A stretch of 48,257 nt of DNA from an uncultured Lachnospiraceae bacterium (GTDB taxonomy: Bacteria > Bacillota > Clostridia > Lachnospirales > Lachnospiraceae). Position 1 is the stretch's first letter; every line of letters starts with the position of its first letter. Made by a program: the position numbers and the translations under genes. Positions 1-48,257 of this stretch are shown here, piece after piece. The stretch covers positions 1 through 48,257 of the forward strand of contig CAMUZQ010000011.1 in the NCBI GenBank assembly GCA_947165275.1. The letters run 5' to 3'. The notes under the pieces were generated by a model. That model saw nothing but the letters and a program-made list of their open reading frames with translations. It was not told the origin of the DNA and did not search any database.

Positions 1-207
1 ATAGGTAAAAGGAGGATAGGTCCCCTCGATACCGACGATGATCTTTCCGGCAGATCTGATCCTGTCAAGCTGGTCACCGCCGGCTGCAGTTTCCTGAGTA
101 TTGGGGGATGCCGATGCGCTGGTTCCGCATCCTGTAAGCTGCGTAAGTGAAATGGTTAAAGCGGCTGCGACAGCTGCTGTTTTAATAATGTTTATTCCTT
201 TGAACAT
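1..207 (-). CDS. Amino-acid ABC transporter substrate-binding lipoprotein (partial, N-terminus only)
   Basis: The gene runs off the left edge; 69 codons from the start are visible. The N-terminus has a lysine-containing n-region, a hydrophobic stretch and a lipobox-like LTGC (Cys about residue 27), then a low-complexity linker and the segment KIIVGIEGTYPPFTY. That segment is the typical opening of the periplasmic-binding-protein type 3 fold of polar amino-acid or cystine transporters. The expected product is a membrane-anchored extracellular solute receptor for an ABC importer whose permease and ATPase would lie outside the window. The ATG (205-207) has GGAG upstream. Substrate is not proven; cystine is an inference from the Cys-rich upstream ORF and the site shared with cysK. 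Confidence 0.85.
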   Translation of the reverse strand, partial: MFKGINIIKTAAVAAALTISLTQLTGCGTSASASPNTQETAAGGDQLDRIRSAGKIIVGIEGTYPPFTY

Positions 208-253
208 GATCTGATACTCCTTTTCAAAAATAAAAACTGTTATCGATTGCTTT

Positions 254-325
254 TCAGTTCTCCCTGCAGACCTTCCTACATCGACAGCTCGTCCAGCGTG
301 GTAAGATAAATATCGAAGTGCTCAT
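254..325 (-). CDS. Possible 23-aa Cys-containing leader peptide
   Basis: On the minus strand, between the promoter and the lipoprotein gene, a 23-codon ORF starts with ATG (323-325) behind a perfect GGAGGAG (331-337) at 5-nt spacing. The predicted peptide is basic and has three Cys codons in its second half (SCRCRKVC). This is the layout of a transcriptional or translational attenuator upstream of a transporter. Against it: the ORF is short, its composition is not diagnostic, and another frame from a TTG overlaps it. No clear terminator/antiterminator pair was found by eye. Confidence 0.35.
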   Translation of the reverse strand: MSTSIFILPRWTSCRCRKVCREN

Positions 326-344
326 ACAAACTCCTCCAACTAAT

Positions 345-363
345 CCCTATATATCCGATAGGG
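345..363. promoter_or_regulatory. Palindromic operator-like site CCCTAT-N7-ATAGGG
   Basis: Inverted repeat CCCTAT (345-350) and ATAGGG (358-363) lies 25 bp downstream of the minus-strand -10 box, where a repressor would block transcription. The right half reads CCGATAGGGAATA. This resembles CCTATAGGAATA upstream of cysK (8373-8384), so a shared sulfur-type regulator (Rrf2/CymR class) is possible. That identity is inference. Confidence 0.45.
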
Positions 364-387
364 AATATATGTTATGTGTTGACGAGA

Positions 388-416
388 AATATACACTACC
401 ATTCATGTGTTGTCAA
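388..416 (-). promoter_or_regulatory. Sigma-A type promoter for the lipoprotein gene
   Basis: On the minus strand TTGACA (411-416) is followed after exactly 17 bp by TATATT (388-393). This is a near-consensus housekeeping promoter that gives a leader of about 175 nt before the lipoprotein ATG. Confidence 0.7.
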
Positions 417-532
417 CCCGTTTTTTAAAACGAAATATTCCGGCTTTCGGCACACAGCTATCCGATATCTTGTAGGGGCGATAAATGCAGTATACAAGGG
501 GTTGAGAGGGCTGTTTTTTTTATCAAAATTTG

Positions 533-591
533 TTGACATAAAGAGTGGACAGGGGTCATAATTATAGGGCATAGGCGGATTGTCTATGCCC
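533..591 (+). promoter_or_regulatory. Promoter and adjacent 8-bp inverted repeat upstream of the surface protein
   Basis: TTGACA (533-538), 18-bp spacer, CATAAT (557-562). Directly downstream is a perfect inverted repeat GGGCATAG (567-574) and CTATGCCC (584-591) with a 9-nt loop. It would sit at or just after the transcription start, so it is either an operator or a 5' stem in the mRNA. It lies about 30 nt before the ATG. Confidence 0.6.
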
Positions 592-621
592 ATTTAGATG
601 GATGAACAGGGGAGATTTTTT

Positions 622-1869
622 ATGGAAAAGAAGTCCAGATATAATAAAGAATATTTGAGCAATATTGTTTTTGTCTTAATAGTTGCAGCAACAGTTGGGA
701 TATGCGCTTTTATTTCCCAGGAGACAGGACTGATGGCATATGCAGATGGTCCGGCTTTGACATCGTCTGGTCCTGATACAAGCTCAAGTACAACATCAAG
801 TAGTACAACATCGAGCAGTACAACGTCCAGCTCAAGCAGCGGCAAATCAAGCTCAAGCAGCGGCAAATCAAGCTCAAGCAGCGGCAAATCAAGCTCGAGC
901 AGCGGCAAATCAAGCTCGAGCAGCGGCAAATCAAGCTCAAGCAGCGGCAAATCAAGCTCGAACAGTGGTAAATCCAGCTCGAGCAGTATTCCGGCAAAGC
1001 CCAGCGATTATTCCAAATTAGCCAAGGGAGGATATGACGAAGATGATGATCATGATTCTTTGGGAATAACTGCTGAATTATCAAAGAAAAAAGTCGGATC
1101 GATTTTGGATTATGCGTACGAGAAGGATTCTTCGATAAGAGACAGGGTAAATTTGATGATGAAGAATGATGAGGTATTATCATTAACGTTATCGATCCAA
1201 AAGCTCAGTTCATCTGATGTCGATGATGATGAAAAAGATAAGATGAAAAAGAAAGCAAGATCATATGACGATGCAGATGATGCCAAGCTTGCTAATTATT
1301 TTGATATATCATTATATTTATCAAATGACAATGACTTTTTTACAAATTATCCTATAAAGAACTCTGGCGAATCAATTTCATTTACGTATAAAATACCGGA
1401 TAGCGTAAAGAAGACCAGCAGTTCAAGCAGTAAGCACACCAGATATTATAATGTAGTCAGATATCATGACGGCGGGGCTCATGGTGTCGGTAATGATTAT
1501 ACTTCCGATACCTCAATGGATTTTAAGGTGAGTGAATTCAGTACGTTCGCTACGGCTTACTATGATAAAAGCTCAAGCAGCTCATCATCATCTTCAAGTT
1601 CCAAGAGTTCTGGGGGAGGTAGTTCGAGTACATTAAGAACATCAACTGCAGCGGGTGCAGGAGCGCCAGGTGCCGGTGCAGCGGGTACAGGTGCAGCTGC
1701 TGGCGGCGGCAGCACAGGAAGCAGAGCTCCGAAGACAGGGGATGAGTTCAATGCAAAGCTGTGGATATATTTCCTTGTTATAGGTATCGTGGTAGCGCTT
1801 TGCTCATTCATTCTCTTCCAGGATACTAAGGAATATTATGATGATAAGAAGGAGGAGTCAAAGTCCTGA
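622..1869 (+). CDS. Serine-repeat surface protein with sortase-type C-terminal anchor
   Basis: A 415-residue secreted protein. ATG at 622 is preferred over 598 because GGGGAGA lies 7 nt upstream. Layout: hydrophobic signal segment (about 12-31); SSSTT repeats then seven SSSSSGK-type repeats (about 54-118); a central acidic domain of unknown fold (about 125-310) that I do not recognise; a second Ser/Gly/Ala-rich stretch; then APKTGD (369-374), a hydrophobic helix (about 380-399) and a short charged tail. APKTG fits the (S/P)PxTG class of motifs used by clostridial class B sortases better than LPxTG. The next gene is a class B sortase, so it is probably the processing enzyme. Likely role: wall-anchored, stalk-like surface protein. 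The low-complexity DNA may vary in copy number. Confidence 0.7.
   Translation: MEKKSRYNKEYLSNIVFVLIVAATVGICAFISQETGLMAYADGPALTSSGPDTSSSTTSSSTTSSSTTSSSSSGKSSSSSGKSSSSSGKSSSSSGKSSSSSGKSSSSSGKSSSNSGKSSSSSIPAKPSDYSKLAKGGYDEDDDHDSLGITAELSKKKVGSILDYAYEKDSSIRDRVNLMMKNDEVLSLTLSIQKLSSSDVDDDEKDKMKKKARSYDDADDAKLANYFDISLYLSNDNDFFTNYPIKNSGESISFTYKIPDSVKKTSSSSSKHTRYYNVVRYHDGGAHGVGNDYTSDTSMDFKVSEFSTFATAYYDKSSSSSSSSSSSKSSGGGSSSTLRTSTAAGAGAPGAGAAGTGAAAGGGSTGSRAPKTGDEFNAKLWIYFLVIGIVVALCSFILFQDTKEYYDDKKEESKS
781..975 (+). repeat. In-frame Ser-coding tandem repeats (15-bp and 21-bp units)
   Basis: Positions 781-828 hold about three 15-bp units coding SSSTT. Positions 829-975 hold seven 21-bp units coding SSSSSGK, most nearly identical (A/G change at one position; the last unit diverged), followed by a partial eighth. 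Unit length is a multiple of 3, so copy-number change would lengthen or shorten the stalk without a frameshift. Confidence 0.9.
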
Positions 1870-1942
1870 GTGATATACCGGGGACTGCTCCTGCAACTGT
1901 TCAGACACAGGAACAAGCGGGGTTTGAAATAATATTACATTA

Positions 1943-3142
1943 ATGAAACTTAGGGAGTCGAAAAAAAAGAATCTCGTCAGGGAGATGGGGCGGAGGATTT
2001 ACCGCCTCATTCTTTTTGTATTCCTTCTATTGGGGGGATCACTTACTATCCTTGCTTCTGTGGAGCTCCTTATCGGTACGATAGGCTATATAAGGACCAG
2101 AAGGGTCTATGATGATGCGAATAACAGATTTGTCAGTGTTCATGTAAAGAAAAAGGAACCTGTATCGACGGTATCGACACCTGAGGCAGTATCCGAAAAT
2201 ATAACCGTTTCAGAGGATGAGGCGGAAGAGGAGACGGATTCTTTGCAGGACATAGATGTCGATCTGAAGGCATTGAGGGAAATAAATGATGAGGTAGTCG
2301 GCTGGCTGTATTTTGAAGACGGACTTATCAGCTATCCGATCTTATTTTCCGGTGATAATGCAAAGTATCTGAAGAGAAATTATAAAGAAGAATATATGGC
2401 TTCGGGCTCGATCTTCTTAGAGGGACAGAGCGCAAGAGACTTTTCGGATCATTATACCCTGCTTTACGGGCATAATATGAGAGATTTGACGATGTTTGGG
2501 AAACTCCGATATTATAGGAGCGATAAGAATTATTATAAGGATCATGAATATTTCAGGATCATTACCGAGGATCATGTATACAGATACAGGGTGTTTTCAT
2601 TCAAGCAGATCTCTTCTGACAGTGATGTTTTCTCGGTTATCGATAAAGACAGCGATGGTCTGAAGGCCTTTGCGGACAAGTATCTGCTTACAAATAATAA
2701 TGTGGCTTCTGAAGCAGATATAAAAGATGAGGATCATGTACTCGCTCTATCGACCTGTGTTAATGACTACGCATACCGTTTTATAGTCTGCGGAGTAAGG
2801 GTCGAGACAACAGATACAAAGAACTCCGGAAACGACGGATCCGAAAAGACAAACGTATCAAAGAACCAAGCCGCAGCCGAAAAGACGAACGTCTCAAAGA
2901 ACGGAGCCGCAGCCGAAAAGACGAACGTATCAAAGAACAAAGCCGCAGCCGAAAAGACAAACGTATCAAAGAACCAAGCCGCAGCCGAAAAGACAAGCAC
3001 ACAGGATCAGGCTGGATCCGGCAATGAGGGGACATCCCCTAAAGCGGTTTCTGCGAACGGCAGCAGGACTGAGGAGAAAAAGAAAACACCGGAGCAGAAT
3101 GTATCAAAAAACAGCGCTGCCATAGTAGACGTTGATTTTTGA
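1943..3142 (+). CDS. Class B sortase with C-terminal repeat tail
   Basis: A 399-residue membrane-anchored transpeptidase. One transmembrane segment (about 21-48) is followed by an acidic linker and a sortase B domain (about 105-290). Catalytic residues are visible: His177 in YGHNM, Cys272 in LSTC, Arg279 in YRF. The segment NDEVVGWL is typical of SrtB. It would cleave a TG-containing sorting motif and attach the protein to the wall; the likely substrate is the APKTGD protein 73 nt upstream. After the catalytic domain lies an unusual 110-residue hydrophilic tail with four EKTNVSKNxAAA repeats, not part of typical SrtB enzymes. No strong ribosome site precedes the ATG, so translation may depend on the upstream gene; the start is less certain than the domain call. 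Confidence 0.88.
   Translation: MKLRESKKKNLVREMGRRIYRLILFVFLLLGGSLTILASVELLIGTIGYIRTRRVYDDANNRFVSVHVKKKEPVSTVSTPEAVSENITVSEDEAEEETDSLQDIDVDLKALREINDEVVGWLYFEDGLISYPILFSGDNAKYLKRNYKEEYMASGSIFLEGQSARDFSDHYTLLYGHNMRDLTMFGKLRYYRSDKNYYKDHEYFRIITEDHVYRYRVFSFKQISSDSDVFSVIDKDSDGLKAFADKYLLTNNNVASEADIKDEDHVLALSTCVNDYAYRFIVCGVRVETTDTKNSGNDGSEKTNVSKNQAAAEKTNVSKNGAAAEKTNVSKNKAAAEKTNVSKNQAAAEKTSTQDQAGSGNEGTSPKAVSANGSRTEEKKKTPEQNVSKNSAAIVDVDF
2843..2986 (+). repeat. Four 36-bp tandem repeats in the sortase tail
   Basis: Units start at 2843, 2879, 2915 and 2951, each coding 12 residues (EKTNVSKN + Q/G/K + AAA). A ninth-length remnant starts at 2987. The units differ by only a few bases, which suggests recent duplication. 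Confidence 0.92.
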
Positions 3143-3145
3143 TCA

Positions 3146-3420
3146 GAATGCAATACTTACAAGTCAATCACCACGCACCTAAAGGTACGTGGCTTGGGTA
3201 AAAGCCACAAGGCTAATAACCCGGCCACAGATTGACTAGCCTAAGCCCTACGGGGGCTATGTTATCCGCAAATATATAGTTACCCTGGGACGTTCGGCCT
3301 AATCCCAGGCTCTAAGGCCAGTGATTAAAAGCCCCAAAGTGGTTAAGGGCGGTGTTGCTGACACAAAACTGCGGGATAACCCAGGCGAAGGCCACCTTAC
3401 GGTCCGTAAGTACCGGCTTA
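3146..3420 (+). ncRNA. Predicted omegaRNA (IscB guide RNA) with 5' guide from flanking DNA
   Basis: The 319 bp before iscB has no ORF but many pairing arms. AGTCAATC (3162-3169) pairs with GATTGACT (3230-3237), enclosing the left-end hairpin. AGCCC (3244-3248) pairs with GGGCT (3254-3258). GTTATCCGCA (3261-3270) pairs with TGCGGGATAAC (3370-3380, one bulged G), enclosing CCTGGGA/TCCCAGG (3284-3290/3303-3309), GCCC/GGGC (3331-3334/3347-3350) and GTGT/ACAC (3352-3355/3361-3364). CTTACG/CGTAAG (3396-3401/3405-3410) follows. IscB systems encode their omegaRNA just upstream with the guide at its 5' end, read from DNA outside the element. The about 16 nt before 3162 would then be the guide. Ends are approximate. 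Confidence 0.75.
3171..3192 (+). repeat. Left-end imperfect hairpin of the IscB element
   Basis: Stem CCACG/CGTGG, a C-A mismatch, stem ACC/GGT, loop TAAA. The right-end hairpin (4745-4764) has the same design: CCAC/GTGG, C-A mismatch, GTC/GAC, loop TAAA. The shared loop and mismatch support them as a functional pair. Confidence 0.75.
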
Positions 3421-3461
3421 CAGTATAAAACTTACAATTTTAGGAAAGGAGTGCCGTACGG

Positions 3462-4733
3462 ATGGTATACGTGTTAAACAAAAACGGACAGCCGATTATG
3501 CCTACGGAACGGTACGGTAAAGTCAGACGGATGTTAAAGTCCGGGAAAGCAACAGTAATAAGACGCTGTCCGTTCACGATCCAGCTCACCTATGACATAG
3601 GGAAACCCGAAACACAGCCCGTAAGCCTTGGTATAGACGCGGGCAGTAAGACCATAGGGGTTTCAGCCACAACAAAGGCTAAAGTCCTTTACGAAGCTGA
3701 AGTAACCTTAAGGAACGATATCGTGGAGCTGCTGTCCACCCGTAGTGAAAACCGCAGGGCAAGGCGCAGCCGTAAGACTAGATACAGACAGCCTCGCTTT
3801 AATAACAGGGCAAAGCACGAAGGCTGGTTGGCGCCCTCGGTGCAACAGAAAATAGACACGCACTTAGCTGTGATCCGCAGGATACATGAGATACTGCCCA
3901 TATCCGATATCACAGTGGAAGTAGCTTCCTTCGACCTACAGAGGCTTAAGGCAGACCTTGAAGGCTTAAAACGTCCTAAAGGGGAGGAATACCAGCAAGG
4001 CGAACAGCTGGGCTTCTGGAACGCCAGGGAATACGTACTGTGGAGAGATAATCACCTTTGCCAGTGCTGCAAAGGTAAGAGTAAGGATAAAGTCCTTGAA
4101 GTACATCACAGGGAAAGCCGCAAAACGGGTGGCGACGCCCCAAATAACCTTGTGACCTTATGCAAAACCTGTCATACCGGACACCATAAAGGAACAGTGA
4201 CACTTCCTGAGTCCATAACAAAGCGGGGGACATCATTCAGGGATGCTGTATTCATGGGCATCATGAGGTGGGCTTTCTATGACAGGCTTAAGGAACTTTA
4301 TCCTAACGTGGATAAAACGTATGGGTATATCACAAAGCATACAAGGATAAGCCATATCCTTGAAAAAGCCCACCATATTGACGCACGGTGCATATCGGGC
4401 AACCCCAACGCCGTATCAGACGGGACGGTCTACTATCAGAAAAAGGTACGCTGTCATAACAGGCAGATACATAAAATGTCCATAGGCAAAGGGGGCTACA
4501 GGAAGCTTAACCAGGCACCAAAGGAAGTCAGGGGCTTCAGATTATTCGATAAAGTGCTTTACCGGAGACAGGAGTACACAGTTTACGGACGCAGGTCAAG
4601 CGGCTTTTTCGATATCAGGGATATGGACGGCAGCAAGGTCAACAAAGGCAGCATAAGTTGTAAAAAGCTTAAACTGATAGAACATCAGCAGAGCTACGTA
4701 ACAGGCTTCCGCAAAATCAAAACAGCAGTTTAA
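3462..4733 (+). CDS. iscB: IscB RNA-guided DNA endonuclease
   Basis: A 423-residue nuclease of the family ancestral to Cas9; with an omegaRNA it cuts DNA matching the guide. Visible parts: N-terminal PLMP-type domain (here PIMP, residues 11-14); RuvC-I GIDAGSKTIG with Asp59; Arg-rich bridge helix (about 94-117); RuvC-II with Glu153 in VEVAS; HNH domain (about 190-245) with His215/His216 and zinc-type Cys200/203/234/237; RuvC-III HHIDA with His304 and Asp307; C-terminal target-adjacent-motif domain (about 340-423). All catalytic residues appear intact, so it could be active. AAAGGAG (3445-3451) lies 10 nt before the ATG. Such proteins are thought to help keep the transposon at its donor site. 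Confidence 0.93.
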   Translation: MVYVLNKNGQPIMPTERYGKVRRMLKSGKATVIRRCPFTIQLTYDIGKPETQPVSLGIDAGSKTIGVSATTKAKVLYEAEVTLRNDIVELLSTRSENRRARRSRKTRYRQPRFNNRAKHEGWLAPSVQQKIDTHLAVIRRIHEILPISDITVEVASFDLQRLKADLEGLKRPKGEEYQQGEQLGFWNAREYVLWRDNHLCQCCKGKSKDKVLEVHHRESRKTGGDAPNNLVTLCKTCHTGHHKGTVTLPESITKRGTSFRDAVFMGIMRWAFYDRLKELYPNVDKTYGYITKHTRISHILEKAHHIDARCISGNPNAVSDGTVYYQKKVRCHNRQIHKMSIGKGGYRKLNQAPKEVRGFRLFDKVLYRRQEYTVYGRRSSGFFDIRDMDGSKVNKGSISCKKLKLIEHQQSYVTGFRKIKTAV

Positions 4734-4744
4734 CAGGGCTCCTC

Positions 4745-4764
4745 CCACCGTCTAAAGACAGTGG
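4745..4764 (+). repeat. Right-end imperfect hairpin of the IscB element
   Basis: CCAC (4745-4748), C, GTC, loop TAAA (4753-4756), GAC, A, GTGG (4761-4764). It lies 11 bp after the iscB stop, the usual place of the right end in IS200/IS605 elements. The element end is probably within the next 10-15 bp. Confidence 0.75.
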
Positions 4765-4825
4765 ATTTCCGCCTATGGCAATAGAAAGAATCTATTTATG
4801 AAAAATTTACGGAGGTGGATGCTTT

Positions 4826-5200
4826 ATGAGGATACTTGGAAATATCATTTGGATAATATGCGGAGGCTTTATCAGCTGGCTTGGGTGGGTGTTTGCCGGA
4901 TGTCTGTGGTGTATCACCATATTGGGGATACCTGTAGGACTGCAGTGCATTAAGCTTTCGAGTATTTCGCTGAATCCTTTTGGCAAGGAGGTCAGATACG
5001 AGGGGGGCGCCGGTTCCGTCCTGTTAAATATACTCTGGATCCTCTTTAGCGGAGTGGAGCTGGCTTTGGGTAATGCTCTGCTGGGGGTGCTTCTCTGTAT
5101 TACGATCATCGGCATACCGTTCGGAAAACAGTTTTTTAAGATCGCCAAGGTTGCTTTGTGTCCCTTTGGAGAAGTGATAGACCGGGTTAATTATTTGTGA
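4826..5200 (+). CDS. yccF: YccF domain membrane protein
   Basis: A 124-residue protein with a duplicated hydrophobic unit: two helices, each followed by the signature TILGIPVG (about 30-37) or TIIGIPFG (about 89-96), then a Phe-Gly motif (NPFG, CPFG). This double-repeat pattern is the YccF (DUF307) inner-membrane family, of unknown function. Length is normal for the family. A strong GGAGGTGG precedes the ATG. It follows the right end of the IscB element directly, so its native promoter may have been displaced by the insertion; none is obvious in the 50 bp left. Confidence 0.88.
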   Translation: MRILGNIIWIICGGFISWLGWVFAGCLWCITILGIPVGLQCIKLSSISLNPFGKEVRYEGGAGSVLLNILWILFSGVELALGNALLGVLLCITIIGIPFGKQFFKIAKVALCPFGEVIDRVNYL

Positions 5201-5319
5201 TCAAATATTATATCAACGATATATATGATCATAATAACCGGCATCGCAAAGACTCTGTCACGGAAGAGATGCAGGAACCGGAAGTTGATACCGAAGATAA
5301 AGATAATGATGAAGAATAA
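5197..5319 (+). CDS. Possible small acidic peptide downstream of yccF
   Basis: A 40-codon frame opens with GTG overlapping the yccF stop and ends in an Asp/Glu-rich tail just before a terminator. Codon use looks protein-like (EPEVDTEDKDNDEE), but it has no separate ribosome site and no recognised family. It could be a coupled small protein or a chance frame. Confidence 0.3.
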   Translation: MIKYYINDIYDHNNRHRKDSVTEEMQEPEVDTEDKDNDEE

Positions 5320-5324
5320 CCGAT

Positions 5325-5360
5325 AAGGCAGAGGCGAAATCCCCTGCCTTTGTGTTTTTT
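5325..5360 (+). terminator. Rho-independent terminator after yccF
   Basis: AAGGCAG (5325-5331) pairs with CTGCCTT (5344-5350), extended by GG/CC with one mismatch, followed by TGTGTTTTTT. Confidence 0.75.
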
Positions 5361-5362
5361 GC

Positions 5363-5656
5363 TTGACATTTCTTCTCATAAATGACCTTGGGGAAAAAAC
5401 AGATCGCATTGGTTGGGAGAGTTCCTGTTTGCAGGGAATGTGCGGGGCCTGTGCCATGGCTTTTTATGGTGCTGTATATGCCAATGACTGCTATCTGGTA
5501 AATGCCCGGAACAGGGAAAAGGCCCGGGATATCCGCAGTTCCTGCGCCGAGCATTTCGCAAACAGCTGCTCAAAGGCCCTTTCCTGTATGGATGTATGTC
5601 CCATGCACATTCCAACGTTGTCTTCCATGGCTAAGATGAACCGGGTTTTCAAGTAA
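5363..5656 (+). pseudogene. Remnant of succinate dehydrogenase/fumarate reductase iron-sulfur subunit
   Basis: The frame encodes WESSCLQGMCGACAM, the [2Fe-2S] loop of SdhB/FrdB proteins, and then almost at once the family's C-terminal segment (ANDCYLV, then SCMDVCPMHIPTLSSMAKMNR with its cysteines). A functional subunit has about 100 more residues between these, including another cysteine cluster, plus an N-terminal ferredoxin strand. Here the two parts are joined in frame. There is no good start codon (only TTG) and no ribosome site, and a terminator lies just upstream. I read this as a decayed gene with an internal in-frame deletion. A short functional ferredoxin-like protein is less likely. 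Confidence 0.72.
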
Positions 5657-5687
5657 ACACTGAAATGCTGCGCCGGGCTTTCAGATA

Positions 5688-5716
5688 TTGCACACAGAGT
5701 TAGTGTCTGTTATTAT
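5688..5716 (+). promoter_or_regulatory. Putative promoter for the first MBOAT/SGNH pair
   Basis: TTGCAC (5688-5693), 17-bp spacer, TATTAT (5711-5716), 43 bp before the MBOAT ATG. Confidence 0.5.
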
Positions 5717-5759
5717 ACATATACTTTGCATATGATCGGTCTGCTATTAAGCTTTGGCG

Positions 5760-7208
5760 ATGAAGCAGATCTTGTTTATTCAGACTATAGAAAATATGAC
5801 TTTTCAATTATCGGGTATCTTATATATAGGCATTTCAGTGTTATTATTCTATCTTCTGGCACCGGCGTATCGTAAGTTTTTATTATGCCTTGCCAGCCTG
5901 GTTTTTTGTGGATTCCTGGATAAATATGCCCTGTTTGTGCTTGCAGCGGTTACAACAATGACTTACCTGTCGGGATTTGCCGTTGATAAGGCATATTTGA
6001 GCAGAGATTGGATAAGGAAAACGGTATTTTCTGCATCTGTTGTAATTTTTATTGGTTTATTTTTTCTGTGGAAATACAGCTATTTTATTGAGAAAGGTCC
6101 ATTTGCCGGTCTTATCCTTCCTTTGGGTTTTTCATTTTACTGCTTTCAGGCTATAAGCTATCTGACGGATATATATAAGGGTAAATACGGTCACGAGAGA
6201 GATCCCGCAGTTTTTCTGCTCTATATGTCCTGGTTTCCCAAATTTACCAGCGGACCTATAGAAAGGGCGGATCAGTTCCTGCCACAGGCTGCAAAGCTTG
6301 ACGGAGTCCGTCTGCTTAACGGCAGCAGGATAATAAGAGCCCTTTCATATATAATTTGGGGACTCTTCCTTAAGCTTATGCTTGCTGACAGGATGTCAGT
6401 GCCGGTGGATTATATATTCGGAAAACATAATGAATTTGGAAGCATAATGCTGATCATCGGGTCGCTTCTATATACCTTTCAGATATATTGTGATTTTGCC
6501 GGGTATACAGATATAGCGATAGGTGTGTCGGAGCTTTTCGGAATAGAGCTGACGGAAAACTTCAGGACACCGTATTTTGCTGAGAATATCACGCAGTTTT
6601 GGAGATCATGGCACATTACCTTAAGCAGTTTTCTACGTGATTATGTATATATTCCACTGGGAGGAAACAAAAAGGGGAATATAAGAAAATACGTGAACAT
6701 AATGATCGTATTTATTATCTGTGGTCTATGGCATGGGAGAGGGATGAAATTTCTGGCCTGGGGTATTCTCCACGGTCTGTATTCGATATTTACCGGACTG
6801 ATCGCAAAAACCAGGCTTTCTTTTTTGATAAAGGGGGTCATTGGCCGGATCGTGACATTCTGTCTTGTATCATTTGCCTGGATCTTCTTCAGGGCCGAAT
6901 CACTCAAACTGGCAGTGGATTATATTATATCGATATTTACTGCAAAGCTTATCAATCGTAATATGGACTTCGAGATGGAAAAGGCCGGAACGACTCCGTT
7001 AGAGTTGATAATACTTGGTCTGGCATTAGCTGTGCTGTTTATCAGTGATCGGATCGCATACAGGAAAAAGACACTGGTTCCGGATATGATGATCCGGACA
7101 GGAGAGATCAGACGGGATTTATGTCTTGTTCTACTGTCGGTTGTAGTATTGATTTTCGGTATTTACGGCAATCTGGAAGTGAAAAACTTTATTTATATGG
7201 AATTCTGA
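5760..7208 (+). CDS. MBOAT family O-acyltransferase (AlgI/PatA-like), copy 1
   Basis: A 482-residue polytopic membrane protein with about ten hydrophobic helices. MBOAT signatures: PLGFSFYCFQAISYL, FPKFTSGPI, YCDFAGYTDIAIG, FWRSWHITLSSFLRDYVYIPLGG, and LWHG carrying the presumed catalytic His. These proteins move acyl groups across the membrane for O-acetylation of polysaccharide or peptidoglycan. It is followed after 2 nt by an SGNH protein, the usual partner that completes transfer outside the cell. The start is uncertain: ATG 5760 and ATG 5796 both lack a clear ribosome site, and 5796 would match the usual MBOAT N-terminus. Confidence 0.9.
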   Translation: MKQILFIQTIENMTFQLSGILYIGISVLLFYLLAPAYRKFLLCLASLVFCGFLDKYALFVLAAVTTMTYLSGFAVDKAYLSRDWIRKTVFSASVVIFIGLFFLWKYSYFIEKGPFAGLILPLGFSFYCFQAISYLTDIYKGKYGHERDPAVFLLYMSWFPKFTSGPIERADQFLPQAAKLDGVRLLNGSRIIRALSYIIWGLFLKLMLADRMSVPVDYIFGKHNEFGSIMLIIGSLLYTFQIYCDFAGYTDIAIGVSELFGIELTENFRTPYFAENITQFWRSWHITLSSFLRDYVYIPLGGNKKGNIRKYVNIMIVFIICGLWHGRGMKFLAWGILHGLYSIFTGLIAKTRLSFLIKGVIGRIVTFCLVSFAWIFFRAESLKLAVDYIISIFTAKLINRNMDFEMEKAGTTPLELIILGLALAVLFISDRIAYRKKTLVPDMMIRTGEIRRDLCLVLLSVVVLIFGIYGNLEVKNFIYMEF

Positions 7209-7210
7209 AG

Positions 7211-8233
7211 ATGAAGGGGATGGACAGAAAAAAAGGAAGGATATTCTGTATTCGGTTAGCTTTTATAGTGATATTTGTGCTTATTATGTATTTTGCATCC
7301 AGGCTTTTGTGCCTGAAGACAAAAGATGGGAGCAGTCAGTGCCTCGGGATGTATGCGCAGCCCAGGGATACCGTAGATGTAGTCATGCTTGGAACAAGCC
7401 ATATGTATTGTGATGTAAATCCGGCCATTCTATGGGAGCAGGACGGAATAGCTTCGTATGTATTCGGTGCAGCAGAGCAGCCGCTTTGGGTCACATATTA
7501 TTATCTTATTGAGGTCTGTAAATACCAGAGCCCAAAGCTGGTGGTGCTGGATCTTTATGCCCCGGCAAAATTCAAGGATCACTTTACTGAAGAATACTTC
7601 GGGGAGAACATGTATAACATTCGCTTTTCACTTAATAAACTTCGTATGATCGCATCAAGCTGCACTCTCAGTCAGATCAATGAGTATTTTCCTTCTTTTT
7701 TCGGATTTCATTCCAGATACAGTGAGATAAATGATGAAGATATTGAATACCTGATCCCGTCAGAGAAAGATGCTGATTTTAAGGGATATAACCCCTTTTT
7801 TGAAAGATTAGAGGGTATGGAGCCAACCCTTGATGTAACTGATAAAGGTGACATTACCCCTAAATCTGAGATATATCTGAATAAGATCATAGATTATACG
7901 AAAAAGAACAATATAGAACTTTTTTTGGTTGTGAATCCTTATCCTACGACAGCACAGGAAGAATTGGTATACAACAGAATACATGAGATAGCGGATTCAA
8001 ATAAGGTGTTATTCAGGAGTACAAATTATAACAGTGAGGAAATGGGTCTTGTTTTCGATGAGGATTATAACGATGAGTCTCATTTGAACTACAGCGGAAG
8101 CTGTAAGTATTCGTCATTTCTCTCAGACCTGATAAAAGAGAATTATGATATCCCTGACAGACGTGGAGATCCGCGATATGAGTCATGGGACAGAAATGCT
8201 GAACAGATGAGTGAACTGTATGGAGAATATTAA
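7211..8233 (+). CDS. SGNH/DltD-like membrane-anchored acyl-transfer partner, copy 1
   Basis: A 340-residue protein with one N-terminal transmembrane helix (about 11-30) and an extracellular domain. It shows DVVMLGTSHMYCD (position of the SGNH nucleophile block, Ser of GTSH) and DESHLNYSGS near the C-terminus (Asp/His block). The tail DRRGDPRYESWD recurs in the protein at 36294-37223 (DHRGDERYSQWD), so the two are paralogues. Paired with the MBOAT 2 nt upstream, it would move or hydrolyse the acyl group on a surface polymer. ATG 7211 was chosen by position; the ribosome site is weak, which fits translational coupling. Confidence 0.8.
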   Translation: MKGMDRKKGRIFCIRLAFIVIFVLIMYFASRLLCLKTKDGSSQCLGMYAQPRDTVDVVMLGTSHMYCDVNPAILWEQDGIASYVFGAAEQPLWVTYYYLIEVCKYQSPKLVVLDLYAPAKFKDHFTEEYFGENMYNIRFSLNKLRMIASSCTLSQINEYFPSFFGFHSRYSEINDEDIEYLIPSEKDADFKGYNPFFERLEGMEPTLDVTDKGDITPKSEIYLNKIIDYTKKNNIELFLVVNPYPTTAQEELVYNRIHEIADSNKVLFRSTNYNSEEMGLVFDEDYNDESHLNYSGSCKYSSFLSDLIKENYDIPDRRGDPRYESWDRNAEQMSELYGEY

Positions 8234-8256
8234 ATACTATTTGTGCATCAGCAGAC

Positions 8257-8294
8257 CGGGCAGGGCAGAAGGTATTCCGCTCTGCCCGTTTTTT
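8257..8294 (+). terminator. Terminator after MBOAT/SGNH copy 1
   Basis: CGGGCAG (8257-8263) pairs with CTGCCCG (8282-8288), followed by TTTTTT. Confidence 0.85.
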
Positions 8295-8319
8295 CTGTCC
8301 GTATTTTTGAAAAAAGTTA

Positions 8320-8384
8320 TTGACAAATGGCTGTCATGCGTTTATATTATATTCATCATAATTCATACAAAACCTATAGGAATA
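8320..8384 (+). promoter_or_regulatory. cysK promoter and CCTATAGG operator-like site
   Basis: TTGACA (8320-8325), 17-bp spacer, TATATT (8343-8348). Downstream, at 8373-8384, is CCTATAGGAATA, whose first 8 bp are a perfect palindrome. The related CCGATAGGGAATA lies in the leader of the transporter lipoprotein (355-367). The pair could be one regulator's sites. Confidence 0.6.
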
Positions 8385-8410
8385 ACACAAAAATATGAGG
8401 AGGCGATATT

Positions 8411-9346
8411 ATGGCAGATATTAAAAACAGTGCATTGGATCTGATAGGTAAAACACCTGTTGTGAACATCAGCAGATATGCAAAGAAGGCAGGGGCCGAC
8501 AAGGCTACGATCCTTGCAAAGATCGAGTATTTCAATCCGGCAGGTTCTGTAAAGGACAGGATCGCTCTTGCAATGATAGAGGATGCGGAGAAGGCAGGGA
8601 AATTAAAGCCCGGGGCTACCATCATAGAGCCGACATCCGGAAATACGGGCATAGGCATAGCTTCGGTAGCAGCTGCCAAGGGATATAAGGCGATACTGAC
8701 GCTTCCCGATACTATGTCTGTGGAGCGCAGAAACCTGCTCAAGGCTTATGGCGCAGAGCTTGTGCTCACTGAGGGCGCCAAGGGAATGAAGGGAGCTATA
8801 GCAAAGGCTGAAGAGCTTAACAAGGAGATAGAGAACTCTGTTATACTCGGCCAGTTTGATAATGCGGCCAATCCTGCGATACATAAGGCTACTACAGGAC
8901 CTGAGATCTGGGAGCAGACCGATGGAAAAGTGGATTTCTTTGTAGCAGGTGTAGGTACAGGCGGAACACTTACCGGAGTAGGAGAGTACCTTAAAGAGAA
9001 AAATCCCGAGGTAAAGATCGTTGCAGTGGAGCCTGCATCTTCACCGGTGCTTTCCAGGGGAACAGCAGGACCTCACAAGATCCAGGGTATCGGAGCGGGC
9101 TTTGTACCATCGGTACTTAATACAAAGGTGTTTGACGAGGTAATAACGGTTGAGAATGATGATGCCTTTGAGCAGGGCAGGCAGTTTGCGGTTGCTGAGG
9201 GAATGCTTGTAGGTATTTCATCAGGAGCGGCACTCAAGGCGGCGGCTGATTTAGCAGGACGTCCCGAAAATGAGGGGAAGACAATAGTTGTACTGCTTCC
9301 GGATTCCGGTGACAGATATCTTTCGACGGCGCTTTTTTCAAAATAA
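8411..9346 (+). CDS. cysK: Cysteine synthase A (O-acetylserine sulfhydrylase)
   Basis: A 311-residue PLP enzyme that makes cysteine from O-acetylserine and sulfide. Family marks: [11 protein letters not shown] with the PLP lysine, PTSGNTGIG (substrate-binding loop), [15 protein letters not shown] (phosphate-binding loop), [11 protein letters not shown] and [10 protein letters not shown] at the C-terminus. Length is normal. GAGGAGG precedes the ATG. Single gene with its own promoter and a strong terminator. Confidence 0.97.
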
Positions 9347-9371
9347 TATTTTCTTCGATTTGACGATCCAA

Positions 9372-9414
9372 AAAAGGAAGAGGGCACCCGGCTTCAGGGT
9401 GTTCTCTTCCTTTT
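9372..9414. terminator. Bidirectional terminator between cysK and the two-receiver regulator
   Basis: AAAAGGAAGAG (9372-9382) and CTCTTCCTTTT (9404-9414) pair perfectly, with inner CACCC/GGGTG. A-tract on one side and T-tract on the other let it serve both convergent genes. Confidence 0.9.
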
Positions 9415-9434
9415 ATACCGATCAGATGTGCGGA

Positions 9435-10169
9435 TCAGGCATCGAGAACATCATCTATCTTGTTCAGCAATTCATCCTTACGGACAGGCTTTACCAAAAA
9501 GCCGGCCGGATGAAGGTTGATCGCGCTCATGACCATATTCCTTTCGGAGTTCCCGGTAAGGAAAATGACCGGAGTCCGTTTGTGTCCGGGCATGCTGCGT
9601 ATGAGCTGCAGAGTCTGCGGACCGTTCATTTCAGGCATAAAACAGTCGAGCAATATGGCGTCGACCTTTTGCTTCTCCAGAAATTTAAGAGCCAGCATTC
9701 CTGATTTGACACAGTTCACCTTGTAGGATGATTCCAGATGTGATTTAACAAGCTTCAGGGCGACAGGATCGTCATCCACAACAAGGATGCTGTAGGATTT
9801 CTCAGATGTGGCGCAGAGCTTGTCTATGGCGAGCTTGATATCCGAATATGAAGCGTCCCTGTCAATGGTCGCATCCGGACCGGGCTTAACATGGAGCTTA
9901 AAGGTATCTGCGTCCGACTCCTCGGCGATAAGCAGCAGGGGAATACTGAGAAGATCTTCATTCTCTCTCAGGTCTATGACACCGAAAAGCTTGGTGCGGG
10001 CAACACCTTCGGCATAGACCACTATGCAGTCCGGTCTGCCGATCGTAAGGTCGCTTAAAAGGTTTGTGTTCGTCATCAAAATACCCTGCACCTTGTAATA
10101 TTGCTCCATTACGTTTACAAGGTCATGCATCTTTTGTGTACTTGATGATATGATCATTACTTTTTTCAT
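9435..10169 (-). CDS. Double receiver-domain response regulator (no DNA-binding domain)
   Basis: 244 residues. The C-terminal half (about 126-244) is a complete receiver: acidic VVDDD (131-134), phospho-acceptor Asp175 in LLDCFMPEMNG, Thr205 in FLTGNS, Lys227 in LVKPV. The N-terminal half (about 1-117) has receiver-like size and strands but no obvious phosphorylatable Asp, so it looks degenerate. No output domain follows, so it probably acts through protein contact (for example as a phosphate relay or a partner of a kinase or phosphatase). Single gene, convergent with cysK. No strong ribosome site seen. Confidence 0.85.
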   Translation of the reverse strand: MKKVMIISSSTQKMHDLVNVMEQYYKVQGILMTNTNLLSDLTIGRPDCIVVYAEGVARTKLFGVIDLRENEDLLSIPLLLIAEESDADTFKLHVKPGPDATIDRDASYSDIKLAIDKLCATSEKSYSILVVDDDPVALKLVKSHLESSYKVNCVKSGMLALKFLEKQKVDAILLDCFMPEMNGPQTLQLIRSMPGHKRTPVIFLTGNSERNMVMSAINLHPAGFLVKPVRKDELLNKIDDVLDA

Positions 10170-10277
10170 AGTAGATATTTTATCATGTGATATGACTCAT
10201 ATCAAGAATAAAGGCGGCAAGATTTATCTGTGTTTTTCACAGTGACGGAGCTTACTTGAGCGTGCTTGCAGGCGATA

Positions 10278-10323
10278 AGGCCGGCATCCGGTGCGGTTAT
10301 CTGAACGGGAGGCCGGCATCCGG
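10278..10323. repeat. 14-bp direct repeat, 32-bp period
   Basis: AGGCCGGCATCCGG occurs at 10278-10291 and 10310-10323, three helical turns apart, in the 272-bp region between divergent genes and just upstream of the panT-like promoter. Possible regulator-binding sites; no matching regulator recognised. Confidence 0.5.
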
Positions 10324-10350
10324 GAATCAGTGAAAAAACTGTGTCGTATA

Positions 10351-10379
10351 TAGACAAACATAAATAAAGGTGTTATAGT
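10351..10379 (+). promoter_or_regulatory. Promoter for the panT-like/coaX/nudix operon
   Basis: TAGACA (10351-10356), 17-bp spacer, TATAGT (10374-10379). Each box has five of six consensus bases. TGTC-N7-GACA overlaps the -35. Confidence 0.6.
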
Positions 10380-10441
10380 CTAGCCGATATTGAAATAGCA
10401 ATGTATCCCCGGTGCGGGGAACGTCAGCGGAGGTGAAAAAA

Positions 10442-11041
10442 ATGAATAAGTTCTCTAAAACACAGCGCCTGGTCGGCACAGCAATCCTTTTTGCACTTGT
10501 TATAGTACTGCAGACATTCTCAAGCATAATCAAACCCGGACTTGTACCTATCACACTGGCACTTATTCCCATAATAGTCGGTGCTGTTATGTACGGAGCA
10601 TCAACCGGTGCATTTCTCGGATTTGCTTTTTCGGTCATTGTTCTGATAGCGGTGCTCACCGGAGCGGACCCTGTGCATAATGCTTTTTTTGCGATCAAGC
10701 CGGTGCCCATAGTTCTGATCTGCCTGCTTAAGGGGACCTTAGCCGGTTTTCTGGCAGGTCTGGCTGCCAGCAAGCTCTCAAAGACCAATCTGTCTCTGTC
10801 CGTGATAGCTGCCGCTATAATCACTCCGGTCTGCAATACAGGCGTATATGCCCTGTGCATGATGCTCTTCTTTAAGGATGAATTAATGGCTGATTACGGA
10901 AATGCAGCAGGATACACCAATGTTTTCCTTTTCATAATGGTAGCCTGGATCGGGGTTAATTTCTTTATCGAGCTGATCATAGATGTCATCCTGTCACCTG
11001 TTGTGATCAGGATAATAAACACATTGAGACACAGCTCATAA
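10442..11041 (+). CDS. ECF transporter S component, probably pantothenate-specific
   Basis: A 199-residue integral membrane protein with six hydrophobic helices and the usual ECF S-component N-terminus (a short basic stretch, then helix 1). It would bind a vitamin and dock on a shared EcfAA'T energizing module encoded elsewhere. Substrate assignment rests on context: the next gene, 17 nt downstream, is pantothenate kinase, so pantothenate (PanT-like) is likely. ATG 10442 follows GGAGGTG at 7 nt. Confidence 0.8.
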   Translation: MNKFSKTQRLVGTAILFALVIVLQTFSSIIKPGLVPITLALIPIIVGAVMYGASTGAFLGFAFSVIVLIAVLTGADPVHNAFFAIKPVPIVLICLLKGTLAGFLAGLAASKLSKTNLSLSVIAAAIITPVCNTGVYALCMMLFFKDELMADYGNAAGYTNVFLFIMVAWIGVNFFIELIIDVILSPVVIRIINTLRHSS

Positions 11042-11058
11042 GAGAGGAGGCCGGATAT

Positions 11059-11826
11059 ATGATACTTGCGATAGATATGGGAAATACCAATATCGTTGCA
11101 GGCTGTCTCGGCAAGGAGGATCAGATAATCTTTACCGAGAGGTTTGGGACAGATATCAATAAAACGGAGCTGGAGTATGCGGTATTGCTGAAAACCATAC
11201 TTGAACTCCATGATGTAAAGGGTGAGGATATAGACGGCGCGATCATAGCCAGCGTTGTTCCGCCGCTGACCCACATAATCAAATCCGCATTAAGGAAGCT
11301 TTTGAAGTGTGAGCCGCTGGTGATAGGAGCCGGACTTAAGACGGGACTTAATATCCACCTTGACGACCCCTCTACACTGGGAGCTGATCTGGTGGTGGAT
11401 TCCGTAGCCGCCATGAATATTTACGGAGCACCCGTCATCGTCATTGACATGGGGACGGCCACGACCATCACGGTCATCACCAAAGACAGGACCTATATCG
11501 GAGGAGCCATATTCCCCGGATTGAATGTCTCCGTAGAGGCCCTTGCGGCAGGGACATCGCTTCTGCCCAGAGTGTCCCTCGGCGCTCCCAGGAAGCAGAT
11601 AGCTGCAAATACCATGGATGCCATAAAGAGCGGAATAATATATGGAGAAGCATCCAGGATCGACGGTATGATCGACAGATTTGAGGCAGAGCTCGGATAC
11701 AGCACGAAGGTTGTAGCCACAGGAGGTCTTTCGCCGCTCATAATACCGCATTGCAGACATGAGATCATAAACGATCCGGAGCTGATGCTCAGAGGATTGA
11801 AGATAATATATGACAAGAATTCCTGA
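11059..11826 (+). CDS. coaX: Type III pantothenate kinase
   Basis: 255 residues, first enzyme of coenzyme A synthesis, phosphorylating pantothenate. Visible ASKHA-fold motifs: DMGNTNIV at the N-terminus (phosphate loop), GADLVVDS (pantothenate-binding region), DMGTATTITVI (second phosphate loop), and GGLSPLI near the end. AGAGGAGG precedes the ATG. It lies between a vitamin transporter subunit and a Nudix hydrolase, apparently one transcript. Confidence 0.96.
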   Translation: MILAIDMGNTNIVAGCLGKEDQIIFTERFGTDINKTELEYAVLLKTILELHDVKGEDIDGAIIASVVPPLTHIIKSALRKLLKCEPLVIGAGLKTGLNIHLDDPSTLGADLVVDSVAAMNIYGAPVIVIDMGTATTITVITKDRTYIGGAIFPGLNVSVEALAAGTSLLPRVSLGAPRKQIAANTMDAIKSGIIYGEASRIDGMIDRFEAELGYSTKVVATGGLSPLIIPHCRHEIINDPELMLRGLKIIYDKNS

Positions 11827-11837
11827 TCGGAGAGATT

Positions 11838-12392
11838 ATGATACAGAAATTTAAGCAGCTTTCCAGAAAGATCGTAGACACAAATGTCATATTCCAGTAT
11901 TGCAAGGATCAGGTCGAGCTGCCTGACGGCAAGGTGGAGGAATATATTGCATGTGTTCATAAGGGAGCATCTGCCGTGGTGCCGGTGCTCCCCGATGGCA
12001 GGATACTTATGGTGAAGCAGTACAGGTATGCCATAGACAGAGTCACGCTGGAGATACCAGCGGGGGGCAGGGACAGCACGGATGAGCCCTTCGAGAGAGC
12101 TGCCAGAAGAGAGCTTGAGGAAGAGGCCGGCTATACCACGGATGAGGAGCTGACCCATCTCATCACCATAGCTACCGCCATCGCATACTGCAATGAGATC
12201 ATAGAGGTCTATGTGGCACATAACCTCAGAAAGACCGAACAGCATCTGGACCCTGACGAGTTTATCGAGACAGAGCCGTACTCAACCGAAGAACTGGCTG
12301 AGATGATATATGACGGCCGTATTCAGGATTCAAAGACTATTGCTTCCTTAATGGCATACATCAATAAGTATTGCCATAATTCCTTAACATAA
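11838..12392 (+). CDS. Nudix hydrolase, ADP-ribose pyrophosphatase type
   Basis: 184 residues. A perfect Nudix box GX5EX7REUXEEXGU is visible (residues about 76-98, ending RELEEEAGY), preceded by VKQYRYAIDRVTLEIPAGG, which is typical of ADP-sugar pyrophosphatases. Expected reaction: ADP-ribose to AMP plus ribose 5-phosphate. It begins 11 nt after coaX, so probably the last gene of that operon. Confidence 0.9.
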   Translation: MIQKFKQLSRKIVDTNVIFQYCKDQVELPDGKVEEYIACVHKGASAVVPVLPDGRILMVKQYRYAIDRVTLEIPAGGRDSTDEPFERAARRELEEEAGYTTDEELTHLITIATAIAYCNEIIEVYVAHNLRKTEQHLDPDEFIETEPYSTEELAEMIYDGRIQDSKTIASLMAYINKYCHNSLT

Positions 12393-12422
12393 ATCTTATA
12401 AAATTTGTTGAAAAAAATTTTT

Positions 12423-12470
12423 TCACAACATGTCGGACGGCGTTTTCAATCGTGTCACAACATGTTGTGA
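12423..12470. promoter_or_regulatory. 16-bp palindrome with an upstream half-site copy
   Basis: TCACAACATGTTGTGA (12455-12470) is a perfect palindrome. TCACAACATGT also occurs at 12423-12433, exactly 32 bp upstream (three helical turns). They lie between the nudix gene and the xerD promoter (12521-12549). This looks like a tandem binding site for a dimeric regulator. I do not recognise which one; it is not a LexA, Rex or NrdR consensus. Confidence 0.6.
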
Positions 12471-12520
12471 TTTTTTGTCCGGAGTGGTGTTTATGCACCG
12501 TTTTTTCGCATAAAATCGGT

Positions 12521-12549
12521 TTGCTTTTATTAATTCAAGCCATTATAAT
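12521..12549 (+). promoter_or_regulatory. xerD promoter
   Basis: TTGCTT (12521-12526), 17-bp spacer, TATAAT (12544-12549), 61 bp before the chosen xerD start. Confidence 0.6.
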
Positions 12550-12610
12550 GTTCTGAGTGGTTGGCCACCGTATATGGTCATACTGCTTTGGAGAGGGAAC
12601 TGGTTGTAAA

Positions 12611-13495
12611 ATGGAAGACCGTATCGAAGCGTTCATAAGTTATTTACATAATATCAAAAAGACTTCGAAGAATACTGAGCTTTCTTATAGGCGGGATCTG
12701 AAAAAGCTGGTTGTTTATCTTAACAGGAGAGGGATAGACGATCCGGCCAGGGTCACATCAGAGATACTCAAGGATTATATTGAGAACAGCGAAGAGGGTA
12801 AGGCGGCACCCGCCTCCGTTTCGCGGGCAATAGCATCCATGAGGGCATTTTTCTCGTATTTGGAGAAGGAGGGTGTGGTTGAAAGCAATCCCACTGAGGG
12901 ACTGAAGGCACCCAGGATCGAGAAGAAGCTGCCGCAGATCATGACGATGGACGAGGTTATCCGTCTGCTTAATCAGCCGTCTGGAGATACACCTAAGGAG
13001 ATCAGGGATAAGGCTATGCTTGAGCTTCTTTATGCTACCGGCATGAGGGTTACTGAGCTCATCACTCTTCAGGTTGATGATGTCAATCTGCAGATGAATT
13101 ATGTGGATTGTCACGATCCTCATAAGGACAGGATCATACCCTTCGGCATAGAGGCGAGAAATGCCATCAGGAACTATATGGAGCATTCCAGAGAAGCTCT
13201 TATAGCGAATAATGACGAGAGGACTCTTTTTGTAAACATGTCCGGCGAGCCCATGAGCAGGCAGGGCTTCTGGAAGCTTATCAAGTATTATACGAAAAAG
13301 GCCGGGATCGAGATGGATATCACACCGCATACGCTGCGTCACAGCTTCGCCGCGCATCTGGTGGAGAACGGCGCGGATCTCCGGTCGGTGCAGGAGATGC
13401 TCGGACATTCGGATATCTCCACAACACAGATCTATGCGACACTGAGCCATAATCATATCCGTGAAGTATATGCCAAGGCTCATCCGAGACGATAG
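12611..13495 (+). CDS. xerD: Site-specific tyrosine recombinase XerD
   Basis: 294 residues. N-terminal SAM-like core-binding domain (about 1-85) and C-terminal catalytic domain with the first Arg in ATGMRVTEL, the box HTLRHSFAAHL, GHSDISTTQIY with the nucleophilic Tyr, then a short tail. It would resolve chromosome dimers at dif with a XerC partner, or alone as a single-recombinase system. ATG 12611 was chosen because GGAGAGGG precedes it and because the 18 residues upstream do not resemble the family. Confidence 0.93.
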   Translation: MEDRIEAFISYLHNIKKTSKNTELSYRRDLKKLVVYLNRRGIDDPARVTSEILKDYIENSEEGKAAPASVSRAIASMRAFFSYLEKEGVVESNPTEGLKAPRIEKKLPQIMTMDEVIRLLNQPSGDTPKEIRDKAMLELLYATGMRVTELITLQVDDVNLQMNYVDCHDPHKDRIIPFGIEARNAIRNYMEHSREALIANNDERTLFVNMSGEPMSRQGFWKLIKYYTKKAGIEMDITPHTLRHSFAAHLVENGADLRSVQEMLGHSDISTTQIYATLSHNHIREVYAKAHPRR

Positions 13496-13521
13496 AACAG
13501 GATAATGATTTCAGAAAAGAT

Positions 13522-13554
13522 ATGTCTGACTGTTGATACGGTCAGACATTTTTT
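13522..13554 (+). terminator. Terminator after xerD
   Basis: ATGTCTGAC (13522-13530) pairs with GTCAGACAT (13541-13549), followed by T-rich sequence. Confidence 0.88.
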
Positions 13555-13669
13555 GTAATGATGATGAAAAAATGGTATCATTAAGCATCAAAGCATTTGT
13601 TTCCGGTTTGGCATTACGGGAACGCGCAGGGGCTTTTGGATACATAATAAAACCACGGAGGCGACGATC

Positions 13670-14953
13670 ATGACACCATATGCAGAGATGACCAAAGATG
13701 AAATGAAAAGAGAATTAGAGACTCTTCTTAAGGAATATGACAGGTTCCAGAATCTCGGACTGAATCTGGACATGAGCCGCGGAAAGCCCTGCAAGGAGCA
13801 GCTGGATCTTTCAATGGGCATGATGGATGCGCTTTATTCTGGCGCTGATCTTACCTGTGAGGACGGTACGGACTGCCGTAATTACGGAACCCTTACAGGC
13901 ATAAGAGAAGCCCGGGTGCTTATAGGCGACATGATGGAGAATAACCCTGACGATATAATAATCTACGGCAATTCATCCCTTAATGTCATGTATGATACGA
14001 TATCCCGCGCGATGACTCACGGGATCCTGGGACATACGCCCTGGTGCAAGCTTGACAAGGTCAGATTTCTCTGCCCGTCTCCGGGATATGACAGGCATTT
14101 CAAGATAACCGAATATTTCGGCATAGAGATGATCCCTGTAGAGATGCTTCCTACAGGACCGAATATGGATGTAGTGGAGGAGCTGACAGCCTCGGATGAT
14201 TCTATAAAGGGTATATGGTGTGTGCCCAAGTATTCAAATCCCCAGGGATATTCATATTCTGATGACACTGTAAGGCGGTTTGCGAGATTAAAGCCGGCGG
14301 CTCCTGATTTCCGTATATTCTGGGACAATGCCTACGGTATACATCATCTTTATGACCGGGATCAGGATCATCTGATCGAGATACTTGCCGAATGCAAGAG
14401 GGCAGGCAATCCGGACCTTGTTTACAAATTTGCATCGACCTCAAAGATCACCTTCCCGGGAAGCGGCATAGCCTCTCTTGCCACATCCAAGAATAATCTG
14501 GAGGACATTAAGGAACAGCTTAAGCATCAGACGATAGGCCATGACAAGGTCAATCAGCTGAGACATGTACGTTTCTTTAAGGATATACACGGCATGACAG
14601 AGCATATGAGAAAGCATGCGGATGTCATAAGACCGAAGTTTGAGGCTGTAGAGGAGATTTTTGACAGGAACCTTTCGGGACTCGGCATAGGAGAGTGGAC
14701 TAAGCCGAAGGGAGGATATTTCATAAGCTTCGAGACTCTTCCCGGATGCGCAAAGAATGTGGTCGCGCATGCCAAGAAGGCGGGAGTGACAATGACAGGA
14801 GCAGGCGCAACCTGGCCCTATGGAAAAGATCCGAAGGATACAAATATACGTGTGGCGCCTACCTTCCCTTCGCTCGCCGATCTGAAGACTGCGGCTGAGC
14901 TGTTTACACTCTGCGTCAGGATCGTAAGCCTTGAAAAGCTGATTGCTGAATGA
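13670..14953 (+). CDS. Aspartate aminotransferase, type 1c-like PLP enzyme
   Basis: 427 residues, fold-type I aminotransferase. The N-terminal LNLDMSRGKPCKEQLDLS is typical of the aspartate aminotransferase group in Pfam Asp_aminotransf. The PLP-binding Asp/Tyr lie in FWDNAYGIHHL, the Schiff-base Lys in FASTSKITFPGSG. Likely reaction: aspartate plus 2-oxoglutarate to oxaloacetate plus glutamate. CGGAGGCGA precedes the ATG. The next gene starts 7 nt after the stop. Confidence 0.9.
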   Translation: MTPYAEMTKDEMKRELETLLKEYDRFQNLGLNLDMSRGKPCKEQLDLSMGMMDALYSGADLTCEDGTDCRNYGTLTGIREARVLIGDMMENNPDDIIIYGNSSLNVMYDTISRAMTHGILGHTPWCKLDKVRFLCPSPGYDRHFKITEYFGIEMIPVEMLPTGPNMDVVEELTASDDSIKGIWCVPKYSNPQGYSYSDDTVRRFARLKPAAPDFRIFWDNAYGIHHLYDRDQDHLIEILAECKRAGNPDLVYKFASTSKITFPGSGIASLATSKNNLEDIKEQLKHQTIGHDKVNQLRHVRFFKDIHGMTEHMRKHADVIRPKFEAVEEIFDRNLSGLGIGEWTKPKGGYFISFETLPGCAKNVVAHAKKAGVTMTGAGATWPYGKDPKDTNIRVAPTFPSLADLKTAAELFTLCVRIVSLEKLIAE

Positions 14954-14960
14954 TACGGAA

Positions 14961-15872
14961 ATGAGTGAAGATTTAAGAAGAGCCCTGATCCTTATAAACA
15001 GGTCGGCAGGCACCGGGCATGCCCAGGATGATACTCTTGATATCATCTCGAGGTTTGCCAGTAACGGCTATGAGCCTGTGGTATACCCGATAATCCCCGG
15101 GACGGAACTCACTTCAGAGAACATCATAGACAGGTACAGGGATAAGGTGGATGTGATCCTGTGCAGCGGGGGAGACGGCACCCTGAATCATGTGATGAGT
15201 GCCGTCATGGATCTTGATACGGATAAGAAACCGGTGCTTGCATATATTCCCACCGGAAGTACCAATGACTTTGCGAAAGGACTGAATATCCCCGAGGGGA
15301 GAGAAAGGGCTTTGATGAGAGCCGTTGACGGCAGGGATTTTGCATATGACGTTGGACAGATGGGGGAGAGGTATTTTAATTATGTAGCGGCTTTTGGCGC
15401 TTTTTCCGAGATAAGCTACGCTACTGACCAGGATCTGAAAAATGTATTCGGATATGCGGCTTATGTGATAAGCGCGATCATGAAGCTCCCCAGGAATATC
15501 GGATACAGCTGCCATATGCGCATAGAAGGCGACGGTATCAGCGAGGAAGGGGAATATATCTTCGGGGCAGTGTGCAATTCGTTTTCTGTCGGCGGCATGA
15601 AGCTTTTCGGGAATGCTGATGTGAAGCTGGATGACGGCAGGATGGAGCTGCTTCTCATCCGCTCGCCGAAGAATATCGGGGAGCTGAACGGGATACTGTC
15701 GGCTCTTGCCATCGGAGGCTCTGATAATCCCAATATAACCTTTTCACAGGTATCAAGGGTTGAGTTCCGATCGACTGAGGAGATATCCTGGACTGTTGAC
15801 GGTGAGTACGGCGGCAGGCAAAAAGACACCCTTATCGAGGTCCATAATAAGGCCGTAAAGATAAGGATTTAG
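14961..15872 (+). CDS. Diacylglycerol/lipid kinase family protein (YegS/BmrU type)
   Basis: 303 residues. The catalytic domain opens with LILINRSAGTG, then CSGGDGTLNHV (the GGDGT nucleotide loop) and YIPTGSTNDFAKGL. The C-terminal beta domain ends with WTVDGE, typical of the family. Likely role: phosphorylation of diacylglycerol or a related lipid at the membrane, recycling lipid from surface-polymer synthesis. The ATG was chosen over a TTG 18 nt upstream. The gene ends 7 bp before an inverted-repeat element. Confidence 0.9.
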   Translation: MSEDLRRALILINRSAGTGHAQDDTLDIISRFASNGYEPVVYPIIPGTELTSENIIDRYRDKVDVILCSGGDGTLNHVMSAVMDLDTDKKPVLAYIPTGSTNDFAKGLNIPEGRERALMRAVDGRDFAYDVGQMGERYFNYVAAFGAFSEISYATDQDLKNVFGYAAYVISAIMKLPRNIGYSCHMRIEGDGISEEGEYIFGAVCNSFSVGGMKLFGNADVKLDDGRMELLLIRSPKNIGELNGILSALAIGGSDNPNITFSQVSRVEFRSTEEISWTVDGEYGGRQKDTLIEVHNKAVKIRI

Positions 15873-15879
15873 CAGGCCG

Positions 15880-16047
15880 CTATACTAGTATAGCGTTTCT
15901 TAAATAACTGTACCAAATGCTTGCCTGCTCACCTGATAGCACATTTCCAAAAGCCTCGGCGTAGCCCGCTACGCCTGCGTTTTTGAAAACGCACTCTCAG
16001 GCAAGCATTCTGCGCATTAGTCCAGTTATTTTTCGAACGCTATACTA
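15880..16047. repeat. About 168-bp long inverted-repeat (MITE-like) element between convergent genes
   Basis: The arms match in three perfect blocks: CTAGTATAGCGTT, AAATAACTG and AATGCTTGCCTG, in order from the outside on the left and inverted on the right, with an extra 10-12 nt in the right arm. The centre has two more hairpins: GGCGTAGC/GCTACGCC (15958-15975) and TGCGTTTT/AAAACGCA (15976-15993). The left tip CTATACTAGTATAG is itself a perfect palindrome. The right tip overlaps the last codons of the minus-strand DAHP synthase and supplies its TAG stop. Alternative view: a large bidirectional terminator structure. Confidence 0.7.
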
Positions 16048-17071
16048 GCTCTGCCAGATCAAGGATCAGACGTTTTGATTCCTCCCAGCCGAGGCAGGGG
16101 TCTGTTATTGACAGTCCGTATTTCATATGATCTGAGATCTTCTGATTTCCGGGCTCGATATAGCTCTCTATCATGAGACCCTTTACAAGCTTTTTTATAT
16201 CCGGATTGTGATTTCTCGAATGCGCTACCTCTTTTGCTATCCTTATCTGTTCCATGAATTTTTTGTCTGAATTTGAATGATTGGTGTCCACGATGCAGGC
16301 AGGGTTGACCAGATCCCTCTCTGCATATTTTTCACTGAGAAGGGCAAGATCCTCATAGTGATAATTGGGCAGATTGTTTCCGTGTTTATTTGTTGAGCCG
16401 CGCAGGATGGCGTGGGCCAGAGGATTTCCCGCGGTGCGCACTTCGTATCCCCTGTAGGTGAAGGTGTGGGGGTTCTGGGCGGCTATAAGGGAATTAAGCA
16501 TTACATTCAGATCCCCCGAGGTGGGATTTTTCATGCCGGCAGGGCAGTCAAAGCCTGAGACGACTATCCTGTGCTGCTGGTCCTCTACTGATCTGGCGCC
16601 TATGGCCACATAGGACAGAATATCCTGTACATATCCCCAGTTATCCGGGTAGAGCATCTCATCAGCGGCGGTAAGGCCGGATTCGGATATTGCCCTGATA
16701 TGCATTTTTCTCATTGCTATAAGTCCCTTGCGGAAGTCAGGCTTACCCTCGGGATCGGGCTGATGGACTATCCCCTTATATCCCTCGCCTGTGGTGCGGG
16801 GCTTATTGGTATATATTCTCGGTATTATCAGGATGCGGTCTTTTACCCTCCCGGCTACTTCTGCAAGTCTTGATATGTAATCACAGACGGGATCCTCGCT
16901 GTCGGCGCTGCAGGGGCCTATTATCAATATAAAACGGTCATCCCTGCCTGTGAGTATATCCGCTATCTGCCTGTCTCTCTCTCTCTTCAATGCGGAAAGC
17001 CTGTCAGGCATGGGGAATTCCTCCCTTATCTGTGCGGGTGTCGGCAGCTGCTTAATAAATTCCATTCCCAT
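16040..17071 (-). CDS. DAHP synthase (3-deoxy-7-phosphoheptulonate synthase), type I AroF/G/H
   Basis: 343 residues from the preferred ATG at 17071 (GGAG 7 nt upstream); an in-frame ATG at 17107 gives 355 residues but lacks a ribosome site. First step of aromatic amino-acid synthesis: phosphoenolpyruvate plus erythrose 4-phosphate. Marks: LIIGPCSADSEDP, PRTTGEGYKG (KPRT), ARSVEDQQHR, GSTNKHGNNLPNYHYED, and metal-site Cys/His/Glu/Asp in GPCS, NHSNSDKK, IESYIEPGNQ, SITDPCLGWE. The last residues and the stop lie in the end of the adjacent inverted repeat, so the C-terminus may have been altered by its insertion. Confidence 0.94.
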   Translation of the reverse strand: MGMEFIKQLPTPAQIREEFPMPDRLSALKRERDRQIADILTGRDDRFILIIGPCSADSEDPVCDYISRLAEVAGRVKDRILIIPRIYTNKPRTTGEGYKGIVHQPDPEGKPDFRKGLIAMRKMHIRAISESGLTAADEMLYPDNWGYVQDILSYVAIGARSVEDQQHRIVVSGFDCPAGMKNPTSGDLNVMLNSLIAAQNPHTFTYRGYEVRTAGNPLAHAILRGSTNKHGNNLPNYHYEDLALLSEKYAERDLVNPACIVDTNHSNSDKKFMEQIRIAKEVAHSRNHNPDIKKLVKGLMIESYIEPGNQKISDHMKYGLSITDPCLGWEESKRLILDLAELV

Positions 17072-17183
17072 AGTATTGCTCCGTTTTGACTTTTGTACAG
17101 TGTTCATTTAAAGTAAAAAAAGGTTTTTTTAACTTATCACACACATGAGGGTTTTATCAACTTTTTTTATCGGGATATGATAT

Positions 17184-18893
17184 ATGAAATCAGCTGATGA
17201 TCTGAAAAGGATGCTTCATGATATGGATCACAGGAGCTATCCTTCCTATAAGCAGACAAAGGGAGAGTACAGGTTTGACGGCTATATTCTTTCAATAGAC
17301 CATGTGCAGGGGGATCCTTTTGCATCTCCTTCAAGGGTAAGCGTCAGGGTGGATGGGGCAAGGGCAGGCTTTCCTCCTGAATTCAGGGCGGGGAAGCACA
17401 GGCGGACAGCACTTGAGGATGAGCTTGCCAGAAGATTCGCCCGGGCTATAAAAAAGAATGACCGGAGGGGTTCCGGATCCGGAAAGAGCGGGCTGATAAG
17501 CTCCAGCAGACCCGGTCAGGAGGTTCTCGAGAGAACCTGCTGCCGGATAGATCCGGACTCAGGGGAGGTCGTCTTTCGCATGGAGATCGGGTTCCCTGCC
17601 TTCGGGAGGAGCATCAATGCGGGGGAACTCATACATATGCTGTTTGAACTCCTGCCTGAATATGTGAAAAGCGCATTGACCTATCACAAAGACAAGCATG
17701 ACAGCTATATGGAAGTACTGAATCTGGCGGATGACAGGCTGGCGATAAGAAAAGCTCTTGATGAAAGAGGGCTTGCGGCATTCGTCGCAGACGGGGCGAT
17801 ACTTCCGAGAAGGAGTGGGGTATCGGATCTTCCCATGGAGAAGGCTGTTCCCTTCAGATCTCCTGATAGTCTTAAGGTAACCCTTTCCCTCCCCCACGCG
17901 GGAGAGATCACCGGCATGGGGATAAAAAGGGGGATAACCCTTATCGTCGGAGGAGGCTATCATGGAAAATCCACACTGCTTCAGGCTCTGGAGAAGGGTG
18001 TATATGACCATATAAAGGGAGACGGAAGAGAGTATGTCATAACGGAAAGCACTGCGATGAAGATACGTTCGGAGGACGGAAGATGTGTGCACAGTGAGGA
18101 TATCTCGCTTTTTATCAGCAATCTTCCGGATGGCAGGGATGCGGGGAATTTCTCGACTGAGGATGCAAGCGGGAGCACCTCCCAGGCTGCCAATGTGATA
18201 GAGGCAGCTGAGTGCGGGGCCGGAACACTGCTGATAGACGAGGATACCTGTGCGACGAACTTCATGGTCAGGGATGAGCTTATGCAGAGGGTCATAAATA
18301 AGGATAAGGAGCCTATAACTCCTTTTATAGACAGGATGAGATATATCTTTGACAGCTTCGGGATATCCTGCGTGCTCGCAGCCGGCAGCTCAGGGGCCTT
18401 TTTCGGAGTTGCGGATACCGTGATCCAGATGGACAGCTATGTGCCGTATGATATCACGGACAGGGCGAGATCCGAATATGAAAAGGCGGGATACAGGCCG
18501 CCTGATGACACTGAAGGACAGGAGCCTGATTTTAACAGGGTGATATCAAGGTGCGGCATATTCGGTGACGGGGACAGAGTAAAGGTCAGATCGCATGGAA
18601 GAGACGGCTTCAGTATAGACCATGAGGAGGTGGATGTCCGTTATCTCGAGCAGCTTGTAGATAATGAACAGACTCTGGCGCTGGCGCAGACAGTGAAGCT
18701 CGCTGTTCTTGATATCATAGACGGCAGCACGACCTTCAGGGGTGTGCTTGACAGGATAGAAAAAAGACTGGAGACTGACGGACCGGAGGCTCTGTGCAAA
18801 AGGATGCCGGTCTGCGGATACGCAAGGCCCAGGAGACAGGAGATAGCTGCGGCGCTTAACCGGTGCAGGTTTTTGAGGATAGCAAGGAAATGA
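17184..18893 (+). CDS. COG3044 family ABC-class P-loop ATPase
   Basis: 569 residues. An N-terminal domain (about 1-240) of the ABC_ATPase family is followed by Walker A GGGYHGKSTLL (about 257-267) and Walker B LLIDEDT (about 351-357). ABC-like signature residues lie in between (GSTSQAAN). There are no membrane helices and no permease neighbour, so it is not a transporter. The family is widespread and of unknown function. It overlaps mnmA by 4 nt (ATGA), so the two are translationally coupled; a tRNA or RNA link is only suggested by that. Confidence 0.85.
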   Translation: MKSADDLKRMLHDMDHRSYPSYKQTKGEYRFDGYILSIDHVQGDPFASPSRVSVRVDGARAGFPPEFRAGKHRRTALEDELARRFARAIKKNDRRGSGSGKSGLISSSRPGQEVLERTCCRIDPDSGEVVFRMEIGFPAFGRSINAGELIHMLFELLPEYVKSALTYHKDKHDSYMEVLNLADDRLAIRKALDERGLAAFVADGAILPRRSGVSDLPMEKAVPFRSPDSLKVTLSLPHAGEITGMGIKRGITLIVGGGYHGKSTLLQALEKGVYDHIKGDGREYVITESTAMKIRSEDGRCVHSEDISLFISNLPDGRDAGNFSTEDASGSTSQAANVIEAAECGAGTLLIDEDTCATNFMVRDELMQRVINKDKEPITPFIDRMRYIFDSFGISCVLAAGSSGAFFGVADTVIQMDSYVPYDITDRARSEYEKAGYRPPDDTEGQEPDFNRVISRCGIFGDGDRVKVRSHGRDGFSIDHEEVDVRYLEQLVDNEQTLALAQTVKLAVLDIIDGSTTFRGVLDRIEKRLETDGPEALCKRMPVCGYARPRRQEIAAALNRCRFLRIARK

Positions 18894-19999
18894 GTGAGAG
18901 AAAGAAGGTTGCGGTTGCCATGAGCGGCGGCGTGGATTCGTCAGTCGCTGCATATCTGCTGCACCGGCAGGGATATGAGGTCATTGGAGTCACGATGCAG
19001 ATATGGCTTGATGACGGACTGTACGAGCTTGCAAGGACAGACGGCTGCTGCTCTCTTTCTGCGGTGGATGATGCGGAGAGGGTCTGCAGGATCATAGGCA
19101 TACCCCATCATGTGGTCAGCTTTAAGGATATATTCCGTGAAAAGGTCGTAAGCAATTTTATAAATGAGTATATAAACGGACGTACACCTAATCCCTGTAT
19201 CGTATGCAACAGGTACGTAAAATGGGAATCGCTGCTGGACTGGGCACTGGAGCAGGGGGCTGATCTTATTGCCACAGGGCATTATGCGAGGGTGAAAAGA
19301 CTGCCGGATAAAAGATATACCATAGAGCGTTCGGTCACTCAGGCCAAGGATCAGACCTATGCCCTCTATAACCTGACTCAGGAGCAGCTTGCACATACGC
19401 TGATGCCTGTGGGAGATTATGATAAGGGAAGGATCCGGGATATAGCAAAGGAGGCGGGGCTTCCGGTCAGCGGCAAGCCTGATTCCGAAGAGATCTGCTT
19501 TATCCCCGATAATGATTATGCCGGATTTCTCGACAGGGAGGCCGGCGGCAGGGTGCCGCCTGCAGGAAATTTCGTGACGGAGAGTGGGGAGATACTGGGA
19601 AGGCATAAGGGGATCACCCACTATACCATAGGCCAGCGGAGAGGACTCGGGCTTGCCATGGGACATCATGTTTTTGTTACGGAGATAAGACCTGATACAA
19701 ATGAGGTGGTAATAGGTGAGGATGGTGATGTATACTCATCTGTGCTTTCGTGTCACGGACTGAACTTCATGTCCTTGCCGGAGGAAGGGCTCGGGATCGG
19801 AGAGAGTGTCAGATTATTCGGAAAGATACGCTACAGGCATCCCGGTGAATGGTGCAGGGTGAGGCGTACCGGAGAGGACAGTCTGGAGGCGGTGTTTGAA
19901 AAGCCCGTCCGGGCAGTCACCCCGGGACAGGCAGCAGTTTTCTATGACGGAGATCATATAGCATGCGGAGGGACAATTGACCAGGGAAAGAAGGAATGA
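18890..19999 (+). CDS. mnmA: tRNA-specific 2-thiouridylase MnmA
   Basis: 369 residues. Makes the 2-thio group of the wobble uridine in tRNAs for Lys, Glu and Gln. Marks: AMSGGVDSSVAAYLL (PP-loop), GRTPNPCIVCNRYVKW with the first catalytic Cys, ATGHYARV, KDQTYALYNL, DSEEICFIPD with the second catalytic Cys, and the C-terminal GQRRGLGLA and PGQAAVFY. ATG 18890 overlaps the upstream stop. Confidence 0.97.
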   Translation: MSERKKVAVAMSGGVDSSVAAYLLHRQGYEVIGVTMQIWLDDGLYELARTDGCCSLSAVDDAERVCRIIGIPHHVVSFKDIFREKVVSNFINEYINGRTPNPCIVCNRYVKWESLLDWALEQGADLIATGHYARVKRLPDKRYTIERSVTQAKDQTYALYNLTQEQLAHTLMPVGDYDKGRIRDIAKEAGLPVSGKPDSEEICFIPDNDYAGFLDREAGGRVPPAGNFVTESGEILGRHKGITHYTIGQRRGLGLAMGHHVFVTEIRPDTNEVVIGEDGDVYSSVLSCHGLNFMSLPEEGLGIGESVRLFGKIRYRHPGEWCRVRRTGEDSLEAVFEKPVRAVTPGQAAVFYDGDHIACGGTIDQGKKE

Positions 20000-21083
20000 A
20001 TTTGATCTGATACGCGCACTGTCCACGGTTTGGATAGTGCTGTTCCATTACAGCTTCGCCTTTGTGCAGTATTCTGTAGGCGGAGATCATATATATGTGA
20101 TGATGCATGCGAACGGCACCTGGGGAGCCCTTTTCGTGTCTCTTTTCTTCATGCTTTCAGGGGCTTCGCTTTATTATAACTGGAGCGGAAGGCTTACCTC
20201 CTTCAGCGGAAAGGGAGGGGTGCTTGATTTTTACAGGAAGAGATGGCTTGCCATATTCCCCATGTTTTATATCGCATGGATCGCTTTCTATATCGTGACT
20301 GTCATATCCCTCAACTGGATCTGGAACTGGGGCGGGGAATATCGTAAGCTTTGGCTTACCCTCCTCGGTGTTGACGGATATTTCATGTACAGGGGAACGA
20401 ATTACTACACGGTGGGAGAGTGGTTCCTCGGAGCCATTATCATGCTCTATGTCCTTTATCCCCTGCTCCAATGGTGCATAAAGAAGATACCCTTGGCCGC
20501 CACGGCGGTGATCACGGCTTTATTCGCATTGAATGTGGGAAGAGGACTGATACCTGCCCTGGCTTCCTATAATGCATGGGTGCAGATTTCGGATAATATA
20601 AGCATCATTACCTGTCTTATGTCCTTCTGGATCGGGATGCTCCTGATAAGAGCAGACAGGAGGCTTGTGAAAAAAAGATATGTCATACCGTCGGTCATCA
20701 CCGGGCTTCTCATCATGCTGGTGCCGCTTCCCGTGAGCACGCTGATCCTTACGCCCGTATTGTCGGTCTGCTTTTACATAGTGCTGACTGCCGTTTCGGT
20801 CTCGCTTGACGGACACAGGGGCAAGTGGAATCTTAAGCTATATGATGCTGCAGTAGGTTTTTTCAGCAAATACTCATTTGCGATCTTTCTTGTGCACCAT
20901 GTGATCGTGCAGAAGATGATGGCTGTATTTACGGGCAGGGAGCTTTCATATCTGATGAGTATCCTCTATTTCCTTCTCTGCCTTGCTGTGATATCCCTCC
21001 TTGCCGTGCTCCTCACGAAGGTGACGGATCTTGTGGTGGCCGGGATATCAAAGCTTTTGCAGGGAGCCGTAAAAAGAAGCTGA
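19977..21083 (+). CDS. Acyltransferase 3 (OafA/YrhL-like) membrane protein
   Basis: 368 residues with about ten hydrophobic helices. The N-terminus RNEFDLIRALSTVWIVLFHYSF carries the family's Arg/His catalytic region (split here: RNEFDLIRAL, VLFHYS). SLFFMLSGASLY, RKRWLAIFPMFY and FLVHHVIV are also family-like. It would O-acylate a surface glycan. The start is a TTG with GGAGG 6 nt upstream, inside the last 23 nt of mnmA. Its stop TGA directly abuts the minus-strand stop of the next gene (TGATCA, 21081-21086). Confidence 0.88.
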   Translation: MTRERRNEFDLIRALSTVWIVLFHYSFAFVQYSVGGDHIYVMMHANGTWGALFVSLFFMLSGASLYYNWSGRLTSFSGKGGVLDFYRKRWLAIFPMFYIAWIAFYIVTVISLNWIWNWGGEYRKLWLTLLGVDGYFMYRGTNYYTVGEWFLGAIIMLYVLYPLLQWCIKKIPLAATAVITALFALNVGRGLIPALASYNAWVQISDNISIITCLMSFWIGMLLIRADRRLVKKRYVIPSVITGLLIMLVPLPVSTLILTPVLSVCFYIVLTAVSVSLDGHRGKWNLKLYDAAVGFFSKYSFAIFLVHHVIVQKMMAVFTGRELSYLMSILYFLLCLAVISLLAVLLTKVTDLVVAGISKLLQGAVKRS

Positions 21084-21893
21084 TCAAAGCGGTATCTCGC
21101 TTCTTATCCTTTTTCTGAAAATGGAATATGAGCCGAAGCCTGCCGAGAGGAGAACACGGGCCGTCCTGTCAAAATCCGCGGCGATATCCTCTGAAGCATG
21201 CGCATCAGATCCCACTGTCGGCGGCAGACCGCCAAGATCGTGATAGCGGCGTAATATATCCATGTGGGGATTTGGCTGGTCCATGCCTTTGCGGAAGCCG
21301 GCGGAGTTTATCTCTATACATTTTCCGTGTGAGATGATTGTCTTAAGGAGCGGGTCCAGTACATCCGCGAATTTTTCATATGTGAAACTGTGATTTCCGG
21401 AGCTGCCGTATCTCAGTATATAGTCAAGATGGCCGTATGAATCATAATCCTCATACATGGAAGCGTTCATGAGCTCTTCTTCAAAATAAGCCCTGCAGGC
21501 GGCGTCGTCATCGGCATAGTCATCAAAAAATTCGGGGAAATACGGATCAACGTTATTTACCACATGGGAGGATCCTATGACAAAATCAAAATCCCATTCT
21601 TTAAGATAAGCGGAAAAATATGAAAAAACGTTCTCTGTGGGCTGCAGTCCGGCCTCTATGCCGAAAAGGATCTCTATCTGACCGGAATATTTCTCCTTCA
21701 GCCTTATGATATTGTCGCGATATGCCGGTGTATCCACAACAAAGCTCCCGCCGTCTTCGATTCCGTAGTCGTTATGCTCTGTGAAGCATATGCAATCAAG
21801 CCCCAGCTCAATGGCACGGACCGTCTCGGATTCTGCATCGGATGATCCGTCGAAAGAAAATGTTGAATGAAGGTGACAGTCGGTTTTGATCAT
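21084..21893 (-). CDS. PHP-domain phosphatase, histidinol-phosphatase (HisK)-like
   Basis: 269 residues from ATG 21893 (GGAG 7 nt upstream; a longer frame to 21929 is less likely). PHP motifs: DCHLHSTFSFDG, CFTEHND, FGIEAGLQPT, FVIGSSHVV, YGHLDYI, EINSAG, and VGSDAHASEDI. These supply the metal-binding His/Asp/Glu set. Likely reaction: hydrolysis of histidinol phosphate, though PHP specificity is hard to fix from sequence and no his genes are near. Confidence 0.85.
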   Translation of the reverse strand: MIKTDCHLHSTFSFDGSSDAESETVRAIELGLDCICFTEHNDYGIEDGGSFVVDTPAYRDNIIRLKEKYSGQIEILFGIEAGLQPTENVFSYFSAYLKEWDFDFVIGSSHVVNNVDPYFPEFFDDYADDDAACRAYFEEELMNASMYEDYDSYGHLDYILRYGSSGNHSFTYEKFADVLDPLLKTIISHGKCIEINSAGFRKGMDQPNPHMDILRRYHDLGGLPPTVGSDAHASEDIAADFDRTARVLLSAGFGSYSIFRKRIRSEIPL

Positions 21894-21950
21894 ATTATCG
21901 CTCCGTAGATAAACCGGCATTGCCGGCATTTATTGACGGAGTAATAGTAC

Positions 21951-21979
21951 TTGAAAAAAAAACGGAAATCAAGTATCAT
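21951..21979 (+). promoter_or_regulatory. Promoter of the glycolytic gap gene
   Basis: TTGAAA (21951-21956), 17-bp spacer, TATCAT (21974-21979), leaving a leader of about 87 nt before the ATG. Confidence 0.5.
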
Positions 21980-22072
21980 ATATAACGCTGATGTGAAGAG
22001 GCGGGCAAGTGGTCCTTCGCTGAAAGCATGATCAAATTATATCATTTAATATTTCGTAGGAGGATTTTCATT

Positions 22073-23074
22073 ATGGCAGTAAAAGTTGCAATCAATGGTT
22101 TCGGTCGTATCGGACGTCTTGCTTTCAGACAGATGTTTGGCGCAGAGGGATATGAGGTAGTTGCTATCAACGATCTTACTTCTCCCAAGATGCTCGCTCA
22201 TCTCTTAAAGTATGATTCATCACAGGGTAAGTATGCTCTTGCGGATACGGTTTCAGCAGGTGAGGATTCCATTACAGTTGACGGCAAGACTCTTAAGATA
22301 TACAAGGAGCCTGACGCAAATAACTGTCCTTGGGGCGAGCTCGGCGTAGACGTTGTTCTCGAGTGCTCGGGATTCTATACATCAAAGGAGAAGGCACAGG
22401 CTCATATCAATGCCGGCGCAAGAAAGGTTGTTATCTCTGCTCCTGCGGGAAATGATCTTCCTACTATCGTATATAATGTTAACCATACGACTCTTAAGCC
22501 TGAGGACAAGATCATCTCAGCAGCTTCGTGTACTACTAACTGTCTTGCACCCATGGCTAAGGCTCTTAACGATCTGGCTACCATCAAGTCAGGTATCATG
22601 AGCACGATCCATGCATACACAGGTGATCAGATGATCCTTGACGGACCTCAGAGGAAGGGCGATCTCCGCAGGTCAAGAGCAGGCGCTATCAACATCGTTC
22701 CCAACTCAACAGGCGCTGCAAAGGCTATCGGCCTTGTTATCCCTGAGCTTAACGGCAAGCTTATCGGCTCTGCACAGAGAGTTCCCACTCCTACAGGATC
22801 CACAACTATCCTTGTAGCTACAGTTGAGAAGTCTGTAACAAAGGAAGAGATCAATGCAGCAATGAAGGCAGCAGCTACAGAGTCCTTCGGCTACAATGAG
22901 GAAGAGATCGTATCAAGCGACATCGTAGGAAGCACATACGGATCGATCTTCGATGCTACACAGACCATGGTAGGTGAGGATAATCTCGTTCAGGTCGTTT
23001 CATGGTATGACAACGAGAATTCATACACATCACAGATGGTTCGTACTATCAAATATTTCTCAGAGCTTGGATAA
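22073..23074 (+). CDS. gap: Glyceraldehyde-3-phosphate dehydrogenase
   Basis: 333 residues. NAD-binding [13 protein letters not shown], catalytic Cys in [12 protein letters not shown], His in [10 protein letters not shown], and substrate loop [17 protein letters not shown]. Converts glyceraldehyde 3-phosphate to 1,3-bisphosphoglycerate. ATG 22073 has AGGAGG upstream; a longer frame from 22028 has no ribosome site. First of a gap-pgk-tpiA series. Codon use is strongly optimised, as for a highly expressed gene. Confidence 0.98.
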
Positions 23075-23111
23075 TATAAAGTTTTCAATCTCGGTTTTAT
23101 ATTAATCATTA

Positions 23112-23145
23112 AGGTCCGGTCCATAAGGACCGGACCTCATTTTTT
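23112..23145 (+). terminator. Strong terminator-like hairpin between gap and pgk
   Basis: AGGTCCGGTCC (23112-23122), loop ATAA, GGACCGGACCT (23127-23137), then CATTTTTTAT. It probably reduces read-through from gap to pgk; no separate pgk promoter is obvious. Confidence 0.85.
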
Positions 23146-23171
23146 ATAACCCATGAAGGAGGTTCAGACTA

Positions 23172-24407
23172 ATGGCACTTAACAAGAAAAGCGTTGACGA
23201 TCTCAGCGCAAAGGGCAGGAGAGTCCTTGTACGCTGCGACTTCAATGTACCTTTAAAGAATGGAGAGATCACGGACGAGACTCGTATCAATGCAGCTCTG
23301 CCCACGATCAAAAAGCTTATGGAAGATGGCGCTAAGGTCATACTCTGTTCACATCTCGGCAAGGTTAAGAATGGCCCCAATGAGGGTGAGTCGCTTGCTC
23401 CCGTGGCAAAGTCACTTTCATCAAAGCTTGGCAAGGATGTCAGGTTCATCGCGGATTATAATGTTACCGGCAAGGATGCTTCGGATGCAGTGGCAGCTAT
23501 GAACGACGGTGATGTGATCCTGCTCCAGAATACACGTTTCAGGGGCAAGGAGGAGACCAAGCCTCAGGAGGCAGGAGAGGCTTTTGCAAAAGAGCTCGCT
23601 GATCTTGCTGATGATTATGTATGCGATGCTTTCGGCTCTGCCCACAGAGCGCATGCGTCTGTTGCAGTGGTAACAAAATACATCACCGAAAAGGGCGGCA
23701 CAAACGCTGTCGGCTATCTCATGCAGAAGGAGATAAATTTCCTTGGAAATGCCGTAGAGGATCCGGTACGTCCTTTTGTCGCTATCCTTGGCGGAGCAAA
23801 GGTTGCTGACAAGCTCAATGTCATAGACAATCTCCTTGAGAAGGCTGATACGCTGATCATCGGCGGAGGCATGGCATATACCTTTGTCAAGGCTCAGGGC
23901 GGCAGTGTAGGAAAGAGCCTTGTGGATGATACAAAGCTTGATTACTGCAAGGAGATGATCGCAAAGGCAGAGAAGCTTGGAAAGAAGCTTCTGCTTCCTG
24001 TGGATACCGTAGTATGTGACGGCTTCCCTGATCCTATAGACAAGGCTGATATAGCAACATCTGTTGTGAAGACTGACGCGATCCCCGATGACAAGGAAGG
24101 CCTTGATATCGGACCTGAGACCCAGAAGGCATATGCTGATGCAGTAAAGAGCGCAAAGACTGTTGTCTGGAACGGACCCATGGGAGTATTTGAGAATCCT
24201 GTCCTGGCAGAAGGAACAAAGGCAGTCGCAAAGGCTCTCGCAGATACCGAAGCTACTACCATAATCGGAGGCGGAGATTCCGCTGCTGCAGTAAACCAGC
24301 TTGGATTCGCTGATAAGATGACACACATCTCAACAGGCGGCGGCGCTTCTCTCGAATTCCTCGAGGGCAAAGAGCTTCCCGGCGTCTACGCAGCTGATGA
24401 CAAATGA
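23172..24407 (+). CDS. pgk: Phosphoglycerate kinase
   Basis: 411 residues. [64 protein letters not shown] and GGGDSAAAV are all pgk marks. Makes ATP from 1,3-bisphosphoglycerate. GGAGG precedes the ATG. The stop lies inside the first copy of a 16-bp repeat. Confidence 0.98.
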
Positions 24408-24480
24408 TCCTGTGGATCATTTGTGGGCACGCTTATGAGCGCCGTGCGCGAATGTGCCCCGGACAATGATCCTGTGGATC
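24403..24480 (+). repeat. Structured pgk-tpiA spacer with duplicated 16-bp hairpin
   Basis: AATGATCCTGTGGATC occurs at 24403-24418 and 24465-24480; each copy can fold (GATCC-TGT-GGATC). Between them GGGCAC pairs with GTGCCC around an inner GCGC-CGT-GCGC. The first copy overlaps the pgk stop codon. This may be an mRNA-processing or stabilising element, or a small mobile palindrome. Confidence 0.6.
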
Positions 24481-24532
24481 CGACAGAATAATTCAGATAT
24501 AAGACTACACTTTATTAATGAGGAGAAAAATA

Positions 24533-25282
24533 ATGGCAAGACGTAAGCTTGTAGCCGGCAACTGGAAGATGAACATGACACCTACCCAGGCAGTCGAGCT
24601 TGTTAATACACTTAAACCCCTTGTGGTATCAGAGGACGTGGATGTGCTCTTCTGTGTGCCTGCAATAGACATACCCGCAGTTGTTGAGGCATGTAAGGGA
24701 ACAAACATCAAGGTGGGAGCCGAGAATATGTATTTTGAGGAGAAGGGCGCTTATACAGGCGAGATCTCTCCTGATATGATCGTTGATTCAGGCGCTACAC
24801 ATGTCATCATCGGACACTCTGAGAGAAGAGAGTACTTCGGTGAGACTGATGAGACAGTCAACAAGAAGGTCCTCAAGGCTTTTGAGCACGGCCTCACACC
24901 CGTGATCTGCTGCGGCGAGTCCCTCACACAGCGTGAGCAGGGCATAACCATTGACTGGATCAGACAGCAGATAAAGATCGCTTTCCTTAATGTTACGGCT
25001 GATCAGGCAAAGAAGGCCGTGATCGCATATGAGCCTATATGGGCTATCGGTACCGGAAAGACGGCTACCTCTGATCAGGCAGAGGAGGTATGTGCAGCAA
25101 TAAGAGCATGCATCAGGGAGCTTTACGGTGATGATGTGGCAGATGCCATAATCATACAGTACGGCGGATCCGTAAATGCAGGAAACGCAGCAGAGCTTTT
25201 TGCAAAGCCTGACATCGACGGCGGTCTTGTAGGCGGCGCATCGCTTAAGCCCGATTTTGGAAAGATCGTTAATTATCAGTAA
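24533..25282 (+). CDS. tpiA: Triosephosphate isomerase
   Basis: 249 residues. GNWKMNMT (Lys12-type residue), [13 protein letters not shown] (catalytic His), [15 protein letters not shown] (catalytic Glu), [11 protein letters not shown] and GGLVGGASL. Interconverts dihydroxyacetone phosphate and glyceraldehyde 3-phosphate. ATG 24533 follows GAGGAG. Third gene of the glycolytic series, followed by a terminator. Confidence 0.98.
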
Positions 25283-25331
25283 GGAACGGAAAACGCTGCG
25301 GGACTTACCCGGAGCGCAGTGAAGAGTTGAC

Positions 25332-25374
25332 AAAAAGGAGTTTATTGGGCATAATGCGCAGTAGACTCCTTTTT
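25332..25374 (+). terminator. Terminator after tpiA
   Basis: AAAAAGGAGT (25332-25341) pairs with ACTCCTTTTT (25365-25374). TATAAT at 25409-25414 further on may be the -10 of the STAS gene; its -35 is poor. Confidence 0.8.
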
Positions 25375-25456
25375 GAAAAAAGGACTTCTCTTTTTTATTG
25401 TTTTCTAGTATAATTGTAACTTGAATTTAATATGTTTTTATTCAGGAGGGAATAAA

Positions 25457-25756
25457 ATGAATATCACAAAGAGTAAACAGGGGAGCACTCTTACAGTTGG
25501 GCTTGAGGGAAGACTTGATACAACTACTGCACCTCAGCTTGAGTCGGAGCTGAAGACAGCTCTCGATGATGTAACAGAGCTTATCTTTGATATTAAGGAT
25601 CTTGCATATATTTCATCCGCGGGACTTCGTGTACTTCTTTCTGCTCAGAAGGTTATGAATAAACAGGGCAAGATGGTAATACGCGGCGCCAGCGAGGAGA
25701 TCATGGAGATCTTCGATGTGACCGGATTTGTTGATATCCTCACAATAGAGTCATAG
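25457..25756 (+). CDS. STAS-domain anti-sigma factor antagonist (SpoIIAA/RsbV-like)
   Basis: 99 residues, a single STAS domain: LTVGLEGRLDTTTAPQLES, FDIKDLAYISSAGLRVLLSA with the phosphorylatable Ser, and FDVTGFVDIL. Such proteins bind an RsbW-type kinase when unphosphorylated. The next gene looks like a divergent HATPase partner, and an RsbU-like phosphatase lies at 29957-32092. AGGAGGG precedes the ATG. Confidence 0.92.
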   Translation: MNITKSKQGSTLTVGLEGRLDTTTAPQLESELKTALDDVTELIFDIKDLAYISSAGLRVLLSAQKVMNKQGKMVIRGASEEIMEIFDVTGFVDILTIES

Positions 25757-25769
25757 ACAGGAGGAGCTC

Positions 25770-26396
25770 GTGACAACTGAAGAGGTCTATGTAAAAAGCG
25801 ACGGTTCGGGCTTTGATTCTGCTCTGAAGGTTGTCGACGATTTTAATGAGGGTGTGAAGCTTACTGAACGCTCTGCAATGCATGTGAGGCTTCTTGCCGA
25901 AGAGATGCTTGGCATGGTAAATGCCATAAGTCAGGATTTCGAGGCCTTATTCTGGGTCGAGGGTGATCATAAGGAATGCAGGCTGAAGCTCCATGCAACC
26001 ATAGATATGGATCCTTCGAAAAGAAGAGAGCTCATGTCAGTCTCCTCCTCCGGAAGGAATATTTCGACGAGAGGTGTTATGGGCAAGATCAGAGAGTTGC
26101 TGGAAGTCGGCATGGAGAACTATGATGACGTAGGGAAGCTCCAGATGCAGTATGGCATTTCTCCTATGAGCTATGGCATGATGGGAGTGGACAATGAGAT
26201 GATGAGTCAGGCGGTTCTTTCATGGTCCCTGAAGCAGTATCGTGACAGCATATCCGATCTGAAGGATGAAAACGAAGCCAATGAAGAGGCCTGGGACGAG
26301 CTGGAGAGATCGATTGTGGCTAATATCGCAGATGATGTTCAGGTAGGCATATTAAGGGATGAAGTCAAGCTCATAGTTACCAAACGTTTTATCTGA
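25770..26396 (+). CDS. Divergent RsbW-like protein, possible partner of the STAS protein
   Basis: 208 residues, GTG start behind AGGAGGAG, 13 nt after the STAS stop. Near residues 34-50, RSAMHVRLLAEEMLGMVNAI resembles the N-box helix of HATPase_c_2 anti-sigma kinases (Glu present), but the ADP/Mg-binding Asn is not in the usual place and no clear glycine boxes follow. It may bind the STAS protein without being an active kinase, or have another fold. The assignment rests on position and one helix. Confidence 0.5.
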   Translation: MTTEEVYVKSDGSGFDSALKVVDDFNEGVKLTERSAMHVRLLAEEMLGMVNAISQDFEALFWVEGDHKECRLKLHATIDMDPSKRRELMSVSSSGRNISTRGVMGKIRELLEVGMENYDDVGKLQMQYGISPMSYGMMGVDNEMMSQAVLSWSLKQYRDSISDLKDENEANEEAWDELERSIVANIADDVQVGILRDEVKLIVTKRFI

Positions 26397-26433
26397 TCCT
26401 GTTGTAAGATCGATATAAATGAGAATATCAAAG

Positions 26434-26466
26434 CAAGCTTCTGTGTATACAGAGGCTTGTTTTTTA
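26434..26466 (+). terminator. Terminator after the STAS/RsbW-like pair
   Basis: CAAGCTTCTGT (26434-26444) pairs with ACAGAGGCTTG (26449-26459) with one G-T, followed by TTTTTTA. Confidence 0.85.
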
Positions 26467-26658
26467 CTGTGGGAGAGGGGACCGTGTTTCCCTGCGACAG
26501 CTAAAAGGCAGTTGCTTTCGATTGTGATTGACTGTATAATGTAGCTTGTATTTATGTCGACAGGATGGGCATAGGGCTGTATATCAGTTTTATATCACAT
26601 AGATCAGCGATTTATCACACAGGAAGTGATAAAGATAGGAAAACATTGGTTTCTCATT

Positions 26659-27585
26659 ATGGATTTGGAATTTAAGACGGTTTCTTTTGCGGAAAAAGAG
26701 ATGATAGACCGGTATGCATTTCGATATGGCGAAAGATCCTGTCAGCATTCTTTTGTTTCCATGATCGGGCATTCTGAAAAGTACGGGGATGCTGTATATG
26801 AAAAGGATGGATGGCTTTATTATTGCAGAGAGAATCTGGAAACGGATCAGAAAAGGTTTTATCTGTGTCCTTTGGGAGACAGGGAGGACATAGCCGGTTT
26901 TACCCGGGCAATCGGGAATATACTGGAGGATGCTCATAAATACGGCAAAAGAGCACGATTTGAAACTGTCACGAAGAGTGCGGCTGCGATGCTTGAGTCC
27001 TGCTTTCCGGGACGTTTTGATATCAGTCCCTGCAGAGACTTTTATGAATACATCTATTCCAGGGAAAAGCTTGTGAAGCTTCCTGGAAAAAAGATGGCCA
27101 AGAGGCGGTATCAGGTAAATGCGTGTCTCAGATATTATCAGGGGAGGCTTGAGGTAGATGCGATAAAGGAATCTGATATTCCGGAGATAAAGCTTTTCCA
27201 GGAGGAATGGCTCAGAGAGAGGTATGAGGAGATCGGCAATCCTGAGCTTCTGGAGGAGAACGGGGCGATCATGAGGGAGCTGGATGAGTTCAGCCGCTGC
27301 GGTCTCATGGGCATTATCATAAGACTTGATGATGAGGTCGTGGGTTATGCCTACGGAGTCTGTCTCACAGATGACAGCTTTGATATACTGGTGGAAAAGG
27401 GAAATCGCGACATCCTTCATATATACAGGCTTTTGAAGAGGGAGCTCCCCGCACATTGTGATGAGAAGATACAATGGATCAATTGGGAAGAGGATGTGGG
27501 AGATCCGGGTCTCAGACAGATCAAAACAGACTATTATCCTGATATGCTGATGGAAAAGTTTATTGTGGAGGAGCTTTGTGAATAA
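26659..27585 (+). CDS. DUF2156 (phosphatidylglycerol lysyltransferase C-terminal-like) protein
   Basis: 308 residues, no membrane helix. Two GNAT-like halves are suggested: FYLCPLGDREDI and FETVTKSAAAMLES in the first, LMGIIIRLDDEVVGYAYGVCL in the second. The DYVYSREKLVKLPGKK-type block (EYIYSREKLVKLPGKKMAKRR, about 128-148) is a clear mark of the DUF2156/LPG_synthase_C family, which transfers aminoacyl groups from tRNA in known members. Here the MprF membrane half is absent. A GTG at 26626 is an alternative start. The next gene overlaps by 8 nt. Confidence 0.8.
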   Translation: MDLEFKTVSFAEKEMIDRYAFRYGERSCQHSFVSMIGHSEKYGDAVYEKDGWLYYCRENLETDQKRFYLCPLGDREDIAGFTRAIGNILEDAHKYGKRARFETVTKSAAAMLESCFPGRFDISPCRDFYEYIYSREKLVKLPGKKMAKRRYQVNACLRYYQGRLEVDAIKESDIPEIKLFQEEWLRERYEEIGNPELLEENGAIMRELDEFSRCGLMGIIIRLDDEVVGYAYGVCLTDDSFDILVEKGNRDILHIYRLLKRELPAHCDEKIQWINWEEDVGDPGLRQIKTDYYPDMLMEKFIVEELCE

Positions 27586-28495
27586 ACTTGAAGCAAATGT
27601 GTCGCTTTTTGTCATAACTTTTTTTGCTGCGATACAATATGTATTTCTTAAGAACATACCTTCGTCGGTATCTCATTTCGCTTATCTTTTCATAACAAAT
27701 CTGATCGGCTTCATCCTTATTTTTATTGTTTTTTTCGGCGAGCTTTTCCGTCTTGACAGGAAGCAGATAGGACAGAGCTTTCTGCTTTCTCTCGAGCTTT
27801 TCGGATACAATATCTTCATGCTCATGGGGTCGACAGAGGTGGATACTACGGTAAGCGCCTGTGTGCTTTCCGCATATTTTATTTTCATTCCGATCTATTC
27901 CTATGTGCTTTTCAGGCAGAAACCATCCAAAAATACGATCGCAGCCCTTTGTGTGGCGACTTTGGGACTTTTTGTCTTCACAGGGCTTGATGCAGGAGGT
28001 CTGCTGAATATCAATGTGCTTTTTTTGTGGATAGGTGATCTGTTTTTTGCAGCCTATATCCTGACCACGGAGAAAATGACTGCCCGGTCGAATCCTTCAA
28101 TACTTGCGATGGGACAGCTGTTTTTTAATTTTATTTTTGCATTGATCGTCTGGGTTGCGCAGGCTTTATACACTGGAGAGAAGCTGGAGATACCGAGTGC
28201 GTCGGAGTTCTGGGGCAGTGTGCTTTTCATCTGTTTCTTTATCAGAGGGCTTTATGGAGTCATCCAGATCTATGCCCAGAGATATGTCAGCGCATTTAAC
28301 ACATCTTTGATCTTTTCATCTGAGATCCTGATGACGATAATCATGTCGCCCATTCTTTCCAGGATCTTCCATACGGAAAAGGAGACCATAACAGCATATA
28401 AGCTGGTCGGAGGCATTTTGATCGTATGTGGGATCCTTGTGGCGGATCCGGCATTTACAGGCTTTGTATCGAGGAGATTTTCTCATGCAAAATAA
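27578..28495 (+). CDS. EamA/DMT-family transporter
   Basis: 305 residues, ten hydrophobic helices arranged as two EamA repeats (about 3-136 and 145-293), as in drug/metabolite exporters. GTG 27578 is preferred since GGAGGAG lies 4 nt upstream, inside the end of the previous gene. Substrate unknown. It overlaps the next gene by 11 nt, so 26659-29393 is a coupled unit. Confidence 0.88.
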   Translation: MNKLEANVSLFVITFFAAIQYVFLKNIPSSVSHFAYLFITNLIGFILIFIVFFGELFRLDRKQIGQSFLLSLELFGYNIFMLMGSTEVDTTVSACVLSAYFIFIPIYSYVLFRQKPSKNTIAALCVATLGLFVFTGLDAGGLLNINVLFLWIGDLFFAAYILTTEKMTARSNPSILAMGQLFFNFIFALIVWVAQALYTGEKLEIPSASEFWGSVLFICFFIRGLYGVIQIYAQRYVSAFNTSLIFSSEILMTIIMSPILSRIFHTEKETITAYKLVGGILIVCGILVADPAFTGFVSRRFSHAK

Positions 28496-29393
28496 AAGAA
28501 CGGTGAGAAGGTGGATACAGTATACGATCGCAAGCGCAGTTGTTTACCTGGTGCTTGATGTTTCAGTGCGTGTGACAGGAGCCATCAGGGTGCCGGATGC
28601 GGTCGGGGTGAAGAATTTTCTGGCCGTGCTTTTAGGGCTTGTCTTCGGCCCTTTCGGCGTAGCAGGATGCTGTATGGGGTGTCTTATGGGGGGACTCCTG
28701 CTCAGCGATCTGGATATATCTCTGCTGTATGAATGTCTTTCGAATATCATGGTCGGACTTGGCATGTGGTGTATGTGGCACTGGAGAAACAAGACCGGGA
28801 CAGTATTCCTGAAAAAACCGGTGGATTACAGAAGATATATGTTAATGCTGCTTTCGCTGTCTTTAATGGCAGGGATCACGGCTTTTTTCATGCTGCCTGA
28901 CCACAGCTTCCTTCCATATTTCGGTGGTTATTTTATCATGGGGATAATCGTAGGCATTCCGATACTGATCCTTATGACAAGTATCGTATGCGTGAATCCT
29001 GTGCTTCCGCCATGGAGAAAGCGGGAGGAGGGACTTACGGGAAATGTGAGTCTGGCTCCGGAGACTCTTACAGCCTTTAATGAGCAGCTTGAGGAGTATG
29101 CGATGTCAAAGAAGGTCAAAATGAAGGAGATATTCGGCATACAGAACTGCATAGAAGAGGTATTGATCCGCTTTCAGGAGGCAAATCCGGATTCGGTGAC
29201 CAGGATCAGGGTGGAGTTTCATGACAGTGTTTCAATAGATTTCGAAAATGATGGAATTCGCTGTAATCCATTCCGTTCGGGAAAGGATGAGGGCACGGAA
29301 ACTTTGATGGGGTTAAAGCTGATCCTTCACAGGGCGCTCCGTTCATCGTACAGTCACCAGGACGGATGCAATATGGTTCATATCGTCATGTGA
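28485..29393 (+). CDS. Membrane protein with RsbW-like HATPase domain at the C-terminus
   Basis: 302 residues. The N-terminal half has about six helices (to about 180) with a glycine-rich, ECF-S/MASE-like look (LLGLVFGPFGVAG). The C-terminal part (about 205-302) matches the course of HATPase_c_2: IQNCIEEVLIRF (N-box position), FENDGIRCNPF (G1-like), MGLKLILHRA (G2-like), and YSHQDGCNMVHIV (final strands). A membrane-tethered anti-sigma-type kinase with an input domain is the inferred role; the phosphatase two genes on could be its opponent. Start ATG 28485 follows GAGGAG. Confidence 0.7.
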   Translation: MQNKRTVRRWIQYTIASAVVYLVLDVSVRVTGAIRVPDAVGVKNFLAVLLGLVFGPFGVAGCCMGCLMGGLLLSDLDISLLYECLSNIMVGLGMWCMWHWRNKTGTVFLKKPVDYRRYMLMLLSLSLMAGITAFFMLPDHSFLPYFGGYFIMGIIVGIPILILMTSIVCVNPVLPPWRKREEGLTGNVSLAPETLTAFNEQLEEYAMSKKVKMKEIFGIQNCIEEVLIRFQEANPDSVTRIRVEFHDSVSIDFENDGIRCNPFRSGKDEGTETLMGLKLILHRALRSSYSHQDGCNMVHIVM

Positions 29394-29466
29394 TATTGCT
29401 CCGGGGGATCAGGTGTAACATCATCTGTAAACAGTAGCAAGCTTATCTTATAGGGGAAGATCAGAA

Positions 29467-29964
29467 ATGCTGGAAAAGATCCTTACAAAAGAAGACTGCA
29501 GAAAATGCCAGTTCTGCTGCGCGTACAGAAGGCAAAGCCTATGGGAGACGCCGCTTTTTACGCCGGAAAAAGCCAAACGCCTGAAAGAATCATTTCCTGA
29601 GGCGAAGTTCAAGGAGGCAAAGGACGGCTTTGTCACCTTAGACCTGGACAGCAGGTATCAGACGGATGATCCGGAGGAAGAAGCGCGCTGCTGGTTTAAT
29701 AAGGAGGGCTGCGCACTGGCTCCGGAGGATAAGCCCTTTGACTGCGCTGTATGGCCTTTCAGGATAATGAAAAGGAACGAGGAGATCATGATCACACTGG
29801 ATAAGGATTGTCCTGCTCTGGCAAAGCTCGATCCTGAAAAGGTGCGTATGTTTCTGAAGGAAGAATTAAGTACGAAAATATGGGATTATATTTCAGAACA
29901 TCCTGAGGCGATCCAGGAATATAAAGAGCATTATGAAATAATAGAGGTGAGAAAAAATGGGTAA
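29467..29964 (+). CDS. YkgJ-family Cys-cluster protein
   Basis: 165 residues. CRKCQFCCAY near the N-terminus (about 11-20), then CWFNKEGCAL and FDCAVWPFR, is the cysteine pattern of the YkgJ/zinc- or iron-chelating family, of unknown function. It overlaps the next gene by 8 nt. Confidence 0.85.
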   Translation: MLEKILTKEDCRKCQFCCAYRRQSLWETPLFTPEKAKRLKESFPEAKFKEAKDGFVTLDLDSRYQTDDPEEEARCWFNKEGCALAPEDKPFDCAVWPFRIMKRNEEIMITLDKDCPALAKLDPEKVRMFLKEELSTKIWDYISEHPEAIQEYKEHYEIIEVRKNG

Positions 29965-32092
29965 AAGAAAATCTATATCTCATAGAGTAAAGCGCATCCT
30001 TCTGGGACTTTCCCTTACGGCCGTCATCATCACAGCGGTGGTGGCTGTGATAAGCATGATGCTTATCAGGAATCGTGTCGTGCAGGACAGTAAGGAGCTT
30101 GGAGATTCGGCTACGGATATTGCAGCCTCAAGCCTGACGGCGCAGATGGAGCAAAACCGTATGAATGTGGCCGACAGCCGTGCAGAATATGCCGGCGCGC
30201 AGCTGAACCGTATCTCCGGATTTATAACGTCTCTTAAAAACAATATAGAATTCATATATGCCAATCCTGAACGGTATGGTCCGGTGCCTGTGCTTCCGCC
30301 GGATAAGAAGAATGCCGGGAAGTATGTCATGATGCGGGATCTTCAGAATGAGAGCATAAAGATCGACGATATTAAAGAGGAGATGGAGCTTTTGGGAAAT
30401 ATGGACAGCTCCTTTTCCTCCATCATAGATGTAGCCGGAGGTGAGATCGCCACCATGTATATGGGTCTGGAGTGCGGTGTCATGATCAGCTATGATAAGT
30501 ATTCGCAGCTGGCAGATCCGGGTCCGGGCAAGGAATCATATTTTGATTTTACCGAACGTCCCTGGTACACGTCAGCAAAGGAGAGCGGAGACATTGTCTT
30601 TTCCGATACCTATATGGATGATTACGGCAGAGGTCTTACCATCAGCTGTTCCGCACCGTTTTATAAACCGAATGGTGAATTTGCCGGCGTCATCAGCATG
30701 GACATCCTGATAGATGATCTGCTGCAGTCCATCATCAATCTGCAGAGCACTGACGGCTCCTATGTCATGCTCGTTGAGCAGGACGGTGATATCATTGCTT
30801 CTCCTTTTATGGAAAAGGATGATGAGAATTTTGAGAATATATTGACTGACGAATCCAGTGAGATGGGACAGGTAGCTGACAAGATCCTCAGCGGGGTTTC
30901 AGGTATCGCAAAGACTGATCAGGGAGTTTATTATTCCTATGCGGAAATAGGCATGACGGACTGGACTCTGGTGATCTACATACCTGCGGAGAGTATCGGA
31001 GATCCTGTAAATCTGATCAAGGAGACGATACAGTCCGGTACCAATGCTACTTTGTTATCCATAAACTCAACGATACGGTATACCATTGTGGCGCTGTTGC
31101 TTGTCATATTCTTCATCATCGTCGGAGTGCTAAGCGTGTCAGGTAAATTCTCTGACAGGATCATAAGGCCGTTGATCGCCTTAAGAGATGATGTGATGAT
31201 CATAAGCGGAGGCGATCTGACGCATCAGGCTAAGATCATAGATAATGACGAGGTCGGAGATCTTGCAGCAGCGTTTAATGATATGTCTTCTTCGCTGACA
31301 AAATATATCGACAACCTGACAAAGGTCACAGCAGAGAAGGAGAGGATCGGAGCGGAGCTCAATGTCGCTACCCAGATCCAGGCGGATATGCTGCCCAGAA
31401 CCTTCCCGCCGTTCCCTGAGAGGACGGGCGAGTTCGACCTTTACGCTTCCATGGATCCTGCCAAGGAGGTGGGAGGCGATTTCTATGACTTCTTCCTGAT
31501 CGACGACGATCATATCGGACTTGTAATGGCTGACGTATCCGGAAAGGGAGTGCCGGCTGCGCTCTTCATGGTCATAGCAAAGACTCTCATAAAGAACAGG
31601 GCATTGCTCGGAGGTACTCCTTCGGAGGTTCTGGAATATGCGAACGACCAGCTGTGTGAAGGAAATGAGGCCGAGCTTTTCGTTACGGTATGGATGGCTA
31701 TAATCGAGATATCTACCGGAAAGGGTGTAGCGGCTAACGCAGGGCATGAGCATCCTGTTATCAGACGTAAGGACGGAGCGTTTGAGCTTTCCATATACAG
31801 GCATTCTCCCGCAGTGGCAACCATGGAGGGGATACCCTTCAAACAGCATGAGTTTGAGCTTCATCCCGGAGATTCGCTCTTTGTATATACTGACGGCGTA
31901 CCGGAGGCTACAGATGCAAATAATGAGCTGTATGGTACAGACCGCCTGCTTGAAGCTCTGAACAGCGAGCCTGATGCAGATGTCAAGAGACGCCTTGAGA
32001 TCGTAAAGGCTTCGGTGGACGGCTTCGTTGGCGATGCTCCTCAGTTCGACGATCTTACAATGCTTGCTTTCGATTACTACGGAAAAAAATAA
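29957..32092 (+). CDS. dCache-HAMP-PP2C membrane phosphatase (RsbU/SpoIIE-like)
   Basis: 711 residues. Transmembrane helix about 15-37, extracellular dCache-like sensor (about 38-365, with FTERPWYTSAKESG and GVISMDILID), second helix about 370-392, HAMP (about 395-445), short coil, then a SpoIIE/PP2C domain (about 470-708) with AKEVGGDFYDFF, VMADVSGKGVPAALFM, ANAGHEHP, YTDGVPEA and FDDLTMLAF carrying the metal-binding Asp residues. It would dephosphorylate a STAS protein in response to an outside ligand, and the STAS protein at 25457 is a candidate. Confidence 0.93.
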   Translation: MGKRKSISHRVKRILLGLSLTAVIITAVVAVISMMLIRNRVVQDSKELGDSATDIAASSLTAQMEQNRMNVADSRAEYAGAQLNRISGFITSLKNNIEFIYANPERYGPVPVLPPDKKNAGKYVMMRDLQNESIKIDDIKEEMELLGNMDSSFSSIIDVAGGEIATMYMGLECGVMISYDKYSQLADPGPGKESYFDFTERPWYTSAKESGDIVFSDTYMDDYGRGLTISCSAPFYKPNGEFAGVISMDILIDDLLQSIINLQSTDGSYVMLVEQDGDIIASPFMEKDDENFENILTDESSEMGQVADKILSGVSGIAKTDQGVYYSYAEIGMTDWTLVIYIPAESIGDPVNLIKETIQSGTNATLLSINSTIRYTIVALLLVIFFIIVGVLSVSGKFSDRIIRPLIALRDDVMIISGGDLTHQAKIIDNDEVGDLAAAFNDMSSSLTKYIDNLTKVTAEKERIGAELNVATQIQADMLPRTFPPFPERTGEFDLYASMDPAKEVGGDFYDFFLIDDDHIGLVMADVSGKGVPAALFMVIAKTLIKNRALLGGTPSEVLEYANDQLCEGNEAELFVTVWMAIIEISTGKGVAANAGHEHPVIRRKDGAFELSIYRHSPAVATMEGIPFKQHEFELHPGDSLFVYTDGVPEATDANNELYGTDRLLEALNSEPDADVKRRLEIVKASVDGFVGDAPQFDDLTMLAFDYYGKK

Positions 32093-32099
32093 AGCAGAC

Positions 32100-32489
32100 A
32101 TGAAGATACATCATATCGGATATCTTGTAAAAAAGATGGAAAAGGCCCTGCCGCGGTTTGAAGAGCTTGGGTACAGCGTGGAAAGGGAGTCTGTATATGA
32201 TGAATACAGAAAGGCGGATATAGCTTTTCTGGCAATGGACGGATACAGGATAGAACTTGTATGTCCGCATAAGGAATCCGATGTTTATCCTCTGTTAAAA
32301 AAGCTCGGAAACACTCCCTATCATATCTGCTATGAAACGGAGGATCCTGAGGGGGATATAGCCCGGCTAAAAAACAGCGGATATACGGCATTTACGGACA
32401 TACAGCCTGCACCTGCCATAGGCGGAGAGGCAAAGGTGATATTTCTGATACATTCCCGTATGGGGATCATGGAGCTGCTGATGACCTGA
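32100..32489 (+). CDS. VOC-family protein (methylmalonyl-CoA epimerase-like fold)
   Basis: 129 residues. KIHHIGYLVKKMEKAL opens a single vicinal-oxygen-chelate domain, and IELVCP and YHICYET keep potential metal ligands (His, Glu). Reaction unknown. ATG 32100 lies 7 nt after the phosphatase stop; the ribosome site is weak, which fits coupling. Confidence 0.8.
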   Translation: MKIHHIGYLVKKMEKALPRFEELGYSVERESVYDEYRKADIAFLAMDGYRIELVCPHKESDVYPLLKKLGNTPYHICYETEDPEGDIARLKNSGYTAFTDIQPAPAIGGEAKVIFLIHSRMGIMELLMT

Positions 32490-32506
32490 CCGGTGCATTG
32501 CGGTAC

Positions 32507-32536
32507 TTGAATTTACAGCGGAATAAGTGTTACAAT
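32507..32536 (+). promoter_or_regulatory. Promoter of the acidic orphan gene
   Basis: TTGAAT (32507-32512), 18-bp spacer, TACAAT (32531-32536). Confidence 0.45.
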
Positions 32537-32616
32537 TTAAATGAACAGATGTTTTCATATGTACATTTGATCGGGGGCTGATATAAAAACTACGCTTTAT
32601 AGAGGAGGAGAAGGTT

Positions 32617-33549
32617 ATGGCTGACATATCTATTTCACCTGTTAATACAAATAGAACACCTATGCCTGCGGTAAGCAATAACCGCAATATAAATGCAAAC
32701 AGGACAGCCCCGGGAGCCGGGCAGGCCACGGCTGCCAAAGCTGCAGATAAGGTCAGGGAGGAGGCGCAGACCCAGAGAGAGAGAAGCGCCGAGATCAGGA
32801 GAGAACAGCTCGATGATGTGATCGCCGTATCAAGAGACGGAGATACGGTCCAGGCCACGGAGCAGAGCAGAGAGAGACTTGCGGAGGAGGCCTTCGGCCA
32901 TATGGAGGTGAGAAGCGATGAGGCTTCATCCACAGACGGGCAGGTAACGGAGGAGGCCATAGCACAGAGCGCGGTAACTGCGATCGAGGGTTCGGCCACA
33001 CAGCAGGCGATAGCGGACAGCACTGAGGACAGGCTTGTAAACGGAAGCAGGACCGATGAGGCTATAAGTGAGAGCACAGAGCGTGCCGCAGAGGGTACGG
33101 ACAGGACTGAGCAGGCAATCGAGGCCGGAAACGAAAGAGCCGATCAGGAGGAGGCTCAGGAGGAATACAACCAGAAGCTGGCATCATACAATGGCATTTC
33201 TGATATGAAGCTCGAGCAGATGTATCTGCAGGGAGAGATCTCCAAGATCGATTATGATAAGGAGATGGAAGCCAGGGAAGAGCGCAAGGAGGCAGAGAAT
33301 AAAGACGATGCCAGGTTCGGAAATGAGATCACCGGTGCAGAAGTACTGAAGGAAGGCGGAGAGAGAGATCTCAGGCAGATAGAGACAGCATTTTCAGGTG
33401 AAGCAAATGATAATATCTCTGCCAATGACAGGATGGAGATCATAGAGTCACTTGATGCGCAGACTGCAAATGCACAGGCTGATGCAAATGTCGTGACGGA
33501 TGCTACTGCAAGCGGAGAGGAAGCGATAAGGAAGGTCGTCTTTTCCTGA
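32617..33549 (+). CDS. Acidic, helix-rich protein of unknown function
   Basis: 310 residues, not recognised. No signal peptide or membrane helix. The sequence is rich in Glu, Ala, Gln, Arg, Thr and Ser and poor in aromatic residues and Cys. Residues about 80-175 carry loosely repeated segments such as TEEAIAQSA, TQQAIADST, TDEAISEST and TEQAIEAGN (about 19-residue spacing), suggesting an elongated helical repeat. Residues about 195-225 (MKLEQMYLQGEISKIDYDKEM) look like a small folded motif. Strong GGAGGAG before the ATG and its own promoter suggest real, substantial expression. Confidence 0.75.
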   Translation: MADISISPVNTNRTPMPAVSNNRNINANRTAPGAGQATAAKAADKVREEAQTQRERSAEIRREQLDDVIAVSRDGDTVQATEQSRERLAEEAFGHMEVRSDEASSTDGQVTEEAIAQSAVTAIEGSATQQAIADSTEDRLVNGSRTDEAISESTERAAEGTDRTEQAIEAGNERADQEEAQEEYNQKLASYNGISDMKLEQMYLQGEISKIDYDKEMEAREERKEAENKDDARFGNEITGAEVLKEGGERDLRQIETAFSGEANDNISANDRMEIIESLDAQTANAQADANVVTDATASGEEAIRKVVFS

Positions 33550-33611
33550 CAGGCTGCTCAGGTCAGTGGATACGCCTGATCATTATGAAGGGTGAAGGAG
33601 CCGGGGTGTTA

Positions 33612-33674
33612 TATAATAATAGGATGTTGTTTTCACAGATCAAAAGAGGCGACACGTTATGTGCCGTCTTTTTT
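33612..33674 (+). terminator. -10 box followed closely by a terminator, upstream of the EAL gene
   Basis: TATAAT (33612-33617), then a hairpin of AAAAGAGGCG-CAC (33642-33655) with GTG-CCGTCTTTT (33661-33672), one mismatch and two G-T pairs, ending in TTTTTT. As a terminator for the upstream gene it is straightforward. Transcripts starting at the -10 would be only about 50 nt unless read-through reaches the EAL gene. Confidence 0.55.
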
Positions 33675-33729
33675 CGCCATATGCAGGGATCGATGTCTGG
33701 CTTGATATAGGACATCAGGGGGAGGATTT

Positions 33730-36234
33730 ATGCCGGATAAGAAATATATAATCGATAATCTGGACAGGGCTATAGCAGAGGGATATATAGTTGCTTTTTA
33801 CCAGCCTGTCGCCCGGACACTTACCGGAGAGATATGCGGCATGGAAGCGCTGGCCAGGTGGATAGATCCCGAATACGGTGTGATCCCGCCTGACGGTTTC
33901 ATAGGAGTACTTGAAGAGGAAGGGCTTATCCATAAGCTGGACTGCCATATCATCCACAGGATATGTGAGGACTATGCCAAGACCATGACGGCAGACAACA
34001 GGACAGTGACCATCTCCTTTAACCTTTCAAGACTTGATTTCAAAGCCATGGACATGCATGCATTTATCGAACAGGAAATGAAGTCACATAAGGTGCCGGA
34101 GGCAGCCTTCAGAGTGGAGATAACGGAGAGCATGATGGATAATGATGATATTCATATGCATGAGGTTATCGATGGTTTCTGGGACAGGGGCTTAAGGGTC
34201 TGGATGGATGATTTCGGAAGCGGCTATTCCTCACTTAATGTGCTTAAGGATTACCGGTTTGACACCCTTAAGATAGATATGGTCTTTTTAAGGGATCTCA
34301 ATGCCCGTTCAAGAGAGATCGTAAAGTCCATAGTCAATATGTCCAAGAGGATAGGGGTTCACACGCTTGCAGAGGGAGTGGAGACAGAGGAACAGTTTTT
34401 ATTCCTGAAGAATATCGGATGTGAGAAGGCACAGGGATATTATATCGGGAAACCGCTGCCTTACAAGGATTGCATAGAGCATCTTCATGAAAGAGGCTAC
34501 AGGCTGGAATCACCCTCAAAACGCCAGTATTACCACGATATAGGGCGGGTAAACCTGCTGAGCGCCATGCCGCTCGAGACTATAGTAGCAGCAGACGCGG
34601 GGACTGCTGATGCTGAGGATCAGATACCGATAGCCTTTGTGGAGTATTCAGAGGGAGAGATAAAATATCTTTTTGCAAATGAAAGCTATATGAGGACTAT
34701 CAGGGAAATGGGAGAGGACTCCCTTGACTCGATAGAAGTGGAGTTCTCGAGAGGAGAATCTCCCTTAAAGGAAAAGTTTCTTTCCATGATACTCAGCGCG
34801 AAGGAAACCGGAGAGACAGTGGGTCTTGATTTCATCCGGGGACGCAAATACTGCTTTGCCCAGGTCAGAGCTGTTGCGGACTATCCCGGAGGAAATGCCT
34901 TCCTGTGCATCCTGCATAATCTGTCGGATGATGCCCTGCTTTCAAGAAGCTCACTGCTTTCGGAGCATATGAAGAGCCTTTGCTCCATATATGAGATGAT
35001 AACACTTGTGAATCTGAACACAGGCTATTCAGAGACCATATTCAGCAGTGTGCAGACCAGACATACATATAACGAGAAGCCTGCGACAGAGGAGCTCAGG
35101 GACTATGCCGAGAATGAGATCTATCCGGATGATCGTGAAAGATTCATAGAATTTACCGACCTTTCAACTATAGAGCAAAGGATCACGGAGAGTCCCACAA
35201 GGCATATTTCCGCGCCCTTCAGGACCAGGATCACAGGCGGGACATATGTATGGTCCCTGTATTCCCTCCTGTTTGACGGGGACAGAAGCGACAGAAGGAT
35301 ACTTACATGCTTCAGAAGACTCTCTCCCGAAGCGGTAGCAAGGCTTCATAATGATTCCTCGGTATTTGCGGATAAGGAGCAGGGGAAAAATGAAAAGATA
35401 ACCGCAGAGCTTCTCTGGGATAATTTCCGGAATAATTCCGACACAGGCTTTTTCTGGAAGGACAGGAACCGCCGTTTTGTCGGCGTGAATAAGAAATTCC
35501 TCGAATACTACGGCATAGGATCGGAGGAGGAGCTCATAGGCAGGACAGATGAGGATATGGGCTGGCATGTGGATCCGGAGCCGTATAAGTCTGATGAGGA
35601 AAAGGTACTGGCAGGAGAAGGACAGACCTACCTTGTGCCGGGGACCTGTATCTGCAGGGGTGAGATAAAGGATATCGTTGCCAGCAAGATCCCGCTGTAT
35701 AAGGACGGGCAGATCATCGGCCTTATGGGATATTTTATTGATGTTACGGATCAGAAGAGCAGGAACCTGGAGATAAAGCAGCTGATACAGAACGACCCTT
35801 TCACGGGAGCCTTGAACTTTCTGGGCCTTATGGAATCCCTGCTTAAATATCAGGACGGTTATGCGATGGCCGGATCAGACTTTACAATGATCTTTTTCAA
35901 TATCAGTCATTTTCATCTTTTCAGTGAAAACTACGGTAATGAATGGGTGATGCATCTGCTTAAGGCAGTGGCATCCGCGCTTCAGAAGGTAACCGGAGTG
36001 AAGGGTATAGCCGGCAGACTTTATACAGATCATTTCATGATCGTAAAACAGATCGGCAGCGAAGACGAGGTAAAGGAGACTTTAGCCGGGGTTGAAAGAC
36101 AGGTTGGAACCATCAGGGAGATAGACGGTGTGCCATGCTCCATTTTCCTTAATTCATCCTATACCCTCTTTTCGCAGATGAAGGATCTGCAGGTGATGTA
36201 TGAAAAAACCGAGAAAGGGCTCAAACGGGACTGA
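33730..36234 (+). CDS. EAL c-di-GMP phosphodiesterase with PAS domains and degenerate GGDEF
   Basis: 834 residues, cytoplasmic. The EAL domain is at the N-terminus (about 5-255) and has a full catalytic set: GMEALARW, FNLSR, VEITES, MDDFGSGYSS, LKID, LAEGVET, and AQGYYIGKP. PAS-like regions follow (about 300-400, 430-540, and 565-685, the last with GFFWKDRNRRFVGVNKKFLEYYG). The C-terminal 145 residues resemble GGDEF, but the signature position reads RLYTDHF, so no cyclase activity is expected. EAL first and GGDEF last is the reverse of the usual order. Likely role: degradation of c-di-GMP under PAS control. GGGAGG precedes the ATG. Confidence 0.93.
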   Translation: MPDKKYIIDNLDRAIAEGYIVAFYQPVARTLTGEICGMEALARWIDPEYGVIPPDGFIGVLEEEGLIHKLDCHIIHRICEDYAKTMTADNRTVTISFNLSRLDFKAMDMHAFIEQEMKSHKVPEAAFRVEITESMMDNDDIHMHEVIDGFWDRGLRVWMDDFGSGYSSLNVLKDYRFDTLKIDMVFLRDLNARSREIVKSIVNMSKRIGVHTLAEGVETEEQFLFLKNIGCEKAQGYYIGKPLPYKDCIEHLHERGYRLESPSKRQYYHDIGRVNLLSAMPLETIVAADAGTADAEDQIPIAFVEYSEGEIKYLFANESYMRTIREMGEDSLDSIEVEFSRGESPLKEKFLSMILSAKETGETVGLDFIRGRKYCFAQVRAVADYPGGNAFLCILHNLSDDALLSRSSLLSEHMKSLCSIYEMITLVNLNTGYSETIFSSVQTRHTYNEKPATEELRDYAENEIYPDDRERFIEFTDLSTIEQRITESPTRHISAPFRTRITGGTYVWSLYSLLFDGDRSDRRILTCFRRLSPEAVARLHNDSSVFADKEQGKNEKITAELLWDNFRNNSDTGFFWKDRNRRFVGVNKKFLEYYGIGSEEELIGRTDEDMGWHVDPEPYKSDEEKVLAGEGQTYLVPGTCICRGEIKDIVASKIPLYKDGQIIGLMGYFIDVTDQKSRNLEIKQLIQNDPFTGALNFLGLMESLLKYQDGYAMAGSDFTMIFFNISHFHLFSENYGNEWVMHLLKAVASALQKVTGVKGIAGRLYTDHFMIVKQIGSEDEVKETLAGVERQVGTIREIDGVPCSIFLNSSYTLFSQMKDLQVMYEKTEKGLKRD

Positions 36235-36240
36235 AACGGC

Positions 36241-36289
36241 TTGCATGTTTAAGTCCTCATAATATATAATACCCCATTGGAAACGGGGT
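36241..36289 (+). promoter_or_regulatory. Promoter and ACCCC/GGGGT inverted repeat ahead of the dlt-like cluster
   Basis: TTGCAT (36241-36246), 18-bp spacer, TATAAT (36265-36270). ACCCC (36271-36275) and GGGGT (36285-36289) form an inverted repeat directly after the -10, five bases before the ATG. It would cover the start site and the weak ribosome site: either an operator at +1 or, for longer transcripts, a stem that hides the translation start. Confidence 0.5.
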
Positions 36290-36293
36290 AAAT

Positions 36294-37223
36294 ATGAAAA
36301 AGATCATCATTTTTTTAGCAGGCTTCGTCGTATTGCTCGTACTCGCATCGGCTGCAGTAAAGCCGGCTGCAGGCGAGGTATATGACATAATAAATACAGA
36401 CAGAAAGCTTTCTGAGGTCGCAGCAGAAAGCGATGATACCATAGATGTGATGTTTGCCGGAAACAGTCTGCTGTTTCACGGCGTTTCTCCTCTGCAGATA
36501 TGGTCTGAGACCGGGATCACCTCATATGATCTCAGCGAAGGCGCAATGCGTCTTTGCGATCAGAGTGCCCTTATCATGAGCACTTATGATAAGCAGACCC
36601 CTGAGCTTCTGGTCATAGAGCCCACTCTGATCTTCGATAATGCGTCACCCTATAAGGATGATTATGCGATCCCCACTAATTTCATCGAAAAGATATTTCC
36701 GATCTTTCATTATCATACCTTTTATAAAGCGATAAAGCTGTCGGGAGAGGATGAGAGCAAACGCTCCCTTTTCAAGGGCTTTGAAGGCTCCTATGACGTG
36801 GATCCTTATAAAAAGGATCCTGATTATATGCAGAAGGAAGCGGATCCGGCCACTATTCCTGAGATTAACAGGAAATACCTCAGAGAGATCGTTGATTTCT
36901 GCAGGGAAAAGAATATCGGCATCTTGCTGATCGCCATGCCCAGCCCCAAAAACTATAATATGGGGATCCATAATGCACTACAGGAATGGGCGGATGCCAA
37001 CGGGATACCCTTTGTAGACACCAACCTTATGACGGATGAGATCGGCATAAACTGGGAAACGGACACAAAGGACAGGGGAGATCATCTGAATTTTGAAGGC
37101 TCGAGGAAGGTCACCGGATTTATAGCTGATTACCTGAAGGAGAATTATGATCTTACGGATCACAGAGGTGATGAGCGTTACAGTCAGTGGGATGCTGACC
37201 TTGCGGAGGCGGGAGTATACTGA
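36294..37223 (+). CDS. SGNH/DltD-like membrane-anchored protein, copy 2
   Basis: 309 residues. N-terminal membrane anchor (about 3-22), then an extracellular SGNH-type domain: DVMFAGNSLLFHG (nucleophile-block position, Ser in GNS), LLVIEPTL, LLIAMPSPKNYN, and DHLNFEGS (Asp/His block). The tail DHRGDERYSQWD repeats that of the copy-1 protein (7211-8233). In dlt systems the matching protein, DltD, works outside the membrane in the last transfer to teichoic acid. Its TGA overlaps the MBOAT ATG by 1 nt (TGATG), so the two are made together. Confidence 0.82.
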   Translation: MKKIIIFLAGFVVLLVLASAAVKPAAGEVYDIINTDRKLSEVAAESDDTIDVMFAGNSLLFHGVSPLQIWSETGITSYDLSEGAMRLCDQSALIMSTYDKQTPELLVIEPTLIFDNASPYKDDYAIPTNFIEKIFPIFHYHTFYKAIKLSGEDESKRSLFKGFEGSYDVDPYKKDPDYMQKEADPATIPEINRKYLREIVDFCREKNIGILLIAMPSPKNYNMGIHNALQEWADANGIPFVDTNLMTDEIGINWETDTKDRGDHLNFEGSRKVTGFIADYLKENYDLTDHRGDERYSQWDADLAEAGVY

Positions 37224-38815
37224 TGGATAAGGCATATATCATCGAAAACCTGATCAAATGGTGGGGAGATCTTTCATATACGGTATGGATGTATTTTGCC
37301 CTTTTTCTTCCGCTTACCGCCCTTGTGTATCATTTTGTCCGCAGGGACAGGAGGAAATATGTGCTGCTCATCTTCAGCTGGATTTTTTTCTTCAGCCTGA
37401 GCAGGTTTCTGCTTTTTGCAAATATTGCCTCCTCGGTGTTTGTATGGGCGCTTGGACTTAAGCTTGAGGCGATAAACTCCGATAAGAGCATCAAGCGCAA
37501 GGAAAGGAAAAAAAGGAAGAAGAGGGTTCTTATAGCGGGGATAATCTCGCTTCTTGCAGTGCTGATCATTTTCAAGTATCTTGATTTCATCGGTCTGAAC
37601 ATAGTAAGGGTGACCTGGCGGATGGGAATACCCTTTGACTGGAAGATGCTTAAGCTTGCGGCCCCTGTGGGCATATCCTATTATACTCTGGAATCCATAG
37701 CCTATCTGTCCGATGTGTACTGGGAAAAGGCAGAAGCGGAGAAGAGTCTGCCGAATGTATTGCTTTTCATGTCCTTCTTCCCGAAGCTGATAGAAGGCCC
37801 GATCACAAGGTATAATGAATTCAGGGGGATATTTGAAGGCGTGGATATACATCCCGACAGTCTTGCTACCGGCTATCAGCGCATACTCTGGGGGCTTTTC
37901 AAGAAGCTTGTGATAGCAGATCAGATAGCGCCTGCGGTGAATGCGCTCTACGAGGGCGAGTATATGGACGGCGGAGTGGCCCTTTGCGCAGCGGTATTTT
38001 TTACCATACAGGAGTATATGGATTTTTCGGGAGCCATAGATATAGCTGTGGGAAGCGCGAGGATATTCAATCTCAGGCTTCCCGAGAACTTCAGACAGCC
38101 GTTTTTTGCAAAGAACGCATCGGACTTCTGGCGCAGATGGCATATCACACTCGGTGCCTTTTTCAGGGATTATATTTTCTATCCCATATCCCTTTCCAAG
38201 GGCGCGGCCAGGATATCGGGCAATGTAAGAAAGGTGCTGGGGAATTCTGTGGCAAGATTTACGACGCCGGCGATCGCTCTGTTTTTTGTATGGCTGTCAA
38301 ACGGACTCTGGCATGGTCCAAGATGGACCTATGTATTTTACGGGATGTATTATTTTGTATTGATACTGATCGAAAACATACTGGAGGAGCCCTTTGTAAA
38401 GCTTCTGGAGAAGCTTCATCTTACGGAGGCATCCGTACCGGTCAGGGTATTCAGATTCATAAAACTTTTCTTTATCGTGATCATAGGCGAGATGTTTTTC
38501 CGTGCTGAGACCTTCACAAAGGGCTTTGAGATGTTCAAGTGCATATTTACGGATCTCCGCTTCGATGTGATGCTGAATAATCTTGAGAATATAAGCATAG
38601 ACAGGTACGGCTACTTCGCTATAGCTGTCGGACTGATCGTTGTGATCACGGTGGAGATACTTAAGGAGGCCGGCTTCCCCCTGAGGGAAAGGCTCGAAGC
38701 CCTTCCGGTTCCCGTGAGGTTCGGATTCTGGTATGCATGCATTTTTACTGTCATAATACTCGGAGCCTACGGAACAGGATATGATGCTGCGGATCTGATC
38801 TACGCGCAGTTCTAG
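37223..38815 (+). CDS. MBOAT acyltransferase (DltB-like position), copy 2
   Basis: 530 residues, about eleven helices, with a basic cytoplasmic loop (KRKERKKRKKR, about 92-102). MBOAT marks: PVGISYYTLESIAYL, FPKLIEGPI, EYMDFSGAIDIAVG, FWRRWHITLGAFFRDYIFYP, and NGLWHGPRW with the presumed catalytic His. It would take an aminoacyl or acyl group from the carrier protein at 40361 on the inner face and pass it outward, as DltB does with DltC. Clearly divergent from copy 1 (5760-7208). Confidence 0.9.
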   Translation: MDKAYIIENLIKWWGDLSYTVWMYFALFLPLTALVYHFVRRDRRKYVLLIFSWIFFFSLSRFLLFANIASSVFVWALGLKLEAINSDKSIKRKERKKRKKRVLIAGIISLLAVLIIFKYLDFIGLNIVRVTWRMGIPFDWKMLKLAAPVGISYYTLESIAYLSDVYWEKAEAEKSLPNVLLFMSFFPKLIEGPITRYNEFRGIFEGVDIHPDSLATGYQRILWGLFKKLVIADQIAPAVNALYEGEYMDGGVALCAAVFFTIQEYMDFSGAIDIAVGSARIFNLRLPENFRQPFFAKNASDFWRRWHITLGAFFRDYIFYPISLSKGAARISGNVRKVLGNSVARFTTPAIALFFVWLSNGLWHGPRWTYVFYGMYYFVLILIENILEEPFVKLLEKLHLTEASVPVRVFRFIKLFFIVIIGEMFFRAETFTKGFEMFKCIFTDLRFDVMLNNLENISIDRYGYFAIAVGLIVVITVEILKEAGFPLRERLEALPVPVRFGFWYACIFTVIILGAYGTGYDAADLIYAQF

Positions 38816-38859
38816 TACATGATGCTTCGCAGGCGATGAGGATGGGAAGGTAAGAGGAT

Positions 38860-40350
38860 ATGGAAAAAAATGTTCTTGAATGGCTTGAGAGGGCCGCAGA
38901 TAAATACCCTGACAGGGTCGTATATGAGGATACTGAAGAAAGCATCACCTTCAGGGAGCTTTTGCTCGAGGCTGAAAGGATAGGCTCGGCGCTTGCTGTA
39001 AGGGGGCTTTCGGAAAGGCCTGTGGCTGTGATGATGGGAAGGGGAGTCCATACGATAGCGGCTTATCTGGGGATAGTTTATTCCGGGCATGCCTATGCTC
39101 CCATAGACAGGACGCAGCCTTCCACGAGGATAGAAAAGATACTTAAGCTTTTAAATCCGGAGGCGGTATTATGCGATGAGGCTCCGGAAATATCTGTCGA
39201 TGGGGCAGAGATCCTGCTTTATGATGAAATAAAGGAGCATGAGATACTTCAGGAGGAGCTTGAGAGGATAAGGCATGAGGCAACTGATATTTCGCCTCTT
39301 TATATCATATTCACTTCCGGCTCGAGCGGGAGACCGAAGGGGGTTATTACCGCCCACCATGCACTTATGAATTATATCCGGGCCTATGCCGGGATGATGG
39401 AGATCGACAGCAGTGACATACTCTGCTCCCAGTCTCCACTGGATTATATAGCGGCGATAAGGGACATATATGTCCCGCTCCTTAAGGGCTGCCGTACCTT
39501 TTTGAGTCCGAAGGAGTATTTCATGCAGCCCGGTGTCTTATTCGGCATGATGAATGAGAAGAGGATAACCTGTATCGGCTGGAGCACCTCCGCTCTGAGC
39601 GTCCTGTCGAGGCTTGGGGCGTTTCGGGAGGGTAAGCCTGAATATCTGAAAAAGGTTTGTTTTTCAGGCTCCGTAATGCCCGGGAGGGTTTTGCGGGAAT
39701 GGCAGGAGGCTCTTCCGGAAGCTCTTTTTGTAAACCAGTACGGACCTACCGAGGTGACGGCTTCATGTACCTACTACAGGATAGATCACAGGGTGGAGGA
39801 TACGGAGAGCATACCGGCAGGCGTGCCTTATGATAACTATAAGGTCTTCCTGCTGTCCGATGACGGGGGAAGGGTATCCCCGGGGGATACAGGTGAGATA
39901 TGCGTTGCAGGTTCAGGGCTTGCCCTGGGATATTATAATGACGAAGAGCGCACGAAGGCGGCCTTCGTTCAAAATCCACTGAATAAAGTGTATAATGAGA
40001 TGATATACCGTACCGGCGACATGGGAAGCTTCAGGCAGGACGGCATGCTGGAGTTTCATGGCAGGCGCGACAGGCAGATCAAGCATATGGGCCACAGGGT
40101 CGAGCTTGATGAGATAGAATGCGCTGCGATGGCCGCAGAAGGCGTGGCAGAGGCGGCGGCGGTATACGATCCCGTGAATGAGACGATCCGTCTTTTTTAT
40201 TCAGGGGAGGCTGTACTGAAGGATGTTGTAGTTGAGATGAGAAGAAGTCTGCCGGGCTTTATGGTCCCGAGGAAGGTCAAAAAGCTGGATATGCTCCCGA
40301 GGCTTGCAAACGGCAAGACTGATCTTGAGAAACTTAAAGGATTGACATAG
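38860..40350 (+). CDS. AMP-forming (amino)acyl:carrier-protein ligase, DltA-like
   Basis: 496 residues, close to DltA length. ANL motifs: FTSGSSGRPKGV (A3), NQYGPTEVTASCT (A5), YRTGDMG (A7), GRRDRQIKHMGHRVELDEIE (A8), and NGKTD with the A10 Lys. There is no fused condensation or carrier domain. It would adenylate a carboxylate and load it on the carrier protein encoded 10 nt downstream. At the place where DltA has FCGE (its Cys favours D-Ala), this protein has FSGS, so a substrate other than D-Ala is possible; that alignment is by eye. AAGAGGAT precedes the ATG. Confidence 0.88.
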   Translation: MEKNVLEWLERAADKYPDRVVYEDTEESITFRELLLEAERIGSALAVRGLSERPVAVMMGRGVHTIAAYLGIVYSGHAYAPIDRTQPSTRIEKILKLLNPEAVLCDEAPEISVDGAEILLYDEIKEHEILQEELERIRHEATDISPLYIIFTSGSSGRPKGVITAHHALMNYIRAYAGMMEIDSSDILCSQSPLDYIAAIRDIYVPLLKGCRTFLSPKEYFMQPGVLFGMMNEKRITCIGWSTSALSVLSRLGAFREGKPEYLKKVCFSGSVMPGRVLREWQEALPEALFVNQYGPTEVTASCTYYRIDHRVEDTESIPAGVPYDNYKVFLLSDDGGRVSPGDTGEICVAGSGLALGYYNDEERTKAAFVQNPLNKVYNEMIYRTGDMGSFRQDGMLEFHGRRDRQIKHMGHRVELDEIECAAMAAEGVAEAAAVYDPVNETIRLFYSGEAVLKDVVVEMRRSLPGFMVPRKVKKLDMLPRLANGKTDLEKLKGLT

Positions 40351-40360
40351 GAGGATCATC

Positions 40361-40600
40361 ATGCGTGAAAAAGTAATGGAGATACTGACCGATCTCAGAC
40401 CTGATGTGGAGTTTGAAACCGAAAAGGCTCTCGTGAGCGATAATGTGCTTGAGTCATTTGATATCATCGAGCTTATATCCAGGCTTAATAATGAATTTGA
40501 TATAGAGATCAGCCCGAAGGAGCTTACTGCCGTTAATTTTGATTCGGCGGATGCCATAACAGGACTTGTCGAGAGGCTTGTGGCAGAAGAGGAGGAGTGA
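40361..40600 (+). CDS. Acyl/aminoacyl carrier protein (DltC-like)
   Basis: 79 residues, acidic, four-helix carrier-protein size. VLESFDIIELI places the phosphopantetheine-accepting Ser at residue 32, followed by FDIEI and an acidic third helix. Expected to be converted to the holo form by a phosphopantetheinyl transferase encoded elsewhere and loaded by the ligase upstream. AGGAGG precedes the ATG. Its stop overlaps the decarboxylase start (TGATG), the tightest link in the cluster. Confidence 0.93.
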   Translation: MREKVMEILTDLRPDVEFETEKALVSDNVLESFDIIELISRLNNEFDIEISPKELTAVNFDSADAITGLVERLVAEEEE

Positions 40601-41727
40601 TGACTCCTTCATATATTTTTGATCTGGATCTTTTCCGGAAAAGGATCAGGGACATATCGGAGGCTTTGCCCGGGATACCGCTTGTTTATTCGATAAAGGC
40701 AAATCCCTTTCTGCTTCCCTATCTGCCGGAGGATATATCCCGTATCGAGGTATGCAGTCCGGGAGAGCTTGCCATCTGCAAGGAGCTTCACATACCCCCG
40801 GAGAAGATAATATATTCCGGGCTTGTAAAGGAGAAGGCAGATACAGAGGAGGCTCTGTCATACGGAGCAGGTCTCATCACAGCCGAAAGTCTCAGGCATT
40901 ACAGGCTCATAAAGGAAGCGTCACTGAAGCATGACCACAGGATCAGGCTGCTGCTCCGTCTGACGAGCGGAAATCAGTTCGGGATGACAGGGGAAGACAT
41001 CCAAAGGATCATAAAGGACGCTGAGGAATGTGACCGGATAAACATATGCGGGATCCATTATTATTCAGGGACAGCAAAGAAGCTTAAGCAGGTAGAGGCA
41101 GATATGGATCATATGATCACTGAGCTCAACAGGCTCAGGGAGGATTGCGGCTTTGAATGCGGCATGCTTGAATACGGTCCCGGACTTAATGCGGAGTATT
41201 TTGCGGGATCTGACAGCGCCTGCGAGGAAAAGGACATGGAGCTTCTTGATCTGGTGTCGCCGGTCTTACGGGATTTTGCCGGAAGATACAGACTCAGCCT
41301 TGAATTTGGAAGGTTTATGGCGTCTCCCTGCGGGACCTACGAGACCATGGTCGTGGACATGAAGTCAAATAGCGGGACAGACTATGTGATCATTGACGGA
41401 GGGACGCATCAGATCAGATATTACGGCCCCAATGCGGCCATGAAGACGCCTCCGGTGGAGCAGAATGGCAGCGGAGAGAAGAGAGAGTATATGATCTGCG
41501 GAAGCCTTTGCACCACTGCAGATGTCCTTGTAAGGAATATCGCTCTTCATGAGGTCAGGACGGGCGATATCCTGAGATTTAAGAGAACAGGAGCCTATTC
41601 CGTAACTGAGGGCCCCATGCTTTTTCTCTCAAGAAGGATGCCGGAGATATATGTCAGGTCGGAAAGAGAAGGACTCAGGCTTATAAGATCTGCGAAGGAA
41701 GCATACAGGATCAACCTGGGCGACTGA
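40600..41727 (+). CDS. PLP-dependent decarboxylase of the LysA/BtrK fold
   Basis: 375 residues, alanine-racemase-type barrel plus beta domain. PLP Lys33 in YSIKANP; GIHYYSGT (His153) in place of the LysA HxHxGS; LEYGPGLN in the glycine-rich phosphate loop; LEFGRFM for EPGR; Cys304 in GSLCTTADVL at the site of the LysA CESxD; GAY before the C-terminus. The CTTAD version argues against ordinary diaminopimelate decarboxylase. With a ligase and carrier protein beside it, the closest precedent is BtrK, which decarboxylates glutamyl-S-BtrI in butirosin synthesis; exosortase-linked loci also combine AMP-ligase, carrier protein and such a decarboxylase. ATG 40600 is preferred to GTG 40597. Confidence 0.88.
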   Translation: MTPSYIFDLDLFRKRIRDISEALPGIPLVYSIKANPFLLPYLPEDISRIEVCSPGELAICKELHIPPEKIIYSGLVKEKADTEEALSYGAGLITAESLRHYRLIKEASLKHDHRIRLLLRLTSGNQFGMTGEDIQRIIKDAEECDRINICGIHYYSGTAKKLKQVEADMDHMITELNRLREDCGFECGMLEYGPGLNAEYFAGSDSACEEKDMELLDLVSPVLRDFAGRYRLSLEFGRFMASPCGTYETMVVDMKSNSGTDYVIIDGGTHQIRYYGPNAAMKTPPVEQNGSGEKREYMICGSLCTTADVLVRNIALHEVRTGDILRFKRTGAYSVTEGPMLFLSRRMPEIYVRSEREGLRLIRSAKEAYRINLGD

Positions 41728-41743
41728 TATAAGGCTTTGTATA

Positions 41744-42931
41744 ATGGATGATATTATGGGAATAACTGCATATATTATCCTGGGACTGTTTTTTTTCGGA
41801 CTTCCGGTGGGCTTTACTCTTTACGAGACTGCAGCGCTTATAATAAGTGCCAGAGCAGGGACAGCGGAAGCAGGGAAGCTGAAAGTGACAAACTGTGTTA
41901 TCGATACGATAGTCGTGTTTGTCGCTTTTGTTTTTGAGGTCACATATATCTCATTATTCAAGTCTGCGGATTTTTCCGGCGACTGGCAGACACAGCTCTA
42001 TAATGAAGAAATGCATAATCCTTTATATCCGGAGAGCATCCCTACTCTTGTTCTTATACTTATACTGGCCGTTGCAGGCTATTATACCCTGAATATCATC
42101 AGGATAAACGATACGCCGCCTCTGATACCTGTGCTTTCAATGTCTGCAATGTATGCCGGCGTGATCGTGATAGTGGTTTTTACGATCCATATATTTGACT
42201 TTTCAGACTTTCTTACTACAGATCATTATCTTTGGGCAGCTCCCTTAAATCTGATCCTGATGACGGCAAGGGTCATCATATCAGCTGTCAGGGAGTTTGA
42301 GGTACCGCCTGAGAGGATGAGCAGGATAGAGGACTCAGGGATACTTAAGGAGGCTGACAGGCTGTTATCAAATGCAAGACACTGGCCTGTATTTGCCCTG
42401 ATACTGATGTTTCCGCTTCTCGGGATCCTGGTCTGTATCCTCATGCTTTTCGGACAGGCGCCGGATTCTCTGATAAAAGCCTTTACCGAGACGGCAGATT
42501 ATAATTTTTCACAGATGATACCTCCGCAGAATCTGTACTATGATGAGCATTATCTCTGCACAGTGGCGGCAGGCGGCGACAGAGGTATCGTAAAGCCTCT
42601 CCGGATGGGAGTAAGGCACGGACACAGGGTCATAGTAAACAGGCAGCTTTGTGTAGCCAATGCCTTCGAGCAGATACTTGAGGAGAGGACTCCCAAAATG
42701 CACAGGATCATAAGAGGGATATATGACAGATATGGATTTCCTCTTGCGGGACATATAAAGAGCAGCTTCGCGGCGGATCTGGTATATATCCTTATGAAGC
42801 CGTCAGAATGGCTCTTCCTTTTCGTTATATATCTGACTGACGTGCATCCCGAGGACAGGATAGCGATGCAGTATACCGGAAAAAGCCTTGAGGAGCTCAG
42901 ACGGGAAGAGACCGGTGCATATCATGGATAA
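41744..42931 (+). CDS. DUF6688 family membrane protein
   Basis: 395 residues. Six or so helices (five in the first 180 residues, one at about 213-235). The C-terminal part has the family's conserved block: YLCTVAAGGDRGIVKPLRMG, HGHRVIVNRQLCVANAFEQI, and LTDVHPEDRIAMQY. Function unknown. It starts 16 nt after the decarboxylase with no clear ribosome site and overlaps the next gene by 8 nt, so it belongs to the same unit. Confidence 0.82.
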   Translation: MDDIMGITAYIILGLFFFGLPVGFTLYETAALIISARAGTAEAGKLKVTNCVIDTIVVFVAFVFEVTYISLFKSADFSGDWQTQLYNEEMHNPLYPESIPTLVLILILAVAGYYTLNIIRINDTPPLIPVLSMSAMYAGVIVIVVFTIHIFDFSDFLTTDHYLWAAPLNLILMTARVIISAVREFEVPPERMSRIEDSGILKEADRLLSNARHWPVFALILMFPLLGILVCILMLFGQAPDSLIKAFTETADYNFSQMIPPQNLYYDEHYLCTVAAGGDRGIVKPLRMGVRHGHRVIVNRQLCVANAFEQILEERTPKMHRIIRGIYDRYGFPLAGHIKSSFAADLVYILMKPSEWLFLFVIYLTDVHPEDRIAMQYTGKSLEELRREETGAYHG

Positions 42932-44072
42932 AGAAAGGACAAATGAACCTAAGGAAATACTCATCATAGCCGTGGCTGCAGCCCTGGGGATCACTGTGTG
43001 CTATATCGCTCTGGGCATCAGCGCTCTCCCTGAAAGAGACGGGGATATGGATCTGAGAGTATGGTATTTAAGGGCAGGGCTTATCCTGATAGCTGCCTGG
43101 CAGCTTCTTGCCGTATTTGCAGCGCTTGTATTGTCCTTTTACTGCAGCAGGGGCTTTGAGGATGCATCCGTAAGGAGGACGATAAAGGGTTTTATCTGGA
43201 GTGTCTGCCTGTTGGCGCTGATCATACTGAGTGCAGGCTTTTTTGTTTATGCAGACAGTCTTCCGCTGGAAAGAAAAAATGAAAACGGAACCCTGACCGT
43301 CACCGAGGTAAGCCTCGGAAACGTATATCACACTTTATGGAAAAAGGAGGGGGTTCTGGCAAGGAGTTATATCAGGGTTTCTTCTGCAGATCCGGACGAT
43401 ATCGATCCGGCCGTGACCGAGGAGGAATTTCAGAGAAGCCGTGCCGCCCGTGAGAAGGAGAAGGCCGGCAGCGGCACCCATGACGGGCATGATGCCTCCG
43501 GCAGCCGGGACCATGGTGACGGCAGTGATAGCGGAGATGCCTCCGGCAGCCGGGATTTCCGTGACGTCAGCGATACCGGAGATGCCTCCGGCAGCCGGGA
43601 CTATGGTGACGGCAGTGATACCGGAGATGCCTCCGGCAGTCAGGACTACAGCGGGGATTCATATGATGAGTCATATGATGAGACATATGATGAAGGATAT
43701 GTCAGTGATCAGTATCTTAATGACAGGATAAACGACGGGCTTGTGGCTGTATTTACTGAGGAGTTCGCATCTAAGCAGGGTTATAAGTATGAGACCTCCT
43801 GGAGCGCCAAAGGCGAGGCGGGAGCGGTGGTTTATGAGGATGAGGCAAAGGTGCGGTTTCTTCGCTACGACCGGCAGTCGGATAATGAGAAATGCTGTCT
43901 GTATGTTTACTATCAGGCCGAAAAGGAGGAGGACGGTTCTTATTCTCCTTCAGATGCAAAGATCCTCGATATGTATGCCTATGTGATCGATTCCGGAGAG
44001 GTGATCTCATCAGGCAGAAGGGCCTGGGCTGACGCCGGTACTGAGGAATACCGGAAAGCAGTAAACGAATAA
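42924..44072 (+). CDS. Membrane protein with acidic Gly/Ser/Asp repeats, unknown function
   Basis: 382 residues; ATG 42924 was chosen over a TTG at 42888. Three N-terminal helices (about 9-30, 46-70, 88-112), then a short domain, then four 15-residue DASGSRDxGDGSDTG-type repeats (about 190-249), a YDESYDETYDEGY stretch, and a C-terminal domain (about 255-382) rich in Tyr and charged residues with WSAKGEAGAVVYED. No family recognised. The repeats probably form a flexible acidic spacer, perhaps Ca-binding (Asp/Gly-rich), which is speculation. Confidence 0.75.
   Translation: MDKERTNEPKEILIIAVAAALGITVCYIALGISALPERDGDMDLRVWYLRAGLILIAAWQLLAVFAALVLSFYCSRGFEDASVRRTIKGFIWSVCLLALIILSAGFFVYADSLPLERKNENGTLTVTEVSLGNVYHTLWKKEGVLARSYIRVSSADPDDIDPAVTEEEFQRSRAAREKEKAGSGTHDGHDASGSRDHGDGSDSGDASGSRDFRDVSDTGDASGSRDYGDGSDTGDASGSQDYSGDSYDESYDETYDEGYVSDQYLNDRINDGLVAVFTEEFASKQGYKYETSWSAKGEAGAVVYEDEAKVRFLRYDRQSDNEKCCLYVYYQAEKEEDGSYSPSDAKILDMYAYVIDSGEVISSGRRAWADAGTEEYRKAVNE
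43491..43670 (+). repeat. Four 45-bp tandem repeats in the membrane protein gene
   Basis: Units begin at 43491, 43536, 43581 and 43626 with GATGCCTCCGGCAGYC. Each codes DASGS(R/Q)D plus eight variable acidic residues. The last is diverged after about 25 bp. Confidence 0.9.
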
Positions 44073-44097
44073 AGAATACAAAAAGGACATTTTGTTG

Positions 44098-44103
44098 TAT
44101 AAT
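44098..44103 (+). promoter_or_regulatory. TATAAT box in the 141-bp gap before the FHA-GGDEF gene
   Basis: TATAAT at 44098-44103 with no convincing -35. The rest of the gap (44104-44213) has short GC-rich complementary pieces (TGCC/GGCA) but no riboswitch consensus I could confirm. It could give the regulatory genes their own promoter within the cluster. Confidence 0.35.
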
Positions 44104-44213
44104 ATAGATATCTTGCTTAAGCACCTTTATGCCACGGCAGCAACAGACTTTCATATGATGGCAGTGCCAGGCAAACTGTAACGCGAGTTAGAGAATGAAT
44201 CGAGATCAATGCC

Positions 44214-45143
44214 ATGGAAGAAGATGTAAATACCAGTTATCTGTACAGTTCAACACAGGAATACCTCGGGAGGCCGGAAAAGCACAGGGTTCAGCCAAGG
44301 CTTTTTGTATGCTTTGAGCATGAGGTCATGGAGTTTCCCTTAGCCGGTCATCAGACTATGGGGCGGCCTGTGGATGATCATATTCCGGATATACCGGTGA
44401 CAAATAAATATGTATCCCGAAATCACGGATATTTTGATACCACGGATGATAAGGTCACATACACGGCTGAGGATGCCTTGAACGGGACTATATTCAGACG
44501 GAAGATGCTGACTCCGGGTGAGACTGTAGAGCTTTGGGACGGAGATGAGCTGATAATACCCGTGGCTGACAAGGGTGACGGAGCCGATGTCATGCTTGTA
44601 TGCGCCATCATAGAAAACAGGATCAATATATGGCGGGATCTTGAGCTTGCTGCAAGGGATGCGCTTACCGGGCTTTCCGGCAGAAATACCTTCAGGACCT
44701 GGTATCTCAGGAATCACAGCTTCAGGAAGGATGAGAAGCTTTCTCTTTTCATCCTTGATATCGATAATTTCAAGAGGATAAATGACGTATACGGACATTC
44801 TGCAGGAGACAGCGCTTTGAAGCTTCTTGCGGAGGAGCTCCGCCTTGCCGTGGGAACCGGAGGCTTTGTCTGCAGATGGGGCGGAGATGAATTCGTGGGA
44901 CTCATGGAAAGGGAAGATTCAGAGGCAAAGGAAGCACTGGAGGATCTGGGACGAAGGATAAATTCAGTCAAGATAGATGATGTCTTCCGGATCACAGTGA
45001 GCGCAGGGGTTGCAGGGATCAGATCAAAGGAGGAGGCGCCGGATATAGACGGACTTGTGATACTGGCGGATCAGGCATTATACAGAGCGAAGGAATACGG
45101 AAAGAACCGTATATGCGTGTACGGAAAATATGAAAGCAAATGA
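44214..45143 (+). CDS. FHA-GGDEF diguanylate cyclase
   Basis: 309 residues, cytoplasmic. FHA domain (about 28-125): MGRPVDD, VSRNHGYF, ALNGT, the phosphothreonine-binding residues. GGDEF domain (about 142-305): DALTGLSGRNTF, FILDIDNFKRINDVYGHSAGD, and RWGGDEF intact; the RxxD inhibitory site upstream is absent. Expected to make c-di-GMP when the FHA domain binds a phosphorylated partner. The next gene starts 14 nt before this stop, so the cyclase is translationally coupled to the permease-kinase. No clear ribosome site. Confidence 0.93.
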   Translation: MEEDVNTSYLYSSTQEYLGRPEKHRVQPRLFVCFEHEVMEFPLAGHQTMGRPVDDHIPDIPVTNKYVSRNHGYFDTTDDKVTYTAEDALNGTIFRRKMLTPGETVELWDGDELIIPVADKGDGADVMLVCAIIENRINIWRDLELAARDALTGLSGRNTFRTWYLRNHSFRKDEKLSLFILDIDNFKRINDVYGHSAGDSALKLLAEELRLAVGTGGFVCRWGGDEFVGLMEREDSEAKEALEDLGRRINSVKIDDVFRITVSAGVAGIRSKEEAPDIDGLVILADQALYRAKEYGKNRICVYGKYESK

Positions 45144-48090
45144 TCCGTCTGCCGTGAAAAATCCGGAGAGAGCGGATGATATAAACGATCAGGGTCTGGA
45201 GCGCTATCTTTCTCCTCTGGCCGTATGGGGACTTTCCTTTGGCTGTGCAGTAGGATGGGGCTCCTTTGTGATGCCCGGAACGACCTTCCTTCCGGCGGCC
45301 GGACCTTTCGGTACTCTCATAGGAATGCTGCTCGGGGCAGCGGTCATGTGGGTCATCGGGGTGAATTACCATTATCTGATGAATAAATATCCCGATGCGG
45401 GAGGAACCCTTACATATACCATCAAAGCCTTCGGCTATGATCACGGTTTTTTGAGCGCCTGGTTTCTGATCCTTGTTTATGTGGCGATAATATGGGCCAA
45501 TGCCACGGCGCTGGCACTCATATGCAGGAGTCTTTTCGGAGACCTGTTTCAGTTCGGATTTCATTATCAGGTTCTGGGATATGATGTGTATATGGGCGAG
45601 GTCATCCTTACCCTGGCGGCTATACTTACAGGCGGCCTGATCTGTATTTACGGCAAGCGGCTGGCGGTTAATCTGCAGGTAATATTTGCCCTCATCCTCT
45701 TTTTCGGGATAGTGGTCTGCGCAGTCGGAGTCTTCGGGCCGGGACGTGTCGATCCCGGGAGTCTGTCGCCCGCCTTTGCTCCGAATGACAACAGATTTAT
45801 AAGCCAGGTCATTACGATCGTTGCTTTGTCTCCCTGGGCCTTCGTAGGCTTCGAATCAGTATCCAATTCGACTGAGGGATTTGATTTCCCGGTAAAAAAG
45901 ACCATATGGATCTTATCTGCGGCTCTGCTCACGGGGACGGTTTCCTATGTACTCCTTACCCTGCTGGCAGCATCTGTACAGCCTGAGGGATATACGGGAT
46001 GGACAGAACACATAAAGGATCTGGCCAATATAAGGGGGCGGGGAGGACTGCCGACCTTTTATACCGTGGATACCGTGATGGGAAAGACGGGGACTGTCAT
46101 ACTTGGAGCTGCTGCGGCATCTGCCATACTTACAGGGCTTATAGGCAATTATATCGCAGCCAGCAGGCTTCTTTATTCCATGGCAGAGAAGGATATCCTT
46201 CCCGGATGGTTCAGGAAGGTCAATAAGGGCAGGAGCCCCATTAATGCGCTCCTTTTTCTTATGGGTATATCCCTTTTTATTCCGTTTCTCGGACGTACTG
46301 CCATAGGCTGGATCATCGATGTAAACACAGTCGGTGCCACGATAGCATATGGATATGCTTCAGCAGATGCACTCTATCTTGCAGGAAAAGACGGGAATAA
46401 AAAGATACAGCTTTCCGGCATCGTGGGACTTGCTATATCCATATTCTTTTTCTTTTATTTCATGTCCTTTTCAGCCGGAGCGATGTCGACCGAATCGTAT
46501 CTCATACTCGCTTTCTGGAGCATCCTGGGCTTTGTTTATTTCAGATATGTTTTCAGCAGGGATGATGACAGACGGTTCGGAAAGTCAACCGTTGTATGGA
46601 TAGGTCTCCTTTTCCTGATTTTTTTCACTTCACTTATGTGGGTGAAGCAGGCCACTGACGAGATGACAAAAAGGGTGGTGGAAAATATAAGCACCTATTA
46701 TGAAGAGAGATATTCCTATGTAGAACAGCATACTGTCGATCAGACGGAGCTGTATCTTTCCCAGCAGATGAATATAGCAAACAGGACGCTGACCACAAAC
46801 AGTATCATACAGATGGTCCTCATAGTGGCAAGCCTCGGGATATTATTCAGTGTTTATTCCACCATAGCCAGAAGGGAGAGGCAGAGCGAGATAGAAATGA
46901 TAGCGGCGCAGGAGAGCAATACAGCCAAGACCGTATTCCTTTCAAATATGTCTCATGATATAAGGACTCCGATGAATGCCATAATCGGATATGTAAATCT
47001 CGCCGAGAGGGAGGATATAACCCTTGAGGAGACTAAGGATTATCTGGCCAAGATAAAGGGATCAAGCCAGCATCTGCTTGCCCTGATAAATGATGTGCTG
47101 GAGATGAGCCGTATAGAGAGCGGGAAGATGGAGCTTGAGCCGATCGCTGTGGATATCAGAAAGACGATAGGAGAGGTGAGGGATCTCTTCGCCACCCAGA
47201 TGGACGAGAAGGGTATAGATTTTATGGTGGACACTTCCGGGGTAAGGCACAGCCGGGTCTACTGTGACAAGAACCGCCTGAACAGGGTATTGCTGAACCT
47301 TGTGGGCAATGCCTATAAATTCACTCCGGAGGGAGGCAGGATAGAGGTTGTCGTATCCGAGACTGACAGCGGGACAGAGGATCAGGGACATTACGAGATA
47401 AGGGTTTCTGACAGCGGCATAGGCATGTCGGAGGAATTTGCGAAAAAGGTCTTTGATGCATTTGAAAGAGAAAAAACCTCAACCGTGAGCGGCATCCAGG
47501 GAACAGGGCTTGGGATGTCGATAGCAAAGAGCATAATCGATATGATGGGCGGCGAGATCACAGTCAGGACCGCACAGGGCAAGGGGACGGAATTCACTAT
47601 AAAGCTGGACCTCAGGCTTCAGGAGGAAGCTGACAGAGTCCTTACGGAAAAGGCATATGAAGATAAGACAGAGGATACAGAGGATACAGCCGGCCTGACG
47701 GAGGCTTTTAAGGGCATGAGGCTGCTTCTTGCAGAGGATATCGAGATAAACCGGGAGATAGCGGGCATGCTGCTTGCAAGTCTCGGCTTCACCGTGGATT
47801 TTGCGGAAAACGGACAGGAAGCTGTCGACAGGATAGCGGCTTCGGTTCCGGGTTATTATAAGGGTGTATTGATGGATATACAGATGCCTGTGATGGACGG
47901 ATATGAGGCCAGCAGAGCCATAAGGGCACTGAGCGATAAGGAGCTGGCAGGTATACCCATAATAGCGATGACGGCTAATGCTTTTTCCGAGGATGTAAAG
48001 AATGCTATGGACGCCGGAATGAACGCTCATGTTGCAAAACCCATAGATATGAAGGTACTTAAGGGAGTTTTGCAGGAGGTTCTCTTATGA
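45130..48090 (+). CDS. Amino-acid permease fused to histidine kinase and receiver
   Basis: 986 residues. Residues about 25-510 are an APC-superfamily transporter with 12-13 helices (WGLSFGCAVGWGSFVMPGTT at helix 1 and PWAFVGFESVSN later). A hydrophilic segment (505-558) and another helix (about 559-578) follow. Then HisKA with His609 in SHDIRTPMNAIIGY, HATPase with Asn727, DSGIGMS and GTGLGMSI, and a receiver (about 862-986) with Asp916 in LMDIQMPVMDGYEA and Lys in VAKPID. It is a hybrid sensor kinase whose input domain is a transporter, comparable to CbrA (which uses an SSS-type transporter). It may sense or import an amino acid used by the dlt-like pathway upstream. No output domain, so a phosphotransfer partner is needed. 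Confidence 0.93.
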   Translation: MKANDPSAVKNPERADDINDQGLERYLSPLAVWGLSFGCAVGWGSFVMPGTTFLPAAGPFGTLIGMLLGAAVMWVIGVNYHYLMNKYPDAGGTLTYTIKAFGYDHGFLSAWFLILVYVAIIWANATALALICRSLFGDLFQFGFHYQVLGYDVYMGEVILTLAAILTGGLICIYGKRLAVNLQVIFALILFFGIVVCAVGVFGPGRVDPGSLSPAFAPNDNRFISQVITIVALSPWAFVGFESVSNSTEGFDFPVKKTIWILSAALLTGTVSYVLLTLLAASVQPEGYTGWTEHIKDLANIRGRGGLPTFYTVDTVMGKTGTVILGAAAASAILTGLIGNYIAASRLLYSMAEKDILPGWFRKVNKGRSPINALLFLMGISLFIPFLGRTAIGWIIDVNTVGATIAYGYASADALYLAGKDGNKKIQLSGIVGLAISIFFFFYFMSFSAGAMSTESYLILAFWSILGFVYFRYVFSRDDDRRFGKSTVVWIGLLFLIFFTSLMWVKQATDEMTKRVVENISTYYEERYSYVEQHTVDQTELYLSQQMNIANRTLTTNSIIQMVLIVASLGILFSVYSTIARRERQSEIEMIAAQESNTAKTVFLSNMSHDIRTPMNAIIGYVNLAEREDITLEETKDYLAKIKGSSQHLLALINDVLEMSRIESGKMELEPIAVDIRKTIGEVRDLFATQMDEKGIDFMVDTSGVRHSRVYCDKNRLNRVLLNLVGNAYKFTPEGGRIEVVVSETDSGTEDQGHYEIRVSDSGIGMSEEFAKKVFDAFEREKTSTVSGIQGTGLGMSIAKSIIDMMGGEITVRTAQGKGTEFTIKLDLRLQEEADRVLTEKAYEDKTEDTEDTAGLTEAFKGMRLLLAEDIEINREIAGMLLASLGFTVDFAENGQEAVDRIAASVPGYYKGVLMDIQMPVMDGYEASRAIRALSDKELAGIPIIAMTANAFSEDVKNAMDAGMNAHVAKPIDMKVLKGVLQEVLL

Positions 48091-48121
48091 TCCGGAAGTC
48101 CCTGAAAGGCAGTTTTTAGGA

Positions 48122-48257
48122 ATGTCATTTACCTCGTTAGAGTTTATTTTTGTTTTTTTTCCGCTTTGTGTGGCGGGATATTATATATTTCCTAAAAAGT
48201 ACAGGAATATTTTTCTTCTTGCAGCTTCGCTGATATTTTATGCATGCGTGGAGCCCG
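48122..48257 (+). CDS. MBOAT acyltransferase, copy 3 (partial)
   Basis: The first 45 codons before the window ends: SLEFIFVFFPLCVAGYYIFP, then KKYRNIFLLAASLIFYACVEP. This is the standard MBOAT N-terminus (AlgI/DltB group). AGGA lies just before the ATG. It starts 31 nt after the permease-kinase stop, so the cluster goes on to the right. Confidence 0.82.
   Translation, partial: MSFTSLEFIFVFFPLCVAGYYIFPKKYRNIFLLAASLIFYACVEP

Follow-up and report, generated by a model that had tools for sequence, protein, structure and literature searches.

A dlt-like operon encodes a putative amino acid decarboxylase

We analyzed a window of 48,257 nt, which is the whole stretch of DNA under study, from contig CAMUZQ010000011.1 of assembly GCA_947165275.1, an uncultured Lachnospiraceae bacterium. 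Sequence comparison establishes a set of five plus-strand genes at 36294-41727, which encode members of the SGNH, MBOAT, adenylating ligase, carrier and LysA-fold PLP decarboxylase families. The SGNH gene (36294..37223; 309 aa) and the MBOAT gene (37223..38815; 530 aa) overlap by 1 nt at a TGATG junction, 44 nt separate the MBOAT gene from that of the stand-alone adenylation-domain ligase (38860..40350; 496 aa), and 10 nt lie between the ligase and carrier (40361..40600; 79 aa) genes. The carrier gene meets the decarboxylase gene (ending at 41727; 376 aa from the GTG) at a second TGATG, where the overlap is 1 nt for a start at the ATG at 40600 and 4 nt for a start at the GTG at 40597. The first-pass annotation had described a tightly packed operon with a TGATG-coupled decarboxylase, and all five reading frames and their junctions agree with that description. 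Elsewhere in the source genome lies a second MBOAT-SGNH-carrier-ligase set, which has no decarboxylase of its own.

The annotation had tied its reading to co-occurrence of the five genes in relatives, which proved to be wide. Using profiles for all five families, we searched for blocks on the same strand within 8 kb and defined roomy loci as those with at least 5.5 kb of flanking DNA on both sides. The complete block was present in 21 of 29 roomy loci of a family sample and in 38 of 46 roomy loci among the best 80 genome-contig loci. In the joint count, which left out L120 and L192 (each at least 99% identical to another locus) and kept pairs of 95-99% identity, 57 of 73 distinct roomy loci contained all five genes and 70 contained the ligase, carrier and decarboxylase. 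The MBOAT was unmatched in 10/40 loci of the family sample and 14/80 of the best 80, and the SGNH protein in 10/40 and 19/80, respectively, some of which are explained by contig ends. Taken together, these counts indicate that the five-gene block is a real unit, co-inherited beyond chance. We found no description of a decarboxylating Dlt-like decoration operon in the open-access literature searched.

The decarboxylase resembles BtrK and differs from LysA

The decarboxylase, with putative active-site residues K34, C305, T306, D309 and Y334, scored above the cut-offs of the Pfam models Orn_Arg_deC_N (56.8 bits) and Orn_DAP_Arg_deC (48.7 bits). The best NCBIfam match was TIGR03099 (143.7 bits, cut-off 478.45), and the score against the LysA model TIGR01048 was about equal at 141.9 bits, far below the cut-off of 297.9. 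Among solved structures, the family profile matched BtrK best (216.6 bits), followed by 6knh (186.7 bits), which is deposited as a probable diaminopimelate decarboxylase, and 2p3e (176.4 bits). The deposition name of BtrK is L-glutamyl-[BtrI acyl-carrier protein] decarboxylase, and the parallel with BtrI/BtrK of butirosin synthesis that had been drawn from the window is thus right at the level of sequence. This closeness is a resemblance of sequence, from which alone the same substrate would not follow.

The residue after the active-site Cys is Thr in the window enzyme, as in BtrK; across 118 family rows it is Thr or Ser in 117 and Arg in one. By comparison, Glu occupies this position in 30/30 LysA relatives and in 0/118 family rows. 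The Cys and the Asp four residues later are conserved in 117/118 rows. The source genome also contains a separate LysA-type gene, whose score of 278.7 bits against TIGR01048 narrowly misses the cut-off. Of 42 genomes that carry the decarboxylase, 34 were tested for such a gene and 33 have it, the exception being G126. The window enzyme is therefore not the sole diaminopimelate decarboxylase of its cell, a possibility that would have undercut the original reading. We rejected LysA as the identity of the enzyme based on its failure to pass TIGR01048, its Thr in place of Glu and the separate LysA-type gene.

Could a housekeeping enzyme, whether LysA or one that supplies beta-alanine to pantothenate synthesis, have come to lie in a dlt-like operon by chance? 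The near-equal scores against LysA and TIGR03099, both far below cut-off, would be consistent with such an origin, as would our failure to find PanD in the source genome, which is 96% complete. However, PanC was not found in this genome either, which suggests that the pathway to be supplied is probably absent. The LysA-type genes described above and the presence of ligase and carrier beside the decarboxylase in 70/73 distinct roomy loci likewise argue against a chance arrangement, to which we give almost no credence. It also appears very improbable that the PLP enzyme has changed its reaction, for example to racemize a carrier-bound amino acid. Its N-terminal barrel does match Ala_racemase_N (33.4 bits), but the C-terminal decarboxylase domain is matched as well, the Cys and Asp are kept in all but one row, and the racemase homologue of a sister class, described below, belongs to another family.

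The ligase pocket tracks the presence of the decarboxylase

The ligase scored above the cut-offs of Pfam AMP-binding (217.7 bits) and AA-adenyl-dom (321.9 bits, cut-off 317.4), and its structure was predicted with a pLDDT of 90.0. Its score against NCBIfam DltA was 271.4 bits, which does not pass the cut-off of 476. It also matched TIGR03098 (186.7 bits, cut-off 592.35), which together with TIGR03099 represents the exosortase-A-associated ligase and decarboxylase; both models are linked to polysaccharide loci, but both are matched here at scores well under their cut-offs. The carrier fell just below the PP-binding cut-off (20.4 against 20.8 bits) and did not reach that of NCBIfam DltC (30.5 against 68 bits), and it keeps the serine in LESFD (presumed phosphopantetheine serine S32, 40454-40456).

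By motif-based mapping, ligase residues D195, I197, R201, S269, Q293, A301 and S302 correspond to GrsA positions 233, 235, 239, 301, 322, 330 and 331. The signature of D233, K/R239 and S301 was present in 110 of 111 ligases from decarboxylase loci (a further 10 of the 121 such loci had no usable ligase row) compared with 11 of 41 family ligases without a decarboxylase, which indicates that, in sequence, pocket type tracks the presence of the decarboxylase. Ligase classes cluster on the decarboxylase tree, with 5 and 7 label changes versus 39.6 and 42.0 after shuffling. Where Asp230, Ser299 and Arg331 occur in VinN, the window ligase has Ile197, Ser269 and Ser302, such that the Ser alone is kept, and it lacks the gap that makes the VinN loop one residue shorter. 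The Ile at position 235, where an amine-binding Asp235 is usual, the Ser in place of Arg331 and the ungapped loop indicate that the ligase binds its substrate in another way than VinN. Ser269 lies at position 301, where DltA has Cys269, which one report describes as part of the D-Ala pocket (PMC11253843).

These features bear on whether decarboxylation could come first, such that free GABA, beta-alanine or lysine (from diaminopimelate) is made, loaded by the ligase and attached by the MBOAT and SGNH proteins. Free amino acids are the substrates of LysA and its kin, and the Ile at 235 might point to a substrate that lacks an amine beside the reacting carboxylate. Such an order would also easily explain the DVK-class ligases that occur without a decarboxylase (see below), if the ligase binds a product obtained otherwise. 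However, the nearest solved relative, BtrK, is by deposition a decarboxylase of a carrier-bound glutamyl group, and the absence of Glu after the active-site Cys in 118/118 family members argues against diaminopimelate as a substrate. Furthermore, the conserved basic residue at 239 would find no carboxylate in GABA or beta-alanine, and the analogous ligase AfcQ is reported not to activate beta-alanine. We consider decarboxylation before loading unlikely.

The transfer half combines features of Dlt and Pat systems

The MBOAT protein scored above the cut-off of Pfam MBOAT (57.8 bits) and below that of NCBIfam DltB (136 against 375 bits). Its His364 (38312-38314), part of a WHG motif, is shared by at least 85% of 31 MBOATs. 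The C-terminal LIYAQF, which includes Tyr527 (38801-38803), fits the motif FXYXXF but with Leu for the first Phe; of the 130 family MBOATs whose 3' ends are complete, 123 close with Y..F and the remaining 7 carry a Tyr within the final six residues. The SGNH protein, for which we propose a DltD/PatB-like role, has an N-terminal helix and scored below the cut-off of Pfam GDSL (23.5 against 32.9 bits), and its predicted structure (pLDDT 91.3) matches SGNH proteins. Ser58 (36465-36467) and His264 (37083-37085) are invariant across 20 SGNH sequences.

In one report, FXYXXF is the C-terminal acyl-shuttle motif of MBOATs that are paired with SGNH proteins in envelope polymer acylation (PMC12148441). 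The same report describes PatA/PatB of peptidoglycan O-acetylation as an MBOAT with this motif and an SGNH partner, as here, but with acetyl-CoA as the donor and without ligase or carrier. The Dlt system for teichoic acid D-alanylation (DltA, DltC, DltB, the acyl-shuttle microprotein DltX, DltD) shares with the operon an A-domain ligase, a carrier, an MBOAT, an SGNH protein and carrier-fed transmembrane acyl transfer. In contrast to Dlt, the operon has a ligase, carrier and MBOAT that all score under the corresponding NCBIfam cut-offs, a shuttle tyrosine within the MBOAT itself, Ser for the DltA Cys at 301 and an extra decarboxylase. The transfer half therefore reads as a Dlt/Pat hybrid, with carrier feeding as in Dlt and the shuttle tyrosine inside the MBOAT as in PatA.

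A proposed pathway for surface decoration

We infer side-chain activation of Asp or Glu as the amino acid, decarboxylation on the carrier, this order of steps, and transfer by MBOAT and SGNH proteins to a surface glycan as the acceptor, and we assign this whole pathway a probability of roughly 0.6. The ligase would adenylate Asp or Glu at the side-chain carboxylate and load it onto the phosphopantetheine arm of the carrier, and the decarboxylase would strip the alpha-carboxylate that remains free on the loaded amino acid, which would yield a beta-alanyl thioester from Asp or a 4-aminobutyryl (GABA) thioester from Glu. The MBOAT would pass the acyl group across the membrane to the Tyr of its own LIYAQF tail, and Ser58 of the SGNH protein would receive it and attach it by an ester bond to a glycan or polymer outside the cell, adding a short arm that bears a primary amine. 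Against this pathway stand the pocket of the window ligase, which is unlike that of VinN, the DVK-class ligases at loci that have no decarboxylase, the loci in which the MBOAT or SGNH protein is unmatched, and the second gene set of the source genome.

Two systems are reported that serve as in vitro precedents, in which the A-domain, carrier and PLP decarboxylase AfcQ/AfcK/AfcP convert Asp to beta-alanine on the carrier and VinN/VinL/VinO handle 3-methylaspartate likewise. In these modules and in BolO/BolC/BolN, which provide beta-amino acid starters, an A-domain ligase is paired with a stand-alone carrier and a PLP decarboxylase, as here; they supply antibiotic or lipopeptide biosynthesis in Actinomycetes and Burkholderia, whereas the present trio lies with MBOAT/SGNH or, at six loci, with an LpxD-like acyltransferase. 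They are a nearer precedent than BtrI/BtrK. Loading of BtrI depends on an enzyme of a different class, and in the butirosin pathway the group ends up on an aminoglycoside.

The D-alanine decoration system has no such decarboxylation step. If the pathway is correct, D-alanine would not be the sole amino acid placed on Gram-positive gut bacterial surfaces through carrier-fed MBOAT/SGNH transfer, and on-carrier chemistry of beta- or gamma-amino acids, which has been described to date in antibiotic and lipopeptide biosynthesis, would contribute to the cell envelope or to exopolysaccharide in Butyrivibrio, Pseudobutyrivibrio, Agathobacter, Ruminococcus and anaerobes related to them. The added positive charge would sit on a longer arm than with D-Ala, and we speculate that surface GABA or beta-alanine esters could affect antimicrobial peptides, phages and host sensing.

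Variant loci differ in acyltransferases and putative tailoring genes

Six decarboxylase loci in which no MBOAT was detected have a hexapeptide acyltransferase gene upstream of the ligase gene, and the two of these six acyltransferases that were scored are LpxD-like, below cut-off. The MBOAT/SGNH pair was not found at these six loci, and three of them also contain a sugar aminotransferase homologue. The occurrence of the trio beside a hexapeptide acyltransferase suggests that ligase, carrier and decarboxylase themselves constitute the maker of an acyl-carrier donor. Varied acceptors would follow from these neighbors, and MBOATs act on lipids too, such that the pathway could operate as proposed but on a lipid or secreted small molecule instead of a wall or exopolysaccharide polymer. 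Retention of all five genes in 57/73 distinct roomy loci argues against such an acceptor, as does the pairing of a shuttle-tailed MBOAT with an SGNH protein, by which envelope polymers are acylated (PMC12148441); we consider it quite improbable.

DVK-class ligases were also present in 11 loci without a decarboxylase, and 7 of these 11 genomes had no decarboxylase match in our search, which suggests that this class can work without the enzyme. In three decarboxylase-less loci with DVK ligases, a formyltransferase-family gene adjoins the carrier gene. An Asp/Glu-type racemase homologue, its family assigned from the single gene at L208, lies at most 6 genes away in 11 of 13 loci whose ligases have the sister code DAK[SP]AGLGM, and the remaining 149 of the 162 loci yielded no such homologue. 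In this sister class a basic residue at 239 thus goes with what appears to be an acidic substrate, be it Asp, Glu or, since the racemase also passes the cysteate racemase model, cysteate. These variants raise a broader reading, for which we see even odds, in which gut Clostridia would use mix-and-match aminoacyl-decoration operons. In these, an amino acid, acidic or not, would be loaded by a DltA-like ligase and carrier, modified by a tailoring enzyme that varies (a decarboxylase here, and in sister operons the product of a racemase-family or of a formyltransferase-family gene) and placed on a glycan by an acyltransferase that varies too (MBOAT/SGNH or LpxD-like). The decarboxylase branch would make GABA or beta-alanine ester or amide surfaces, and its ligases would have two types of pocket, of which one may suit Glu and the other Asp. 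The pocket classes and swapped tailoring genes give testable substrate predictions.

Operon layout and co-occurrence in relatives

Five closely packed genes at 36294-41727 on the plus strand of the window encode, in order, an SGNH protein, an MBOAT protein, a stand-alone adenylation-domain ligase, a carrier and a LysA-fold PLP decarboxylase. This arrangement confirms the first-pass annotation, which had claimed five packed genes with overlaps at two junctions: both overlaps are TGATG, and the remaining gaps are 44 and 10 nt. Predicted catalytic residues are present in the SGNH protein (Ser58 and His264), the MBOAT protein (His364), the carrier (Ser32) and the decarboxylase (Lys34, Cys305, Asp309 and Tyr334).

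When 200 genomes from the window's family were searched with the decarboxylase, 44 matched at E <= 1e-15, and 42 of them, including the window's own genome, matched at 1.5e-38 or better. The family sample consists of 40 loci, fetched from 40 of the 41 other genomes at the stricter level (G066 was left out). The second sample comprises the best 80 of at least 575 relatives found by an alignment-based scan of GTDB contigs; a single-sequence scan of these contigs gave 29 pattern stretches and zero relatives. Organisms named in the record titles of the loci include Pseudobutyrivibrio, Agathobacter ruminis, Butyrivibrio, Ruminococcus albus, Mogibacterium and metagenome-assembled genomes titled Eggerthellaceae and Coriobacteriaceae. 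When the family profile was run over 398 genomes of the phylum, only four, own genome counted, matched at E <= 1e-90, so the system is uncommon beyond the family at that threshold.

The five genes are a unit. Among roomy loci, defined by at least 5.5 kb of flanking DNA on each side, all five families occurred together in 21 of 29 from the family sample and in 38 of 46 from the best 80 GTDB contig loci. Once two near-identical loci were taken out, the set was complete in 57 of 73 roomy loci, and 70 of 73 held the ligase, carrier and decarboxylase; MBOAT or SGNH was absent nearby at part of the decarboxylase loci. The co-occurrence on which the first-pass annotation had staked its reading was therefore found, but the gene order, which it proposed to seek as an ordered block, differs between loci. 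The commonest orders were ligase-decarboxylase-carrier-MBOAT-SGNH in the family sample and ligase-carrier-decarboxylase-MBOAT-SGNH in the best 80 GTDB loci, and the order of the window appeared in 1 of the 40 family-sample loci and 10 of the 80 GTDB loci.

Identity of the decarboxylase

The window decarboxylase would be read differently if it were the only diaminopimelate decarboxylase (LysA) of the cell, a case that the first-pass annotation had singled out. We reject this explanation because the own genome encodes a second PF02784 protein (at G000:C38), which reaches 278.7 bits against the LysA model (cut-off 297.9) compared to 141.9 for the window enzyme, and because 33 of the 34 genomes tested that carry the decarboxylase also have a relative of this LysA-type protein. 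When both groups were aligned together, the position following the active-site Cys held Thr or Ser in 117 of 118 family members (118 of 121 rows entered the count) and Glu in all 30 LysA relatives, which come from the 30 loci retrieved in that genome comparison. Further alignments place Thr at this position in BtrK, the glutamyl-carrier decarboxylase of butirosin synthesis, and in 6knh, which we take to be a siderophore decarboxylase, and Glu in the Aquifex LysA (2p3e). BtrK was the best solved match for the single window protein and for the family profile alike, which supports the parallel with BtrK drawn earlier. Judged by its sequence, the window decarboxylase is not LysA.

Supply of beta-alanine for pantothenate was also rejected as a role, as neither PanD nor PanC was found in the own genome. 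The sole match in that genome to the glutamate decarboxylase family PF00282 was a 62-position piece at a contig end, which leaves room for a separate source of GABA. At one locus from another genome (L051:7712-11056, minus strand, G065), the decarboxylase makes up the N-terminal portion of an open frame of 1114 aa, which also has a hydrophobic stretch, a long linker of low complexity and one further region.

Ligase pocket and predicted substrate

We compared 152 ligases, with pocket positions taken from a motif alignment and numbered by the A-domain code (positions 233, 239, 278, 299 and 322 among them). Ten of the 121 decarboxylase loci gave no ligase row for this comparison. The other 111 fell into pocket classes IAR (58, the class of the window) and DVK/DIK (52), with one exception, the L051 ligase (DAKSAVLGVK). 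Despite differing at residue 235, 110 of these 111 combine Asp233, Lys or Arg239 and Ser301. Among 41 wider-family ligases without a decarboxylase (40 loci picked from the matches plus L119, a second locus in the own genome), 11 share this combination, all of the DVK class, and the rest carry other codes.

There are published codes for Glu and aminoadipate with a basic residue at 239. One of the other codes, DAK[SP]AGLGM, also has Lys239. An Asp/Glu-type racemase homologue adjoins the ligase in 9 of its 13 loci, and in another 2 the homologue is no more than six genes away; the other 149 of the 162 loci yielded no such homologue. This association suggests that a basic residue 239 tracks an acidic amino acid in the ligase family. 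The racemase-bearing Dlt-like operons (L208, L211, L219, L220, L227, L228, L230, L232, L235, L237 and L238) perhaps perform decoration with D-Asp, D-Glu or cysteate; the L208 racemase passes both the amino acid racemase model and the cysteate racemase model.

PLP decarboxylases require a free alpha-carboxylate, so a carrier-bound acidic amino acid could be decarboxylated only if its side-chain carboxylate is engaged in the thioester. Because the basic residue 239 fits an acid and the alpha-carboxylate must stay free, the simplest reading of these sequences is that the substrate is Asp or Glu. The ligase would load it onto the carrier through the side-chain carboxylate, and the PLP enzyme would then decarboxylate the carrier-bound amino acid at its free alpha-carboxylate. 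The window ligase lacks Asp230, Arg331 and the short loop of VinN, which indicates that it is no direct copy of that enzyme. VIA-align of the predicted ligase structure matched A domains in general, with DltA no more than about 2 Z units below the best match, and thus the structure does not fix the substrate; VinN was not among the matches listed.

Several findings count against the proposed pathway. A decarboxylase is missing from eleven DVK-class loci, and seven of these genomes had no decarboxylase match in the 200-genome search; MBOAT or SGNH, in turn, is missing close to part of the decarboxylase loci. The own genome also encodes a second set of MBOAT, SGNH, carrier and DVK ligase with no decarboxylase adjoining (L119, G000:C7:1-14000, at 2614-5567 and 7696-9321), which the window decarboxylase might serve in trans. 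This set stands among polysaccharide-type genes, and the congener G079 has a similar one (L201). At three decarboxylase-less DVK loci (L203, L205 and L206), the gene next to the carrier belongs to the formyltransferase family (PF00551), which fits a carrier bearing a free amine and suggests N-formylation instead of decarboxylation; a sugar amine could be the target instead. The L203 gene runs off its contig, and the L206 genome holds a decarboxylase locus elsewhere.

Transfer genes

Six decarboxylase loci without a detected MBOAT (L137, L163, L190, L193, L196 and L198) have a hexapeptide acyltransferase just before the ligase, assigned by Pfam in L137, L190 and L198 and by homology in the other three. 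For the two acyltransferases scored, the best NCBIfam match was of the LpxD kind, below its cut-off (116.1 and 163.2 versus 207). LpxD takes acyl-carrier donors. A DegT-type sugar aminotransferase is encoded in L190, L193 and L196, with an EpsG protein also in L190. Thus, the trio of ligase, carrier and decarboxylase appears to be a self-contained, portable maker of acyl-carrier donors, usable by differing acyltransferases with glycans as the shared destination. A membrane protein lies between decarboxylase and carrier in L163 (GtrII family) and L193, and L137 has a YfhO protein.

The window MBOAT ends in LIYAQF, with Tyr527. Among family MBOATs with complete 3' ends (130 of 138 matches), 123 have a Y..F end and the other seven have Tyr within the last six residues. 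According to one source, DltX and the MBOAT PatA carry the acyl group on Tyr of a C-terminal FXYXXF before it passes to an SGNH partner, and carrier-fed transfer is tied to Dlt with DltX, whereas the MBOAT-borne motif is tied to acyl-CoA-fed systems (PMC12148441). Unlike either Dlt or PatA-type systems, the window operon joins carrier feeding with an MBOAT-borne shuttle motif. The SGNH model (pLDDT 91.3) matched SGNH proteins in a fold search, and since generic SGNH matches rank ahead of both DltD and PatB, the fold alone cannot separate these two. With nine MBOAT matches in 2.9 Mb, two of them on the window's contig (near 6207 and 37745), the own genome is predicted to be rich in envelope acylation.

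Relation to known systems

The own genome gave 18 matches to the DltA model with zero above the cut-off, and we do not accept the operon as a dlt operon. It resembles Dlt in carrier-fed surface aminoacylation but fails the Dlt cut-offs tested, its trio resembles the supply module of VinN/VinL/VinO or Afc as described in PMC11284099, PMC7756342 and PMC12186527, and its MBOAT has a PatA-like shuttle tail. By these sequence measures, the operon lies outside Dlt and its decarboxylase outside LysA. Our searches of an open-access library, which covers neither subscription papers nor preprints, turned up no description of a decarboxylase-bearing Dlt-like operon.

Genomic surroundings

When flanking genes were clustered across the 121 decarboxylase loci, no neighbor dominated; the largest clusters, named by eye, were an ABC-type ATPase (14 loci) and a response regulator (13 loci). 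A DUF6688 protein (N and C domains by Pfam; 41744-42931) is encoded on the same strand 16 nt past the decarboxylase. Signaling genes surround the operon in the window: an EAL/PAS/GGDEF protein assigned by Pfam (33730-36234) lies directly upstream across a 60-nt gap, and downstream are a GGDEF-like protein (44214-45143) and a long protein with transporter, histidine kinase and receiver regions (45130-48090), both read by eye. Homologues of the EAL protein also occur near the five-gene block in two other genomes (L049 and L059), which makes a link between c-di-GMP and the operon possible.
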